Origin: Roseobacter litoralis Och 149
GTDB lineage: Bacteria; Pseudomonadota; Alphaproteobacteria; Rhodobacterales; Rhodobacteraceae
Reading direction: 5' to 3'
DNA length: 64,000 bases
Assembly: GCF_000154785.2 (NCBI RefSeq)
Contig: NC_015730.1
Coordinates: 3,162,001 to 3,226,000, forward strand
Part shown: positions 1 through 64,000 of the stretch, one piece after another
Numbering within the stretch: position 1 is the stretch's first letter
How the letters are laid out: every line of letters starts with the position of its first letter
Notes under the pieces: model-generated
The model's database searches: none
Told to the model about the DNA's origin: nothing
The model's input: only the letters and a program-made list of their open reading frames with translations
Translations under genes and position numbers: made by a program

Positions 1-169
1 TGCCTTCTGGGCCCACCGTGCTCAGCACGCAGAGCTTTGAGGCCATGATCCAACGGCGATAAAGCGGTGTCATCCGGCGCGCCACTTTGCGCAGCGCAGG
101 GGCGCCGGGCGTGCCATAAAGCGACTCCAGCGCCTCAACGCTGGCGATCCGGCTAGGTGTCGTTTCCAT
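1..169 (-). CDS. FMN-binding PPOX-type flavoprotein, partial (N-terminal end only)
   Basis: Only the first 56 codons lie in the window; the rest runs off the left edge. The start ATG (167-169) lies inside the 3' end of plsC, a 17-nt overlap, so it is probably the last gene of the ftsE-ftsX-plsC run. The visible protein has an ESLYG motif, a basic helix and then the strand KLCVLSTVGPEG. This matches the N-terminus of pyridoxamine-5'-phosphate-oxidase-like split-barrel flavoproteins (MSMEG_1061-type), which bind FMN. The substrate is unknown. The family call rests on a short fragment. Confidence 0.6.
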   Translation of the reverse strand, partial: METTPSRIASVEALESLYGTPGAPALRKVARRMTPLYRRWIMASKLCVLSTVGPEG

Positions 170-884
170 CCCCAAACCCCGCTTCTGCCATCAACGCATC
201 GGAACGTGTCTCAACCACGTTTTCCAACTGTTTCATAAACGCATCACGCGGCAGGCCCGGCTCGATCACCGGCAAAAATTCAACCACCGCCACCCCCGGT
301 TTGCGCAACAGCCCGTGTTTGGGCCAAAGGACCCCCACATTGGTGGCCACAGGCACACATGGCTGACCCAACTGTTCGTAAAGAATGCCCGTCCCCACCT
401 TGTACGGGCGCTTTTCACCCGGCGGGACACGCGTGCCTTGCGAATAAATGATCAGCTGTCCCGGCGTGCTGCGCCCGGCTTGCACATCCGCCACCATCTT
501 TTCGATGGCCGCGCCACGTTTGCCGCGATCCACCGATACACAGTCCAGACGCCGCGCATAAAGTCCGATGATGGGCGTATAGAGTATCTCCTTTTTCATG
601 ATGAATTTCGCCGAGGGCAAGGCGGTAAAGATCATCATGATATCAAGGAACGACTGATGCTTGGCCGCGATCAGCGCTTCACCCTCAGGCGGCGTCCCGC
701 GCACTTCGCAACGCAGCCCGACCATCCACTTCGCCGTCCAGAACACATAGCGCGAATAGCCTTTGCAAGCGGCAAAGGCACCGCGTTTGTCCACCAATGC
801 CCAAGGCGCGAACAACAAACCAATGATCGGCATCGCAATATACATTTGCGCAATGAACAGCACGGATCGCAGGTATTGAAACAT
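153..884 (-). CDS. plsC: 1-acyl-sn-glycerol-3-phosphate acyltransferase (PlsC family)
   Basis: Transfers an acyl chain to lysophosphatidic acid to make phosphatidic acid at the inner membrane. The 243-residue protein has a hydrophobic N-terminal segment (about residues 5-30), the catalytic HX4D box (His76-Asp81 in KHQSFLD) and the second acyltransferase block as YSQGTR (family usual: FPEGTR), which binds the glycerol phosphate. The start at 884 shares one base with the ftsX stop (TGATG). A longer open frame exists upstream, but that part is an out-of-frame shadow of ftsX. Translational coupling to ftsX suggests an envelope and division operon. Family assignment is firm; its role versus other PlsC paralogs is not known. 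Confidence 0.88.
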   Translation of the reverse strand: MFQYLRSVLFIAQMYIAMPIIGLLFAPWALVDKRGAFAACKGYSRYVFWTAKWMVGLRCEVRGTPPEGEALIAAKHQSFLDIMMIFTALPSAKFIMKKEILYTPIIGLYARRLDCVSVDRGKRGAAIEKMVADVQAGRSTPGQLIIYSQGTRVPPGEKRPYKVGTGILYEQLGQPCVPVATNVGVLWPKHGLLRKPGVAVVEFLPVIEPGLPRDAFMKQLENVVETRSDALMAEAGFGDGNDT

Positions 885-1774
885 CACGACAACTCCTTGA
901 GGACGCGGCGGGCAGCCCAGCCCGTTGCGCTGAAGGCCACAGCAGCAGCAAGGGCCGGGATCAACAGCGGCAAGAGCCACTGAGCGCCCTGAAACCCAAG
1001 ACCAGTGAGAAATCCGCCCGCATCCGAGGCGGGCGGCAAAAGCAACACCGCCCCCATGCCCAGCACCATACCACCAGCGGCACCGGCCACAGCCCGCAGC
1101 GTAAATCGGCGGATAAAAGCACGCGCAATGAACTGGTCGGTCGCCCCCACCAATCGCAGCACGCGAATGACTTGCGCATTTGCCGCCAGCGCCGCATTGG
1201 CCGCTAACGTCACCATGGCCGCCATGGTAACGGCCAACAGGAGCACCGACACGACGCCAAGCGCCTTGAGGCGGTTCGCCGATTGCACCAGTGGCGCGCG
1301 CCATTGTGTATGATCGTCAAAAACTGCCCCCGGCACCTCGGCCGCTAGTCGCAGCCGCAAACCCGCCGCGTCAAAGCCACTGTCTTCCTGAATGACTTCG
1401 ATCAGTTGCGGCACCGGCAGAGTATCAATGTCCAGTTCAGGCCCGAACCATGGCGCCAGCAGAGCGCGTTGTTCTTCAACATCCAGCGCGCGGGCAAAGG
1501 CAACGCCAGCCGTGGTTTCAAGGATGCGCAGCGTCAGTGCCGTCTGGTCTTGCAATTGCTCTGACGGGGCAACAATGCGGATGGTGGCTGATTGCGCCAA
1601 CTCATCCCCCCAGCGCGCCGCCAACCGGCCAGATGCAAGGCTGAGGGCCAGTGCGAACACCGCCAGAAAGGCCATGGCACCCGAAGCAAAGACGATAAGC
1701 TGCGCCGTGACCCCTGAGGGTGGCACAACGCGGTCAGCGCCGCGATCCCCCAGCAGGATTTCCTTGACGCCCAT
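884..1774 (-). CDS. ftsX: Cell division protein FtsX (ABC-type permease)
   Basis: Membrane partner of FtsE; FtsEX couples ATP hydrolysis at the divisome to periplasmic peptidoglycan hydrolase activation. The 296-residue protein has the FtsX layout: one N-terminal membrane helix (about residues 25-48), a periplasmic domain of about 120 residues, then three C-terminal helices with the VIRVLRLVGATDQFI motif between them. A GTG lies one codon upstream, but the ATG at 1774 forms the same TGATG overlap with the ftsE stop seen at several junctions in this window, so I chose it. Identity is supported by the adjacent ftsE. Confidence 0.9.
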   Translation of the reverse strand: MGVKEILLGDRGADRVVPPSGVTAQLIVFASGAMAFLAVFALALSLASGRLAARWGDELAQSATIRIVAPSEQLQDQTALTLRILETTAGVAFARALDVEEQRALLAPWFGPELDIDTLPVPQLIEVIQEDSGFDAAGLRLRLAAEVPGAVFDDHTQWRAPLVQSANRLKALGVVSVLLLAVTMAAMVTLAANAALAANAQVIRVLRLVGATDQFIARAFIRRFTLRAVAGAAGGMVLGMGAVLLLPPASDAGGFLTGLGFQGAQWLLPLLIPALAAAVAFSATGWAARRVLKELS

Positions 1775-2451
1775 CACAGATCCGCCCCGGAAAGCTGCAC
1801 CCGATTGTTTGCAATCCGCAGCACACGGGCCTGAATCTGAGATTTCGCCGCCCGGATCAAGCTGAGGTCATGGGTCGCGATCAGCACTGTTTTACCCATT
1901 TTGTTCAATTCGATCAGCAGGCGCAAAAGGCGCTGTGACATCTCCCAGTCGACGTTGCCGGTCGGCTCATCCGCGATGATCACGTCGGGTGACATGATCA
2001 CCCCGCGTGCCAGAGCCGCACGTTGGCGTTCGCCCCCTGAAAGCTCTGGCGGCATTGCCGTGGCGCGGTGGGTCAGGCCCACCCAGCCCATGAGCTCGAT
2101 CAGGTCGTCATGCGCACCCTCTGCCCCACGCCCGGTCACATGCAGTGGTAGTGCAATGTTCTCCGCCACCGACAGGTGATCCAGAAACTGGCAATCCTGA
2201 TGCACAACACCGACGCGCCTTTGCAACAGGGCCATCTGTTCGCGATCAAGACCTGCGAGATCTGCGCCAAAGGCGCTAACCTGCCCGACCGACGGCAACA
2301 AAGCGCCGTAACACAGCTTGAGCAACGTGGTCTTTCCTGCCCCTGACGGACCTGTCAGAAAATGAAAAGAGCCCGGCGCAAGTGTAAGGGATATATCCGA
2401 AAATAATGCGCCACCACTATAACTATAAGCGACGTTGTCCAGCTCGATCAC
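1774..2451 (-). CDS. ftsE: Cell division ATP-binding protein FtsE
   Basis: ATPase of the FtsEX complex on the cytoplasmic face of the division site. The 225-residue protein is a complete ABC nucleotide-binding domain: Walker A GPSGAGKTT (residues 34-42), Q-loop region VVHQDCQFLD, signature LSGGERQR (about 137-144), Walker B VIIADEPTGN and switch histidine in IATHD. The length is typical for FtsE. It is the first gene of the minus-strand run ftsE-ftsX-plsC-flavoprotein and diverges from the zinc-ribbon gene. Promoters for both must lie in 2452-2616. Confidence 0.93.
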   Translation of the reverse strand: MIELDNVAYSYSGGALFSDISLTLAPGSFHFLTGPSGAGKTTLLKLCYGALLPSVGQVSAFGADLAGLDREQMALLQRRVGVVHQDCQFLDHLSVAENIALPLHVTGRGAEGAHDDLIELMGWVGLTHRATAMPPELSGGERQRAALARGVIMSPDVIIADEPTGNVDWEMSQRLLRLLIELNKMGKTVLIATHDLSLIRAAKSQIQARVLRIANNRVQLSGADL

Positions 2452-2469
2452 GTGACCTCCGGGTCCTTG

Positions 2470-2491
2470 CCTGAGGCTCTTGTGCCTCAGG
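2470..2491. promoter_or_regulatory. 8-bp inverted repeat in the ftsE / zinc-ribbon divergent region
   Basis: CCTGAGGC (2470-2477) and GCCTCAGG (2484-2491) form a perfect inverted repeat with a 6-nt spacer, 19 bp upstream of the ftsE start. It could be an operator or a leader hairpin of the ftsE transcript. No regulator can be named. Confidence 0.35.
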
Positions 2492-2616
2492 TCCGGTCTG
2501 GTTTCAATGCATCACTTGCCGAGTTTATGCTCAGTTAAGACTTTTCGTTGAAACACCTGTCACATAGGGTGTCACAAAATGAAAAGGTCCATGGAAACCA
2601 TGCAGCAGGGTTCAGT

Positions 2617-3420
2617 ATGCGGTTGATTTGCCCCAATTGCGACGCACAGTATGAAGTGCCCGAAGATGTGATGCCGCTGGATGGCCGCGATGTGCAGTGT
2701 TCCAACTGTGGCCAGACGTGGTTTCAGGAGCATCCGAACGCACCGGACGATGCGCCGACAGAAACGCTTGATCTGCCAAAAACACCGGAACCTGCACAGA
2801 CCCGCGAAGAACCGGAAGAGACGCCCGAACTGCCCACGCCTCCGGTGCGCCGGGCGCTGGACCCGGCAGTCGAGGACGTGTTGCGCGCCGAGGCTGAGTT
2901 GGAAGCACAAGCGCGCAAGGCTGAAAAGTCCAGCCTTGAAAGCCAACCTGACCTCGGCCTTGACGATGCCCCCCAAAAACGCCGCACCCAAGACAGCAGC
3001 AAAGCTGAGCAAAAGACGCGACCGGCACCCAATCCCGAGAAGGATGAGGCAACCTTTGCAAAAGCCGCATCATCAGCCATATCCAGCCGCCGCGAGTTGT
3101 TACCGGATATCGAAGAGATAAATTCGACGCTGCGCTCTAACACTGATCGCTCTGCCAGCACGGACCCCGGACAGACTGCCCAGATCGAGGTGCAGGAAAA
3201 ACGAAGCGCCCGGCGTGGTTTCGTTCTTGCCGCCGCCTTGGTCGCAGGTCTCGTGCTGGTCTATGTTTACGCACCGCAGATCGCACAGCAAATGCCGCAG
3301 GCAGAGCCCGCACTGATGGGTTATGTGGAGATGGCCGACGGGTGGCGTGTCTGGCTGGACACTCAGGTCACAGCATTGCTGACCTGGCTTGATCAGGTTT
3401 CAGGCAGCGGCACCCCTTAA
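2617..3420 (+). CDS. MJ0042-type zinc-ribbon, single-pass membrane protein
   Basis: The 267-residue protein begins MRLICPNCDAQYEVP and carries two CxxC knuckles (CPNC, CSNC) in the first 36 residues, the MJ0042/zinc_ribbon_5 pattern. An acidic, proline-rich, low-complexity middle follows, then one membrane helix (RGFVLAAALVAGLVLVYVYA) near the C-terminus. The open frame extends 23 codons upstream, but the zinc-ribbon family normally starts directly at the MRxxCPxC motif, so ATG 2617 is chosen. It diverges from ftsE and converges on the DUF4175 gene. Such proteins are common beside ftsEX in alphaproteobacteria; the function is not established. Confidence 0.8.
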   Translation: MRLICPNCDAQYEVPEDVMPLDGRDVQCSNCGQTWFQEHPNAPDDAPTETLDLPKTPEPAQTREEPEETPELPTPPVRRALDPAVEDVLRAEAELEAQARKAEKSSLESQPDLGLDDAPQKRRTQDSSKAEQKTRPAPNPEKDEATFAKAASSAISSRRELLPDIEEINSTLRSNTDRSASTDPGQTAQIEVQEKRSARRGFVLAAALVAGLVLVYVYAPQIAQQMPQAEPALMGYVEMADGWRVWLDTQVTALLTWLDQVSGSGTP

Positions 3421-3435
3421 CAAACGGCGCGGCGT

Positions 3436-6027
3436 CTAGAACCTGTCCAGCAGACGGTTCAGATAATCGCGTTCGACCTCAGGCCGTTCTGTGTCGCCTG
3501 ACCTGCGGCGGATCTCATCCAGCAATTCGCGCGCGCGCCCATAGGCATCATCGTTCAGCGCAAGCGGGCTGTTTTCGCCCTGCACACCCGAATTGCCCGC
3601 CTCACGTCCCAAAGGGTCGCGGCTCTCGGCACGCTGGTCGCTTTCTTGCGTGCCCTGACCCGGCTGGCCATTTTGCTGTTGTTCGGCCATCATTTCGCCA
3701 AGTGCGCGCATGCCCTCGCGCAGCGCTTCCATGGCCTGACCCTGATTGTCGATCGCCTCCGCCAAATCGTTCTGGCGCAGTGCATCCTCTGCCCCATCCA
3801 TCGCACGCCCGGCGCGGTCCAGCGCGTCGCGCGCGGCATCCCCTTCAGGTGTCCCGGCACCCGGCAGGTTCTGTTGCTGGCGGCTCAACTCGTCGCGCAA
3901 GGCTTGCTGACGGTCTGCAATGCTTCCCTGCGCACCGCCTTCGCCTTGCTGACCATTCTGGGCTTGTCCGTCCTGTTCACCGCCCTGCCCCTGACCTTCG
4001 CCTTCATGTTCCGTGCCGCGCCCCTGACCGCCATTGCGGCCTTCGTTGCCCTGATTTTCGCCGGCTTGTGCATTCGGGTTGAACTGTTCCTGCAAATCGC
4101 GGAACGCCTGATCGCTCAGCCCTTGCTGCTCGCGCAGCGTTTCCGACAGACCCTCCATGGCTTGTTCGCCCGGGCTTTGACCGCCCTGACCTTGCTGCCC
4201 TTGGGTGACGCGCATGTTCTCCATCATCTCCTGAAGCTCTTGCAACGCCTGTTGCGCCTCGGCCATGCGCCCTTGCTCCATCAACTCCTGAATGCGGTCC
4301 ATCATGCGTTGCAGATCATCCTGTGTCATCTGCATCGAATTCTGCTGATCGCCCTGCTGCCCTGGCGGCTGTTGCTGCTGGTCGCGTTGCGCCTGACGAG
4401 ACAATTGCTGCAGGTAGTCTTCGGTCGCGCGGCGCAGCTCCTGCATCAGCTCGGCGATCTCTTCGTCCGATGCACCATTCTTGATCGCCTCATTGAGACG
4501 TTCTTGCGCCCGGCGCATCCGCTCAGCGGCATCTGCCAGATCGCCTTCTTCGAGGATCAGCGCGAGGTCCCACATATCATCCGCAAGCTCTTGCTGCTTC
4601 TCGTCCGTAATCCCATGCTTTGCGTGTATTTCCAACGCCTTGATGACCTGCTTCAGGCGTAACGCATCGGTCTCTTTACGGAACAGGTCCTGCGGCTCAT
4701 AGGACACCGCGCGCATGACCTGCGCGATGGATGGCCCATTGGCGCGCGACCATAACAGATCGCGCCGCGCTTCTATCACCGCGGCCGCGACCGGGTCGAA
4801 GAACCGCCGGCCCGGCAGCACGATGGCACGTGGTTCTGTTTCAAACTGCTGTTCCGCGCCATCCAGCGCCGACAGGCTGACCTGTACGGGCAGGTTTGCC
4901 CAAGGATGTTCAGAGAAATCTTCGATCAGGTTCTCTTCAAATTCGGCTCTGCTGCCGGAAATCGGCATTGGCAAAGGCACGATGAGTTCGGGGCGTTGTT
5001 CAGGGTCAATCGTCAGACCGTAACGGCGATCGACGGAGGCCAGATCAAGCGAAAACCGCGCCTCTCCGGCCTCTACCGCATAGTCATCGACCGCATAGAA
5101 CGGCAACGTCATCTCACCCATGGCCGAGGCACTGGGGTCAGACAGAACCGTAATTTCCGGCGGTTGATCCGGAATGACAACCACTTGCCAGCTACGCCCG
5201 CCCGGACCGCTGATGGTGATATCCCCATCCTGTACGACGATGAAATCCTGTGCCGGGTCGGAAACGGCAGCGACATCTGTACGCCCGGACACGGTTTCCG
5301 AGAGGGTCAGCGCGCCGACCTCACCGTACATCCGCATTGTAATCAAGCTGCCCGCCGGAACCGCCAAATCGCCCGCGTCAATGTCGTTGAGGTAAATGGT
5401 CGGCCGCCCGGTATAGCGCGGGCTTTCGGCCCACCCTTCCCAGACCGGCCCTGCGGCAAGACCGGCCCCACCGGGAGTCATTTCGGACACGGAACCAACC
5501 CGCCATATAGATCCAAACAACAGGGCAATGCCGAACGCCAACAGCGCCATGTAACGCAGCGCATAAGGATCACGCTTGGGAGTTTGTAAATCTGCCGGAA
5601 CGGGTTTGGCCAATACCGCCCGCGCAGCCATGCGCGTCTGGTGCGCGCGCCAGACTGCCGTCGACGCCGCATCCCCGGACCCGATGGTCTGCGTGTCCGT
5701 GAGCGCCTGCAGCGGCCTGCCCGGCAAGCTCGCGTCAAGCCTCAGGATCGCGTCGTCTCTGGTCGGCAGGCGGAAATTTCGGGCGGCGTAAATAAGCGCC
5801 GCAATGACCGCGAGAGCGGAAATTACCGCTGATCCCCAGACAATTTCGACGCCGACAATATCCTGAAGCCCCAACATCAGCGCCGACATGACAAGCAGAC
5901 ATACCGTCAGCAATGGCCAGAAACTGTGCACAACAGCTTCGGTCAGCAGTCCCAGCCACGTCAACCGCAGGGGCCATCTGACTGATTTTAATGTTTTTTC
6001 CGCATCATGTCGGGAAAAAGACGCCAT
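3436..6027 (-). CDS. DUF4175 / TIGR02302 low-complexity membrane protein
   Basis: The 863-residue protein has two or three membrane helices in the first about 190 residues (e.g. LLTVCLLVMSALMLGLQD; YMALLAFGIALLFGSIW). A periplasmic region of mostly beta character follows, then a long Gln/Gly/Glu-rich stretch (about residues 545-800) rich in QQQ, GQG and MQ runs. This combination matches the alphaproteobacterial TIGR02302 family. The function is unknown; heptad-like glutamine and methionine patterns suggest coiled-coil or disordered character. It ends the minus-strand argH-lysA run, 42 bp after lysA, and converges with the zinc-ribbon gene. Confidence 0.82.
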   Translation of the reverse strand: MASFSRHDAEKTLKSVRWPLRLTWLGLLTEAVVHSFWPLLTVCLLVMSALMLGLQDIVGVEIVWGSAVISALAVIAALIYAARNFRLPTRDDAILRLDASLPGRPLQALTDTQTIGSGDAASTAVWRAHQTRMAARAVLAKPVPADLQTPKRDPYALRYMALLAFGIALLFGSIWRVGSVSEMTPGGAGLAAGPVWEGWAESPRYTGRPTIYLNDIDAGDLAVPAGSLITMRMYGEVGALTLSETVSGRTDVAAVSDPAQDFIVVQDGDITISGPGGRSWQVVVIPDQPPEITVLSDPSASAMGEMTLPFYAVDDYAVEAGEARFSLDLASVDRRYGLTIDPEQRPELIVPLPMPISGSRAEFEENLIEDFSEHPWANLPVQVSLSALDGAEQQFETEPRAIVLPGRRFFDPVAAAVIEARRDLLWSRANGPSIAQVMRAVSYEPQDLFRKETDALRLKQVIKALEIHAKHGITDEKQQELADDMWDLALILEEGDLADAAERMRRAQERLNEAIKNGASDEEIAELMQELRRATEDYLQQLSRQAQRDQQQQPPGQQGDQQNSMQMTQDDLQRMMDRIQELMEQGRMAEAQQALQELQEMMENMRVTQGQQGQGGQSPGEQAMEGLSETLREQQGLSDQAFRDLQEQFNPNAQAGENQGNEGRNGGQGRGTEHEGEGQGQGGEQDGQAQNGQQGEGGAQGSIADRQQALRDELSRQQQNLPGAGTPEGDAARDALDRAGRAMDGAEDALRQNDLAEAIDNQGQAMEALREGMRALGEMMAEQQQNGQPGQGTQESDQRAESRDPLGREAGNSGVQGENSPLALNDDAYGRARELLDEIRRRSGDTERPEVERDYLNRLLDRF

Positions 6028-6069
6028 ATGTCATGCTCCGTTGCCAAAGGCTCGGATGCATAGTGTCCA

Positions 6070-7335
6070 TCAGAGCCAAGTAGGAATGGTATCTCGTTTT
6101 ATCATTTCGTCAAAGGTTGGACGTGGGCGAATAACCGCAAATTGATCTTCATGCACCAAAACTTCGGGAATAAGTGGGCGAGAATTGTACTCGCTGCTCA
6201 TTACTGCGCCATATGCACCCGCAGAGCGAAAGGCGACGAGTTCTCCGGCGGCGACCGGCGGCATGACCCGCGCGCGCGCGAAGGTATCGCCCGATTCGCA
6301 CACAGGGCCGACAATATCGAATTTCACCTGTTCAATCCCAGGATCAGGCTCAACCACCGGAATGATATCGTGATAGGCTTCGTACATGGCCGGGCGGATC
6401 AGATCATTCATCGCCCCGTCAATGATCAGAAAATCGCGGTCTTCACCGGATTTCACGTAAATCACCTCAGAGACCATGATACCGGCGTTCCCGACGATCA
6501 GCCGACCCGGCTCGATTTCGATCTCGCATCCCAGATGCCCCAGCTTGCGCTTGATCATCGCGCCATAGTCGGACGGCAAAGGCGGCGCCTGATTGTCCCG
6601 CGTGTAAGGAATACCGAGACCCCCACCGAGGTCCAGACGCCGGATGTTGTGCCCCTGCGCGCGCAATTGCCCGGTCAACTCCGCAACCTTGTCATAGGCG
6701 GCTTCAAACGGGGCCAGATCGGTCAACTGGCTGCCGATATGCACATCAATGCCGATCACCTCCAGCCCCTTCAACGAGGCGGCCAGCGCATAAACCTCAT
6801 GGGCGCGCGAAATCGGGATGCCGAATTTGTTCTCGGACTTGCCGGTGGCAATCTTTGCATGCGTTTTGGCATCGACATCCGGGTTCACACGAATGGTGAT
6901 CGGCGCTGTGACACCCATCGCAAGCGCCGTGGCATTCAGCACCTCCATCTCCGGCTCGGACTCAACATTGAACTGTCGAATGCCCCCTTCGAGTGCGAGG
7001 CGGATTTCAGCGGCTGTCTTGCCGACACCTGAAAACACAATCTTGTCGCCGGGCACCCCAGCGGCCTTGGCGCGCAGATACTCACCGCCCGACACCACAT
7101 CCATCCCCGCCCCGGCCTGTGCGAGGGTTTTCAGGATCGCCTGATTGCTGGCCGCTTTCATGGCGTAGCACACGAGGTGGTCCATCCCATCAAGCGCCTC
7201 ATCAAAAAGGCGGAAATGCCTCAGAAGCGTTGCGGTGGAATAGAGATAAAACGGCGTGCCCACGGTGGCCGCTATCTCGGGCACCGGTACATCTTCGGCG
7301 TGCAGAACGCCATCGCGATAGAGAAAATGATCCAT
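6070..7335 (-). CDS. lysA: Diaminopimelate decarboxylase
   Basis: Makes L-lysine from meso-diaminopimelate, the last step of the lysine pathway, with PLP as cofactor. The 421-residue protein has the fold-III decarboxylase motifs: PLP lysine K60 in VCYAMKAASN, the phosphate-binding glycine run LDLGGGLGIPY, the catalytic Cys in GPVCESGD and the C-terminal SAGAYGAVMSSEYNSRP block. Length and motif order are normal. It lies in the same run as argH and two small lipoproteins, an arrangement I recognise from roseobacters, with DUF4175 directly after it. Confidence 0.95.
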   Translation of the reverse strand: MDHFLYRDGVLHAEDVPVPEIAATVGTPFYLYSTATLLRHFRLFDEALDGMDHLVCYAMKAASNQAILKTLAQAGAGMDVVSGGEYLRAKAAGVPGDKIVFSGVGKTAAEIRLALEGGIRQFNVESEPEMEVLNATALAMGVTAPITIRVNPDVDAKTHAKIATGKSENKFGIPISRAHEVYALAASLKGLEVIGIDVHIGSQLTDLAPFEAAYDKVAELTGQLRAQGHNIRRLDLGGGLGIPYTRDNQAPPLPSDYGAMIKRKLGHLGCEIEIEPGRLIVGNAGIMVSEVIYVKSGEDRDFLIIDGAMNDLIRPAMYEAYHDIIPVVEPDPGIEQVKFDIVGPVCESGDTFARARVMPPVAAGELVAFRSAGAYGAVMSSEYNSRPLIPEVLVHEDQFAVIRPRPTFDEMIKRDTIPTWL

Positions 7336-7431
7336 GTGCGCGCTCTACGCAAAAGCGCAGACAAGATCAATCAGCCTTTGCCGCGCGCGGCGTTTCGGCC
7401 CAACAGGCAGTTGCATATGCAGCCTCAGCCC

Positions 7432-7740
7432 TCAGCGATTTTGCATCCGCAGCGCCAGATACAGCGGCAAGCCGCAGCTGACACCGATGCAAAAGGTTGC
7501 AGGGATCGCGATCAGACCCAGCCAACGGCGCGTGCGGAAGGTTTCAGTCAGCACCCAGACGGTCAGCGCCACGGCGGCGATCGTGAGGTCCCAGACCAAA
7601 CCGCTTGTAGCGGCGTTGACATGCCATGCATCGACCATGGCCATCAGGTCATAGCCGTTGGCGTTGAACCAGCTTATGAAGTAATACATGGGGTGAATGG
7701 ACCCCCAAATCGCCAGTGCAAAGAAAACGACACGCAACAT
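7432..7740 (-). CDS. DUF2834 small membrane protein
   Basis: The 102-residue protein is almost entirely hydrophobic, with three predicted membrane helices, and starts MLRVVFFALAIWGSIHPMYYF. This N-terminal IHPMYYF motif and the length match DUF2834 proteins, whose function is unknown. It starts 7 bp after the 50-residue lipoprotein gene and is followed by a 96-bp gap before lysA. Confidence 0.72.
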   Translation of the reverse strand: MLRVVFFALAIWGSIHPMYYFISWFNANGYDLMAMVDAWHVNAATSGLVWDLTIAAVALTVWVLTETFRTRRWLGLIAIPATFCIGVSCGLPLYLALRMQNR

Positions 7741-7747
7741 ATCTGGT

Positions 7748-7900
7748 TCAGCCCCTTTTGACCACGCCGTACCGCGCGTACCCGGAAATGCTTACACCCG
7801 TTTTTGGCGCAGGTTCTGCGACCGGTTGCCGATGCGAGACCTGCGAACCAGTACAGCCGGACACGAGGATAAGGGACAAGATCAGGGCAAGCCGCATCAT
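7748..7900 (-). CDS. Small lipoprotein (50 aa)
   Basis: A short reading frame with two consecutive ATGs (7900 and 7897). It encodes MMRLALILSLILVSGCTGSQ and then about 30 mostly polar residues. It has a basic n-region, hydrophobic core and lipobox LVSGC, so Cys16 should be lipidated. It sits 8 bp after the preceding lipoprotein gene and 7 bp before DUF2834, in line with its operon neighbours. No function is known; a secreted peptide of only about 35 mature residues is unusual. Homologs in the same place in relatives would confirm it. Confidence 0.62.
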   Translation of the reverse strand: MMRLALILSLILVSGCTGSQVSHRQPVAEPAPKTGVSISGYARYGVVKRG

Positions 7901-7908
7901 CACAGCGT

Positions 7909-8085
7909 CTAAAGCCCCAAAAATATCGAAAACGGGCCTTGGTTCAAACCAACCCCGACGTTTGAATTCACACCGCCTGAGCCAACCGCGACAGATGCAC
8001 CGACTGTCGGGCGCACCGGTTCACCGTCAACACCGCAGGCGGCCAGTGTACCGGCCAACATCAACATCGCGACACATCGGGTCAT
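7909..8085 (-). CDS. Small lipoprotein (58 aa) translationally coupled to argH
   Basis: It starts at ATG 8085, sharing one base with the argH stop (TGATG), and encodes [20 protein letters not shown] and a Gly/Val/Asn-rich tail ending in FLGL. The signal sequence ends in a clear lipobox (LAAC, Cys17), so it is probably an outer- or inner-membrane lipoprotein. An in-frame upstream start inside argH would spoil the n-region, so I reject it. Roseobacter argH genes are often followed by an unnamed lipoprotein; the function is unknown. Confidence 0.7.
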   Translation of the reverse strand: MTRCVAMLMLAGTLAACGVDGEPVRPTVGASVAVGSGGVNSNVGVGLNQGPFSIFLGL

Positions 8086-9485
8086 CAGATCAGTGCCCTC
8101 CATCGAGCGATTTGTTCGCGCACCCGAACGGGTGCCGTTCCTCCATAAGATATACGGCTTTGAACCGAGTTTTCCACCCCGAGCACATCAAAGACGTCCG
8201 CTGTGATGTCTGCGTGCACCCCACGCATATCCTCCAGCGTCAGATCGGGCAGATCGCATTTCTGCGCTTCGGCCAGCGCAACCAGCGCACCGGTGATGTG
8301 ATGGGCCTCGCGAAACGGCAGGCCAAGTACGCGCACCAACCAGTCCGCAAGGTCTGTGGCCGTTGAGAACCCCGAACCCGCCGCCTGCGCGAGGCTTTCG
8401 CGGTTGGCTGTCATGTCGCTGACCATGCCGGTCATTGCCGCCAGCGCGAGCATGAGGTTATCAGCAGCGTCAAAGACTTGCTCTTTATCCTCTTGCATGT
8501 CCTTGGAATAGGCCAGCGGCAGGCCCTTCATCACCATCATCAGCGCCGTATTGGCACCGAAAATGCGACCGACCTTGGCGCGGATCAATTCAGCCGCGTC
8601 CGGGTTCTTCTTTTGCGGCATGATCGAAGAACCGGTCGAAAAGCGGTCCGACAGCGCCACAAAGCGGAACTGTGCGGAGGACCAGATCACCAGTTCTTCG
8701 GCAAAACGGCTCAGGTGCATGGCACAGATGCTGGCCGTGCTCAGGAATTCGAGGGCAAAATCGCGATCGCTCACCGCATCAAGGGAATTCGCGGCGGGCC
8801 GGTCAAACCCCAGCGCTTCTGCGGTCATATGGCGGTCAATCGGAAAGGACGTACCCGCAAGTGCCGCCGCCCCCAGCGGGCTTTCGTTCATGCGTGCACG
8901 CGCGTCCCGCACACGGCTGAGGTCACGCCCAAACATCTCAACATACGCCATCATGTGATGGCCCCAGGTCACAGGCTGGGCTGTCTGCAGATGCGTGAAA
9001 CCGGGCATGACCCAATCCGCCCCGGCCTCGGCCTGATCCAGCAACGCACGGATCAGCGCCAGCAATCCGGCCTCAGACGCATCCAACTGATCGCGCACCC
9101 AGAGCTTGAAATCCGTGGCGACCTGATCATTGCGACTGCGGCCCGTGTGCAGACGCCCCGCGGGTTCACCGATGATCTCTTTCAGACGCGCCTCCACATT
9201 CATGTGAATGTCTTCCAACGCCGTCGAGAAAGCGAAATTTCCCGTCTCAATTTCTGACAAGACCGTGAGAAGCCCTTCCCCCATCGCCTCGGCATCGCTA
9301 GGCTCAACGATGCCTGTCGCGCCCAGCATCGCGGCATGCGCACGCGACCCTGCAATATCTTGTGCAGCCATACGCTTGTCGAACCCGATTGAGGCATTAA
9401 TTGCCTCCATAATCGCATCGGGCCCGTTGGCAAAACGGCCGCCCCACATCTGGTTGGAGGATTTCGGGTTCTGCGTGTCTGTCAT
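8085..9485 (-). CDS. argH: Argininosuccinate lyase
   Basis: Splits argininosuccinate into arginine and fumarate, the last step of arginine synthesis, in the cytoplasm. The 466-residue protein has the fumarase/aspartase superfamily signature [12 protein letters not shown], the N-terminal MWGGRF motif and the [12 protein letters not shown] block typical of ArgH. Length is normal. It is the first gene of the minus-strand run and diverges from the tlpA-type gene, with only 24 bp between start codons, so the promoters must overlap the genes. Confidence 0.96.
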
Positions 9486-9509
9486 CTGTGTTCACCCCTT
9501 GGAGGGAAA

Positions 9510-10088
9510 ATGAAAAATCTGGTATCCGCGCTCGTTTATACGGCCCTTTCCTTGGGTGCAATCACCGTGGGCACGGCGGCCCATGCCGATCTTGCGGCCG
9601 CAGCACAAATGCGCGAAGGCGACATGAAGAAACTGGTGTTTCATGCGACCCCGCAGGACACGTCGAATGCGGAGTTCTTTCTGGCCGATGACGCAGGCAC
9701 GACGACGCTGGAAAACTATCGGGGCAAATATGTATTGCTGAATTTCTGGGCCACATGGTGTGCGCCCTGCCGGGTTGAAATGCCCCACCTGTCTGAATTA
9801 CAGACAGAATTTGGCGGAGATGATTTCGAAGTCCTCACCATCGCGACAGGACGCAATTCGCCTACCGGGATCAAGAAGTTCTTTGAAGAGATCGGCATCG
9901 ATAACCTGCCGCGCCATCAGGATCCGAAACAGGCGCTGGCAAGCCAGATGGCGATCTTTGGCCTGCCGATCACCGTTCTGATTGACCCTGAGGGGAAAGA
10001 GGTTGCACGGCTGCGCGGCGACGCAGATTGGGCATCAGATAACGCCAAGGCCATCATCGAGACAATTCTGGCCCGCGCGCCGTCCTGA
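9510..10088 (+). CDS. TlpA-family periplasmic thiol:disulfide oxidoreductase
   Basis: The 192-residue protein has an N-terminal signal sequence (cleavage likely after about residue 26, AHA) and a thioredoxin fold with active site WCAPC (Cys84, Cys87) and a later cis-Pro in GLPITVLID. TlpA/ResA-like proteins reduce disulfides in periplasmic proteins, often for cytochrome c or oxidase maturation. A strong ribosome binding site (GGAGGG, 9501-9506) sets the start. It is divergent from argH. The specific partner is not evident. Confidence 0.85.
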   Translation: MKNLVSALVYTALSLGAITVGTAAHADLAAAAQMREGDMKKLVFHATPQDTSNAEFFLADDAGTTTLENYRGKYVLLNFWATWCAPCRVEMPHLSELQTEFGGDDFEVLTIATGRNSPTGIKKFFEEIGIDNLPRHQDPKQALASQMAIFGLPITVLIDPEGKEVARLRGDADWASDNAKAIIETILARAPS

Positions 10089-10223
10089 ATTATGCGCGTG
10101 CTGCGCTGCGGTTTAACCAGAATTCCCCACAGCCCTCCTGCTGTGCAGGAAACATTGGACCTGTGACCAGATATCTCTAGGCTAATGGATATTCTATCCA
10201 TTGGTTTTTGAAAGGCGTGCACC

Positions 10224-11606
10224 GTGCCGTTTTACAGCAATTTACGCATAAGCTATCCCGCTGGTTCTCCCGAAGAAGTACTGCGAAAGCGCACGCTTGC
10301 CGGTATTCGGCGACTACGCTTGGCGCTTGCTGAGCATTTTCCGACCCATACAGATCGCATGGGGACGGTTCGCATCGGCACATGGAACATCCGCGAGTTT
10401 GGCAATGCAAAATTCGACGGGCGCGATACGTATGAGCCGCTTTATTACATGGCCGAGATCATCTCGAACTTTGATATCGCCGCCATACAGGAGGTGCGCG
10501 ATGACATGCGCGAATTCACCCAACTGCTGGATATTCTAGGACCCGATTGGGATTATATCGCGACAGATGTGACGGATGGCGCTGCCGGAAACGGCGAGCG
10601 GATGGTCTTTATGTTCAACCGAAATCGCGTGCGGTTTCGCAACATCGCGGGCGAGTTGACGCTGCCCGAAGGCAAGAAGGTTCTGGCGAGTTTCGGAGAG
10701 CGTATCAAGCTGGAAAACGGGATCGCCTTGCAACTCCCCGCAGGGGCGGATTTATCCGGCATCTACCGCGCACGGTCCCTGCGCAAGAACAGCACAGTAC
10801 GTTTGGATCAGGATGTGGAAATTCCTTTGCCCGACGGCACGATGCTGCAACTGCCCGATGGCAGCGGGCTGGCAGTAACAAAAGGCACCGAGGTTACCCG
10901 CCCACCCAACACACGGGGTCAAGTGAACGTTGATGTTCCACTGGACGTAGTCCAAGGCGACGCATTCCGGCTCAGGTTTCCGGGCAATGCCCTCGACCAG
11001 AGTTTCAAGCAGTTTGCGCGCACCCCGTTTCTGGTTAGTTTTCAGGCAGGGTGGTTAAAAATCGATCTTGCCACCGTTCACATCTACTTTGGCTCAAACG
11101 AAGACGACAAACTGCTGGCGCAGCGTCGAAGGGAGATTGTCAGACTAACCGAGGCCATCGGAAACCGGGCATCAAAAGAGATGAAAAAGAACCCCGAAAA
11201 TGCGGTCGTGACTGCCGTGTTGGGTGACTTCAACATCATCAGCCCGGAACACGAAACAATGCAGGCTCTGGAGGCAAACGGTTTCGAAGTGCCAGAGAAA
11301 ATAAAGCAAATCCCCGGATCGAATGTAGATAAGTCAAAAGCCTACGACCAAATCGCGTTCTGGGAACCGAAACGCAGCCGGGGATATGCGCATGTAAAGG
11401 TGCATGGCGCGAACGTCTTTGACTTTTTCGACCACGTGTACCGTCTGGATGAGCGCGAGACGTATCAGCCGCAACGCTCTGAGCAATCTTACAAAAACTG
11501 GCGCACGTATAAAATGAGCGACCATCTGCCAATGTGGGTTGAGCTCGCGAGCGACTTTTCCGATGCATTTCTTGATGTTTGCGATGCAACAGAGCCGCCA
11601 GGATAA
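10224..11606 (+). CDS. Endonuclease/exonuclease/phosphatase (DNase I-like) family protein with an insertion
   Basis: The 460-residue protein starts at GTG with AAAGG 9 nt upstream. It carries the EEP-fold catalytic set: Asn55 in GTWNIREFG, Glu90 in AAIQEVRD, Asp335/Asn337 in VLGDFNII and Asp433-His434 in SDHLP. About 115 residues (roughly 144-258) interrupt the fold between the conserved strand VRFRN and QFARTPFL. This insert is rich in short beta-like repeats of the LPDGTMLQLPDGSGL kind. No signal peptide is seen. The substrate (DNA, RNA, lipid or phosphoester) cannot be told from the sequence. Confidence 0.75.
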   Translation: MPFYSNLRISYPAGSPEEVLRKRTLAGIRRLRLALAEHFPTHTDRMGTVRIGTWNIREFGNAKFDGRDTYEPLYYMAEIISNFDIAAIQEVRDDMREFTQLLDILGPDWDYIATDVTDGAAGNGERMVFMFNRNRVRFRNIAGELTLPEGKKVLASFGERIKLENGIALQLPAGADLSGIYRARSLRKNSTVRLDQDVEIPLPDGTMLQLPDGSGLAVTKGTEVTRPPNTRGQVNVDVPLDVVQGDAFRLRFPGNALDQSFKQFARTPFLVSFQAGWLKIDLATVHIYFGSNEDDKLLAQRRREIVRLTEAIGNRASKEMKKNPENAVVTAVLGDFNIISPEHETMQALEANGFEVPEKIKQIPGSNVDKSKAYDQIAFWEPKRSRGYAHVKVHGANVFDFFDHVYRLDERETYQPQRSEQSYKNWRTYKMSDHLPMWVELASDFSDAFLDVCDATEPPG

Positions 11607-11794
11607 GACAAGCTTTAGGCAGTTATCCGTAATTTTGGCCGCATAATTTGTCTAAATCGCACCTTGCGTGCATTTTATCCAGATTCAAGCGTTAGAAAAC
11701 ACAACCGCAGCCCGCTGTTTCAGATTGAACAGAAAAAGCGTTGACGGGCTGTGGGATAGGTTTAGCTTCGCCGCATAACCGGAGGCACTGCCCT

Positions 11795-12922
11795 ATGCCG
11801 TTCTTGGCGCGACTTTTCTTTTCAATCATTGTTGTTTCTGCCGGAGTAAGCGCAAACGCGCAAAACGGACCGCCGCCGGTCACCGTGGCAACCCCCGTTG
11901 TCAAAACCATCATCGAAGACGATGAGTTTGTCGGGCGATTTGAAGCCGAAGGCGAAGTGATCGTGCGCGCCCGCGTTTCGGGGTATCTGCAAACGGTGCA
12001 TTTCGATGACGGCAGCCGGGTCGAAGCAGGTCAGCTTTTGTACACAATTGACCAACGCCGATTCCTGACCGCATTGCGACAGGCGCAGGCTCAGATCGAT
12101 GTGGCACAGGCCACCTATATTTTCACGCAGGATCAACTGGAACGCGCCGAAGCCCTGATTACGAATGGCAACATCTCGCAAAGCGCAGTCGATTCCCGCA
12201 GAGAGGCATATCTCGCCGCACAAGGGGCGCTTGAGCAAGCGCGGGCAGCGTTGGAATTGGCGCAACTGGACCTTGAATACACTAAAATCACAGCCCCGAT
12301 GTCAGGCCGGATCGATCAGACCCATGTCGACCCCGGCAACCTCGTTCTCGCCGATCAGACAGAGCTTACGTCAATCGTATCCTCTGATCCCATCTATTTC
12401 TTTTTTGACATTGATGAGCGTTATTTTCTTGCCTACGCCCGCGATGCGCGCGCGCGCGGTGCGTCCTTGCAAGAGGGCGGCGGCGAGTTGAAGGTCAGAG
12501 TGTCCCTGTCAGACGAAAGCATCCCCCCGATCCACGGATACCTCGACTTTTCTGAGAACAGGATCGACGCAGAAACCGGTACGCTGCGGGTGCGCGCAGT
12601 TCTGGACAACCCCGATGAAGTGCTGACGCCGGGCTTGTTTGGTCGTGTCAACGTGCCGGGGTCGCTGCCCTACGAGGGTATATTGGTGCCCGATGCGGCA
12701 ATCGTCGCGGACCAAAACAGACGCCTCGTGATGAGCGTGGATGCAGAGGGCAACGTCACGCCCATCCCTGTACGTCCCGGGCCGCGCATTGATGGCTACC
12801 GCGTGATACGCGAAGGGCTCGACGGCAGCGAACTGATCGTAATCGAAGGCATCATTCGCGCCCGCCCCGGCAGCGTGGTCACCCCGGAACGGGTGGAATT
12901 ACCGCTGGTTGCGGAAAACTAG
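11795..12922 (+). CDS. RND efflux periplasmic adaptor (HlyD/AcrA-type membrane fusion protein)
   Basis: The 375-residue protein has a signal peptide (MPFLARLFFSIIVVSAGVSA), biotinyl/lipoyl-like half-motifs (VRARVSGYLQTVHFDDGSRV), an alpha-helical hairpin rich in Gln/Ala (about residues 85-165) and the beta-barrel domain. It links the inner-membrane pump to an outer-membrane channel. Start ATG 11795 has GGAGG about 10 nt upstream (ccggaggc); the longer upstream frame lacks a signal peptide at its own start. The pump gene begins 1 nt after its stop, so they are one operon. No Cys lipobox, hence soluble periplasmic. Confidence 0.9.
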   Translation: MPFLARLFFSIIVVSAGVSANAQNGPPPVTVATPVVKTIIEDDEFVGRFEAEGEVIVRARVSGYLQTVHFDDGSRVEAGQLLYTIDQRRFLTALRQAQAQIDVAQATYIFTQDQLERAEALITNGNISQSAVDSRREAYLAAQGALEQARAALELAQLDLEYTKITAPMSGRIDQTHVDPGNLVLADQTELTSIVSSDPIYFFFDIDERYFLAYARDARARGASLQEGGGELKVRVSLSDESIPPIHGYLDFSENRIDAETGTLRVRAVLDNPDEVLTPGLFGRVNVPGSLPYEGILVPDAAIVADQNRRLVMSVDAEGNVTPIPVRPGPRIDGYRVIREGLDGSELIVIEGIIRARPGSVVTPERVELPLVAEN

Positions 12923-12923
12923 A

Positions 12924-15900
12924 ATGGGCCGTTTTTTCGTCAGCCGACCCATATTTGCCATCGTCATGTCCGTTATCATGACGATTGTCGGCATGCTCGC
13001 CTACACGCAGCTGCCTATTGAGCAATATCCGCAAATTGCACCGCCTTCGATTGTTGTGCGTGCGAACTACCCCGGTGCAGATGCCGAAACCATCGCTGCG
13101 ACCGTCGCCACACCTTTGGAACAAGAGATCAACGGTGTGGAAGGGATGCTTTATCTGTCGTCCTTTTCCACGGCAGACGGGTCCATGAGCCTGAGCATTA
13201 CGTTCGAGCTTGGCACCGACCTTGATGCCGCGCAGGTGCTCGTTCAGAACCGTGTCGCCATCGCTGAGCCGCGCTTGCCGCAAGAGGTGCGTGCGCTTGG
13301 TGTCACAACGACCAAGTCCTCGCCCGATCTGATGATGGTCGTGCATATGCTGTCACCGGATGAGACCTTTGATCAGCTTTATGTGTCGAACTACGCACGG
13401 GCACGGGTGCGCGACCGTCTGGTACGTCTTGATGGTGTCGGCGATCTGTTGATTTTCGGCGAACGGGAGTTCTCAGCACGCGTTTGGCTCGATCCGGATC
13501 GGTTGTCCTCGCTCAGTCTGACAGCCGCTGACGTGGTTGATGCCCTGCGCGAGCAGAATGTGCAGGTATCCGGCGGCTCGCTCGGCGCGCCCCCGAACGA
13601 TACGAACAGCGCGTTTCAGGTCACCATCACCACGCAAGGACGGCTTGAAAGCCCGCGTGAGTTTGGCCGCGTCATCGTGAAAGCCTCCGAAGACGGCCGC
13701 GTGGTGCGCGTGCGGGATGTGGCGCGCGTAGAAATTGGCGCGAGGTCTTATGTAAATAACTCATACCTCAACAACAAACCGGCAGTGGCCTTGGGCATTT
13801 TTCAACGACCCGGCTCAAATGCGCTGGCATCTGCGGATGAGATCATAGCGGTCATGGATGAACTGGCCGAGGATTTCCCACGCGGGCTTGAATATCAGGT
13901 CGTCTACAACCCGACCGAATTCATATCGGCATCCGTCAACGCCGTGTATCAGACCCTGTTTGAGGCGGTCTTACTGGTGGTCGTGGTTATTCTTATCTTT
14001 CTGCAAAGCTGGCGCACAGCCATCATACCGCTGCTTGCCATCCCGGTATCATTGATCGGCACCTTTGCGGTGATGTTTGCCCTTGGCTATACGCTGAACC
14101 TGCTGACGCTTTTTGGCCTGATCCTTGCCATCGGCATCGTGGTCGATGATGCAATCGTGGTCGTCGAGAACGTCGAACGCAACATCAAGAACGGGATGAC
14201 ACCCCGGCAGGCCTCGGCACGCACAATGGACGAAGTGCAAAGTGCGATCATCGGCACAACGCTGGTTCTGATCGCGGTGTTTGTCCCCGCCGCATTGGTG
14301 CCCGGCATCACCGGACAATTCTACAAGCAGTTCGCTGTTACGATTTCCGTGGCGACAGTGATTTCAACGATAAATTCCCTGTCATTGTCGCCTGCCCTCG
14401 CTGCCAGCATCCTAAAGCCCCACAGTGACACACCGTCACGCAACCCGCTGACGCTTTTGACACGGCCGCTGTCCGATGGGTTTAATCGCGGGTTTGAAAA
14501 GTTGACAAACGGGTATGTCGCAATCGTCTCGGTACTTGTGCGATCATACAAAATGCTGGCGCTGTCATTTGTAGCCTTTGCCGGGCTGCTTGGGGTGACC
14601 TATTGGATCAATCAGGAGGTTCCGACCGGCTTCATTCCAGACGCAGATCAAGGTTATGCCATTGTCGTGGTGCAATTGCCCGATGGCGCCTCTCTGGAAC
14701 GCACGGACGCTGTCATACGGCAAGCAACCGAAATTGCCCTTGAAACACCCGGGGTGACAAATGCCGTCGCCTTTGCAGGTTTCTCAGGGGCAACTTTTAC
14801 CAATGCCAGCAATCAGGGCGTGATTTTCACCACATTCGACAGCTTTGAAAACCGCATTGAATCAGGGCTGGACGCAGGCGCAATCGTCGGTCAGCTTTTC
14901 GGACGCATGCAATCCCTCAGAGAAGCGTTCATCATCGCGATTGCCCCTCCGGCTGTGCGCGGCGTTGGCAACGGTGGCGGCTTTAAGCTGCAACTGCGCG
15001 AAAACGAAAGCGCGGACATGTCGCGCGTGCTCGGCACGGCCTATGCCATCATGGGGGCCTCTGCGCAGTCCGACAAGGTGCAGGGCGTGTTCACGACGTT
15101 TTCCGCAAGCTCGCCACAGGTCTATCTGGAGATTGATCGCGTCAGAGCACAGATGCTGAACGTGCCCATTGGCGAAATTTTCGAAACACTCGCGATCAAC
15201 CTCGGTTCTGCCTATGTGAACGATTACAACGCCTTGGGGCGGCTATTTCAGGTGCGCGCGCAGGCGGACGAACAATTCCGACTGGACGAAGAAGACATCA
15301 CCGCGCTCAGGGTGCGCACCGCAACTGGTGCACTGGTCCCGCTGGGCACATTGGTGTCTATCGTTGATACCGCAGGCCCCGCGTTGGTGCAGCGCTACAA
15401 TCAGCAAGTATCTGTTCCCGTCCAAGGCTCTGCGGCACCGGGCGTATCAACGGGTGAAGCGCTTATCGCGATGGAGGAAATGGCCGCATCCCTGATGCCG
15501 CCGGGCGTTGATTTTGAATGGACTGAACTGGCCTTGCAGGAACGTAATCAGGGCGATACAGCCGCCTATATTTTCGGCTTTTCCATCCTTTTCGCCTTTT
15601 TGTTCCTCGCCGCCCTCTACGAAAGCTGGGCCCTGCCCGTTGCCATCATCCTCGTTGTGCCGCTTGCGGTTCTGGGGGCTTTGGCCGGTGTCATGTATCG
15701 CAGCATGGACAATAACATCCTGACGCAGGTTGGGCTGATTGTGCTCATCGGTCTCGCGGCCAAGAACGCCATCCTGATCGTGGAGTTTGCCAAACAGGCG
15801 CAGGAAGAACGCGGCCTCTCCCCCGTTGAGGCGGCCCTTGAAGCCAGCAAGCTGAGGCTGAGGCCAATTTTGATGACCGCTTTTGCGTTTATCCTGGGTG

Positions 15901-16067
15901 TTGTCCCCCTGATGATCGCCACCGGGCCTGGATCGGAGATGCGCCAAGCGCTTGGTACGGCAGTGTTTTTCGGCATGTCAGGCGTGACATTTTTGGGCCT
16001 CTTCTTCACGCCTGTATTCTATGTGACAATCCGGACTTTGTTTCCCTTAAAGGAAGCCAAGGACTAG
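12924..16067 (+). CDS. RND multidrug efflux permease (AcrB/MexF, HAE-1 family)
   Basis: The 1,047-residue protein has full HAE-1 length and layout: N-terminal helix (FFVSRPIFAIVMSVIMTIVG), two large periplasmic loops and 12 membrane helices. The proton-relay segment GIVVDDAIVVVENVER in helix 4 carries two adjacent Asp residues, and GLAAKNAILIVEFA marks helix 10. It exports drugs or other amphiphiles using the proton gradient. The ATG at 12924 follows the adaptor stop by one base; the alternative start at 12909 overlaps it. No outer-membrane channel gene or regulator is adjacent, so it must use a channel encoded elsewhere. Confidence 0.92.
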   Translation: MGRFFVSRPIFAIVMSVIMTIVGMLAYTQLPIEQYPQIAPPSIVVRANYPGADAETIAATVATPLEQEINGVEGMLYLSSFSTADGSMSLSITFELGTDLDAAQVLVQNRVAIAEPRLPQEVRALGVTTTKSSPDLMMVVHMLSPDETFDQLYVSNYARARVRDRLVRLDGVGDLLIFGEREFSARVWLDPDRLSSLSLTAADVVDALREQNVQVSGGSLGAPPNDTNSAFQVTITTQGRLESPREFGRVIVKASEDGRVVRVRDVARVEIGARSYVNNSYLNNKPAVALGIFQRPGSNALASADEIIAVMDELAEDFPRGLEYQVVYNPTEFISASVNAVYQTLFEAVLLVVVVILIFLQSWRTAIIPLLAIPVSLIGTFAVMFALGYTLNLLTLFGLILAIGIVVDDAIVVVENVERNIKNGMTPRQASARTMDEVQSAIIGTTLVLIAVFVPAALVPGITGQFYKQFAVTISVATVISTINSLSLSPALAASILKPHSDTPSRNPLTLLTRPLSDGFNRGFEKLTNGYVAIVSVLVRSYKMLALSFVAFAGLLGVTYWINQEVPTGFIPDADQGYAIVVVQLPDGASLERTDAVIRQATEIALETPGVTNAVAFAGFSGATFTNASNQGVIFTTFDSFENRIESGLDAGAIVGQLFGRMQSLREAFIIAIAPPAVRGVGNGGGFKLQLRENESADMSRVLGTAYAIMGASAQSDKVQGVFTTFSASSPQVYLEIDRVRAQMLNVPIGEIFETLAINLGSAYVNDYNALGRLFQVRAQADEQFRLDEEDITALRVRTATGALVPLGTLVSIVDTAGPALVQRYNQQVSVPVQGSAAPGVSTGEALIAMEEMAASLMPPGVDFEWTELALQERNQGDTAAYIFGFSILFAFLFLAALYESWALPVAIILVVPLAVLGALAGVMYRSMDNNILTQVGLIVLIGLAAKNAILIVEFAKQAQEERGLSPVEAALEASKLRLRPILMTAFAFILGVVPLMIATGPGSEMRQALGTAVFFGMSGVTFLGLFFTPVFYVTIRTLFPLKEAKD

Positions 16068-16214
16068 GCGGCCATTTTGGCAGTCGATGTATGGGGCAGG
16101 CGTGCAGCTTGAACTCTGGTCTTCTACTTGTCCACCACTGCTGATTGCGCCTGCAGTCGACTGGCTAAACAATGTCTTCTCATCTCCAACGCGACACAAA
16201 GCAAAAGGTCAGAC

Positions 16215-17207
16215 ATGCACTTTCGACAACTGCGCCAGGACGGGAAAAAAATTTCAGCGATCGGCTTGGGATGTTGGAGTTTTGCGGGCTCTTATGGCCC
16301 CACAACCGAAACCGAGGCACATAGCACATTGTCTGCGGCACGGGATCTTGGCGTCGATTTCCTTGACACGGCAAATGTCTATGGCATGGGCGTGTCAGAA
16401 AGCGTCATCGGCTCTTACTTAAAGGCCAACCAGAACAGTTTCACCATCGCGACCAAAGCGGGCATCTCGCGTGATCCGGAAACCGGCGCACGTACATTTA
16501 ACAACCAAGCAGCTTATCTGCGTACCGAGCTTGAAGGCTCCCTGTCGCGGCTGGGGCTTGAGCAGGTCGATCTGTATTACATGCACCGCCGTGATGTGGA
16601 TATTCCGATTGAAGACGTCATGGAAACGCTGCTGGCGTTCAAGGCGGAAGGCAAGATCGGAGGGATTGGGTTCTCGGAAATCTCGCCCGCATCGCTCAGA
16701 CGTGCAAGTGCGGTGGGGGGCGTCGACGCCGTGCAAAGCGAATACTCGCTCTGGACCCGCCAACCTGAAATGGGGATGATCCAAACCTGCAAAGCACTCG
16801 GCGTCGCCTTTGTGCCCTTCTCCCCCCTTGGGCGCGGGATGTTTACGCCAACGCCGCCTGATCCTGCGACCTTTGAAAAAGGTCATTTCCGTACCGGCAC
16901 ACCACGTTTTTCAGAGCCAAATTTCAGCCACAACATGACCTTCATATCGCAGTTCCAGTCGCTCGCGCAGGCCCTTGATACCTCTCCGGCAACTCTGGCG
17001 ATTGCGTGGTGTTTGGCGCAGGGCGATCACCTCATCCCGATCCCCGGAACGCGCAGCGCAGCCCATTTGGCCGAGTGCGTCGCGGGGTGCTCGTTTGAGA
17101 TGACCCAAGAAATCAAAGACGCCATAGACGACATCCTGCCGATTGGATGGGCCCATGGCGACAGATACGCACCAGAGCAATGGCCGGGTGTGGAAGGATA
17201 CTGCTGA
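16215..17207 (+). CDS. Aldo/keto reductase
   Basis: The 330-residue protein is a complete NADPH-dependent TIM-barrel oxidoreductase: Asp and Tyr of the active site in FLDTANVYGMG, Lys in TIATKAG, His in LYYMHRRD, and the C-terminal cofactor-binding block IPIPGTRSAAHLAE. It resembles the YghZ/Tas/YajO-like AKR branch. Start ATG 16215 has AAAGG upstream. It stands alone, 147 bp after the efflux pump, and converges with the giant gene. Substrate unknown. Confidence 0.88.
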   Translation: MHFRQLRQDGKKISAIGLGCWSFAGSYGPTTETEAHSTLSAARDLGVDFLDTANVYGMGVSESVIGSYLKANQNSFTIATKAGISRDPETGARTFNNQAAYLRTELEGSLSRLGLEQVDLYYMHRRDVDIPIEDVMETLLAFKAEGKIGGIGFSEISPASLRRASAVGGVDAVQSEYSLWTRQPEMGMIQTCKALGVAFVPFSPLGRGMFTPTPPDPATFEKGHFRTGTPRFSEPNFSHNMTFISQFQSLAQALDTSPATLAIAWCLAQGDHLIPIPGTRSAAHLAECVAGCSFEMTQEIKDAIDDILPIGWAHGDRYAPEQWPGVEGYC

Positions 17208-17287
17208 GCCTGCCTAAGGTGTCATTGCCCTGCAGGGTGATCAGTCCGGTTAAAATAACCGGCATCAACCGGGCGTCGTAGAATGAT

Positions 17288-17315
17288 CTTGCGGGCCTTG
17301 ATCACGGCCCGCAAG
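17288..17315 (+). terminator. Candidate hairpin downstream of the aldo/keto reductase
   Basis: CTTGCGGGCC (17288-17297) and GGCCCGCAAG (17306-17315) form a perfect GC-rich 10-bp stem with an 8-nt loop, 81 bp after the reductase stop. It lacks a clean T tract, so intrinsic termination is likely but not certain. A smaller hairpin (CCGGTTA-AAA-TAACCGG, 17244-17260) precedes it. Confidence 0.5.
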
Positions 17316-17384
17316 TCGAAGCATTTTACCAACAGTATACCTTTACAGCATGCAGACGCGCGGCAGAATATTGCGGTGCTTTAG

Positions 17385-17483
17385 AGCGTCTGACGAAATA
17401 CCTGAAACATCAAGTATCACGTAACGCGTTGAAATCTTTGATTTCAGGCAGCGTTACGTGATTCAGGTTTTTCGCATGACGCT
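17385..17483. repeat. 99-bp imperfect palindromic element abutting the giant gene's stop codon
   Basis: The two halves match in three conserved pieces: AGCGTC/GACGCT at the ends, CGAAAWACCTGAA, and ATCACGTAACGC (17416-17427) with its exact complement at 17451-17462. GAAATC/GATTTC closes the top around a TTT loop (17437-17439). The left arm carries about 9 extra bases. It lies between convergent genes and ends one base before the stop codon of the 20-kb gene. It could act as a two-way terminator, or be one copy of a dispersed REP/MITE-like family; copies elsewhere in the genome cannot be checked here. Confidence 0.7.
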
Positions 17484-20400
17484 TTAATAGGCATCAATGA
17501 ACACCAACTCGTCGTGTTGAAGGTTTGGCACCGTCAAGCCAGACGAATACTCGGTGTATGGGTCAGTGAGATCATCGATAGTAAAGAAATCTACGACAAT
17601 ATTTACTGCGCTCATGCTTGACGAGCTGTGATACATATACAGTTCCGTCACAACCGGTAAGCCCACTTCCAACGTGACCCTTGCCGTATCGGTCCCGCCA
17701 TTTCCGTCACTGACCGTATAGGTAAAGCCGGTCGTGTCCCCGGGATCAACCAAATCGCCCCGGTTCTGGAAATCAACGACCCCGCCTGGGTAAACCCGGA
17801 ACTCGCCGCCATTATCGCCAGCAAAGAGGATGCCCGGTTCAATGGGCTCACCGTTCACAAAGATAATTTCATCGGCACCAAAGTCGTTTTCCAGCAGGTC
17901 CGTCTGGTCATTGATCGCCCCAAGGCGGAACAGGCTGCGGCCAGCGTCGTCCAGGTCGAACGCAGACACCATAAAGACGTCATCATCCGCGATATCTGGT
18001 CCGACGTTCAAGGTCACCCGCGCGGTATCTGTGCCGCCATTGCCATCGCTGACCGTGTAGGTGAAGCCAGTGGACTCCCCCGCAGCCACGAAGTCACCAC
18101 GGTTCTGGAAATCAACGACACCCCCCTCATAGACACGGAACTGGCCACCATTGTCACCCGCGAACAGGATGCCCGGCTTGATCGGCTCGCCATTGACCGA
18201 GATGATCTTGTCCGCGCCGATGTCGTTTTCGAGCAGGTCCGTCTGGTCGTTGATCGCCCCAAGACGGAACAGGCTACGGCCTTCGGCGCTCAACTCACCT
18301 TCGGTGATGTCAAACGTATCATCCGCGGCAATGTCGGGCCCGATTGTCAGGGTCACCGTCGCTGTGTCCGTACCGCCGTTGCCATCACTGACCGTGTAAG
18401 TGAAGCCAGTTGTGTCGCCGGGCGCAACCAAATCCCCCCGATTCTGGAAGTCGAGAACGCCGCCTTCGAACACACGGAACTGGCCACCATTGTCACCGGC
18501 GAACAGAATGCCCGGTTTGATTGGCGCACCATTGACAGAGATGATCTTGTTCGCGCCCGTGTCGTTTTCGAGCAGGTCTGTCCGATCGTCGATTGCAGCA
18601 AGCCGGAACAGGCTACGGCCAGCAGCCGTCAATTCGCCCTCGGACACAACGAATGCATCGTTGCCTGCGGTGACAGCACCGCCCTCTGGGCTGATCGTGA
18701 TCGTCACCGTGGCGGTATCCGTCCCGCCGTTGCCGTCGCTGATGGTGTAGTCGAACGTGTCCGTCGCGGTTGTCCCCGCGCCCAGACCGCTGAAGCTGCC
18801 GTTCTGGTCGTAGTCAAACGTCCCATCCGCGTTCAGCGTCACGATGGCACCGGATGCAAGCGTCGTCGCGACCCCAAGCGCCGCTGCCGTACCGTTCAAC
18901 GCCGTCACCGAAAGCGTATCGCCGTCGATATCACTGTCCGCGCCATTGCCATTGTCGCTCAGCACATTGCCGCTGAGCGCGCCATCGACGCTTACGCCAC
19001 GGCTGTCATCCACCGCATCCGGTGCATCATTCACGCCGCTCACGCCAATGCTGACCGTGGCCGTGTCGGTGCCGCCATTCCCATCACTGATGGTATAGGT
19101 GAAGCTGTCCGTCGCCGTCGCGCCAACGCTCAGGAACTCGAACGCGCCGTTCGGGTCATAGTCCAGTGCACCGTCGGCACCCACAGTCAAAAGCGCACCT
19201 GAGGCGAGCGTGATTTGCACCCCGACGCTCGCCGCAGTGCCGTTTATGGCCGATACCACCCGCGTATCCCCGGCATCCACGTCGCTGTCAGCGCCACTGC
19301 CGTTATCGCTCAGGATGTTGCCACTGACGCCGGTGTCTTCATCCGTCGCAAAGCTGTCGTCCTGTGCAACAGGTGCATCATTCACCCCGTCGATTGACAC
19401 AGTCACCGTCGCGTCATCCGTTGCGCCGAACTCATCCGTCAGGGTGTAGGTGAAGCTGTCGCTACCGACATCTCCGAGCGCGAGGGCCTCGAAGGCACCG
19501 TTCGGATCGTAGTCAAACGTACCATCCGCGTTGAGTGTCAGCAAAGCCCCAGAGGCCAGCGTGACCTGTGATCCGACATCGCCCGCCTGCCCGTTGACAG
19601 CGGCGATGCTCAGAACCGCGCCGTTGTCCACATCGCTGTCAACCCCGTTGCCGTTATCCGCAAGCACGCTGCCGCCAATGATGCCCGTATCTTCGTCCGT
19701 CGTTACGGTATCATCCTGTGCAACAGGTCCGTCATTCACACCCGTGATCGTCACATCGACAGTCGCAGTGGCAGTGCCGCCGTTTCCATCCGTCACCGTG
19801 TAGCCGAAACTGTCTGTCGCGGTTTCGCCTTGGGCAAGAGTATCGAACTGACCATTGGTATCGTAGGTGATGGTGTCATTATCCGCCTCGACCAGCACAG
19901 CACCGATGGTCGCGAGATCATCTACCGATGTGATCTCGACATCGTCACCATCTATGTCGGTGTCATTCGCGGTAGCGACCACTGATCCCGATGTATCTTC
20001 GGTCACGGTGAGCGCATCATCGCTCGCCACTGGCGCATCGTTTACGCCGTTGATCGTGATGTTGACGGTCGCGCTATCGACGCCCCCATTGCCATCGCTG
20101 ATCGTGTAGGTGAACGTATCAACCGCCGTTTCACCGACCCCAAGTGTTTCGAATTGCCCGTTGGGATTATAGTCAAACGTGCCATCGCCGTTATTCGTGA
20201 CGATACCAACAGTCGCGGTGTCATCAAAGCCGGTGACAGACAATGGATCAGTATTCGGATCATTATCGTTGTCCAGAACCGAGCCGGTGGTAAAGGCCGT
20301 ATTCTCATTGGTGTCAAAGGCATCATCAATCGCCACGGGCGGCAGGTTCGACCCGCCAATGGTGATCGTCACCGTCGCGGTATCCGTCCCGTCGTTGCCG

Positions 20401-23400
20401 TCGCTGATGGTGTAGTCGAACGTGTCCGTCGCAGTTGTCCCCGCGCCCAGACCGCTGAAGCTGCCGTTCTGGTCGTAGTCAAACGTTCCATCCGCGTTCA
20501 GCGTCACGATGGCACCGGATGCAAGCGTCGTCGCGACCCCAAGCGCTACTGTCGAGCCGTTCAGCGCGGTCACCGAAAGCGTATCGCCGTCAATATCACT
20601 GTCCGCGCCATTGCCATTGTCGCTCAGCACATTGCCGCTGAGCGCGCCATCGACGCTTACGCCACGGCTGTCATCCACCGCATCCGGTGCATCATTCACG
20701 CCGCTCACGCCAATGCTGACCGTGGCCGTGTCGGTGCCGCCGTTCCCATCACTGATGGTATAGGTGAAGCTGTCCGTCGCCGTCGCGCCAACGCTCAGGA
20801 ACTCGAACGCGCCGTTCGGGTCATAGTCAGCCGTGCCATCGGCATTCACTGTCAGCAAAGCACCCGAGGCGAGTTGGACCTGCGTGCCAACATTTGCGGA
20901 TTGCCCGTCGACCTGCGTCACAACCAGCATGTCCAGCTGATCAATGTCGCTGTCCACCCCGCCGCCGTTATTGGCAAACAGGTCCAGCCCGACGAGTCCG
21001 GCGTCTTCGCTTGTGGTAAAGAAGTCGCCCTGCGCGATGGGTGAATCGTTCAGACCCGAGATATCGACGGTCACCGTTGCGGTATCCGCCCCCCCGTTGC
21101 CGTCAGAGACCGTGTAGTCAAACGTGTCGGTTCCCGACTGGCCCGCAGACAGGGTTTCAAACTGCCCGTTCGGGTCGTAGTCGAACGTGCCGTCACTGTT
21201 CAACGTCAGCAATGCACCGGAGGCCAGCGCCACTTGCACACCGACATCGCCCGCCGCGCCATTGACGGCGCTGACCAGCAGCGTGTCGCCATTTGCATCC
21301 GTGTCATTGGCGAGCACGTCGCCAGTGACCGCCGTGGCCTCATCCGTCGCGGCACTGTCATCAACCGCAACCGGCGCATCTGCATCGCCGTTGATCGTGA
21401 TGGTCGCCGTGGCCGTGTCCGTGCCGCCGTTCCCGTCTGACAATGTGTAGACAAAGCTGTCGGTGGCCGTCTCGCCCGCGTTCAGCGTGTCAAACGCCCC
21501 ATTGGTATCATAGCTGAATGTGCCCGATCCGTTGACGGTCAGCAAAGCGCCGGAGGCCAGCGTGATCTGTTGCCCGATATCCGCCGCCTGCCCGTTGACC
21601 GCACTGACAAAGGGCACGTCAGAGGCATCCGGGTCGCTGTCGGTCCCGTTGCCGTTGTCCGCCGTGAGATTGCCAAACAGGGTGCTGTCTTCGCCGGTCG
21701 TCAGCGCATCGTCATTTGCAACCGGCGCGTCATTTACACCGTTCACGACAATCGACAGGGTTGCGGTCGCACTGCCGCCGTTGCCATCCGCCACCGTGTA
21801 GCTGATCGAATCCGTCGCCGTCTGCCCCACGCTCAGCGTGTTGAACGCCGTGCCAGGATCATAGATGAATTGCCCATCCGAGCCCAATGTGACAGAGCCG
21901 CCGCCGCTGGTTGTGGTGGCGACGCCCACCGCGAGGGTCGATCCCACAACCTCGGTGACCACAAGGGTGTCGTTGGCATCGATATCGGTATCATTGCTCA
22001 GGACATTGCCGGAGGTCGAGCTGTCTTCATCCGTGCTGGCCGTGTCATTTAAGCCAAGCGGCGCATCGTTCACACCCGCAATCGTCAGGGTCACGGTCGC
22101 TGTGTCACTGCCGCCATTGCCATCTTCGATCGTGTATTCAAAGGTCTCGGTCGCGGTATCTCCAACGCTGAGATCTTCGTAGCCGTTGTTCGGGTCAAAG
22201 CTGAACTGACCGTTGCTTTGCAGGGTGACTTGCCCGCCACCCGCCAGTAGCACGGCAACACCCACATTGGCGGCACTGCCGTTCACTTGCGTTACGGTGA
22301 TCGGATCGCCACCGGCATCGCTATCGGCGCCATTGCCGTTATCGGCCAGAACATCGCCATTGACTGTCACCTCTTCATCCGCGGCGATACTGTCGTCGCG
22401 CGCTGTCGGAGGTGGATTGGTCCCGTTGATCGAGATCGTAACCGACGCCGTGTCTGTACCGCCCCGCCCGTCTGACAGCGTATAGTCAAAACCATCGGTG
22501 CCGCCGGTGCCAAAGGCGCCGTTCGGGTCATAATCAAAGGTGCCGTCCGCATTCAACGTCAAGAGCGCGCCAGAGGCCAGAGTGATCTGGTTGCCAACAT
22601 CGCCCGCCTGACCGTTGACTTCGGACACAGTGAGGGTGTTGACCGCGTCCACATCACTGTCCGCGCCGCTGCCATTGTCATTCAGCACATTGCCTGAAAT
22701 CGGGTTGTCGTCATTGGCGGCAAAGGCATCATCAACCGCATCGGGATCATCATTTTCACCCCGTACAAAGAAGTTGATCGTGGCCGTATCCGTGCCGCCT
22801 TCCCCGTCCGAAATCTCGTAAGACAGCGGATCGGTAGCGGTCTGGAAATCCGCGAGGTCTTCGAACTGACCGTTTGGATCATAGTCAAAGCTGCCATCCG
22901 CATTCAGTGTCACCAGCGCCCCCGACGCCAGCGTGATCTGCTGCCCGACGTTTGCCGCAACACCATTCACCGCGCTGACCGTCAGCGCATCCCCGCCCGG
23001 ATCACTGTCGTTGGTCAGGGCGTTGCCTGTCACCGCGGGGCCGTCTTCGCTCACGTTGACAAAGTCATTCGTGGCATTCGGGTTGGCATTCACCACCGTC
23101 ACTTCGAATGTGTCGGTCTCAACCGAATTTGCCTCACCCGCATTGTCATCCACCGTCACCGTGACGGTAAAGGTGCCTTCGCCCGCGAAAACATGGTTCA
23201 GCACAGGAGACAGCGACGACGTGGTGAACGTCGCAACGGGCGAACCATCACCATAATCCACCGTGAAGGAACGCGAGTCCGTATCCGGGTCCGTCAGCGT
23301 CAGGGTGCGGTTCAGGTTTGCGCCTTCACCGACACTCGTATCTGCACCGGCCTCCAGACCGGGGGCATCATTGACCGGATCAACGGTAATATTCGCAGCA

Positions 23401-26400
23401 ACTGGCGGATCTTGCGAGAAGGCAATCCCGTCAGAACCCGTCCACAGGAAGCTATCAAGGCCATTGAAATCCTGATTACCGGTGTAAATCAGATTACCCG
23501 CCAGCAAATCCGCACGTGACACAACCTGACCTGCAATCACCGGCACACCATTCAGCGCCAATGCGCCATTCACCGGGAAGGTTTCGATGCGGATTTCTTC
23601 CAGCGTGTTGCCGTTCGGGTCAACAAAGCCTGCCTCAAAGATCGCGGCATCCAGTACAATCGCCGTATCTTCGTCGCCATTGGCAGATACCGGCGAAATC
23701 GACGGCGCATCATTGCCATAGATCTGGATCAGAACTGACCCGTTCCACGTGATCACAAAACCACCGCCGGGCAGACCGGCAATATCAGGCTGGTTTTGCG
23801 ACCCGCTTGTGGTTGTGTTGACCTGGAACTGGCTGTCCACACGCGCACCACTGGAATCGTATTGCTGCGCAAATACGCCCTGACCTGATCCATCCGTTCC
23901 GGCGTGATCGACCCATGCGATAACGAAATCGCCGTTGTCCAATGCAGCGACCACGGGATCGTTCTGCGTGGACAAACGTTGGTCATTGACGCGGAACTCG
24001 TCCACCAGCGGTGTACCGTCAGCGGCGATGATCGTGGCGTAAATGCCAGTCCCGCTCAGGTCTGCGACGGAGTCGGTCCATGTCACGACGACATTTCCGT
24101 CGCTCAGAACAGTCACTTCGGCGTCCGTCTGGTCGCTCCGCGTCGCGGTATTGACCTGGAACTCTGCACCCACAGGTGCTGCGCTGGCATCATACCGCTG
24201 TGCGAAAATACCAAACCTGTCACCGTCCGCAGACCCGGCACTGGAGAACGACTGCCAAGTAACAAGGAAGCCACCATCGTTCAGTTCAGTGACCGCAGGG
24301 TCCGACTGCGTGCTGACCGTTTCCGTATTTACGACGAACTGGCTGCTGATCGGCGTGCCATCCGCCTGGAAATGCCGCGCGACGATGCCGCTACCATTGC
24401 CATCACCCGCACCGGCTGAATTCGCGGATTCCCAGGTGATCACAAATGTATCGTCACTCAATACGGCAACGTCGGGTCTGAACTGTGTACTGCTCACCAG
24501 ATCGTTTGCAACAAATTCGCTGCCATTCAGCGTCCCGTCAGGGTTAAAGACCTGCGCAACGATGCCGCTGCCACTTCCGTCCAGCGCGTCGTCCACCCAA
24601 ACAACAACCCAGCCACCGTTCGAAAAGGCGGCGATTTCCTGCGACGCCTGATCTTGTGCGGTGGTCGTGTTGATCTGGAACTCATCGCTTGCACCTGAGG
24701 CAAGACCCGTTCCGTCGCGTGCCAGCTTATTGCCGTTCACGTCAAAGCGCTGGCCAAAGATGCCCTCTCGGCTGCCATCCGTCCCAAAGCTCGTCCATGT
24801 GACGATGAAATCGCCACCGGTCCCCGGCAAGGTCACAATTTCCGGGTTATCTTCGCTTCCCGTGTCAGTCGTGTTCACGATCTGCTCCGCACCCACGGGC
24901 TGAGCAGAATCCGGCGTTGGCGTGATGGTGATCGTGACGACCTGCGGCTCTGACGCGCCGCCATCGCCATCGGTCACCTGAATACGCAGATCCCGCGTCG
25001 CCAGCGGATCATCCGAAATGTTGCGATAGGTCAGGTTCTCGACCAACAGTTCCACAATCTCGGCCGTTGCATTGGCATTCAGGCGCAACTCAAACGGTGT
25101 GCCGTCCTGACCGTTCTGAATGATCTGGGCCACTTCTGTCCCATCCACCGAGACCGTCGTACCGGCAATCGTGATCTGGGTCGTCTGACGCAGACCGAGC
25201 TGGTCCTGCGTGAGGTCATCCGGTGCATTGATCTGATTGATCAACGGCGCCGAAGAAATCAGGTTTGAGACAAGGATGGACCCGCCGTCAAAGTCAGCTG
25301 AATCCGCGTCGGAAACGGCCGCAGCCCCATCCGCGTCAATCAGCTGAGGCACACCATTCAGCGTGTTTTCGAGGTATGTGACCTCGCGGTTGATCCCCTC
25401 GACGACCGGGTCGCCGCCGCTGGCGAAATCTGCGGGGTCCCCGATGATGCGATGGAATATGCCGCCACTGCTCCCATCACCAGCCGTGCCGCTGGTTTGC
25501 GAGGTAAAGGACACAACAAGGTTTCCACCCGGCAGTGCTGCGATGGAGGCTTCGTTCTGGGTTGAACTGAATTCCTGATTGACCTGCAATGCGCCATCAA
25601 TCCGGTTTCCTTGCGCGTCGTACTGTTGCAGGAACACGCCCACACCACTGCCGTCTGTGCCATTGTTGTCGGAGTAGGTTATCGCAAACCCGCCTCCGGA
25701 AATCGCAACAACATCAGGGGCGGACTGAGCATTATCCACGACCTCATTGACAAGGAACTCTTCCCCGACCCTGTTCCCAAACCCGTCAAATCGCTGTGCG
25801 TAGATGCCCGCAGATGTGGTAAACCCGAAATCATCCGCCACGTCAGATTCAAATACGACGACATAGCCGCCATCCTCGGTTGCGGCAATCTTTGGCGCAA
25901 ACTGCGAGAAACGCTCGGTCGTGTTGACCTGCACCGGTCCGCCGATCTGGCTGTTGTCCGCTGCATAACGCTGCATGAAAACACCAGTGTCGTTGTCGCC
26001 CGGATTATCCACATTTGTCGCGGTAAAGACGACGACATATGTACCGTCCGACTGTACCGCAACATCCGGTGTCACCGCGCTCGAAGACCCGAGTGGGGCA
26101 ATCACAGTTTCCGTGCCAACCGCACCGCCCTGATCATTGAAGCGCTGCACATAAATTTCATCGATGAACGGGCTGGTCGCATCCCGGCCATTGCGGACAA
26201 GGACAAAATCACCGTTATCAAACGCCGCAAGTGCAGGGGCATCCGCGTCGAAATGCGTCGTGCTCGGCACTGCGATTTCACTGCCAACGGGCTGGCCATT
26301 GGCATCAAACACCTGCATCGCGAGTTCTTCGTCATTGTCGACACCGATCAGGCCGGAGTTATCCTCCCAGGCGACGACAAAACCGCCCGTGGACAGACCA

Positions 26401-29400
26401 ACCACATCGGGATTGTTTTGTGCAAAAGCAGCGTTTATGTTGACCTGAATCTCGCCACCGACCGGTGCACCTGAAGCGTCATACCTTTGGGCAAAAACAC
26501 CGAGATCGTTATCACCGGTAGCATCCTGATTGGCCGAGGACCATACGACAACGTATCCCCCATCAGCAAGCGATGCGACCTTGCTGTCGGATTGATTGTT
26601 GGTCGTGAAAGAGTTCGTTTGGACTTCGTCGCCGACCGGAACCGCGCCGTCGGTTTCTGGCGTGATGTTAATCTGGACCAGCTCGCGCACGTGCCCGCCA
26701 TCACCGTCATTGACCTGAATAGAGACAAGACGCGACGTCTCGGGATCGTCCGAGGAATTCCCATACGTCAAGGACCGGATTGCGTCCTGAACCAGCTGCT
26801 GCGTGGCTGCACCGTTGAGTTGCACAACCAGTTCGGCGCCATCTGCACCATCGGAAGTGATTGTCCCGATGGCAGTCCCGTTCACCGACAGTGTTGACCC
26901 GGCGATGGACACAACACCGCTCGTATCGAACCCGAGGCTGTCTTGCGATGCGTCATCCGGTGCCGCAAACTGCGATTGGATCACATCGTTAACAACCATC
27001 GACACCGTCAATGCGCCGCCATCAAAATCAGATGAATCTGCATCTCCCAAGCCCGCGGCGGTGGCGAACAACTGACCCGAAGCGTTCACATCTGCTTCGT
27101 CCAGCGTGACGCTCGCATCCAATGCAACTAGAACCGGGTTCTCAGAGATCTGAACGTCGCCTGCGTTGGCAAATACCTGCTGGAAAATGCCATTGCTGTT
27201 GCCATCGCCCGCTGTGGCCGACGTAAAGGACGTCCACACAGCGGTAAAACCACCATTGGGCAATGCAACCAGACGCGCTTCACTCTGCGTGGAGCTGAAT
27301 TCGGTGTTCAACTGGAACTCACCGTCGATGCGGCTGCCGTCAGCTGCATAAATTTGGCCAAATACGCCGGTTCCACTTCCATCGTTCCCGCCGTTGTCCG
27401 ACCAGGCCACGACCCAGCCGCCCGTATCAAGCGCGATAATATAGGGATCAAACTGCGCATTCACAGTGGTTTCGTTGACCAGCGTCTCGCCACCGATTGC
27501 CACCCCATTTGCGTCAAAGCGCTGCATCTGGATGCCAGTCGAGCTACCGTCCACACCACTGTCATCATCCCAGACCACAACAAAGGACCCATCTGCGAGG
27601 GCCGCGACCTGCGCGGAGTCCTGATTGCTGAGCGTGGCAGTGTTGACCTGGAATTCCCCGCCAACCGCTGTGCCATTCGCCTCAAAAAGACGCGCAAAAA
27701 CGCCGTTTGCGTTGCCGTCGCCGGCTGTTCCAGAGGCGAAAGACGTCCACGTCACAACGATCCGACCACCGCTCAGAATGGTAACGGACGCATCATTTTG
27801 GGTCGATGAGGTCTCTTCATTGACTTGAACAGAAGCACCAAGGGGCGCGCCAGTATCATCAAACTGCCTCAGGAAAACACCAAAGCCGCTTCCATCCGCA
27901 CTGCTGGCGTCGGAGTAGACAGCCACAATCGTACCGTCTGATTGCGCGGCGAGATCAAGCTGGTCTTGCGTGCTTGCGGTGATGTCGTTCACAAGGAACT
28001 CATCGCCCACCCGCACGCCGGCTTCGTCAAATACCTGCGCGAAAGTGCCCACGCCGACTTCTCCTGCGGGCACTCCGGCAGGATGCGCAGAACTATTATC
28101 ACTCCATCCGACGACAAAACCACCCGTCGGCAGGCCGGTGACTGTGGGATCGCTTTGCGCGAATTCGGTATGCAGGTTGACCTGAAACTCGCCACCGACG
28201 GGATCACCGTTCAGATCATAGCGCTGGCCGAAGATCCCGGAACTGGCATCTTGCACACGGTCCTGATCCGCACTGACCCAGACCACCACATATCCAATCT
28301 GCGCACCGGAGGAATCGTATATCTCTGACGTGGCCGCGTCATTCTGGCTGCCGGTCACAAATGTATTGACCTGCTCTTCGTCGCCCTGCGGCAGAACTGT
28401 GCTGTCTATTTCACTATTTACTATGATATCAATGACTTGAGATCCGGTTGAGCCGCCATCCCCATCCGTCACCTGAACAGCGACCTGGCGTAATTCAAGC
28501 GGATTGTCTGATAGGTTCTGATAGGATAGCTGCGCAATGATCGCTTCCACCGCTTCCGGTGTTGCCGATGCGCTACTGAGCGCAATTTGCAATGGGTTGC
28601 CGCCACTGCCGTCCTGGACAATCGTCCCGATGACGCTGCCGCCAACTGAGACCTGCGTTCCGGAAACGCTGACGCCATTGCCGTCCAGAACACCCAGCAG
28701 GTCTTGCGCAATGCCTTCGCCGGGGCCGCGCAGTTGTTCCTCATTGAGGCTGCTGCCCACGATGCGCTGCACGAGGATGCTGCCACCATCAAAATCGGCG
28801 GAATCCATATCCGTCAGCGACAGCGCACCGTCCTGATTAAGCAATTGAGGGGTCGCATTCGCGGCATTTTCCTCAAAGGTCACTGTTTCCTCGACACCCG
28901 CCAGAACCGGTGCCATCGACCCCGCGGGTGGCGTCGGTTGATCAAACAGCGCTTGGAATACACCGATCCCGGACCCATCCCCGGCTGTGCCAGAGGTCTG
29001 CGAGGCCCAAACAGCAGCCAGTGTGCCATTGCTCAACACGGCGAGGTCGGGCTGGTTTTGCGTCGACGAGATCTCTTCGTTCACCAAAAACGCATTGCCG
29101 TCGAAAGAGCCATCCGCGTTGAAACGCTGCGCGACCACACCAACGCCGGACCCGTCAACACCGCTGGAGTCTGACCATGCGACGGTAAAGCCGCCACCCG
29201 GCGTGCCCACGACAATTGGGTCGGCTTGGGATGAAATCGTTGATGTATTGACCTGGAATTCAGCGCCCTGTGCCACGCCATTACTGTCAAATACCTGACC
29301 GAAGATGCCATCACTGCTCGCGTCAGGGCTTTGCCATACGACGATGAACCCACCGTTTGGCAGTGTTGCACTGGCACCAAGAGCAGCCACATCCGGACGA

Positions 29401-32400
29401 GATTGGCTGCCCGCCGTTGTCGTATTGATTTGCTGCTCATCTGCACCGGCGAGGGTTCCATCAAAGGTCACCAACTGACCGTTTGTATCTACACGCTGTG
29501 CGAAAACGCCGATGGACGACCCATCGCTGCCGCCCTGCTCTTCCCAGACGACCATGACATCGCCATTGTCCAGCAAGGTGACCTGCGCGCGCTGCTGTGC
29601 GCCAGCCGTCGTCGAGTTTATCTGGAACTCGCCGCCTTCCGGGGCACCAGAGGCATCGACAACACGCCCGAACACGCCATTGCTACTGCCATCACCTGCG
29701 GTGCCGGAGGCCGTTGACGTCCAGACAACCATGAACCGGCCAGCACCGAGATCAACCGCTTCTGGTTGGTTCTGAGTCGATGAAAACTCTTCGTTCACCT
29801 GAAAGGCAGAACCGATCTCAGTGCCGTCATTCTGATAAACCTGGGCAAAGACGCCCTGCCCGCTGCCATCCCGCCCGGTGTTATCATTCCAAAGCAGCAC
29901 GAACGTCCCATTGGACAGACCCTCGGCCCGCGGCTGGATCTGATCACCGACAGCGATATCGTTCACCTGGAACTCAACGCCGACCTGCTGGCCTTGTTCA
30001 TTGAACCTTTGTGCAAAGATTCCGCGATTACCCGAGGCGGGGTTGTCTTGCTGCGTCGAATTCCAGACGACAATGTAGCCACCATCGCTCAATTCCGCGA
30101 TGCGCGGGGCCTGCTGCGTGCTGGCGGTGAAGGAATTCACCTGCGATTCGACGCCGAGGCCGGTGTCAATCGTCACCAGATCGCGGATAAGTTCTTGCTC
30201 CATCCGGGTGAAACCGGTCTGGTTCCCGGCCTGATTGCCGATTGTGAGGTCAAAGCCGAGGCGGTTTGTACTGCTCAACCCGCCGGTGATCCCAAATGTC
30301 AGCGCTTCGGCGAGGGCCTCGATCCCGGCTTCGGATGCATTTGCATTCAGATCGACCCGCAAGGTCGCGCCGTTAACACCGTTCGACGTCGCATTGATCG
30401 TACCGATGGCGGTCCCTTCATAGGACACATTTGTTCCGTCAAATCCGATCTGTCCCGCGCCAGTCCCTTGGTTTTGAACAGATATCTGTTTGTTTGCCGA
30501 AGAGTTGAACACTTCCGAAATCTGCAAGAAGCCACCGTCAAAGCTCGTGCCTGCCAGATCGTCAAAGTCGATATTTGCATCAATGAGTTGTGGGGCATTA
30601 AACAGATCAGCCTCGCTGCGCGCTGGCGTGTCATCAAGTTGTGTCGCTTCGTTTTCGGGATCGGCAAAGTCATCCAGTGTAAGCCCGGTGGCTGTCGAGG
30701 CCCCTGCCCCAATCCGCACAAAGATAGAATCCGGCTCAGTCTGACCGCCATTCCCATCCGTCACGGTGAACCCAATGCCACGGTTGGTGAACTGCAGGTT
30801 CAGGGCGGTATCGGTAGAACCATAGGCCAAATGCTCCATGATCACCTTGACCGCTGCCGCATCCGCCGCCGCGTTGAAATCGATCCGCAAGGGTTCCCCA
30901 TTGACCCCGTTTTGCGCGGCATCAATGGTCCCGATTGCCGTGCCATTGATACTGATCGTGCTGCCCGAAATTGTGACGGCGGCATCGGTTGCGATGCTCA
31001 GCTGATCGCTCGCGGTCCTGCCAGCGGTGTAATAGACCTCAAGTGTGCCACCGTTGAAATTGGCGTTGTCAGGGTCAGAAAATTCGATGCCATCATCCAG
31101 AATTTGCGCGCCACCCACAATGTCATCTGCAAACAGCTGCACATCCCGCTCAACGTCTTCAAGCACAGGAGAGTTGTTCGCGCTCGGTGCAGATTCAAAT
31201 GTACGCAACGAGACGCCATAGCTGGATCCATCGCCCGAATTGCCGCTGGTGAAGGAGGACCAGACCGCCGCAAAGCCATCGTTGAAGGACGTGACGGCGG
31301 GTTGGAATTGTTGGGATGATGTCTCAACGTTCAGTTGGATTTCACCGTCTATGCGGTCACCATTGGCGTCAAAACGCTGCCCGAACACACCGTCGCTGCT
31401 GCCATCCTGATTGCTGCCCGCGGTCCAGCTGACCAGAAAGCCCCCATCACTCAGGGCCGTGATATCCGCATCACTTTCGCTGTTGAGCCGGTCCGTGTTG
31501 ACGCGGAACTCGCCGCCAACGGCAACGCCATTGACGTCATAGCGTTGTGCAAAAACACCTCCAGCGGACCCGTCCAGCAGGTCATCAGTCCAGACCACGA
31601 CGAAACCGCCACCGTCCAAACCAATCACCGCCGGTTGCGACTGATCATCATTCGTTGTTGTGTTGACCTGAAACTGCGCGCCGGTTGCAGCACCGTTTGC
31701 GTCAAAGCGCTGCGCAAAAACACCGTTGCGATCCCCGTCCCCTTCGGCCCCGCTCGCGAAGGACGTAAAGACGACCACATGGCCTGCATTGTTGCCAACC
31801 CCGTCCACTAGCGTTGCGACATCTGGTTGCGACTGATTGCCAGTCACGGTCGCCGTGTTCACCGTGATCTCGGCACCGACAGCAACCCCATTTGCGTCAA
31901 ATCGCTGGCTGAGGATCGCGTCCTGACTGCCATCGCCGTCATCCGAAACATAGGTGGCGACAAATCCGCCATCGGCGAAGGCTGCGACCGAAGGTGCGAA
32001 CTGCGATAGCGCCACCGCTGTATTTACGACAATTTCAGAACCTTGCTCAACACCATTCGCGTCAAAGCGCTGCGCGATGATCCCTTGATCAAAGTCGCCG
32101 GGATTATCCTGATTGGTCGATTGCCACGCAACGACGAAGCCGCCGTCGGCGGTCGCCGTAACGCTGGGCGCACTTTGCGCACTTAGAGTTACATCATTGA
32201 CGAGGAACTCCGGACCTGAGGGAATTCCGTTCGCATCATATAGCTGGCCGAACACGCCCGTGTTGAAATCACTGATGTTATCCTGGTTGGTCGACTGCCA
32301 GACAACGATGATACCACCACCGGTCAGTTCAGCGACCTGCGCATTGTCCTGATTGCTTTCTGTATGCGCGTTCACACCGCGCTCGACGCTCGCGACAAGT

Positions 32401-35400
32401 GTGGAATCCACATCCGGAACCACTGTTACTTCTATAAGCTGCGTGGGTGTGCTTTGCCCGTCGCCATCGGTGAGGTCGACACTCAGGCGTCGGGCTGCCA
32501 CCGGCGCATCCGAACCATTGCCGTATGCAAGATTGCCCAGCAAAGCCTCAACGGCCTCAGCGGTTGCGTTTGTATTCAACGTGATTGAAAAAACCGGCCC
32601 GCTGTTTGTGATCGTACCAACCGTAACGCCGTCTACCGTAACTGTGTCACCCGTGTTCAGGCCAGAGAACTGAACATCGCCATTTCCGACATCCCCGGCC
32701 ACGAGACCAAGCTGGTCCTGCGTTTCATCATCACCCGGGTTGAGTTGTTCGATATCGTCAAAAGTCTGCGCAACCGCGAGCGTTAGCACGCCCCCGTCAA
32801 AGTCATTTGAATCCGCATCCCCAAACGCAACAGTCGCATCCGCGTCCAAACGTTGCAGGCCTGCGTTGACATCCGCTTCGTCAAAGACGGCGGTGTCTGA
32901 GAACCCTTGTATTACTGGCGCGGCACCGGGTGTGAAATCTGCCGGGTTGCCATAGACCTGCTGAAAGACACCGTTGCTGCTGCCATCGCCCGAGGTGCCG
33001 GAGGTCACCGATGAGAAGGTGGCCACAAAATTGCCACCCGGCAAGGCCGCCAATTTAGGTGAGAACTGGCTGCTGACAAAGGTTTCCTGATTGAGCAGGA
33101 ACTCCCCGTCGAGACGTTCGCCAGTCGCCGAATAGCGCTGTGCGAGCACCGCATCGCCGCTTGCATCCGCATTCCCTGCAAAATTACGCCACGCGATGAC
33201 GAACGTGCCATCGTCCAGCCCGATAACATTGGCTTCGCTTTGGGTGCTGGAAAAACTGTCATTGACTATGAAAACGTCACCTGCGGGCGCACCGGAAGCG
33301 TCATACCTTTGCGCAGCGATACCCTGACCGGACCCATCAAGCCCGCTCGTATCCGTCCATGCAATGACAAAACCACCATCCGCCGTGGCTGCAATATCCG
33401 CCTCGGACGTGCTGCTTGATGTAATGCCAACCTGAGTTTCTGCGACTGCTTCGGTGCCATCGGGATTGAACACCCGCACGAAGGCCGTGTTACCGGAGAA
33501 ATAGGTTACGGCAATGCTGCCATCGGTCAGGACGGCCACATCTGCCGTGCCCTGATTGCCGACGGATGTCGTATTCGCGACCAGCTCGCTCCCGACGGGC
33601 GTGCCGTCTGTCGCAAAGCGTTGCATCAGAACGGCATCCGCAGAGCCGTCCCCACTGTCGGAAGTGTAGACAACGACATACCCGCCATTTGCAAAGCCCG
33701 GTGTGCCGGTCGGGATAGTGGCAACGGCGGGGTCAAACTGCGTGGATATCACCGTCGTGTTGACAACTGTTTCGCCTCCAACAGGCGTGCCGTCTGCCGC
33801 ATAGCGTTGCGAAATAATCCCGAGGTCGCTGCTTTCCGGCACATCCACGAAGCCGGATTCCCAGACGACAACCCAACCGCCGTCTTCCAGCCCGGTGACG
33901 ACCGGATCTGCCTGATTGCCGGAGGTTAAGGTGTTGACCTGAAATTCACCGCCAATGCGCGCGCCTTCGGAATTATACCGCTGGCCAAAGACACCTTCGC
34001 CACTTTCGTCCTGACCGTCGGAGTCCCAGACAACAACCCAGCCGCCGTCCGTCAGCGCGGCCACTTCCTGCTGGTCCTGCGCATCGGCGACAAAGCTGTT
34101 CACCTGCTCTTCGGGTCCAACCGGCACCGGCGCACCTGCCTCGGCGACTTGGTTGATGCGGATTTCCAGCGAACGCGGCTGGGTCAGCCCGCCATCGCCA
34201 TCCTCGATCAACAGCGAATACGTGCGGGAATCGCGCGGATTATCAGAATCCGTCTGATACGACAGAGCATTCAGCAACGATTGAACACGGTCCGGCGTAG
34301 CACCTGCAAGAAGGTCCAAAACCAAATCAGCGCCGTTCAAACCGTCGGAAGATACAGTTGCAACTGCCACACCATCGACCCGAAGCGTCGCGCCGGTTTG
34401 CGTAACTGTGCCGCCAACAGCGACAAACACCGAATCCTGTGACAGATCATCGGGTGCATTGAAGCGGTCCGCGAGCGGCTCAGTCACAACGCGGCTCAGA
34501 CGGACGACCCCACCCTCAAGATCGCTGGAATCCGCGTCGGTCAAAGACAGGCCACCCGTCAAAACAAGCTGGCTGCCGACATTTGCAACATCTTCGTCGA
34601 TATCGATGATCAGCGGCAATCCTTGAAGCACAGGAGCCGCAGATTGCGATATCTCGGCCGGATCCCCGATGATTTGCTGGAAAACACCGCGGCTGTCGCC
34701 GTCGCCAGCCGTACCCGAAGTTTCCGACGTCCATTGAACGACATAATTTCCATTGGGCAAGGCGGCCAATGAAATTTCGTTTTGCGTCGACAGGACTTCG
34801 GTATTGACCCGCGTCTCACTGTCCAGCCGCGTCCCATCCGCGTCAAACACCTGCACGAACACATCCTGACCATTGCCCGGCGCGGGCACGGATGTATCCG
34901 TCCAGCCGATGACAAAGCCACCTGTATCCAACGCGATGATATCAGGGAACGTCTGGTCCCCGATCACGGTATCGTTCACGCGGGTTTCGGCACCGATTGC
35001 GACCCCTGCATCGCTGTAGCGCTGATAGTAAATCCCGCCAGAACTGGAATCCTGACCCTCAGAGCGCCAGACAACGACGAAATCACCATTGTCCAACGTT
35101 GCAACTTTGGGCACCGACTGCGCGTTGTTCACAAAGGAGTTGACCTGAAATTCCGCGCCTTCCGGGCTGCCAGAGCTATCGAAAATACGCGCTGATAGGG
35201 ATGATGAGGACCCATCCCCATTGGCAACGTCATTCTCCTCCCAAGCCACAACAAAGCGACCGCCGCTGAGGGCCGAAACCGCAGCGGTATCCTGTGCGCC
35301 GATTGTCTGTTCATTGATCGCAATTTCGCCGCCGACGCGCGCGCCTGCAGCATTGAACAACTGGCCAAAGACGCCGTTTGAATTGCCGTCCCCGGCCGTA

Positions 35401-37613
35401 CTGGAATTCACCGAGGTCCAGGTGACGACATAGCCGCCATTGCTCAGCCCTGTGACCTGTGGCTGGAACTGGCTGCTTGAGGTTTCGGTCTCGACCTGGA
35501 CCTCGCTGGCAATCAGTGCACCGGACGCATCATAGCGATTCAGGCGCACACCGGTGATCGTGTCGTCATCCCAGACAACAACCCATCCGCCGTCATTGAG
35601 CCCGGCAACATCCGCGTCAAACTGCGACGAGGTAACCGTCGTGTTCACCTGAAATTCCGGGCCAACTGCGCCACCCGCCGCATCATAACGCTGCGCAAAA
35701 ACGCCCAAGTCATTGTCGCCCGAATTGTCCTGGTTCTGCGACGTCCAGACGGAGATATAACCGCCATCCGCCAGACCCGAAATCGCGGAATCCGACTGGC
35801 TTGAAACCGTGACTGTATTGACCTGCCGCTCGGTTCCGACAAACCCATCGGTGTCGGATTCCGGTGTCACCTCGACACTGATCAGGACGGGATCAGATGT
35901 CGCGCCATCGCCATCTTCGACCAACAGCTCAAGCGTCGTCTGCGCGCGCGGGTCGTCCGAGGCAATGCCAAAGGTCAAATGTTCCAACAGGACCTCGACT
36001 GCTGCGGCATCAGCTGCAGTGTTCAGGTCAATGACAAAGGCTGTACCATCAGCGCCGTCGCTGCTGATGCTGCCGATAAGTGTCCCACCGACAGAAACGT
36101 TCGCGCCGCTGATCGCGACAGCCCCTGTGCCGTCCAATCCCAATTGCAACTGTGCATCGGCATCCTGATCGGAAAAACCGTCTTCGGACAAAGACTGCCC
36201 GATGGAGGACAGGACAATCCGCCCCCCCGCAAAATTCGTTGAATCCGCATCCGAAAACGCGACCGCGCCATCGACATCCAACCGTTGTGGCGCTGCGTTT
36301 ACATCCGTTTCCGAGAACGTCCGCGTTACGGAAAAGGCTTCGACCAGAGGCCGTGCAGAGGGGGCCGAGAACGTCAGTTCATCCCCAAAAATACGCTGGA
36401 ACACACCCTGCACTGACCCGTCGCCCGCATCACCTGATGTGTCAGAGGTCCAGACGGACACGAAATCGCCATTGGCAAGGGCTGAGACATCGCCCCGCTG
36501 CTGAGAGCCGCTTATCTCTTCGTTCAACATGATCTCACCCGACACGGCGACGCCATCGACGTCGAAACGTCGGGCAAAAACGCCGTCACCGCTGCCGTCG
36601 CCAGCCGTGCCGCTGGTTGCGGATGTCCATGTGACCACAAAACCGCCGTCGCTTGTTGCGGTGATCTCCGGATCGTACTGTGAAGAGGATGTCTCAACAT
36701 TGACTTGGAATTCGCTGCCTACGGCTGTACCGTCCCCCTCATAGACCTGCCCGAAGATACCAAAGCCACTGCCATCTGCCGCGCTGGTGTCTTCCCAAAC
36801 AATCACAAACCGGCCACTGTCCAACCCTGAGACGGCAGAGTCCTGCTGCGCGCCCGCCGTTGTCGTATTGACCAGAAACTCGCTGCCAATCGCGGTGCCG
36901 TTCGGTTCATAAAGCTGTGCGAAAACGCCTTGACTTGATCCATCGCCCGCTGTGCCAGACGCAGGACTGGTCCAGGTCACGATAATACCGCCAGCGGCCA
37001 GCCCATTAGCGCCAGCGCTTGGCGCAATAGCAGCAATCGAGACCTCCCCCTGATTTCCCGAAATTTCCGAATTGACCTGCACGTCATCACCAAGAGGCGC
37101 GCCCGCAGCGTCATAGAAACGCACGCGGATTCCATCGCTGCTGCCATCCCCGGAATCATCCGTGAAGGCGACGGCAAAGCCGCCACCGGGCACGCCTGCG
37201 ACCTCAGGATCAAACTGCGTGACAGATATGTTCACCGCATTGACCTGAAACTCGCCCCCCGCTTTGGACCCATCCGCCGCAAAGCGCTGTCCGTAGATGC
37301 CAAAGTCAAAGGAGCCCGGCACATCCTGATTGCGGGATTCCCAGACGATCACGAACCCGCCGTCATCCGTCGCGGCAATCGACGGGTCGCGCTGAATTTC
37401 ATTGGCTGTCTCATTCACGAGGGTCTGCGCGCCAATACGTTCGCCCTGCGCTGAGAACCTTTGCGCAAATATACCGTCCTGATCTCCGTCCTGACCCGTC
37501 GACACCCAAACAATCACATAGCTGCCATCAGCCAGTGTCTCGACCCGCGCTTCGTTTTGATTTCCGACGGTAAAGCTGTTGACAAGTTGTTCTGGCGTCA
37601 AAGGAGAATTCAT
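17484..37613 (-). CDS. Giant multi-beta-propeller, cadherin-like repeat surface protein (about 6,709 aa)
   Basis: One uninterrupted frame of 20.1 kb. The start ATG 37613 has GAGGG just upstream; a start 14 codons earlier lacks one. From the N-terminus (approximate residues): 1-4633 is eight blocks of seven repeats of about 57 residues, with core DGGFVVVW...DGS..GVFAQRYDA.G..VG.EFQVN. Blocks are separated by cadherin-like linkers containing DADS.DF.GG and VTDGDGG. Residues 4634-4850 hold a cadherin-like and a PKD-like domain. About 13 NDAPVA.DD...DYDPNG..SDGNGGTDTATV modules follow, then three C-terminal repeats and a unique tail ending DELVFIDAY. Asp/Gly/Asn-rich loops suggest calcium binding. 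There is no signal peptide and there are no GGxGxDx(L/I)x nonapeptides. Inferred role: secreted or surface adhesin or biofilm matrix protein; the route of secretion is not visible here. Confidence 0.85.
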   Translation of the reverse strand: MNSPLTPEQLVNSFTVGNQNEARVETLADGSYVIVWVSTGQDGDQDGIFAQRFSAQGERIGAQTLVNETANEIQRDPSIAATDDGGFVIVWESRNQDVPGSFDFGIYGQRFAADGSKAGGEFQVNAVNISVTQFDPEVAGVPGGGFAVAFTDDSGDGSSDGIRVRFYDAAGAPLGDDVQVNSEISGNQGEVSIAAIAPSAGANGLAAGGIIVTWTSPASGTAGDGSSQGVFAQLYEPNGTAIGSEFLVNTTTAGAQQDSAVSGLDSGRFVIVWEDTSAADGSGFGIFGQVYEGDGTAVGSEFQVNVETSSSQYDPEITATSDGGFVVTWTSATSGTAGDGSGDGVFARRFDVDGVAVSGEIMLNEEISGSQQRGDVSALANGDFVSVWTSDTSGDAGDGSVQGVFQRIFGDELTFSAPSARPLVEAFSVTRTFSETDVNAAPQRLDVDGAVAFSDADSTNFAGGRIVLSSIGQSLSEDGFSDQDADAQLQLGLDGTGAVAISGANVSVGGTLIGSISSDGADGTAFVIDLNTAADAAAVEVLLEHLTFGIASDDPRAQTTLELLVEDGDGATSDPVLISVEVTPESDTDGFVGTERQVNTVTVSSQSDSAISGLADGGYISVWTSQNQDNSGDNDLGVFAQRYDAAGGAVGPEFQVNTTVTSSQFDADVAGLNDGGWVVVWDDDTITGVRLNRYDASGALIASEVQVETETSSSQFQPQVTGLSNGGYVVTWTSVNSSTAGDGNSNGVFGQLFNAAGARVGGEIAINEQTIGAQDTAAVSALSGGRFVVAWEENDVANGDGSSSSLSARIFDSSGSPEGAEFQVNSFVNNAQSVPKVATLDNGDFVVVWRSEGQDSSSGGIYYQRYSDAGVAIGAETRVNDTVIGDQTFPDIIALDTGGFVIGWTDTSVPAPGNGQDVFVQVFDADGTRLDSETRVNTEVLSTQNEISLAALPNGNYVVQWTSETSGTAGDGDSRGVFQQIIGDPAEISQSAAPVLQGLPLIIDIDEDVANVGSQLVLTGGLSLTDADSSDLEGGVVRLSRVVTEPLADRFNAPDDLSQDSVFVAVGGTVTQTGATLRVDGVAVATVSSDGLNGADLVLDLLAGATPDRVQSLLNALSYQTDSDNPRDSRTYSLLIEDGDGGLTQPRSLEIRINQVAEAGAPVPVGPEEQVNSFVADAQDQQEVAALTDGGWVVVWDSDGQDESGEGVFGQRYNSEGARIGGEFQVNTLTSGNQADPVVTGLEDGGWVVVWESGFVDVPESSDLGIISQRYAADGTPVGGETVVNTTVISTQFDPAVATIPTGTPGFANGGYVVVYTSDSGDGSADAVLMQRFATDGTPVGSELVANTTSVGNQGTADVAVLTDGSIAVTYFSGNTAFVRVFNPDGTEAVAETQVGITSSSTSEADIAATADGGFVIAWTDTSGLDGSGQGIAAQRYDASGAPAGDVFIVNDSFSSTQSEANVIGLDDGTFVIAWRNFAGNADASGDAVLAQRYSATGERLDGEFLLNQETFVSSQFSPKLAALPGGNFVATFSSVTSGTSGDGSSNGVFQQVYGNPADFTPGAAPVIQGFSDTAVFDEADVNAGLQRLDADATVAFGDADSNDFDGGVLTLAVAQTFDDIEQLNPGDDETQDQLGLVAGDVGNGDVQFSGLNTGDTVTVDGVTVGTITNSGPVFSITLNTNATAEAVEALLGNLAYGNGSDAPVAARRLSVDLTDGDGQSTPTQLIEVTVVPDVDSTLVASVERGVNAHTESNQDNAQVAELTGGGIIVVWQSTNQDNISDFNTGVFGQLYDANGIPSGPEFLVNDVTLSAQSAPSVTATADGGFVVAWQSTNQDNPGDFDQGIIAQRFDANGVEQGSEIVVNTAVALSQFAPSVAAFADGGFVATYVSDDGDGSQDAILSQRFDANGVAVGAEITVNTATVTGNQSQPDVATLVDGVGNNAGHVVVFTSFASGAEGDGDRNGVFAQRFDANGAATGAQFQVNTTTNDDQSQPAVIGLDGGGFVVVWTDDLLDGSAGGVFAQRYDVNGVAVGGEFRVNTDRLNSESDADITALSDGGFLVSWTAGSNQDGSSDGVFGQRFDANGDRIDGEIQLNVETSSQQFQPAVTSFNDGFAAVWSSFTSGNSGDGSSYGVSLRTFESAPSANNSPVLEDVERDVQLFADDIVGGAQILDDGIEFSDPDNANFNGGTLEVYYTAGRTASDQLSIATDAAVTISGSTISINGTAIGTIDAAQNGVNGEPLRIDFNAAADAAAVKVIMEHLAYGSTDTALNLQFTNRGIGFTVTDGNGGQTEPDSIFVRIGAGASTATGLTLDDFADPENEATQLDDTPARSEADLFNAPQLIDANIDFDDLAGTSFDGGFLQISEVFNSSANKQISVQNQGTGAGQIGFDGTNVSYEGTAIGTINATSNGVNGATLRVDLNANASEAGIEALAEALTFGITGGLSSTNRLGFDLTIGNQAGNQTGFTRMEQELIRDLVTIDTGLGVESQVNSFTASTQQAPRIAELSDGGYIVVWNSTQQDNPASGNRGIFAQRFNEQGQQVGVEFQVNDIAVGDQIQPRAEGLSNGTFVLLWNDNTGRDGSGQGVFAQVYQNDGTEIGSAFQVNEEFSSTQNQPEAVDLGAGRFMVVWTSTASGTAGDGSSNGVFGRVVDASGAPEGGEFQINSTTAGAQQRAQVTLLDNGDVMVVWEEQGGSDGSSIGVFAQRVDTNGQLVTFDGTLAGADEQQINTTTAGSQSRPDVAALGASATLPNGGFIVVWQSPDASSDGIFGQVFDSNGVAQGAEFQVNTSTISSQADPIVVGTPGGGFTVAWSDSSGVDGSGVGVVAQRFNADGSFDGNAFLVNEEISSTQNQPDLAVLSNGTLAAVWASQTSGTAGDGSGIGVFQALFDQPTPPAGSMAPVLAGVEETVTFEENAANATPQLLNQDGALSLTDMDSADFDGGSILVQRIVGSSLNEEQLRGPGEGIAQDLLGVLDGNGVSVSGTQVSVGGSVIGTIVQDGSGGNPLQIALSSASATPEAVEAIIAQLSYQNLSDNPLELRQVAVQVTDGDGGSTGSQVIDIIVNSEIDSTVLPQGDEEQVNTFVTGSQNDAATSEIYDSSGAQIGYVVVWVSADQDRVQDASSGIFGQRYDLNGDPVGGEFQVNLHTEFAQSDPTVTGLPTGGFVVGWSDNSSAHPAGVPAGEVGVGTFAQVFDEAGVRVGDEFLVNDITASTQDQLDLAAQSDGTIVAVYSDASSADGSGFGVFLRQFDDTGAPLGASVQVNEETSSTQNDASVTILSGGRIVVTWTSFASGTAGDGNANGVFARLFEANGTAVGGEFQVNTATLSNQDSAQVAALADGSFVVVWDDDSGVDGSSTGIQMQRFDANGVAIGGETLVNETTVNAQFDPYIIALDTGGWVVAWSDNGGNDGSGTGVFGQIYAADGSRIDGEFQLNTEFSSTQSEARLVALPNGGFTAVWTSFTSATAGDGNSNGIFQQVFANAGDVQISENPVLVALDASVTLDEADVNASGQLFATAAGLGDADSSDFDGGALTVSMVVNDVIQSQFAAPDDASQDSLGFDTSGVVSIAGSTLSVNGTAIGTITSDGADGAELVVQLNGAATQQLVQDAIRSLTYGNSSDDPETSRLVSIQVNDGDGGHVRELVQINITPETDGAVPVGDEVQTNSFTTNNQSDSKVASLADGGYVVVWSSANQDATGDNDLGVFAQRYDASGAPVGGEIQVNINAAFAQNNPDVVGLSTGGFVVAWEDNSGLIGVDNDEELAMQVFDANGQPVGSEIAVPSTTHFDADAPALAAFDNGDFVLVRNGRDATSPFIDEIYVQRFNDQGGAVGTETVIAPLGSSSAVTPDVAVQSDGTYVVVFTATNVDNPGDNDTGVFMQRYAADNSQIGGPVQVNTTERFSQFAPKIAATEDGGYVVVFESDVADDFGFTTSAGIYAQRFDGFGNRVGEEFLVNEVVDNAQSAPDVVAISGGGFAITYSDNNGTDGSGVGVFLQQYDAQGNRIDGALQVNQEFSSTQNEASIAALPGGNLVVSFTSQTSGTAGDGSSGGIFHRIIGDPADFASGGDPVVEGINREVTYLENTLNGVPQLIDADGAAAVSDADSADFDGGSILVSNLISSAPLINQINAPDDLTQDQLGLRQTTQITIAGTTVSVDGTEVAQIIQNGQDGTPFELRLNANATAEIVELLVENLTYRNISDDPLATRDLRIQVTDGDGGASEPQVVTITITPTPDSAQPVGAEQIVNTTDTGSEDNPEIVTLPGTGGDFIVTWTSFGTDGSREGIFGQRFDVNGNKLARDGTGLASGASDEFQINTTTAQDQASQEIAAFSNGGWVVVWVDDALDGSGSGIVAQVFNPDGTLNGSEFVANDLVSSTQFRPDVAVLSDDTFVITWESANSAGAGDGNGSGIVARHFQADGTPISSQFVVNTETVSTQSDPAVTELNDGGFLVTWQSFSSAGSADGDRFGIFAQRYDASAAPVGAEFQVNTATRSDQTDAEVTVLSDGNVVVTWTDSVADLSGTGIYATIIAADGTPLVDEFRVNDQRLSTQNDPVVAALDNGDFVIAWVDHAGTDGSGQGVFAQQYDSSGARVDSQFQVNTTTSGSQNQPDIAGLPGGGFVITWNGSVLIQIYGNDAPSISPVSANGDEDTAIVLDAAIFEAGFVDPNGNTLEEIRIETFPVNGALALNGVPVIAGQVVSRADLLAGNLIYTGNQDFNGLDSFLWTGSDGIAFSQDPPVAANITVDPVNDAPGLEAGADTSVGEGANLNRTLTLTDPDTDSRSFTVDYGDGSPVATFTTSSLSPVLNHVFAGEGTFTVTVTVDDNAGEANSVETDTFEVTVVNANPNATNDFVNVSEDGPAVTGNALTNDSDPGGDALTVSAVNGVAANVGQQITLASGALVTLNADGSFDYDPNGQFEDLADFQTATDPLSYEISDGEGGTDTATINFFVRGENDDPDAVDDAFAANDDNPISGNVLNDNGSGADSDVDAVNTLTVSEVNGQAGDVGNQITLASGALLTLNADGTFDYDPNGAFGTGGTDGFDYTLSDGRGGTDTASVTISINGTNPPPTARDDSIAADEEVTVNGDVLADNGNGADSDAGGDPITVTQVNGSAANVGVAVLLAGGGQVTLQSNGQFSFDPNNGYEDLSVGDTATETFEYTIEDGNGGSDTATVTLTIAGVNDAPLGLNDTASTDEDSSTSGNVLSNDTDIDANDTLVVTEVVGSTLAVGVATTTSGGGSVTLGSDGQFIYDPGTAFNTLSVGQTATDSISYTVADGNGGSATATLSIVVNGVNDAPVANDDALTTGEDSTLFGNLTADNGNGTDSDPDASDVPFVSAVNGQAADIGQQITLASGALLTVNGSGTFSYDTNGAFDTLNAGETATDSFVYTLSDGNGGTDTATATITINGDADAPVAVDDSAATDEATAVTGDVLANDTDANGDTLLVSAVNGAAGDVGVQVALASGALLTLNSDGTFDYDPNGQFETLSAGQSGTDTFDYTVSDGNGGADTATVTVDISGLNDSPIAQGDFFTTSEDAGLVGLDLFANNGGGVDSDIDQLDMLVVTQVDGQSANVGTQVQLASGALLTVNADGTADYDPNGAFEFLSVGATATDSFTYTISDGNGGTDTATVSIGVSGVNDAPDAVDDSRGVSVDGALSGNVLSDNGNGADSDIDGDTLSVTALNGSTVALGVATTLASGAIVTLNADGTFDYDQNGSFSGLGAGTTATDTFDYTISDGNDGTDTATVTITIGGSNLPPVAIDDAFDTNENTAFTTGSVLDNDNDPNTDPLSVTGFDDTATVGIVTNNGDGTFDYNPNGQFETLGVGETAVDTFTYTISDGNGGVDSATVNITINGVNDAPVASDDALTVTEDTSGSVVATANDTDIDGDDVEITSVDDLATIGAVLVEADNDTITYDTNGQFDTLAQGETATDSFGYTVTDGNGGTATATVDVTITGVNDGPVAQDDTVTTDEDTGIIGGSVLADNGNGVDSDVDNGAVLSIAAVNGQAGDVGSQVTLASGALLTLNADGTFDYDPNGAFEALALGDVGSDSFTYTLTDEFGATDDATVTVSIDGVNDAPVAQDDSFATDEDTGVSGNILSDNGSGADSDVDAGDTRVVSAINGTAASVGVQITLASGALLTVGADGALDYDPNGAFEFLSVGATATDSFTYTISDGNGGTDTATVSIGVSGVNDAPDAVDDSRGVSVDGALSGNVLSDNGNGADSDIDGDTLSVTALNGTAAALGVATTLASGAIVTLNADGTFDYDQNGSFSGLGAGTTATDTFDYTISDGNGGTDTATVTITISPEGGAVTAGNDAFVVSEGELTAAGRSLFRLAAIDDRTDLLENDTGANKIISVNGAPIKPGILFAGDNGGQFRVFEGGVLDFQNRGDLVAPGDTTGFTYTVSDGNGGTDTATVTLTIGPDIAADDTFDITEGELSAEGRSLFRLGAINDQTDLLENDIGADKIISVNGEPIKPGILFAGDNGGQFRVYEGGVVDFQNRGDFVAAGESTGFTYTVSDGNGGTDTARVTLNVGPDIADDDVFMVSAFDLDDAGRSLFRLGAINDQTDLLENDFGADEIIFVNGEPIEPGILFAGDNGGEFRVYPGGVVDFQNRGDLVDPGDTTGFTYTVSDGNGGTDTARVTLEVGLPVVTELYMYHSSSSMSAVNIVVDFFTIDDLTDPYTEYSSGLTVPNLQHDELVFIDAY
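17655..18675 (-). repeat. Three C-terminal tandem repeats of about 113 residues
   Basis: Copies at about 18675-18340, 18340-17995 and 17995-17655 share GRSLFRL..I.D.TDLLEND.GA..II.VNG.PI.PGILFAGDNGG.FRV..GGV.DFQNRGD and a final SDGNGGTDTA strand. They differ in sequence from the cadherin-like array upstream but end with the same strand, so they are probably a variant of the same fold. Confidence 0.8.
18697..19163 (-). repeat. Near-identical 467-bp internal duplication, copy A
   Basis: Matches 20362-20828 at a fixed offset of 1,665 bp (555 codons, in frame) with about 13 mismatches that I could count, seven of them clustered in one short patch. It encodes one cadherin-like module (DSRGVSVDGALSGNVLSD) and its flanks. 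Other modules in the array differ far more at the DNA level. Confidence 0.85.
20362..20828 (-). repeat. Near-identical 467-bp internal duplication, copy B
   Basis: Second copy of the segment at 18697-19163, same orientation and in frame. The match stops abruptly at TCATAGTC (20821-20828), after which the flanking modules diverge. Four ordinary modules lie between the copies. Confidence 0.85.
23715..37610 (-). repeat. Eight 7-repeat propeller blocks (56 repeats) with cadherin-like linkers
   Basis: Counted by eye from the translation, with approximate DNA limits: block 1 37610-36390, block 2 35830-34670, block 3 34110-32950, block 4 32385-31190, block 5 30155-28950, block 6 28385-27180, block 7 26635-25445, block 8 24895-23715. 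Each has seven repeats starting at a (Q/L/V)(V/L/I)N strand. The last repeat usually carries SGTAGDGSS.GVFQ and then a short exit such as IIGDPADF. Seven blades per block is the classic count for a closed beta-propeller. Linkers are about 180 residues, except between blocks 4 and 5, where two linker modules occur in tandem. Confidence 0.75.
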
Positions 37614-38221
37614 GGGGCCCTCATAAAATATCTGGATCCGCCTAAATGCGGACAAAAAAACCTAGCGGGGCCTGAAAATAGCCCCAAATTTGGTTAATAG
37701 ACTTCATCGCCCTTAAGCTTCTGTCAACCAATTTCCCGGCTTTCGCCTCGTGACGTCTGACTAAAAGTCATCGTTTGAAGGCCTTGGCACGCAGCCATTT
37801 TCAACGAAGAGTCGTAATTTCGACTTATGCGTGTAGATGCCTCACCTGCGAAGCGCGCAGGGTTTTCTTGAGATGACCGGCAGTGCGGTATCTGCGGTAT
37901 GCTTGATTGGTGAAGTCGACCAAGCATTTAGCTATTTAGGCCGGGCATTTAAAAAGCATCGCATACGCCGGACGCGTCACCGTGATCCAGCACAAAGGGC
38001 GGTACGGCCCGCCGGGTTCCGGCAATTCGCGAAATTAAGTCGGGAGCGGGCCTCAGCGTCCCGCAATGTTCTCGGTAGAAAAAACGCGATTGTCGAAACG
38101 GCCCGGCCCAGCACACGTCCAACGCGAATATATGTCATCATATCAGAATCAGACGCGCACTTTTAGCGCGTTATCTCGCCATTCAGGGAAAACCTGACGA
38201 AAATCGATTACTGCTTGCGCT
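37614..38221. other. 608-bp gap upstream of the giant gene; no convincing gene
   Basis: It separates the TRAP permease stop from the giant gene's start, all on the minus strand, and should hold the giant gene's promoter and leader. Two small hairpins lie close to the start codon: TCCGC/GCGGA around 37638-37653 and GGGGC/GCCCC around 37667-37685. A minus-strand TTGACA (complement of 37731-37736) is a possible -35 box but has no good -10 partner. A 109-codon frame on the plus strand (37837-38166) has no recognisable domain and is not called. Confidence 0.5.
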
Positions 38222-40450
38222 TTACGCTTCCTTCTTCGCAGTGCTCTGACCCGTAAAACGGGACACAAAAAACAACGCAACCGCCCCGGTGACACCGATC
38301 AGGTCAGAGACAAGCCCGCCTTCGATCATGAACAAGGCAACGACGATCAGCGCGACGCGTATCCCGACATTCGCACGTTTTGCAGCCCACCAGCCCTGCA
38401 CCCCGGAGGACAAAAGGTAGACGCCCAAAACGGCTGTGACCGCTGCTCTGAGAACCTCGAACCATGTGCCATCCATCAACAAAGCCGAGTTGTAAAAGAA
38501 CATGAACGGCACGATGAAGGCTGAAATTCCGATCTTGAAAGAGGCGACAGATGTGGCCATCGGGTTTGCGCCCGAGATACCTGCCGCCGCATAGCTGGCC
38601 AAGGCAACAGGCGGCGTGATGGCCGAAACGACAGCAAAGTAGAACACAAAGAAATGCGCCGTAAGAGCCGGAATACCCAGCTGCACAAGCCCCGGTGCGA
38701 CGACGCTGGCGGCAACGGCATAGGCCGCAGTCGTCGGCATCCCCATGCCCAGCAGGATCGAAATACACATGGCAAAGAACAGCGCGAGCAGCTGGTTTGT
38801 GTCTGCGATGCTCAGCAATACAGAAGAGAACCGCGCCCCGACGCCCGTCAGCGAAATGACCCCGACAATGATACCCGCACAGGCACAGACCGCGATGATC
38901 TGGATGGACATGATCCCTGCCAGTTCAAAGGCTTTCGAGACCGATTTGATCCCCATCCGGTAGGGTGTAAACCAGCTCACTACGGCGGCGGCGGCTGTGG
39001 CAAGCGTGCCTGCACGAATGACCGAATACCCCATGAACAGAGCGGCGATCAGGATGATGATCGGAAGGAACAGAAAGACCCGGCGCACCATATCGCGGAA
39101 CTTGGGCAGCTCATCTTCACGCATACCGCGCATGCCCAGCTTGGCCGCCTCAAAATCCACCATGAAATAGACGGACACGAAATATAGGACGGCCGGAATG
39201 ATCGCGGCGATGGCGATGTCCGTGTAAGGAATGCCAGTAATCTCGGCCATGATGAAGGCGCCTGCGCCCATGATCGGCGGCATGATCTGACCGCCTGTCG
39301 AAGCCGCAGCCTCAACCGCGCCCGCTGTGGTCGGTTTGTACCCCACCTTTTTCATCAGCGGGATCGTCAGTGAACCAGTAGCGACCACATTGCCCGCAGA
39401 CGTTCCGTTGATCATCCCCATCAGACCGCTGGCAAAGATGGACACTTTCGCAGGCCCACCGCGCGCGCGCCCTGCTGCGGCAAAAGCAAAGTTCACAAAG
39501 TATTCGCCGACCTTGGACGCCTGCAGGAACGCGGCAAAGATGATGAACAGAATGATATATGTCGAGGATACAGCCGTGGTCGGCCCCAGAATTCCCGCAT
39601 CCGTATAGACCTGGCTGAAGAACCGCTGCCATGTGATGTCAGGCGCATTAAGGAAGCCCGGCAGGCGTTCTCCGACAAAGACATAGACGAGGAAAATACC
39701 GGCAATCACGATCAGGGCGAGACCCGCAACCCGGCGCGTCATCTCCATGATAAGAACGGTGCCAGCGACGGCGGCAAGGCTCATCCCGATGGGGGCAAAG
39801 GGGGTGCCCGTTGCATTGCGCATCAAGGTGCCAAAAATCGTGATCAGGTAAATCGCGACGCCAGCCGCACAGATGATCAGCACGAGGTCCGCAGGAGACA
39901 GCCTGCCCCGTTCGGGCGCACGCATCCAGCCGACGAGAACGCCAATGCTGGTTGCAACAATCAAAGGCACGCCATAATGCCATATTTCAGCGGACCTGAT
40001 CGCCGGATCAATGCCGTTCCACATGGTGCCACCCGCGATATCGCGCGCGAAACCGAAGGCGGTGAAACAGGCATAAAGCGCGGGTAGCAGCGCGATATAT
40101 GCAACGATATCAAGCGGGTGATTGCGACGCTGTGGCTGGTCCGAGAAGCCCCGCGCAGAATAGAGCAAAAAGCCCAGCGTCAGCGCCCCGGCGATATGCA
40201 CGATCCGGAAGTTCCACGTCTCCATCGGGAAAACCGGTAGATAAGGGATGTAAATTCCCGTCCAGCCACCAATTGACCAACCGTTCAGAACCGCCATGTG
40301 GAACAACGCATAGACCCCCGCAAAAGCAGCGATCAGGAATTTGGTGCGCCCCTCGAATACGCGCTGGTTGCTGCCAAGCGGTTCGTCATCGACCCCTTGC
40401 GTGTTGATCGGGCTTTCGACCGCGCTGTCTGGCTGGGGGGTGCTGACCAT
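38222..40450 (-). CDS. TRAP transporter fused permease (DctQM, TAXI-associated 4TM/12TM type)
   Basis: The 742-residue protein is a fusion of the small (DctQ-like, first about 200 residues) and large (DctM-like) TRAP membrane subunits. Key features are GLMGMINGTSAGNVVATGSL, the PTTAAYAVAASVVAPGL helix and many further hydrophobic helices. It drives substrate uptake with an ion gradient. ATG 40450 has GGAG 7 nt upstream; a GTG 12 codons earlier has no such site. It lies downstream of the TAXI binding-protein gene, its partner. Length and fusion are normal for TAXI systems. Substrate unknown. Confidence 0.9.
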   Translation of the reverse strand: MVSTPQPDSAVESPINTQGVDDEPLGSNQRVFEGRTKFLIAAFAGVYALFHMAVLNGWSIGGWTGIYIPYLPVFPMETWNFRIVHIAGALTLGFLLYSARGFSDQPQRRNHPLDIVAYIALLPALYACFTAFGFARDIAGGTMWNGIDPAIRSAEIWHYGVPLIVATSIGVLVGWMRAPERGRLSPADLVLIICAAGVAIYLITIFGTLMRNATGTPFAPIGMSLAAVAGTVLIMEMTRRVAGLALIVIAGIFLVYVFVGERLPGFLNAPDITWQRFFSQVYTDAGILGPTTAVSSTYIILFIIFAAFLQASKVGEYFVNFAFAAAGRARGGPAKVSIFASGLMGMINGTSAGNVVATGSLTIPLMKKVGYKPTTAGAVEAAASTGGQIMPPIMGAGAFIMAEITGIPYTDIAIAAIIPAVLYFVSVYFMVDFEAAKLGMRGMREDELPKFRDMVRRVFLFLPIIILIAALFMGYSVIRAGTLATAAAAVVSWFTPYRMGIKSVSKAFELAGIMSIQIIAVCACAGIIVGVISLTGVGARFSSVLLSIADTNQLLALFFAMCISILLGMGMPTTAAYAVAASVVAPGLVQLGIPALTAHFFVFYFAVVSAITPPVALASYAAAGISGANPMATSVASFKIGISAFIVPFMFFYNSALLMDGTWFEVLRAAVTAVLGVYLLSSGVQGWWAAKRANVGIRVALIVVALFMIEGGLVSDLIGVTGAVALFFVSRFTGQSTAKKEA

Positions 40451-40526
40451 GGCTGGGCTCCATTTCGCTGTGAGCGACGTCTGCACGACATCGGTTTTTT
40501 AGATGCGTGCAGGAAATTTGGGCCGG

Positions 40527-40555
40527 CCTGAGCCACGCCAGCGGCGCAGCTCAGG
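40527..40555 (-). promoter_or_regulatory. Intercistronic hairpin between the TRAP binding protein and permease
   Basis: CCTGAGC (40527-40533) pairs with GCTCAGG (40549-40555); the loop can form a further small CGCC/GGCG stem. It begins 10 nt after the binding-protein stop and has no T tract. Such hairpins commonly protect the upstream message so that the binding protein is made in excess over the permease. Confidence 0.5.
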
Positions 40556-40565
40556 GGCTGTGGGT

Positions 40566-41552
40566 TTACTTGCTGTGGATTTGATCGGCGGGGATGTCGG
40601 CCCCGGCGTTTTCAATGAACCACTCTGCGGCACCTGGGTGCCAAGCGATCACACCGCCGTTTTTGTCCCAGTTTTCAGGCACAGTCGTGCGAGCGGCCTT
40701 GTGGATGTTCATCATACGCTCATTGTCTGACATGATGATATCGACCACCGCTTTGACAAAGCTGTTGGGCAGATCGCAGTTGGCAATCGCAAAGTTCCAC
40801 ATCGAAACCGAGCGTGCATCGGCTTGAAGCGTCGAATAGGTGCTTTCAGCAATCGCATAGGCCGCCACCGGGAAGGCTTCCATGATAGTTGCCTGCTCTT
40901 CTGCTGTGAACTCGATGATGTTCACATCCGTTTGCACTTCAAGCTGGCTGACCGCAGGAACGGGCACGCCCGCCGCAAAGGCAATCACGTCCAGCAAACC
41001 GTCCTGAAGCTGACCACCCAGATCGCTCCAGGATCCGTTGCGGCGCTCGTAGTTGACGCCAAGTGTGTCCATCATGCGCGGGAAATACGTGTCAGACGTT
41101 GAACCCGCGGGGCCAAACCCGATGCGCGCACCTTCAGGAATTTCGGCAATCGCCGTAATTCCGGAGGATGCAAGTGTCGTCACCGAGAATGGCGTTTGAT
41201 ACATCGGGAACATCGCGCATGAATTCGTCATTTGCAGTCCCGGTGCAATCGGGCTCTCGCCCGCGATGGCTTCGGCTGCCGGACCCATGGTCGTCATGCC
41301 GAATTGCGCGTCACCCGTGTGCACCAGCGCCATGTTCTGACCGGGGCCACCGGTGACTTCACCACCACCACTAATGCCCAATTCCTCTGCGACCAGATTC
41401 GCCCAGCCCGATCCGTATGCGAAATATGTGCCGCCCTGAGACGCGGTCGCAACCGTAAAGCTTTCGGGCCATCCCGTGCGGTCTTCATGACCATCGGCAA
41501 ATGCAGCTTGGCTCAGCAAGGCTGTTGCCACAATAATAGCGGGCGTTTTCAT
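40566..41552 (-). CDS. TAXI-family TRAP transporter solute-binding protein
   Basis: The 328-residue periplasmic receptor has a signal peptide (MKTPAIIVATALLSQAAFA) and the TAXI core motif TVATASQGGTYFAYGSGWA, plus GGPGQNMALVHTGDAQFGM and GPAGSTSDTYFPRMMDTLGV. It delivers substrate to the fused permease. ATG 41552 follows GGAGG closely; the longer frame would begin before the ribosome site. It is first in the two-gene operon and divergent from a GMC oxidoreductase. TAXI receptors bind glutamate or other carboxylates in some species; the ligand here is unknown. Confidence 0.92.
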   Translation of the reverse strand: MKTPAIIVATALLSQAAFADGHEDRTGWPESFTVATASQGGTYFAYGSGWANLVAEELGISGGGEVTGGPGQNMALVHTGDAQFGMTTMGPAAEAIAGESPIAPGLQMTNSCAMFPMYQTPFSVTTLASSGITAIAEIPEGARIGFGPAGSTSDTYFPRMMDTLGVNYERRNGSWSDLGGQLQDGLLDVIAFAAGVPVPAVSQLEVQTDVNIIEFTAEEQATIMEAFPVAAYAIAESTYSTLQADARSVSMWNFAIANCDLPNSFVKAVVDIIMSDNERMMNIHKAARTTVPENWDKNGGVIAWHPGAAEWFIENAGADIPADQIHSK

Positions 41553-41814
41553 ATAATCTTCCTCCACGTGTTCATTTCGGGCGCTTTTGGGTGCGCCACG
41601 CTTGTTATCTCCCGACGACCCGCGCCGAGTGTACTCTCGTAATTAGGCGTCATTTAGCCGCTAAGCAATCAGTATAAGGTAATTTTTGCCGATGCCTGAT
41701 CACATTCCTGATAAAGCCACCGCTCTGCGTCGCGCTCCCCGGAGGCTGCAATGCCCGTTCAAACGAGATTTCCGCGGGCGCGTTGACATCCTGAAGGCAA
41801 CGGGGCCTTACTAG

Positions 41815-41832
41815 TGTAACTATTCGGTTACA
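41815..41832. promoter_or_regulatory. Perfect 18-bp palindromic operator candidate upstream of the GMC gene
   Basis: TGTAAC-TATTCG-GTTACA has perfect 6-bp arms. It lies 16 bp upstream of the TTG start of the GMC oxidoreductase and about 26 bp downstream of a TTGACA (41783-41788) that could be a -35 box. Spacing and symmetry fit a TetR- or GntR-type repressor site, but no such regulator gene is in the window. Confidence 0.45.
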
Positions 41833-41848
41833 AATCTGAGGAGCGGTA

Positions 41849-43489
41849 TTGCTGGAGGTTTACGACTATATCATTGTGGGCGGTGGGTCTTCGGGTTGTG
41901 TCATGGCGGCGCGGTTGAGCGAGGATGAAAACACGTCAGTCTTGCTTTTGGAAGCGGGAGGGCTTGATCGTAATCCGCTGTTTCACATCCCCGCAGGCTT
42001 TGCCAAGATGACAAAAGGCATTGCATCCTGGGGCTGGTCCACCGTGCCCCAGAAAGGGCTGAACGGGCGATCGCTCTGGTACACGCAGGCCAAGGTCATC
42101 GGCGGCGGCTCTTCGATAAACGCGCAGATATATACGCGCGGCAACCCGCACGACTACGACAATTGGGCACAAAACCACAACTGCGATGGATGGAGCTATC
42201 ACGAGGTTCTGCCGTACTTCAAACGCTCTGAGGGTAATGAGGTCTTTTCCGACTTGTATCACAGCGAGGATGGGCCGCTTGGCGTGTCGATGCCGCGCGG
42301 TGCCCTACCGATCTGCACGGCGTTCATAGAAGCGGCGCAGGCGTGGGGTCTTCCGTATAATCCTGATTTCAACGGGGTACGTCAGGAAGGGTGTGGGTTT
42401 TATCAACTGACCCAGCGTGACGCCAGACGTTCGTCTTGTGCACGGGCTTTCCTGAAACCCGCCCAAGCGCGCGCCAACCTGACCCTGCGTACAGGCGTTG
42501 AAGTCTCGCGCATCAAGCTTGAAAGCGCCAAAGCGGTCGGGGTGATCCTGCGTGAAAACGGTGCTGATGTCCTGATCCGTGCGGACCGCGAAGTGATCAT
42601 TACATCCGGCGCCGTCGGCTCACCGCGCCTGTTGATGCATTCAGGCATTGGCCCTGCTGATCATCTGTGCAGCGTGGGCATTGATGTGACGCTTGATTTG
42701 CCCGGTGTTGGGTCAAACCTGCAGGATCACCTTGACCTTTGCACGATATCGCAATGCACCGGGCGGCATACCTACGACGGAACCGACCGCATTGATCGCA
42801 CTCTGTTGGCGGGTTTGCGGTATTATCTCACGAAAACCGGGCCTGCTACGGCATCTCTCTTTGAAACGGGGGGCTTTTGGTATGCAGACCCAGATACCCC
42901 TTACCCCGATCTTCAATTCCATCTGGGTCAGGGGTCGGGCATTGAGAAAGGGATCGTCAAGATAAATGGCGCAGGTGTCACGCTCAACAGCGCGCTGGTG
43001 CGGCCAAGGTCGCGTGGGTCTGTGCGGCTGGCGTCATCTGACCCCAATGTGCCGCCTCTGATTGATCCCAATTTTTGGGGTGACCCCTATGATCGGGAGA
43101 TGTCGTTAAAGGGTCTTGAGATCGCCCGCGAGATCATGGCGCAACCCGCCTTGTCAAAATACGTTGCAACCGAGGTCTTGCCGGGGCCATGCGCAACCAA
43201 GGAGGACCTGTTGCGCTATGCCATCAAGATCGCGAAAACTGACCACCACCCCGTCGGCACATGCCGGATGGGACAAGGGCCTGATGCTGTTGTCGACCCC
43301 GCGCTGCGCGTGATCGGGGTAAGTGGCCTGCGGGTCTGCGACGCGTCCATTATGCCCCGGATCAATGCGTCAAACACCAATGCCCCCACGATCATGATCG
43401 GCGAAAAGGCCGCGGATATGGTGCGGGGTCTTGCGCCTCTGCCTGCTGCGGAAATGAAGGCGAAAAGTGACGCGGACGCATCGGCGTAA
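41849..43489 (+). CDS. GMC-family FAD oxidoreductase (choline/alcohol dehydrogenase-like)
   Basis: The 546-residue flavoprotein has the N-terminal FAD-binding motif IIVGGGSSGCV (residues 8-18), the second GMC signature (TSGAVGSPRLLMHSGIG) and the C-terminal active-site region DHHPVGTCRMG with MPRINASNTNAPTIMIGEKAADM. It oxidises an alcohol substrate that cannot be named. The start is TTG (MLEVYDYIIVGGG) with GGAG upstream; no ATG precedes the FAD motif in frame. It diverges from the TRAP operon, so the transporter may import its substrate; this is inference from position only. Confidence 0.9.
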   Translation: MLEVYDYIIVGGGSSGCVMAARLSEDENTSVLLLEAGGLDRNPLFHIPAGFAKMTKGIASWGWSTVPQKGLNGRSLWYTQAKVIGGGSSINAQIYTRGNPHDYDNWAQNHNCDGWSYHEVLPYFKRSEGNEVFSDLYHSEDGPLGVSMPRGALPICTAFIEAAQAWGLPYNPDFNGVRQEGCGFYQLTQRDARRSSCARAFLKPAQARANLTLRTGVEVSRIKLESAKAVGVILRENGADVLIRADREVIITSGAVGSPRLLMHSGIGPADHLCSVGIDVTLDLPGVGSNLQDHLDLCTISQCTGRHTYDGTDRIDRTLLAGLRYYLTKTGPATASLFETGGFWYADPDTPYPDLQFHLGQGSGIEKGIVKINGAGVTLNSALVRPRSRGSVRLASSDPNVPPLIDPNFWGDPYDREMSLKGLEIAREIMAQPALSKYVATEVLPGPCATKEDLLRYAIKIAKTDHHPVGTCRMGQGPDAVVDPALRVIGVSGLRVCDASIMPRINASNTNAPTIMIGEKAADMVRGLAPLPAAEMKAKSDADASA

Positions 43490-43686
43490 CATCACACAGG
43501 CTCTGGCGGTCTGGACAGCGGGCCCAAACCCACGCCTGACGATTTCGCCGCCAGCGGCCACGACGTCGATCAAACGTTGCCGTTTCACCCATCTTCCACC
43601 CCGGCAGGTTCCTTCGCAGCTTGAGGCTCGGTCATCACGATGATAGCGGGTGGGGGTCGCCTTGAGTTTTAGCGGAGCGTTGAGAT

Positions 43687-44682
43687 TTGGAACAAGTACC
43701 GCGCGTTTCCATCATAATGCCGGCGCATAATGTTGAGGGCTTCATTGACGAAGCAATCGGATCGATTGTTGCCCAGTCTTATGCCTCCTTCGAACTCATC
43801 ATTGTCGATGACGCATCCACCGACGGCACAGCCGACATTCTTGCGGCGCGGCAAGACAGGTGGTCTCTGGAGCCCCAGCAACTCAGAGTTTTGAGGCAAC
43901 CGAACGGGGGTGCCTCCTCGGCACGCAACCGCGGTGTCGCTGAGGCAAAAGGCGAGCTTGTGGGCTTCATTGACGCGGATGATCGTTGGTCGCCCCAGAC
44001 CCTGACTCAGCTCGTGGGCGCTTTGGATGCGTTTCCCGAAAGTGATATCGCATGCCCCCTTTACCGGCGGATCGACGAGGACGGGCGCGAGGTCAACTAT
44101 CTGGGGGAGCCGGTCCATCTCACGCATACTCAGCAGAGTGAGGCAAAGTTCTTCGATGCAGGTGAGATGCTCATTGCAACGCCCGCCGAAAGCGCAACCG
44201 GCGTGCTTGTCCGTCGGGAGGCATTTGCGGCTGGCGGTGGTTTTGATACGGCCCTGAAATCAAACAATGATGTGGATTGCTGGCTGCGTATTCTGTGGGA
44301 GCGCAAATCCACGCTTGTGCAATGCCCACAGGCGCTCGTGGACTATCGCATCAGGTCGGCACAAATCACATCGAACGTGCGACGCATGCAGAAAGGTCAC
44401 GAGCAATTTCTCGGCAATCACCAACCATTGTTGCGCGAAATCGGTGTGTTTGCGCGAAGACGGCATTTTGGTCTGGTGCGCGCATACTGGTCATTGCTTG
44501 CAGCCCGGCAGGGCGATGTGTGGCTGGCATTCAGATATTGGATCAGCGCGCTTTTCTATTCGCCGCGTCTCGCATTGCCCGCCACACTGGGCAGCAGCGC
44601 AGCATTCGCCATCGCCAAGGCGGTTCTGCCATCTGCGATATGGCAATGGGTGAGCAAACTGCGCAAGCGTTTCCGAAGGTGA
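43687..44682 (+). CDS. Family 2 glycosyltransferase
   Basis: The 331-residue protein has a GT-A fold: N-terminal VSIIMPAHNVEGFIDEAIGS, nucleotide-binding IIVDDASTDGTADI, NGGASSARN and the metal-binding DADD in LVGFIDADDRWSP. The C-terminal third is basic with a possible membrane-associated helix. It transfers a sugar from a nucleotide donor to a surface polysaccharide or similar acceptor. TTG start (43687), with CGGAG about 10 nt upstream. It converges with the flippase gene. Confidence 0.85.
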   Translation: MEQVPRVSIIMPAHNVEGFIDEAIGSIVAQSYASFELIIVDDASTDGTADILAARQDRWSLEPQQLRVLRQPNGGASSARNRGVAEAKGELVGFIDADDRWSPQTLTQLVGALDAFPESDIACPLYRRIDEDGREVNYLGEPVHLTHTQQSEAKFFDAGEMLIATPAESATGVLVRREAFAAGGGFDTALKSNNDVDCWLRILWERKSTLVQCPQALVDYRIRSAQITSNVRRMQKGHEQFLGNHQPLLREIGVFARRRHFGLVRAYWSLLAARQGDVWLAFRYWISALFYSPRLALPATLGSSAAFAIAKAVLPSAIWQWVSKLRKRFRR

Positions 44683-44715
44683 TCCATAGTGGTCCTGTCC
44701 CTTCATCCCGGGCGC

Positions 44716-46140
44716 TTACAGGATACGTTTCAGAGCCTTTTGCGCTTCGTCGAACAGCACATTGCGCATCACGCAAACGCATAGAATAAAACCCACAGCA
44801 CCCGCCGCCGCAGCCACCAGCAATTGCACAATAGCATTCCCGGTCGCGACAAAGTACAACGCCATCGCCGCAGGTCCGGCCGTGCAACACATCAGCAGCA
44901 TAGCGTTCAGAACCACGCTCAAAAGCTGCCTTTTTTCATAGCCGGTGGAGCGTGCAAATGCACGGGTCTGGCGCATGGCGTCGATGACATATGAAATCGC
45001 GAGGGCGACGCACACCGCTTCAAGGGAGATCAATGCACCACCACTGGCCAACGCCACACGCGTGATATGATGTTGAACGTCAAGGCGCGTGCTGAGACGC
45101 AATTCACCTAAAGCAATAAACAGGGCCTGATTCATCTGCGTGAAGGGCCGCGCGATACCGATCAGGGCCAAGAGCTGAACGATAACGGGTGCCGCATCCC
45201 ACCCGGGGCCAAGAACGACGCGACACAGCGGGTCCGCAAGGATTGCGATCATTGCGAAGGCTGGCCAGATCAATGCGGTCAGAAGCTCCACTTTCTTGAG
45301 ATAAATCGTTGCAGGGTGATGCTTGTTCTTGATCGCCTGAACAAAAGCCGGGTGGATCACGGGGCTCATGCTGTTGAGAAATATCTTGTCGAAGAGCTTC
45401 ACGACCTGATCAGCCCGGTTGTAGATCCCAAGTGTCGCAACGCCGAGAAAGCCGGAAATCGCCCCCATGATGCCCAGCTCGCTCAGGTGGCGGATCACCT
45501 GATTTCCGCTCAGGCGCGCACCGTCTTCTATCAGACTACGCCACCCTGTCATGCGCGGTGCAGGTACCGTCTCTTTACGTCTGGCAATGGCAAACATGAT
45601 AAACGAAACGATCTGTTCCGCCAGCAGCCCCGCCGCAAGTGCAGCCGGACCAGCCCCATAGAGCGCGGCAACGATTGAAACGCCGCAGCGGATCCATGCA
45701 CCAAAAACGTTGACCACGGAAATCAGCCCGAACCGCATGCTCTGCATCAGGGGGATGTTGAACAGCAATTCGAGCGGCCCAAGCAACACTGAGGCTGCGA
45801 ATATCCACAGCGTCAGGTTCAATGACGGCGGCACCAGCGCATCGGGCAGCAGCAGCACAATTCCCAGAAAGCCCGCCCCGACCAGACAGGCAGAGGCCAG
45901 CGCCAAGCCGAAAGCCTCACCGTGGCGATGCGGGTCCAGCGACGGGCTGTTCAGTAATTGGGTCTTTATGCCAAGATCGGCGAGGGAAACCGCCATCTGG
46001 TGGGCGACAGCGGCAAGGGCGAACAATCCGAATTCAGCCGGCGTCAACAGCCGCGACAAGACCAAGAGGGTGACCGCATGGGCGGCCAGAACGGCAGGAC
46101 GGCTCAGGATCCTGTCGCGTATCGCCCGACGCAGGCTCAT
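44716..46140 (-). CDS. Polysaccharide flippase/export membrane protein (Wzx/MATE-like)
   Basis: The protein of about 474 residues has around 12-14 hydrophobic helices and begins MSLRRAIRDRILSRPAVLAA, followed by SRLLTPAEFGLFALA, a hallmark of Wzx-type polysaccharide transporters (LLxPxEFG). It probably flips lipid-linked sugar units across the inner membrane. A GTG start at 46176 would add 12 residues; neither start has a good ribosome site, and I chose the one matching the family N-terminus. It follows a glycosyltransferase gene on the same strand. Confidence 0.78.
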   Translation of the reverse strand: MSLRRAIRDRILSRPAVLAAHAVTLLVLSRLLTPAEFGLFALAAVAHQMAVSLADLGIKTQLLNSPSLDPHRHGEAFGLALASACLVGAGFLGIVLLLPDALVPPSLNLTLWIFAASVLLGPLELLFNIPLMQSMRFGLISVVNVFGAWIRCGVSIVAALYGAGPAALAAGLLAEQIVSFIMFAIARRKETVPAPRMTGWRSLIEDGARLSGNQVIRHLSELGIMGAISGFLGVATLGIYNRADQVVKLFDKIFLNSMSPVIHPAFVQAIKNKHHPATIYLKKVELLTALIWPAFAMIAILADPLCRVVLGPGWDAAPVIVQLLALIGIARPFTQMNQALFIALGELRLSTRLDVQHHITRVALASGGALISLEAVCVALAISYVIDAMRQTRAFARSTGYEKRQLLSVVLNAMLLMCCTAGPAAMALYFVATGNAIVQLLVAAAAGAVGFILCVCVMRNVLFDEAQKALKRIL

Positions 46141-46273
46141 AGGACTTGACGAACGGTCAATGAGGATGGCGCGCACCTTCGTTCAGCGGACTGAGCAGCC
46201 ACCGGGATAACAAGGCGCAAGGCACGTTTTACGCAATCGCGGCGGTATGTAATTCCCCTGCCTGACAATGCCA

Positions 46274-47335
46274 TCAACATTGTTTGGTCGGAAGGGTCGT
46301 TTGACGCAGAAGACGCCGCATCGTCCGCGACCTGAGCGGATGATAGGATATACCATAATGAGTTTTGGGATCCATATCTTCGAACTTGGGCGGCTTATTG
46401 CGTCTGACATTTGCCCCGGATGTGCGAATAAAACGGTAGGCAAAATCTCGCAGGCGATAGATGGAATAGGCCATGGTGGAGGAGGCGTTAATGCGCAATG
46501 CCCCTGAAATTTCGGACACGGCCTTGGCTATATTTCCAGCTCTCGCGCTTGCAATCGCCAGTTCAGCCCTCGCCTGAGACTGCGCCAGATGCATGACATT
46601 TTCAGGTACGTCAGGATGCCGCTGAGAAACGATATCCAGCATTTTCAGCCGCGCCAACGCCATGCGCACGTGGTTTCTGGACATCGACTCGTGATCGTAC
46701 CGATAGCCCGTCATGTATTCGGGAACGACGCCAACGATCCAATCATGCGAGACAAGGATTTGAAGCAGATAATCTTCGCACCCTACCCTGTTCAATTCCA
46801 TCGAATAGCCGCCAACCTGCTCGAAAGCGCGGCGTCTGACCATGATCGAACTGCCGTTTCCCACGCAATTATACAGCAATGAGGCACAGAAAACATCACC
46901 AGACCAGCAGGTTACAGCACCATCGCGGATCAGGTAATCCCATTGATCAATCCGTCGGAAAAGCGTGTAGACCATGCCCATGTCCTCGCCGCCCGCCGCA
47001 AACACATCAAGCTGCTTTTGGATCTTGTCGCAGTGCCAGATATCATCCGCATCCAGAGGGGCTATGAACGCACCTGAACCAGCCCGCGCCCCGGTATTGC
47101 GCGCCGGGCATAATCCACAGTTCGCTGTGACAACAATTGAGACCCGATCATCCTGCTGCGCATGATGACGTGCGATGGCCTCGGTGCCATCCGTCGCGCC
47201 ATCCACCACAACGATGATTTCAAGGTTTTGATAAGACTGTCCGCGCGCGCTGTTCAGGGTGGTGCCGATTGTTGCTTCGGCATTATATGCCGGTATGACA
47301 ACTGTCACCAAGGTCTCAACTTCTGACAGTTTCAT
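46274..47335 (-). CDS. Family 2 glycosyltransferase
   Basis: The 353-residue GT-A protein shows VTVVIPAYNAEATIGTTLNS, IIVVVDGATDGTEAI, NTGARAGSGAF and the metal-binding DADD in IAPLDADDIWH. Its plan parallels the GT at 43687 but similarity is modest. ATG 47335 is preferred over an in-frame TTG at 47362. The C-terminus is strongly basic. With the flippase it forms a small surface-polysaccharide group; sugar and acceptor are unknown. Confidence 0.85.
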   Translation of the reverse strand: MKLSEVETLVTVVIPAYNAEATIGTTLNSARGQSYQNLEIIVVVDGATDGTEAIARHHAQQDDRVSIVVTANCGLCPARNTGARAGSGAFIAPLDADDIWHCDKIQKQLDVFAAGGEDMGMVYTLFRRIDQWDYLIRDGAVTCWSGDVFCASLLYNCVGNGSSIMVRRRAFEQVGGYSMELNRVGCEDYLLQILVSHDWIVGVVPEYMTGYRYDHESMSRNHVRMALARLKMLDIVSQRHPDVPENVMHLAQSQARAELAIASARAGNIAKAVSEISGALRINASSTMAYSIYRLRDFAYRFIRTSGANVRRNKPPKFEDMDPKTHYGISYHPLRSRTMRRLLRQTTLPTKQC

Positions 47336-47558
47336 CTTATCCACGCCTATGCACCGAACCAAGCCGAGCTTATCAATCTAGATCGCCGCATTGGAAAGGG
47401 AAAAATGCGCCTCCGGACATCACCCCACTATAATCCGCTCGATTTTTTAAAAATTCTTAAAGGACCGGGGGTTTTATGCTGATCCGGCGTTTTTGGTGCG
47501 CGCTGCTACTTTGATCAGGCTTTGCGCCACAACCCCAGCGACGAACGCAAATCCAATC

Positions 47559-47604
47559 AAAACGCCATAGTGCACCGGCGTTTGGCAGGTGCACTATGAT
47601 GGCG
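47559..47604 (-). terminator. Intrinsic terminator downstream of hemA
   Basis: On the minus strand a stem made from CGCCATCATAGTGCACC and GGTGCACTATGGCG (3-nt bulge, 11-nt loop) is followed by TTTT. It begins 42 nt after the hemA stop. The position, GC content and T run fit a rho-independent terminator that ends the whole nir-hemA arm. Confidence 0.75.
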
Positions 47605-47645
47605 GCTCAGCGCATCGATGAAATGGCTGAGTACCCTAAGCGACG

Positions 47646-48860
47646 TCAGGCAACCGCCCGGTTCAACGCGCATTGCGACCAAAGATCGGACAGCGCGCCG
47701 ACAAGCCGGTCGATATCTGCGTCAGTGTGCAATGGCGACGGCGTGATCCGCAGCCGTTCCGTGCCTTTTGGCACCGTTGGGTAATTGATCGGCTGCACGT
47801 AGATGCCGTGTTGTTCCAGCAGGGTGTCGCTGAGGAATTTGGCTTTGAACGGGTCACCAACCATCACCGGTACGATGTGGCTGGGGTTGTCCAGATGGGG
47901 CAGGCGCATCGCATCAAGGCGCGTGCGCAGCTTGGCGACATTGGCCTGTTGACGGCGGCGTTCCAGATCACTGCGGCGCAGATGCCGGATGGAAGTCAGC
48001 GCACCCGCGGCCAATGCCGGCGGCAAGGCTGTGGTAAAGATGAACCCGCTGGCAAAAGAGCGCACGAAATCGCACATCACGGCTGATCCCGCGATATAGC
48101 CGCCCATGACGCCAAAGGCCTTGCCCAATGTGCCCTCGATCAGGGACACGCGGTGCGCCAGCCCCTCGCTTTCGGCAATGCCGCCGCCTTGCGGGCCATA
48201 AAGCCCAACCGCGTGCACCTCATCGAGATAGGTCATGGCCCCATGCGCCTCGGCCACATCGAGGATTTCCGCGATGGGTGCTATGTCACCATCCATGGAA
48301 TAGACCGATTCAAAGGCAATCAGGCGCGCGCCTCCTTTCGGCAGCGCCTCGAGCTTGCGATTGAGGTCTTCGGGGTCGTTGTGTTTCCAGATAACCTTGT
48401 CCGCGCGGCTGTGGCGGATGCCTTCGATCATGCTGGCATGGTTCATTTCATCCGAAAGAATGGTGCAACCGGGCAGAAGCGCACCCAACGTGCTGAGGCT
48501 GGCCCAGTTGGACACATAGCCCGAGGTAAAAAGCAGTGCGGCTTCCTTGCCATGCAAATCTGCCAGTTCGGCCTCAAGCGCGACGTGCTGCGTCGCGGTG
48601 CCTGAAATGTTGCGCGTGCCCCCGGCACCGGCCCCGTCCTGCAGCGCAGCATCCGCCACCGCCTGACGCACGAATGCCGATTTGCCCATCCCCAGATAAT
48701 CGTTGGAACACCAGACCGTCACGGGCCGCGCCTTGTCTGCCCCATGCATCGTGGCGTGGGGCGCATCGGTGGCGTCCCGTTCCAGCTCCGCAAAAACGCG
48801 GTAGTTCCCTTCGGCGCGCAGTTGGTCCAGTTTATCAGCGAAAAAGGCGTCGTAGTTCAT
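47646..48860 (-). CDS. hemA: 5-aminolevulinate synthase
   Basis: Condenses glycine and succinyl-CoA to 5-aminolevulinate, the first committed step of tetrapyrrole synthesis in alphaproteobacteria. The 404-residue PLP enzyme starts [20 protein letters not shown] and has [20 protein letters not shown], the AspxxHAVG site ([12 protein letters not shown]) and the PLP lysine in [17 protein letters not shown] lies 7 nt before the start. An NNR-type box sits about 55 bp upstream, so this copy is probably induced during denitrification to feed heme d1 and c synthesis. Alphaproteobacteria often hold more than one hemA; a housekeeping copy elsewhere is likely. Confidence 0.93.
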
Positions 48861-48915
48861 GCAGGTCTCTCCCCCGGGGTTTTACCTATCAAACCGGGCG
48901 CGCGCGCCCATGGCC

Positions 48916-48929
48916 TTGACCTTGGTCAA
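48916..48929 (-). promoter_or_regulatory. NNR/DNR-type box upstream of hemA
   Basis: TTGAC-CTTG-GTCAA is a perfect FNR/NNR-family palindrome. Its centre lies about 62 nt before the hemA ATG, placing a -41.5 activated start about 20 nt upstream of the ATG. It overlaps the last codons of the preceding membrane-protein gene. Confidence 0.75.
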
Positions 48930-49162
48930 GTGCCCTCGTCTGCCTCATCCATTAAATGGCGCGCCCAGCGGCCTGCAGCCCATGCGGCCGGAACACCCAG
49001 AACGACGGACAGCTTCAACGCCGTCAGCGGGTTCAGCGTGTCCAACCCCACAACCGGTGCCATCAGGCTGAGCATGAAGAGGTTGATCGCCACCGCACCG
49101 GCCGCAAACGGATACATCAACAGCGCCAGTTTCCACACAGGCCAGGGGCGGTCATCGCTCAT
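48926..49162 (-). CDS. Small two-helix membrane protein of the nir cluster (unknown function)
   Basis: The 78-residue protein begins MSDDRPWPVWKLALLMYPFA and has two membrane helices (about residues 11-36 and 45-65), ending in an acidic tail. Its ATG overlaps the chelatase-like gene stop by 4 nt (ATGA), so it is translated with it. I do not recognise the family. Placement at the end of the heme d1 operon suggests a role in heme or redox protein assembly, as inference only. A longer in-frame start upstream lies inside the neighbouring gene and is unlikely. Confidence 0.65.
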   Translation of the reverse strand: MSDDRPWPVWKLALLMYPFAAGAVAINLFMLSLMAPVVGLDTLNPLTALKLSVVLGVPAAWAAGRWARHLMDEADEGT

Positions 49163-49884
49163 ACGCATTGTGCACCAAACAATGCGGTGATCGCGGCCAG
49201 CGCCAGCGCGGGCGTCTCTGGCCATGTTCCAACAGGGTCCAGAACCGGCCCGGCAAACTGCGCAGCCTCAAGTTCTTCGGGCAGATCACCTGTGACATGA
49301 CCCGCACGCACGGCAAAAAATGGCACCACAATGGCGTGACCCCGAACCGCAGACACCACATCGCGGATCGCGGGGGGCTCGTCCACGTAACAGGGACGAA
49401 CCGCCTTGAACGCCCCCTGCGCCGCCAGCGCCTTTGCTGCGGCTTCGGTCGCCTCGCGCGGCTTGCTGCTGGAGGGTGAGCCGTGCGCGGCAAGAATGAC
49501 AGTGGTTTGCGCCATCTGCCACTCCAGCGTCGCAATACGCAGGCGTATGCGATCACACATCAGCCGCGCCACCCCCGGCATCAGCCCCATGGGCGCCGTC
49601 GCCTCCCAATCGGAAAGACCCGCCGCTTTCAGGCGTTTGGGCAGATGGGTTTTGACAAACCAACCATCGGACATGAACCAAGGGCAGACGATCGGCCGAT
49701 CAAGGCCCCGCACAGCCTGATCCAGCGCACCCTCTGACGCAAGGGTCGCCCCGCGTACCATGGTGTCGGGCATCAGCTGGTTCAGCCGCGCCGCCAACGC
49801 CTGCACAGCCTCTTCCTGTGGTGCGGGTTCAGAGGGCGAACCATGTGTGACCACAAGGATGGGCCGATCAATGACTGGTGCCAT
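49159..49884 (-). CDS. CbiX/SirB-like two-domain chelatase of the nir cluster
   Basis: The 241-residue protein is a tandem of two class II chelatase-like halves. Each half carries two histidines at the expected sites: His14 (VVTHGSPSEP) and His80 (SDGWFVKTHLP), then His134 (LAAHGSPSS) and His196 (AVRAGHVTGDLP). In CbiX and SirB such histidines bind and insert metal (Co or Fe) into sirohydrochlorin. ATG 49884 overlaps the nirN stop by 17 nt. In this operon, iron insertion to form siroheme, the substrate of NirDLGH, is the natural role; this is inference, as some CbiX-like proteins have other functions. Confidence 0.75.
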   Translation of the reverse strand: MAPVIDRPILVVTHGSPSEPAPQEEAVQALAARLNQLMPDTMVRGATLASEGALDQAVRGLDRPIVCPWFMSDGWFVKTHLPKRLKAAGLSDWEATAPMGLMPGVARLMCDRIRLRIATLEWQMAQTTVILAAHGSPSSSKPREATEAAAKALAAQGAFKAVRPCYVDEPPAIRDVVSAVRGHAIVVPFFAVRAGHVTGDLPEELEAAQFAGPVLDPVGTWPETPALALAAITALFGAQCV

Positions 49885-51415
49885 CAGAAAAGGTGATCTT
49901 ATTGAAAACATTGTATTTCCCTGATGGTTTGCTCATTGGTAGCCGTTTGACTTCTTCAAGCGTCTGCGCGTCGTAGATCAAGATCGCCCCGTCGTCTTCC
50001 CACAGGCTGACAAGCGCGTGGCGACCTTCACGATCAAACTCCACATGCGCCAGCGTCTTGCCGGGCACGGGGCGCAGGGTCTTGACGATCTCCAGCGTCT
50101 GCTTGTCGATCACATGCATCACGTCACGGTTGGGGCCGAAAAACACGTCGGCCCAGACGTAGGGCGAATTTTCATGGCTGCGCATAAAAAACCCCGGCCC
50201 GTCGGTGTCGATCTGCGTCAAGACTTCCCAGTTCTGGATGTCGATCACCGACAGTTTTGCCTCGCGCAGGTGCGGTGTCGCCATGACGCGCCGCCCCTGA
50301 TATTCCCACGAGATGCCCGACCCCAGATGCGGCAGACCCGAGAGCGGCAATTCATGCGTCTCGCGGCCCACGTTGAGGTTCACCACAGCGCCCCGGTCGC
50401 TTTCCCGCGCCGCCCCGATCAGAAACCGGTAATCCGGCGTGAAAAAGAAATCATCCAGCGGTTCGGTCACTTCGATGCGGCGGCGCGCAAAAAGCCCCTC
50501 GGACGAAGCGATCGCCTCGACCATGCCCTTTTCGCGGCTGTGCACGAAACCTTCGTACACGGGGTCCGCATTGGGATCGGTCGCAACCTCCCAGATCTCG
50601 GGGATGTCTTTCAGGGCGAGGATGAAACTGTCGCGCTGCGGGGCCTGATAAACGGCAGAGACCCGCGAGGATTCACCGTCTTTGCCCACCACATCAAAGA
50701 TGCGCTCTACCGACATATCCGCCGTCGACAGAATGGTCAGGCTATGGGGCAGGTAATTGGCCACGGCGAGGTATTTGCCATCCTTGGACATGGCGATGTT
50801 GCGGCTGTTGACGCCCGCGCGCAGACGCGCGACCTCCTGCATGGACCAAAGGTCGATCTTTTGCACCCAGCCGTCGCGCGACATCACAAAGGTGAACCGC
50901 CCGTCGGGGGTGAATTTCGGCCCGCCATGCACGGCCAGCGGTGTGGGTAGCCGGGCGAGCACGTCAAATGTGTCGCCATCCAGCACGCTGATGTGATGAT
51001 CACCGGTTTCCACCACCACGAAGATATTGAGCGGATCGGCATCATGTTGCGGCGCGTCGGGTGCGACGTAATCAGGGTTTACCTCAAGCGTTCCGGAAAT
51101 GCGGTCCGCGTCCCAGACGGGCATTTCTGGCAGGGGTGTGTGCAGATAGGCGGCAAGCTCGGTAATGTCCGCCGCACTGATCTGTGCGTCAAAGCCCGGC
51201 ATCTGCGTGCTGATGCGCCCCTTTGCGATCACCGCCTCCAGCATTTCGCCTTTTAGACGGCGCAGGCTTTCGGGGATCAGTGCGGGGCCAAGGCTGCCCA
51301 GACGGTCATCGCCGTGGCAGACCGCGCAATGGGTGGCATAGAGAACGGCCGGTTCGCCCTGAGCGCTCAGCGGTGTGAGCGCCAGCAGACTAAGTGAAAT
51401 TATGCGCCGGATCAT
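49868..51415 (-). CDS. nirN: Cytochrome NirN, dihydro-heme d1 dehydrogenase
   Basis: The 515-residue periplasmic protein has a signal peptide ([20 protein letters not shown]), an N-terminal cytochrome c domain (heme motif CAVCH, Cys30-Cys33-His34) and an eight-bladed d1-type propeller like that of NirS. NirN performs the last step of heme d1 synthesis, introducing the acrylate double bond, and helps pass d1 to NirS. ATG 51415 has GGGAGG 5 nt before it and overlaps nirJ by 26 nt. NirS-type proteins share the fold, but the gene position after nirJ and the early CxxCH fit NirN. Confidence 0.88.
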
Positions 51416-52604
51416 GTCGCCTCCCGGTGAATTTGCGAAGTTCAATGCGTGGGGCCTCGGCCCCGTTCAACCCGATCTCGGCGTCTGACAGATAGCAGGC
51501 GGGGTCTTCCTCCCACGGGTCACCCGTCAGTTGCAGCGCGCGGATGCGGGTGTTGCCGCCACAAACCGATTGATGCGCGCAGGCCCCGCAACGCCCCTTG
51601 AGCGGACGGGGGCGCGTACGCAGCAAGGCCAGCATCTCGTCAGAACCAGTCCAGAGGTTCGAGAACGTGTCGGATTTCACATTGCCCACGGTATAATCGG
51701 ACCAATAGGTATCAGGATGCACCTTGCCCGTGGGGTCGATATTGGCCACGCCGACGCCAGAGGAATTCCCGCCCCAGGCTTGCAAATGCGAGGTCAGATG
51801 GTCGATCTGTTCGGGGGCAAAGCGGTCGCTGGCCCAGTTCAGGAACCGCACGGCGTCGGCGTCATTGTTGCCGGTGACAATCTCGAAATGACGGCCCTGT
51901 TGCAGCGCGCTCCACGCGCGATCAAGCAGCAGATCAACGCAGGACCGTGCGCGCGCATGCCCTGCATCTTCGCCCCGGTTCTTGTTGCCGCGCCCGGCAT
52001 AGACCAGATGGGACATATAGAATTTATCAATGCCTTCCGCCTCGCAGAGATCAAGGATCGCGGGCAGCTGTTCAGCGTTATCCTCGGTGGGGGTAAAGCG
52101 CAGGCCGACCTTGATGCCCTTTTCCTTACACAGCCGCGCGCCGGCGAGCGCCTCATCAAAAGCGCCTTCCTGACCGCGGAACCAGTCGTTTGTAGCCCCC
52201 ACGCCATCGATGCTGATGCCCACATAGTTAAACCCGATGTCGGCGATCTTTTCCACCGCCTCGGCGTCGATGCGCGTGCCATTGGTCGACAAAGCCAGAT
52301 AGCGGACCTTTTTGCGGGCGTACTGAGCAAGCTCGTAGATATCCCCGCGCGACAGAGGCTCACCGCCCGACAGGATCAACGCAGGGATCTTGAATTCCGC
52401 CAAGTCGTCAATCACACCCAGCGCCTGTTTCGTGGATAATTCACCGGGGAAGATATTGTCCGAAGAGGTCGTATAGCAGTGACGACATTTCAGATTGCAG
52501 CGCCGCGTCAGGTTCCAGATCACCACAGGCCGCACCGGACCACGCCGGGCGCGGGGTGGCGTGGGGGTGATCAGCTGTTCCATATATTGGGTCAGTCGAA
52601 ACAT
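51390..52604 (-). CDS. nirJ: Heme d1 biosynthesis radical SAM protein NirJ
   Basis: The 404-residue cytoplasmic enzyme has the radical SAM cluster motif in [13 protein letters not shown] (Cys36, Cys40, Cys43), the SAM-binding [12 protein letters not shown], and a C-terminal cysteine-rich SPASM-like region ([13 protein letters not shown] plus a later Cys). NirJ removes propionate side chains from didecarboxysiroheme on the way to heme d1. The start shares one base with the nirH stop (TGATG). Confidence 0.93.
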
Positions 52605-53095
52605 CAGGTGGCTCCTTTACTGGCCAGTCGCAGACCGGTTTTCTTGAGGATTTGCGTCGAATAGAGCACGTCATGCGCGCGCACCGCAGGGCCCAGCAGC
52701 TGCAGGATATGCTGACGTTTTTCCTCGACCTCGTCGCGGGTGGATCCGTGCAGCATGGCAAAAAGGTTGTAAGGCCAGACGGGTCTTTTGCGCGGACGCA
52801 GATAGCAATGGGTCACGTCCTCCATCGCGCCGACCAGTGCGCCCAACTCTTCGGCCTCGGCATCGTCGATGTCCCAGACGGTCATGCCGTTGGCGGCCAT
52901 ACCGAGTTTATAATGATTGGGCGCGATGCCCACACGGCGGATGACACCCTGCCCCAACAGCGCCTCAAGGCGGTTCATCACATCCACCTGCGCCATGTCC
53001 AGCTGATCGGCGATCTGCGCGTAGGGTTCCGGCACCAGCGGCAGACCTGCCTGACAGGCTTTGATCAGGGCGCGGTCTTGGGTTGCGATACTCAT
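52604..53095 (-). CDS. nirH: Siroheme decarboxylase subunit NirH
   Basis: The 163-residue protein has an AsnC/Lrp-like fold: N-terminal winged helix (about residues 1-55) and a C-terminal alpha-beta domain with [20 protein letters not shown], a segment repeated in the NirL half of NirDL. With NirDL and NirG it decarboxylates siroheme to 12,18-didecarboxysiroheme. Its start overlaps the nirG stop (ATGA). Despite the regulator-like fold it is an enzyme in this context. Confidence 0.9.
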
Positions 53096-53541
53096 GCCGC
53101 CACCCGGAAGCCCACAAAGAACTCCTTGAGTTTAGGAAACTGAAACACCGGCAGGCCGGTCGACGCCTCAATGCGCTCGGCGGTCTCGGTGATCCCCTCG
53201 GGGGTCTCAGTGGCCAGCACAAACCACATGTTCAGCCGGTGATCGCGCGCATAATTATGCGCCACTTCATCGAAACTGTTGACGGTTTGGGTCATCGCCT
53301 CGAACTGCGCGGGCGGGATTTCCATGGCACAAAGGCAAAAGGCACCGCCCATGGCTGCTGCGTCCAGAAACGGGCCGAAACGCGTGATGATGCCTGCGTC
53401 CTTCATGCGGGCCAGCCGTGCGATCAGATCGTCCTCGGCCAGTCCAAGACGCTCAGCGGCCAGCGCAAAGGGGCGTGGCGCAATCGGAAACCCGGTTTGC
53501 AGCGCGTTGATGATCTGCCGGTCGGTGTCGTCAATCTGCAT
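53092..53541 (-). CDS. nirG: Siroheme decarboxylase subunit NirG
   Basis: The 149-residue AsnC-like protein begins MQIDDTDRQIINALQTGFPI and carries NYARDHRLNMWFVLATETPE, the NirD/NirG-type version of the substrate-site motif. ATG 53541 has GGAG 7 nt upstream; a start 11 codons earlier would lie inside NirDL. It acts with NirDL and NirH in siroheme decarboxylation. Assignment to NirG rather than NirD rests on order and on the neighbouring NirDL fusion. Confidence 0.87.
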   Translation of the reverse strand: MQIDDTDRQIINALQTGFPIAPRPFALAAERLGLAEDDLIARLARMKDAGIITRFGPFLDAAAMGGAFCLCAMEIPPAQFEAMTQTVNSFDEVAHNYARDHRLNMWFVLATETPEGITETAERIEASTGLPVFQFPKLKEFFVGFRVAA

Positions 53542-54535
53542 CTGTTTCTCCTGTGGTCTTGTCGGATGGCGCAACGATCAGCGCGCCCTGCTGGCGAAAA
53601 CAGCGGGTGCTGAACAGAATGCGGTATTCATAGGGCACCAGACGCGCGGCCACCCGGGCCTGGCTCAGAACATCCAGCGTTTCGGACCGGCTGCGCCCAT
53701 GGATCATGCAGTAAAGCGTATAGGGCCAGACCCCCGGCACGGCGCGCCGCTCGTAACACAGCGTCACCCCCTGCACGGCGGTCAGCGCACGCCCGCAGGC
53801 CTCTATCTCGTCCGGCGGCACCTTGAAGACGCACATCGCATTGGCCCGCCATCCAAGGGCCCGGTGGCGCACGATCAGACCAATACGCGACAAGATCCCC
53901 GATTGCGCCAGCACGCGGACCCGCTCCAGCACCTCAGCCTCGGTCTGACCCAGCCGCGCGGCGAGGTCGGCAAACGGGCAGGCGGTGGGCATCATCCCTT
54001 CGGACAGGGCCTGCATGATCGCGCGGTCGCTTGCTTCGATCTTGATGTCCGTGTCGACCGCGCGCGGTTGCGGCAGCGCGTTCGAGCCATCCAGCGCAAA
54101 TCCGAGATCCACGTTGAAAGGCCGCTCAAGCCGCAGATCGAGCACCCGCAGGCCCGTCTGTTCGGTGATGCGCCGCAGGATATCATCGACAAAAGCGCGC
54201 GTGGGCCCGGTCGCGACAAACCAGATGTTCCATTTGTTTTCACGCTCATAGGAATGGTTGACCCCTTCCTGCGCATTGATCACGGCGGCGATTTCTTCGA
54301 TCTGATCGTCGGGGGCTGCAACTGCGGCAAGCGTGCTCGCCGCCAAGGTATTAGGTCGGCAGGTGGCGCCGATACGGCTGATCGCGCCGGTTTCCAGCAG
54401 CTTTTTCAAGCGTTCGATGATGCGTGCCTCAGTGGTATCAAGGTGGCGCGCGATCTCCTGAAAGGGGCGCGACACAAGTGGCAAGGCACGTTGCCAGTCG
54501 TTCATCAGCCTCCAGTCGAGCGCATCCAGCGTCAT
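53531..54535 (-). CDS. nirDL: Fused siroheme decarboxylase subunit NirD-NirL
   Basis: The 334-residue protein is two AsnC-like units in tandem. The first (about residues 1-160, with NHSYERENKWNIWFVATGPT) resembles NirD/NirG; the second (about 175-320, with CYERRAVPGVWPYTLYCMIHG) resembles NirL/NirH. Such fusion is known in several denitrifiers, including Paracoccus. ATG 54535 has GAGAGGAC upstream and follows nirF by 10 bp; the longer frame to 54661 lies inside nirF and is a shadow. Confidence 0.9.
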   Translation of the reverse strand: MTLDALDWRLMNDWQRALPLVSRPFQEIARHLDTTEARIIERLKKLLETGAISRIGATCRPNTLAASTLAAVAAPDDQIEEIAAVINAQEGVNHSYERENKWNIWFVATGPTRAFVDDILRRITEQTGLRVLDLRLERPFNVDLGFALDGSNALPQPRAVDTDIKIEASDRAIMQALSEGMMPTACPFADLAARLGQTEAEVLERVRVLAQSGILSRIGLIVRHRALGWRANAMCVFKVPPDEIEACGRALTAVQGVTLCYERRAVPGVWPYTLYCMIHGRSRSETLDVLSQARVAARLVPYEYRILFSTRCFRQQGALIVAPSDKTTGETDAD

Positions 54536-54545
54536 GTGTGTCCTC

Positions 54546-55697
54546 TCAAAGCCCAATGCGATGGGCCCTTGCAGTGAAAAAGATGCCCGATGGTGTTTCT
54601 GCCGGGACCTCGCCAATTTTTTCAAAGGTTTGCGTGTCGTAGATGTCGATACGGTTGGCATCGCGCACCGACACCCAGACCTGATGCCCGCGTGCGGTGA
54701 ATTCCATGTGTAATACGGCGGGGCCGGGTTTGAGGGTGTGCAGAACTTCGCCCGATGCGGCCTCGATCACCTGAACCGTGTCATTGTGAGGGTGGGCGTA
54801 ATTAACCCAGACGTGCCGCCCGTCGGGGCGGGCCACGGCAAAAACAGGCTGGCCATGGGTTTTCGTGCGCCCCAGTTCTGTCAGTTTCTGTGCATCCAGC
54901 CAAAGCAGCTCGTGGCGTCCGACCGCAGGCAGGGCAAAACGGTCCCCCGCCAGCGCCCAGCCCTCAAGGTGGGGCATTTTATAGACCGGCAACGGTTCTT
55001 CGCCACGGCCATAACCGGGCAGAATACGCTGTGCCACCGGCGCATCGGACCACAGGTCAAGCGTGCTCATCCCGTCCTCGCCAAACAGCCCCACAATGTA
55101 GCGACGCCCGTCGCCGGTGATCAGCGCATCATAGGGATTTGCGCCCATGCCGGAGACTTTAGTAACATCAGGCGTGGCATCCGACATGTCGACAATCCAC
55201 GTTTCGCCCGTGTCCCACATGGAAAAGACGAACCGTCCGCCGGGGGCGTCCACAAGGCCAATGGTTTTCGACTGCGTTGGGAAATCCGCCACCAGATCGA
55301 GTGTTTGCGCATCAAACACCCGCACACCGCCCGGTTCGTAGTTGGAGACCGCCACGAGACGCCCATCGTCGGAAATGGCACCGCCGATGGAATTGCCCGC
55401 CTGCATGACCCGGCCTGCGATGGATTGTGTGACCAGATCAAGCTTGGTCAGCCCGCCGTCACGGCCAAAGATATAGGCGAAGCGCGCATCCGGTGAGAAT
55501 ACCGCACTGGCATGGGACAGATCGCCAAACCCTTCGACCCGGGCGAGCACATCCATATCGGATTGATCCACGATCAGCACAGAACCGGTTGTGCGTTCAA
55601 TCACGACGCCCAGATCGCCCGTGGCGTGGACCTCCACCTCGGCTTTGGCGGGCAGGGCAAGGGACAACAAGAGGGACAGGAAACTCATCAGGCGCAT
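54546..55697 (-). CDS. nirF: Heme d1 biosynthesis protein NirF
   Basis: The 383-residue protein has an N-terminal signal sequence (MRLMSFLSLLLSLALPAKAEV) and a d1-type beta-propeller with strong likeness to the C-terminal domain of NirS, but no heme c motif. NirF is needed for a late step of heme d1 formation, probably at the periplasmic face. ATG 55697 shares one base with the nirC stop (TGATG); earlier starts would run into nirC. Blades such as GTGDLGVVIERTTGSVLIVD-type strands and HGQPVFAVARPDGRHVWVN support the fold. Confidence 0.92.
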   Translation of the reverse strand: MRLMSFLSLLLSLALPAKAEVEVHATGDLGVVIERTTGSVLIVDQSDMDVLARVEGFGDLSHASAVFSPDARFAYIFGRDGGLTKLDLVTQSIAGRVMQAGNSIGGAISDDGRLVAVSNYEPGGVRVFDAQTLDLVADFPTQSKTIGLVDAPGGRFVFSMWDTGETWIVDMSDATPDVTKVSGMGANPYDALITGDGRRYIVGLFGEDGMSTLDLWSDAPVAQRILPGYGRGEEPLPVYKMPHLEGWALAGDRFALPAVGRHELLWLDAQKLTELGRTKTHGQPVFAVARPDGRHVWVNYAHPHNDTVQVIEAASGEVLHTLKPGPAVLHMEFTARGHQVWVSVRDANRIDIYDTQTFEKIGEVPAETPSGIFFTARAHRIGL

Positions 55698-56014
55698 CAC
55701 GGGCTGACCTCCAGCAGGTATTCGGCAATCCATTGTGCCTCGATTTCGGTTAAGAGCGGACGCCACGGCGGCATGGCCGTCCCCGGAATACCATCCAGAA
55801 TGATCGACGTCAGACCATCGACCGTGTGCCCCTCAAGGGCCTCAGGTGTAATCGCACTACCGAGACCCCCGGTCACCTTGAGACCATGGCATGACCCGCA
55901 ATCCTGTTGTACGAAATGCGCAAGGCGGTCTTGTTCGGCTTGCGGAAGCGCTTCGGCACCGACAGAGGGCGCGGCAAGCACAGATATCGCCAGCAATGCG
56001 ACCGCCCTAGCCAT
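55697..56014 (-). CDS. nirC: Cytochrome c55X, NirC
   Basis: The 105-residue periplasmic cytochrome has a signal peptide (MARAVALLAISVLAAPSVGA) and one heme motif CGSCH (Cys39-Cys42-His43). A Met ligand is probably in GIPGTAMPPWRP. NirC can donate electrons to NirS or take part in heme d1 maturation. The start ATG 56014 overlaps nirE by 8 nt. Length fits NirC of Paracoccus and Pseudomonas. Confidence 0.88.
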   Translation of the reverse strand: MARAVALLAISVLAAPSVGAEALPQAEQDRLAHFVQQDCGSCHGLKVTGGLGSAITPEALEGHTVDGLTSIILDGIPGTAMPPWRPLLTEIEAQWIAEYLLEVSP

Positions 56015-56810
56015 GCAACACCCGCTGCAGTTCAGGGGCCTGAAGAAGTGTGTCCGCCGCCGTGCTGTCCTCACTGTCGATCAGGGTGACGACGCGGCCC
56101 ACGATAAACAGAACCGGACCGGGCACGGGAATATTGGCACGTTTGATCTGCAAGGCCCCCAGTTGCGTCACGAGACGGGTTTCATTGGGCCGCGTGCCAT
56201 TGGCGACCACCAGAACCGGATGTTCCGCAGGCAGCCCGCGTTCGATCAGACCAGCCGCGATCTGTTGCATATTGGCGTGGCCCATATAGACGACCAGCGT
56301 TGTATCCGCATCCGCCAGCCCGTCCCAGTCGAGGTCGAGCGGACGATTGGCCTGACAATGGCCGGTGACATACCGCACACCAGTCGCCAACCCGCGATGC
56401 GTCAGCGGCACGCCTGTCGATGCAGACACGCCTTGGGCGGCTGTGATACCGGGAGCGTAACTCACCTTGATGCCGGCGGCGCGCAGAACAGCAGCCTCTT
56501 CGGAACCGCGTCCGAAAATCATCGGATCGCCCCCTTTGAGGCGGGCGACGGTTGATCCTTCTTCGGCCAGTCGCACCAGCAGGGCATTGATTTCGTCCTG
56601 AGGCACCGGATGGTGGTCAGGCTTCTTGCCCACGTCAATCCGACGCACACCCGCAGGCACAAGCGCCATGATATCGCGCGACACCAGCCGGTCATGTACC
56701 ACCACATCTGCCGATTGCATCATCCGCAAAGCACGCACAGTCAGCAGGTCGGGATCGCCCGGCCCTGCACCGACCAAAAAGACCTGACCTTGGTTCATTT
56801 TCTTCAGCAT
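56007..56810 (-). CDS. nirE: Uroporphyrinogen-III C-methyltransferase NirE
   Basis: The 267-residue SAM-dependent methyltransferase makes precorrin-2, the entry point to heme d1. It has the SUMT motifs VFLVGAGPGDPDLLTVRAL (residues 10-28), VVHDRLVS, LKGGDPMIFGRG and GVPLTHRGLA. A paralog of CysG/CobA, assigned to the d1 route by position between nirS and nirC. AGGA lies 7 nt before the start. A hairpin with a T tract precedes it, so its level may be below that of nirS. Confidence 0.92.
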   Translation of the reverse strand: MLKKMNQGQVFLVGAGPGDPDLLTVRALRMMQSADVVVHDRLVSRDIMALVPAGVRRIDVGKKPDHHPVPQDEINALLVRLAEEGSTVARLKGGDPMIFGRGSEEAAVLRAAGIKVSYAPGITAAQGVSASTGVPLTHRGLATGVRYVTGHCQANRPLDLDWDGLADADTTLVVYMGHANMQQIAAGLIERGLPAEHPVLVVANGTRPNETRLVTQLGALQIKRANIPVPGPVLFIVGRVVTLIDSEDSTAADTLLQAPELQRVLHG

Positions 56811-56856
56811 TTCAGATCCTTACCAGTTTAGTTGCACATCAGGACGGCAGTGTCGG

Positions 56857-56891
56857 AAAAGGCGCGGCAGGAGGGAGAGGCCTGCCGCGCC
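56857..56891 (-). terminator. Terminator-like hairpin between nirS and nirE
   Basis: On the minus strand GGCGCGGCAGG pairs perfectly with CCTGCCGCGCC (11 bp, 9-nt loop) and is followed by TTTTCC. It starts 18 nt after the nirS stop and 46 nt before the nirE start. It should partly end transcription after nirS or shield the nirS message, giving more NirS than biosynthesis enzymes. nirE has no separate NNR box in the 99-bp gap. Confidence 0.75.
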
Positions 56892-56909
56892 CGGTTTGCG
56901 CAGACGGTG

Positions 56910-58685
<1,776 letters not shown>

Positions 58686-58717
58686 TCAAGGCTGGCGGAT
58701 ACAGGCGGGGGGCCGCC

Positions 58718-58731
58718 TTGACTTTGATCAA
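58718..58731. promoter_or_regulatory. NNR/DNR/FNR box in the nirS-nirI divergent promoter
   Basis: TTGAC-TTTG-ATCAA. It is centred about 72 nt before the nirS ATG and about 57 nt before the nirI ATG. A -41.5 arrangement fits nirS well (leader of about 30 nt) and would leave about 16 nt for nirI, so one box may serve both genes. Confidence 0.8.
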
Positions 58732-58781
58732 GACGCGGCGCGCCGATCATTGTCAGTCTTGTTTTCAAGGTGGAAAGAGCC

Positions 58782-60752
58782 ATGGCAAGACCTTTGATGT
58801 TCGCGATCTTCGCGCTCTTTCTGAGCGTATGTTCCGCGTGGGGCGAGACGGCTCCCGACGCTGAAATGGCCCGCGCATTGGTGGGGGCGGACACAGCGCA
58901 GGTGCTGGTGCAAAGACAAGAAGCACCTCTGCCCCTCTGGCAAGTTCTGGACGCGGGCGACCGCCGCGTGATGGGGCACATCGCATCCACTTGGGAAGTG
59001 CTGAAATCCACCGGTTATTCAGGCAAACCGCTGGATATTCTGGTCGCTGTGGACGGTGCAGGTGCCATCACCGGGGCGCGTTTGATTGAACATGCAGAAC
59101 CTATCCTGACGCTGGGTATATCGGATCAGGACATTGCCGATTATGTGGACGGATTCGCGGGCTTGCGCATGGGCGCGCAGGGCCTTGAGGGCGACGCGCC
59201 CGACATCATCAGTCGCGCGACTGTGTCCACGGGGGTGATTCGCGATTCAATTCTGCACACCGCGCGGTTGCTGGCCCATTCGGATCGCGGAGGCATTGAC
59301 CGTGTGTCTTTTGAACCTGCGAACTGGGCCAGTTTGACCCAGATGGGCGCTTTCGCCACCCAAAGCGTGAGCCTGCGCGATGCGCGCGCCGCCTTGCCCG
59401 ATGCAAATCCGCCGATCCCCGACAAGGACGGCATATTCCTTGAGACGTGGATCAGCGTGCTGGACCCGGCCACGATCGGGCAGAACCTGTTGGGCGCGCA
59501 GGGGTTTCGCCGCGCCATTGCCGCTCTGCCCGCAGATCATGACGCCCTGCTGATCGCCAGCCGGGGTCTGCACTCGCACCGCGGCACCGCGTGGCGCAGG
59601 TCCGGGGTTTTCGACCGGGTCATGCTCGAACAGGACGGGCGGCAATTCACGCCGCTGTCATCAGGTTACCAGCGCCTGAACCAGTTCGAACCGGACGACG
59701 CGCCAGAGGTGAAAGAGGCCAGCCTCTTTGCCATTCCACGTGACCAGATCAACCTCGCCGAACCTTTCACCGTGACCATTTCGGCCACCCGTGGCGATGT
59801 GGTTTTCCCCATCTCGGTGCCGTTTGAGCTGGGTGCAGCCTTCGTGACTCCCGCCGCCGCCATGCCAGTCCCACCGCCTGCATGGCAAGCGGCATGGCAG
59901 CAAAAGCAAGGGCCCCTGATCGGGCTTGCGGTGATGCTTGGCACGCTCTTTACGATCCTGTTTTTCCAAGACGCCTTTGTGAAACGCCCGCGCCTCTGGT
60001 TGTGGACGCGGATGGGTTTTCTGTCTGTCACATTCGTATGGCTGGGGCTGGTCCTCGGCGCGCAGCTGTCCGTGGTGCAGGTGGTCGCCTTTGTCCATTC
60101 GCTGCTGAACGGGTTCAAGTGGGAAGTCTTCCTGATCGAACCGCTGATCTTTGTGCTCTGGGGGTTCACGGCCCTTGGTTTGCTGTTCTGGGGCCGGGGT
60201 GTTTTTTGTGGCTGGCTGTGCCCATTTGGAGCGCTGCAGGAGTTGTCAAACCAAGCCGCGCGCCGTCTCGGCATCAAACAGATCGCCGTGCCGCATGCTG
60301 TGCATGAACGGCTGTGGATCATCAAATACACGCTGTTTCTGGCGATCCTCGGCCTGTCGTTTTATTCGATGAAAGACGCGTTGATCCTCGCCGAGGCGGA
60401 GCCGTTCAAGACCGCGATTTCCCTTCGGTTCGTGCGCAGCTGGCCCTTCCTGCTGTTTGTCGGTGCGATCCTGTTCGTGGGGCTTTTCGTTGAGAGGGCC
60501 TATTGCCGCTACCTCTGCCCGCTGGGGGCTGCGCTTGCGATCCCGGCCAAGCTGAAAATCTTTGACTGGCTGCGCCGGCGTCCCCAATGCGGACGCGAAT
60601 GTCGCCTGTGTGAACAACAATGCACCGTGGGCGCCATCGACCCGCTCGGGCGCATCAATCCAAACGAATGCATCCTCTGTCTTCGCTGTCAGATGATCTT
60701 TCACGAGCCGCACACCTGTACGGTTCTCAAACGTCGCAATCGCGCGGCATAA
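58782..60752 (+). CDS. nirI: NirI (NosR/NirI-family polyferredoxin membrane flavoprotein)
   Basis: The 656-residue protein has a signal or anchor helix (MARPLMFAIFALFLSVCSAW) and an FMN-binding periplasmic domain (about residues 75-170, with the FMN-attachment-like Thr near RATVSTGVIRDSILH). About five or six membrane helices follow with CGWLCPFG and CRYLCPLG motifs, and a C-terminal 4Fe-4S-like cysteine set (CGRECRLCEQQC, CILCLRC). NirI is required for nirS expression or activity in Paracoccus, where it also lies between nir and nor. The ATG after GGAAAG is preferred to an upstream GTG. The usual partner NirX is not found next to it. Confidence 0.88.
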   Translation: MARPLMFAIFALFLSVCSAWGETAPDAEMARALVGADTAQVLVQRQEAPLPLWQVLDAGDRRVMGHIASTWEVLKSTGYSGKPLDILVAVDGAGAITGARLIEHAEPILTLGISDQDIADYVDGFAGLRMGAQGLEGDAPDIISRATVSTGVIRDSILHTARLLAHSDRGGIDRVSFEPANWASLTQMGAFATQSVSLRDARAALPDANPPIPDKDGIFLETWISVLDPATIGQNLLGAQGFRRAIAALPADHDALLIASRGLHSHRGTAWRRSGVFDRVMLEQDGRQFTPLSSGYQRLNQFEPDDAPEVKEASLFAIPRDQINLAEPFTVTISATRGDVVFPISVPFELGAAFVTPAAAMPVPPPAWQAAWQQKQGPLIGLAVMLGTLFTILFFQDAFVKRPRLWLWTRMGFLSVTFVWLGLVLGAQLSVVQVVAFVHSLLNGFKWEVFLIEPLIFVLWGFTALGLLFWGRGVFCGWLCPFGALQELSNQAARRLGIKQIAVPHAVHERLWIIKYTLFLAILGLSFYSMKDALILAEAEPFKTAISLRFVRSWPFLLFVGAILFVGLFVERAYCRYLCPLGAALAIPAKLKIFDWLRRRPQCGRECRLCEQQCTVGAIDPLGRINPNECILCLRCQMIFHEPHTCTVLKRRNRAA

Positions 60753-60775
60753 TCCTGATCTGAAAGGACAAATAC

Positions 60776-61153
60776 ATGTTCCAGAAACTCACAATCGGCC
60801 TGCTGGCCCTGACCCTCGCGGCCCCTGCGTTCGCCTCGGGTGATCCAGCCAGCGGCGAAAAAGTCTTTCGCAAATGCAAAGCCTGTCACGCCGTGGGCGA
60901 AGACGCCAAAAACAAGGTGGGCCCCACGCTGAACGGCATCATTGGGGCCGCTGCGGGGGCTAATCCTGATTTCAAATATTCGGATGCGCTGATGACGATG
61001 GCCGGTGACGGTCTGGTGTGGACCGAAGAGGAAATGGCGGCTTTCCTCAAAAAACCCAAGGAATACATGCCCAAGACCAAGATGAGCTTTGCGGGTCTGC
61101 GGAAAGACGACGATATCGCGGACGTCATCGCCTATCTCGCGACCTTCAACTGA
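60776..61153 (+). CDS. Class I cytochrome c (c550/c2-like)
   Basis: The 125-residue periplasmic cytochrome has a signal peptide (MFQKLTIGLLALTLAAPAFA), an early CKACH motif (Cys34-Cys37-His38), GPTLNGI after the heme and an axial Met in KTKMSFAGL. It lies 23 bp after nirI and probably carries electrons from the bc1 complex to NirS or NorCB. The soluble class I pattern of about 105 mature residues fits c550-type. In some clusters this slot holds nirX or a cupredoxin gene. Confidence 0.88.
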   Translation: MFQKLTIGLLALTLAAPAFASGDPASGEKVFRKCKACHAVGEDAKNKVGPTLNGIIGAAAGANPDFKYSDALMTMAGDGLVWTEEEMAAFLKKPKEYMPKTKMSFAGLRKDDDIADVIAYLATFN

Positions 61154-61160
61154 GCCCAGC

Positions 61161-61174
61161 TTGACTTTTGTTAA
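61161..61174 (+). promoter_or_regulatory. NNR/DNR box upstream of norC
   Basis: TTGAC-TTTT-GTTAA, centred about 69 nt before the norC ATG. A -41.5 start point would leave a leader of about 28 nt. The 3' half overlaps the left arm of the following hairpin. Confidence 0.75.
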
Positions 61175-61195
61175 GGCGGCAACGCGCCGCCTTAA
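61171..61195. repeat. Perfect 10-bp hairpin upstream of norC
   Basis: TTAAGGCGGC (61171-61180) pairs with GCCGCCTTAA (61186-61195), loop AACGC. It lies 18 nt after the cytochrome c stop with no T tract. It may end or protect the upstream message, and it overlaps the norC NNR box by 4 nt. Confidence 0.6.
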
Positions 61196-61236
61196 CCATC
61201 GTGTTTTCATAGGCCTGCTATCAAAAGGAGCAAAGG

Positions 61237-61689
61237 ATGCGTGACGTTCTCACGACTTCCATGGCCCGTAACATATTCTATGGCGGGTCATTATTTTTCA
61301 TACTCATCTTTGTCGGACTTTCGGTCCATTCACACAGATATATCGTGACCACCTCGACGGATGCAGCCACGCTGACCGAAGGGGTCGAGCACGGCAAAAA
61401 CCTGTGGGAAATCCACGGCTGTGTGAACTGTCACACCATCCTTGGCGAAGGGGCGTACTTTGCGCCTGAGCTGGGCAACGTGATGACACGCTGGGGCGTC
61501 GAAGATGACCCCGAGGCCGCGTTCGAGACCCTCAAGGGGTGGATGGACGCCATGCCCACCGGCATCGAGGGGCGCCGTCAGATGCCAAACTTTGGCCTGA
61601 ACGACGAAGAGTACCGCGCGTTGAGCGACTTCCTGCTGTGGACCAACACGATCCGCAATCAGGACTGGCCACCGAACGACGCTGGATAA
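61237..61689 (+). CDS. norC: Nitric oxide reductase subunit C
   Basis: The 150-residue membrane-anchored cytochrome c subunit of NorCB has one N-terminal helix (residues 12-32) and heme motif CVNCH (Cys62-Cys65-His66). A Met ligand is likely in RRQMPNFGL. It passes electrons to NorB for reduction of NO to N2O. AAGGAG lies before the start and norB begins 9 bp after the stop. Confidence 0.96.
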   Translation: MRDVLTTSMARNIFYGGSLFFILIFVGLSVHSHRYIVTTSTDAATLTEGVEHGKNLWEIHGCVNCHTILGEGAYFAPELGNVMTRWGVEDDPEAAFETLKGWMDAMPTGIEGRRQMPNFGLNDEEYRALSDFLLWTNTIRNQDWPPNDAG

Positions 61690-61698
61690 GGAAACACC

Positions 61699-63069
61699 AT
61701 GAAGTACCAATCTCAATCCATTGCCCTTGTCTACTTTGCCGTAGCGCTCGGGCTGTTTGCCATTCAGGTTTCGGGGGGTCTGCTGCTGGGCTGGATCTAT
61801 GTCAGCCCCAACTTCCTGTCCGAAATCCTGCCCTTCAACATCGTGCGCATGCTGCACACAAACTCCCTGATCGTCTGGCTGCTGCTGGGTTTCATGGGGG
61901 CGGCATACTTTGTCATCCCCGAGGAGTCAGAGCGTGAAATACACTCGCCCCTGCTGGCCTACATCCAGCTGGCGATCATGGTGCTGGGCACGCTCGGCGT
62001 TGTTGTGACCTATCTGTTCAACCTCTTTGAGGGCAACTGGCTGTTGGGAAAAGAGGGACGCGAGTTCCTTGAACAACCCGTCTGGGTCAAAATGGGCATC
62101 GTCGTGGCCGCGCTGATCTTCATGTACAACATCACCATGACCGTGTTGCAGGGCCGCAAGACCGCAATCACCAACGTGCTGCTGCTGGGTCTGTGGGGGC
62201 TGACGCTGCTGTTCCTCTTTGCTTTCTACAACCCGTCGAACCTCGCGCTGGACAAGATGTACTGGTGGTACGTCGTTCACCTGTGGGTCGAGGGCACGTG
62301 GGAGTTGATCATGGCCTCCGTACTGGCATTCCTGATGCTCAAACTGACAGGTGTTGACCGTGAGATCATCGAAAAATGGCTCTATCTGATCGTCGCCACC
62401 GCGCTGTTCTCGGGCATTCTCGGCACCGGCCACCACTATTTCTGGATCGGGACACCGGGCTACTGGCAGTGGATCGGATCCGTATTCTCAGCCCTCGAAG
62501 TCGTTCCTTTCTTTGGCATGATGGCCTTTGCCTTTGTCATGGTCTGGAAGGGCCGCAAGGATCACCCCAACAAGGCCGCTCTCCTGTGGTCGCTGGGCTG
62601 CGCCACGCTGGCGTTCTTCGGGGCCGGTGTCTGGGGCTTTCTGCATACGCTGCACGGGATCAACTACTACACCCACGGCACGCAGATCACCGCAGCGCAT
62701 GGGCACCTTGCCTTCTTTGGGGCCTATGTATCGCTGAACCTCGCGATCTTCAGCTATGCCTTCCCGATCCTGCGTAAGCGTGATCCCTACAATCAGGTGC
62801 TGAACATGGCGTCCTTCTGGCTGATGGCAGGTGGTATGACCTTCATGACCTTTGTGCTGACCTTTGCAGGCACGGTCCAAACCCATGCACAGCGCGTGCA
62901 GGGCGACTATTTCATGGATGTTCAGGATGCGATCACCATCTTCTACTGGATGCGGTTCGGCTCCGGCATCGCCGTTGTGCTCGGGGCGCTGCTGTTCATC
63001 TACGCCGTGGCAGTCCCCCGCAAGGAGATCATCTCGCCCAGCGACAAACAACCGGTGGCTGCGGAATGA
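61699..63069 (+). CDS. norB: Nitric oxide reductase subunit B
   Basis: The 456-residue heme-copper-oxidase-type subunit has about 12 membrane helices. The conserved ligands include His in NIVRMLHTNSLIVW (low-spin heme), WWYVVHLWVEGTWE (Fe-B site with conserved Glu), GHHYFWIG, and AAHGHLAFFGAYVSLNLAIF (heme b3 and b). It reduces 2 NO to N2O. It overlaps norQ by 4 nt (ATGA). Confidence 0.97.
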   Translation: MKYQSQSIALVYFAVALGLFAIQVSGGLLLGWIYVSPNFLSEILPFNIVRMLHTNSLIVWLLLGFMGAAYFVIPEESEREIHSPLLAYIQLAIMVLGTLGVVVTYLFNLFEGNWLLGKEGREFLEQPVWVKMGIVVAALIFMYNITMTVLQGRKTAITNVLLLGLWGLTLLFLFAFYNPSNLALDKMYWWYVVHLWVEGTWELIMASVLAFLMLKLTGVDREIIEKWLYLIVATALFSGILGTGHHYFWIGTPGYWQWIGSVFSALEVVPFFGMMAFAFVMVWKGRKDHPNKAALLWSLGCATLAFFGAGVWGFLHTLHGINYYTHGTQITAAHGHLAFFGAYVSLNLAIFSYAFPILRKRDPYNQVLNMASFWLMAGGMTFMTFVLTFAGTVQTHAQRVQGDYFMDVQDAITIFYWMRFGSGIAVVLGALLFIYAVAVPRKEIISPSDKQPVAAE

Positions 63070-63878
63070 ACATGCAATCTCCCACACTTGGCAAGGGGGC
63101 GGCTGACGCCCCCTTTTACATGCCACAAGGCTCCGAATGTGAGCTTTTTGAGGCGGCCTATGAAACCAATATGCCGCTTTTGCTTAAAGGGCCGACAGGG
63201 TGCGGCAAGACCCGCTTTGTCAGCCATATGGCTGCCCGCCTTGGTCGCCCGCTTTATACCGTGGCCTGTCATGACGATCTATCTGCGGCCGATCTGATCG
63301 GGCGCTATTTGCTCAAAGGCGGCGATACGGTTTGGGCCGATGGCCCGCTGACCCGTGCCGTGCGCGAAGGGGCGATCTGTTATCTCGATGAGGTCGTCGA
63401 GGCCCGCAAGGACGTCACCGTCGTGCTGCATCCGCTGACCGATGACCGGCGCATCCTGCCGATTGACCGCACTGGTGAAACGTTGGAGGCCGCGCCCGGC
63501 TTCATGCTGGTGGCCTCTTATAACCCCGGCTATCAGAATATCCTCAAAACGCTCAAACCCTCGACCCGGCAGCGGTTCTTGTCAGCCACTTTCGATTTCC
63601 CCCCGATGGATCAGGAGGTTGCGATTGTCGCGCAGGAAAGCGGGCTGGAGAGCGATCGTTGTCAGAACCTCGTGCGTCTTGCGGGCAAGTATCGCGCGCT
63701 CAAGGGTCAGGATATCGAGGAAGGTGTTTCAACCCGGCTGGTGATCTACACCGCAACGCTGATCGCCAAGGGCATGCCGCTCGAACAGGCCATCCACGCG
63801 GCGATGATCGAACCGCTGTCCGATGACGAGGACGTGCAGCAAGGCCTGAGCGACATCGTCACAGCAGTCTTTGGCTAA
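63066..63878 (+). CDS. norQ: NorQ, MoxR-type AAA+ ATPase for nitric oxide reductase assembly
   Basis: The 270-residue MoxR-family ATPase has Walker A GPTGCGKTR (residues 42-50), Walker B YLDEVVEAR, sensor 1 in VASYNPGYQ and arginine finger in PSTRQRF. With NorD it inserts the Fe-B ion and activates NorCB. It overlaps norB by 4 nt and precedes norD by 3 nt. Confidence 0.94.
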   Translation: MNMQSPTLGKGAADAPFYMPQGSECELFEAAYETNMPLLLKGPTGCGKTRFVSHMAARLGRPLYTVACHDDLSAADLIGRYLLKGGDTVWADGPLTRAVREGAICYLDEVVEARKDVTVVLHPLTDDRRILPIDRTGETLEAAPGFMLVASYNPGYQNILKTLKPSTRQRFLSATFDFPPMDQEVAIVAQESGLESDRCQNLVRLAGKYRALKGQDIEEGVSTRLVIYTATLIAKGMPLEQAIHAAMIEPLSDDEDVQQGLSDIVTAVFG

Positions 63879-63881
63879 CCT

Positions 63882-64000
63882 ATGTCGGACGCGTTGGAAC
63901 CTTGGGAGCCGGAAGAAACCATCGGCAAGATCTGGCACCGCTGGGCCAGCCATTTCGACGCGCCCGAACCCACACCCCCGCAGGCGGCTGTGCATCTGGA
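63882..64000 (+). CDS. norD: NorD, partial (N-terminal 39 codons)
   Basis: The frame begins MSDALEPWEPEETIGKIWHR, the typical NorD N-terminus, and runs past the right edge. NorD is a large von Willebrand A-domain protein that works with NorQ. ATG 63882 lies 3 nt after norQ. Confidence 0.85.
   Translation, partial: MSDALEPWEPEETIGKIWHRWASHFDAPEPTPPQAAVHL

Follow-up and report, generated by a model that had tools for sequence, protein, structure and literature searches.

Propellers and Bap-like megaproteins are known already, and so is one propeller in a Bap-like adhesin. BapP of Pseudoalteromonas tunicata is a Bap-like protein of 1600 aa in total, with an N-terminal propeller and with cadherin-like and Big_9 beta-sandwich domains; as reported in PMC12153261, the propeller is a single five-bladed one in a 226-aa N-terminal domain, the protein has a Sec signal peptide and neighbouring exporter genes, and homologs were found by the authors only in Pseudoalteromonas. 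BapP also shows that biofilm formation can depend on a Bap-like protein with a propeller (PMC12153261). CylK and BrtB are described in PMC8916777 as biosynthetic alkylating enzymes with one propeller, in which an N-terminal calcium beta-roll forms the active site together with the propeller. In the open-licence literature searched, including the accessible parts of PMC8916777, PMC12153261, PMC6805158 and PMC7901474, no description was found of the repeat or of the eight-propeller protein that are the subject of this report.

Eight blocks of seven units in one giant gene

The window analysed is a stretch of 64,000 nucleotides from Roseobacter litoralis Och 149. On its minus strand an open reading frame of 6723 codons runs over 17484-37655; its listed start, a TTG (37655), lies upstream of the likely one. 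Translation probably begins at ATG 37613, which has GAGGG four bases before it, so that the whole gene lies at 17484..37613 (minus strand) and encodes 6709 aa, with a computed mass of 683 kDa, a pI of 4.05, 12 lysines and no cysteine. Its N-terminal residues, MNSPLTPEQLVNSF, are the start of propeller 1. A preliminary description had placed one protein at 23715..37610; its block coordinates were right (the units run from about 37583 to 23736), but the gene continues to 17484 and adds about 2,060 aa of PKD and Big_9/cadherin-like domains to the same protein.

An iterated profile of the repeat unit, which is 57-58 residues long, finds 56 copies in the 6723-aa frame, in agreement with the number and length first proposed. 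Within a block, successive units start at intervals of 51-68 aa, and the step across a block boundary, from a last unit to the following first one, is 231-397 aa; by this spacing the units fall into eight blocks with seven repeats in each (8/8), as the preliminary description had read them. If seven breaks were placed at random among 56 units, the all-sevens split would be one of 202,927,725 compositions. No credible model of the unit exists in Pfam or NCBIfam, both of which were scanned. The predicted propellers, each of seven units and all on the minus strand, were delimited by the unit profile and the alignment of blocks: propeller 1 (36372..37613), propeller 2 (34656..35858), propeller 3 (32931..34139), propeller 4 (31167..32408), propeller 5 (28926..30173, the modelled one, for which an AF2 model was also used), propeller 6 (27156..28409), propeller 7 (25422..26651) and propeller 8 (23694..24914).

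Between the blocks stand linker domains, also on the minus strand. Six linkers are about 175-180 aa each, close to the 180 residues originally given for all cadherin-like linkers; that between blocks 4 and 5 (30171..31193, by unit profile and alignment of linkers) departs from it, being about 340 aa long and made of two linker-domain copies. Linker domain 6 (26649..27170, alignment and model) was modelled with a pLDDT of 89 as a beta-sandwich, and linker domain 1 (35856..36386) is assigned the same fold by alignment to it; linker domains 2 (34137..34667), 3 (32406..32945), 5 (28407..28937) and 7 (24912..25442) were placed by alignment of linkers. A predicted beta-sandwich fold of the linkers is well supported.

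Ring closure and the number of blades

Four strands are predicted in each unit: A (QxxPxVAxL), B (GGFVVVW), C (GVFAQRYD) and D (VGxEFQVN). Unit 7 of each of the eight blocks is matched incompletely, the match breaking off at profile position 29-53 of 58, and unit 1 of each is preceded by a D-like segment (VGxExQ or similar). The last blade of each group, which had been called a variant, does differ, but it is really a match that ends early, and a strand like the missing one stands before unit 1 of the same block. The pattern extends to relatives in a first sample: 65 of 69 seven-unit arrays have a last unit that stops no later than position 52 of 57, as do 38 of the 462 units standing at positions 1-6 in the full set of 77 seven-unit arrays; a Glu precedes the first VN by exactly three residues in 56 of the 69 arrays, the background being 4%. 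The early-ending unit 7, the D-like segment before unit 1 and the position of the Glu together point to the velcro arrangement, which is described for propellers in PMC6805158. Ring closure by velcro strand exchange is indicated by the sequence pattern and by a structural alignment in which residues 7-414 of the model match the propeller of CylK.

The AF2 model of propeller 5 gives full-length matches to propeller structures, among the best of which in Foldseek are rhamnose-glucuronate lyase, sialidases and glycoside hydrolases, at identities of 8-16%. By DSSP, four full strands are seen only in blades 1 and 2 of this model, while blades 3-7 have three full strands and short bridges at the place of the outer strand. 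Model, structural matches and velcro pattern together uphold the proposal of closed seven-bladed beta-propellers, and the eight blocks of seven with their velcro pattern and predicted propeller fold are well supported. Regular-length repeats can in general form solenoids, but the velcro pattern, the AF2 model, the full-length propeller matches and the sevens across phyla make an open solenoid or superhelix, in which the sevens would be incidental, highly improbable.

How strictly seven is kept was judged from relatives. Among 117 arrays of at least three units in the first sample, which also trained the later repeat model, 77 have seven units, 21 six, nine three, five four, three five, one eight and one fourteen. 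When every unit was required to reach at least 30 bits, with spacing of at most 80 and no position at an ORF edge, 46 of 56 arrays have seven units, or 21 of 30 without five window-like loci. For a later sample, the repeat model was fixed before retrieval: of its 35 array entries, 27 have exactly seven units and one has 21. The genomes of this sample were chosen because they matched a seven-unit profile, and such a choice may be biased towards seven. Five of the 21 six-unit arrays are in L107, where the following segment scores 10-18 bits (0/300 shuffles) and a looser scan gives 35 units; four are in L097, where it scores 0.9-4.0 bits and is reached by 0.017-0.127 of 300 shuffles. In the other 12, at most 0.02 of 300 shuffles reach the score of one flank, with two flanks tried and no correction, and some of the scores go down to 1.5 bits. 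First-sample entries of three to five units include L145, L049 and three of the four own-genome relatives described below, and the array of L103 ends at the contig end. In the later sample L193 (four units), L194 (13), L198 (six) and one L182 ORF (3+3) are off seven, and the L179/L180 entries of four and three flank a retrieved-segment boundary. L102 (G313:C14) has eight units of about 62 aa, the lowest at 28-29 bits, with a velcro pattern of its own, and is possibly an eight-bladed member of the family. The idea that homologs would keep multiples of seven holds as a strong preference, with sixes, shorter arrays and the eight-unit L102 as departures.

Relatives and the history of the eight discs

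Genomes were searched with a whole-block profile, and the counts include the centre genome each time. Matches were found in 13 of 59 genomes near R. litoralis, in 33 of 299 of the same phylum, in 27 of 295 of the same family (at E 1e-40) and in 20 of 194 of the phylum of a Gomphosphaeria MAG, of which only part of the phylum, family and Gomphosphaeria-phylum matches were retrieved. Five loci are from Fluviibacterium aquatile, an uncultured Rhodobacteraceae bacterium, a Sulfuritalea MAG, a Pseudomonadota MAG and a Gomphosphaeria aponina MAG. The repeat is also present on plasmids, in 40 of 72,556 records, of which 19 are from Pantoea; a single one of the records listed has as many as 22 places, and plasmids may perhaps hold further multi-propeller proteins; phage records gave no match to the repeat profile.

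Eight blocks of seven are found also in G011, G004 and Fluviibacterium aquatile (L059), the first block of the last being read as eight in one scan through an extra weak match. The 8506-aa frame of G609 has eight blocks of seven as well, the eighth split 4 + 3 at a retrieved-segment boundary. G016 has six blocks, the first being 3+3 around a weak seventh blade (10.5 bits, 0/100 shuffles), and RTX-like motifs recognised by eye at the protein end. G023 is a single-propeller relative in a 404-aa frame with no room for a stalk. Linkerless tandem sets of 35 units (L107, G172), 21 (L181, G558) and 14 (L044, G014) occur too; their spacing shows a seven-unit super-period, and they are apparently whole propellers duplicated head to tail. 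In addition, R. litoralis itself has four proteins of 915-1014 aa (L051-L054, at G000:C3 3239707, 3834545, 3662961 and 1138051) with diverged unit arrays, 3-6 units being found, and RTX calcium repeats. The Sulfuritalea MAG encodes a propeller, an M10-type metallopeptidase domain and RTX repeats in one frame (L061:8738-12574), and a same-phylum genome has a 26,117-aa open frame around one propeller match (L100, G150:C1), whose retrieved part (1-20000) holds one seven-unit array.

When units of the giant protein are compared between blocks, those with the same position number have a mean identity of 0.421 (196 pairs) and those with different position numbers 0.375 (1176 pairs), as is expected from the duplication of whole propellers; blades 1, 7 and 6 show the excess most clearly, and blades 2, 3 and 4 show little or none. 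Each block is closest to the block of the same number in G011, G004 and Fluviibacterium (8/8 each), and every segment of the propellers, linkers and stalk for which dN/dS could be computed gives 0.03-0.12, two segments against G004 being saturated. This position-by-position orthology and the low dN/dS argue that the eight discs are old and separately kept and are not a homogenised spacer. Repetitive genes are prone to misassembly, and this gene is repetitive, but the independent G011, G004 and Fluviibacterium assemblies share eight blocks in the same order; an assembly or duplication artefact in one genome would have to have arisen identically in four assemblies and is hardly conceivable.

Stalk, probable export and proposed function in the light of known systems

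The C-terminal part of about 2,060 aa (17487..23693, minus strand) consists of a PKD domain (PF18911) and Big_9/cadherin-like domains (PF17963, matched in 16 stretches). It matches NF045619 (BapA/Bap/LapF) with 390.4 bits at a cut-off of 180, and NF012211 also matches; the N-terminal 4,640 aa give no NF045619 match. After the Big_9 domains follow three related repeats of about 110 aa, seen by eye, and an acidic-hydrophobic tail (DELVFIDAY), which we take to resemble type I signals. That the stalk is of the adhesin type is well supported.

The protein is probably exported. The proposal is based on its acidity, the absence of cysteine, the stalk type and the C-terminal tail, and also on the RTX repeats of the four own-genome relatives, the RTX-like motifs of G016 and the exporter ATPases encoded above cut-off elsewhere in the R. 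litoralis genome. Against it stand the lack of a type I exporter gene among the 27 window ORFs scanned around the giant gene, of an RTX nonapeptide match (PF00353) in the Pfam scan, and of a LapA-type N-terminal retention module of the kind cut by LapG, since the protein, judged from sequence, opens with propeller 1. A LapG-like peptidase is encoded elsewhere in the genome. The neighbours of the gene include a TRAP transporter, an RND efflux pair and an aldo-keto reductase. At 884-2451, at a distance of 15 kb from where the giant gene ends, an ABC ATPase adjoins an FtsX-like permease; the two look like an FtsEX pair and not like a type I exporter. Upstream of the giant gene, 43687-47362 holds two family 2 glycosyltransferases and a polysaccharide flippase-like gene. 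Positions 49159-63878 hold a putative nitrite/nitric oxide reduction cluster (three cytochrome d1 proteins, radical SAM, AsnC-type siroheme decarboxylase-like, COX1-like and NorQ-like genes).

As a whole, we read the protein, with fair confidence, as an exported acidic megaprotein in which eight velcro-closed propellers stand on a Big_9 stalk and the discs bind in adhesion. The N-terminal 4,640 residues would be eight closed seven-bladed propellers joined by Ig/cadherin-like beta-sandwich linkers, and the C-terminal 2,060 or so a Big_9/cadherin-type stalk as in Bap/LapF adhesins. The outer strand of blade 7 would be supplied by the segment just before blade 1; by such strand exchange the chain would enter and leave at the same blade, and each disc would hang sideways on the string. 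A type I system may export the chain through its C-terminus, with folding outside the cell helped by calcium. The eight individually conserved disc faces are putative binding sites for glycans or matrix, and particles, algae or sister cells may be the targets; we infer the export and the adhesion role alike. More widely, the repeats point to unnamed surface or secreted propellers. A bolder extension is offered only tentatively and is more doubtful than not: an unnamed exported family of seven-bladed propellers in Proteobacteria and Cyanobacteria, here an eight-headed array for different ligands whose ring-closure locks help export. If the C-terminus leaves first, the velcro strand of each disc would emerge last and the ring would shut only when complete, and eight successive locks could then help to pull the 683-kDa chain out.

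The propellers could instead be passive extenders which lengthen or stiffen the stalk, with binding by another part only. Their alternation with beta-sandwich linkers, the long Big_9 stalk and the variable propeller number in relatives (eight or six) would suit this, but pure spacers are expected to be interchangeable, while each of the eight is orthologous by position across genera, under purifying selection and individually kept, and G023 has a propeller without room for a stalk; we hold this explanation to be rather unlikely. An enzymatic role, for instance as polysaccharide lyases or hydrolases in a multi-catalytic degrader, is suggested by the enzymes among the Foldseek matches and by CylK, itself an enzyme. 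It appears less likely still, as those identities are low, the propeller region has no match above cut-off to any enzyme family of Pfam and, to our knowledge, enzymes do not usually occur as eight copies in one chain.

A widespread repeat outside Pfam and NCBIfam coverage is here given a predicted fold, and it is suggested that a giant adhesin-like protein can use closed discs and not beta-sandwiches only. Moreover, the preference for seven in distant bacteria, the linkerless sets of 14, 21 and 35 and the one eight-unit array offer a natural test of why propellers settle on one blade number; with the RTX link seen in relatives, it also becomes possible to test whether rings close in order during export.

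Among known systems, the BapA/Bap/LapF proteins (NF045619) and other tandem-95/Big_9 proteins are alike in the C-terminal 2,060 or so residues, which score above cut-off, and the giant protein differs from BapA/Bap/LapF in its unmatched N-terminal 4,640 aa and in having no type I exporter nearby. It shares with BapP that no LapA-type retention module is found. CylK/BrtB (7RON) aligns structurally to the model of propeller 5 at 13% identity, and no CylK chain is among the profile matches by sequence. CylK-type proteins have a calcium site at each blade junction; they are not giant adhesin-like proteins, and their N-terminal calcium beta-roll is absent here, where the protein opens with the segment before unit 1 and has no RTX. 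The PLL/PHL lectins of Photorhabdus (5C9L, 5MXE; identity 11-13%) are small, with chains of 336-354 residues. WRAP of Nostoc punctiforme has 14 propeller blades in one chain, but they are WD40 blades, described in PMC6805158 as recently amplified, and the protein is not adhesin-like. As far as our searches can say, what is new within the open-licence literature is an unnamed propeller family that prefers seven blades and the layout of eight propellers in one chain.
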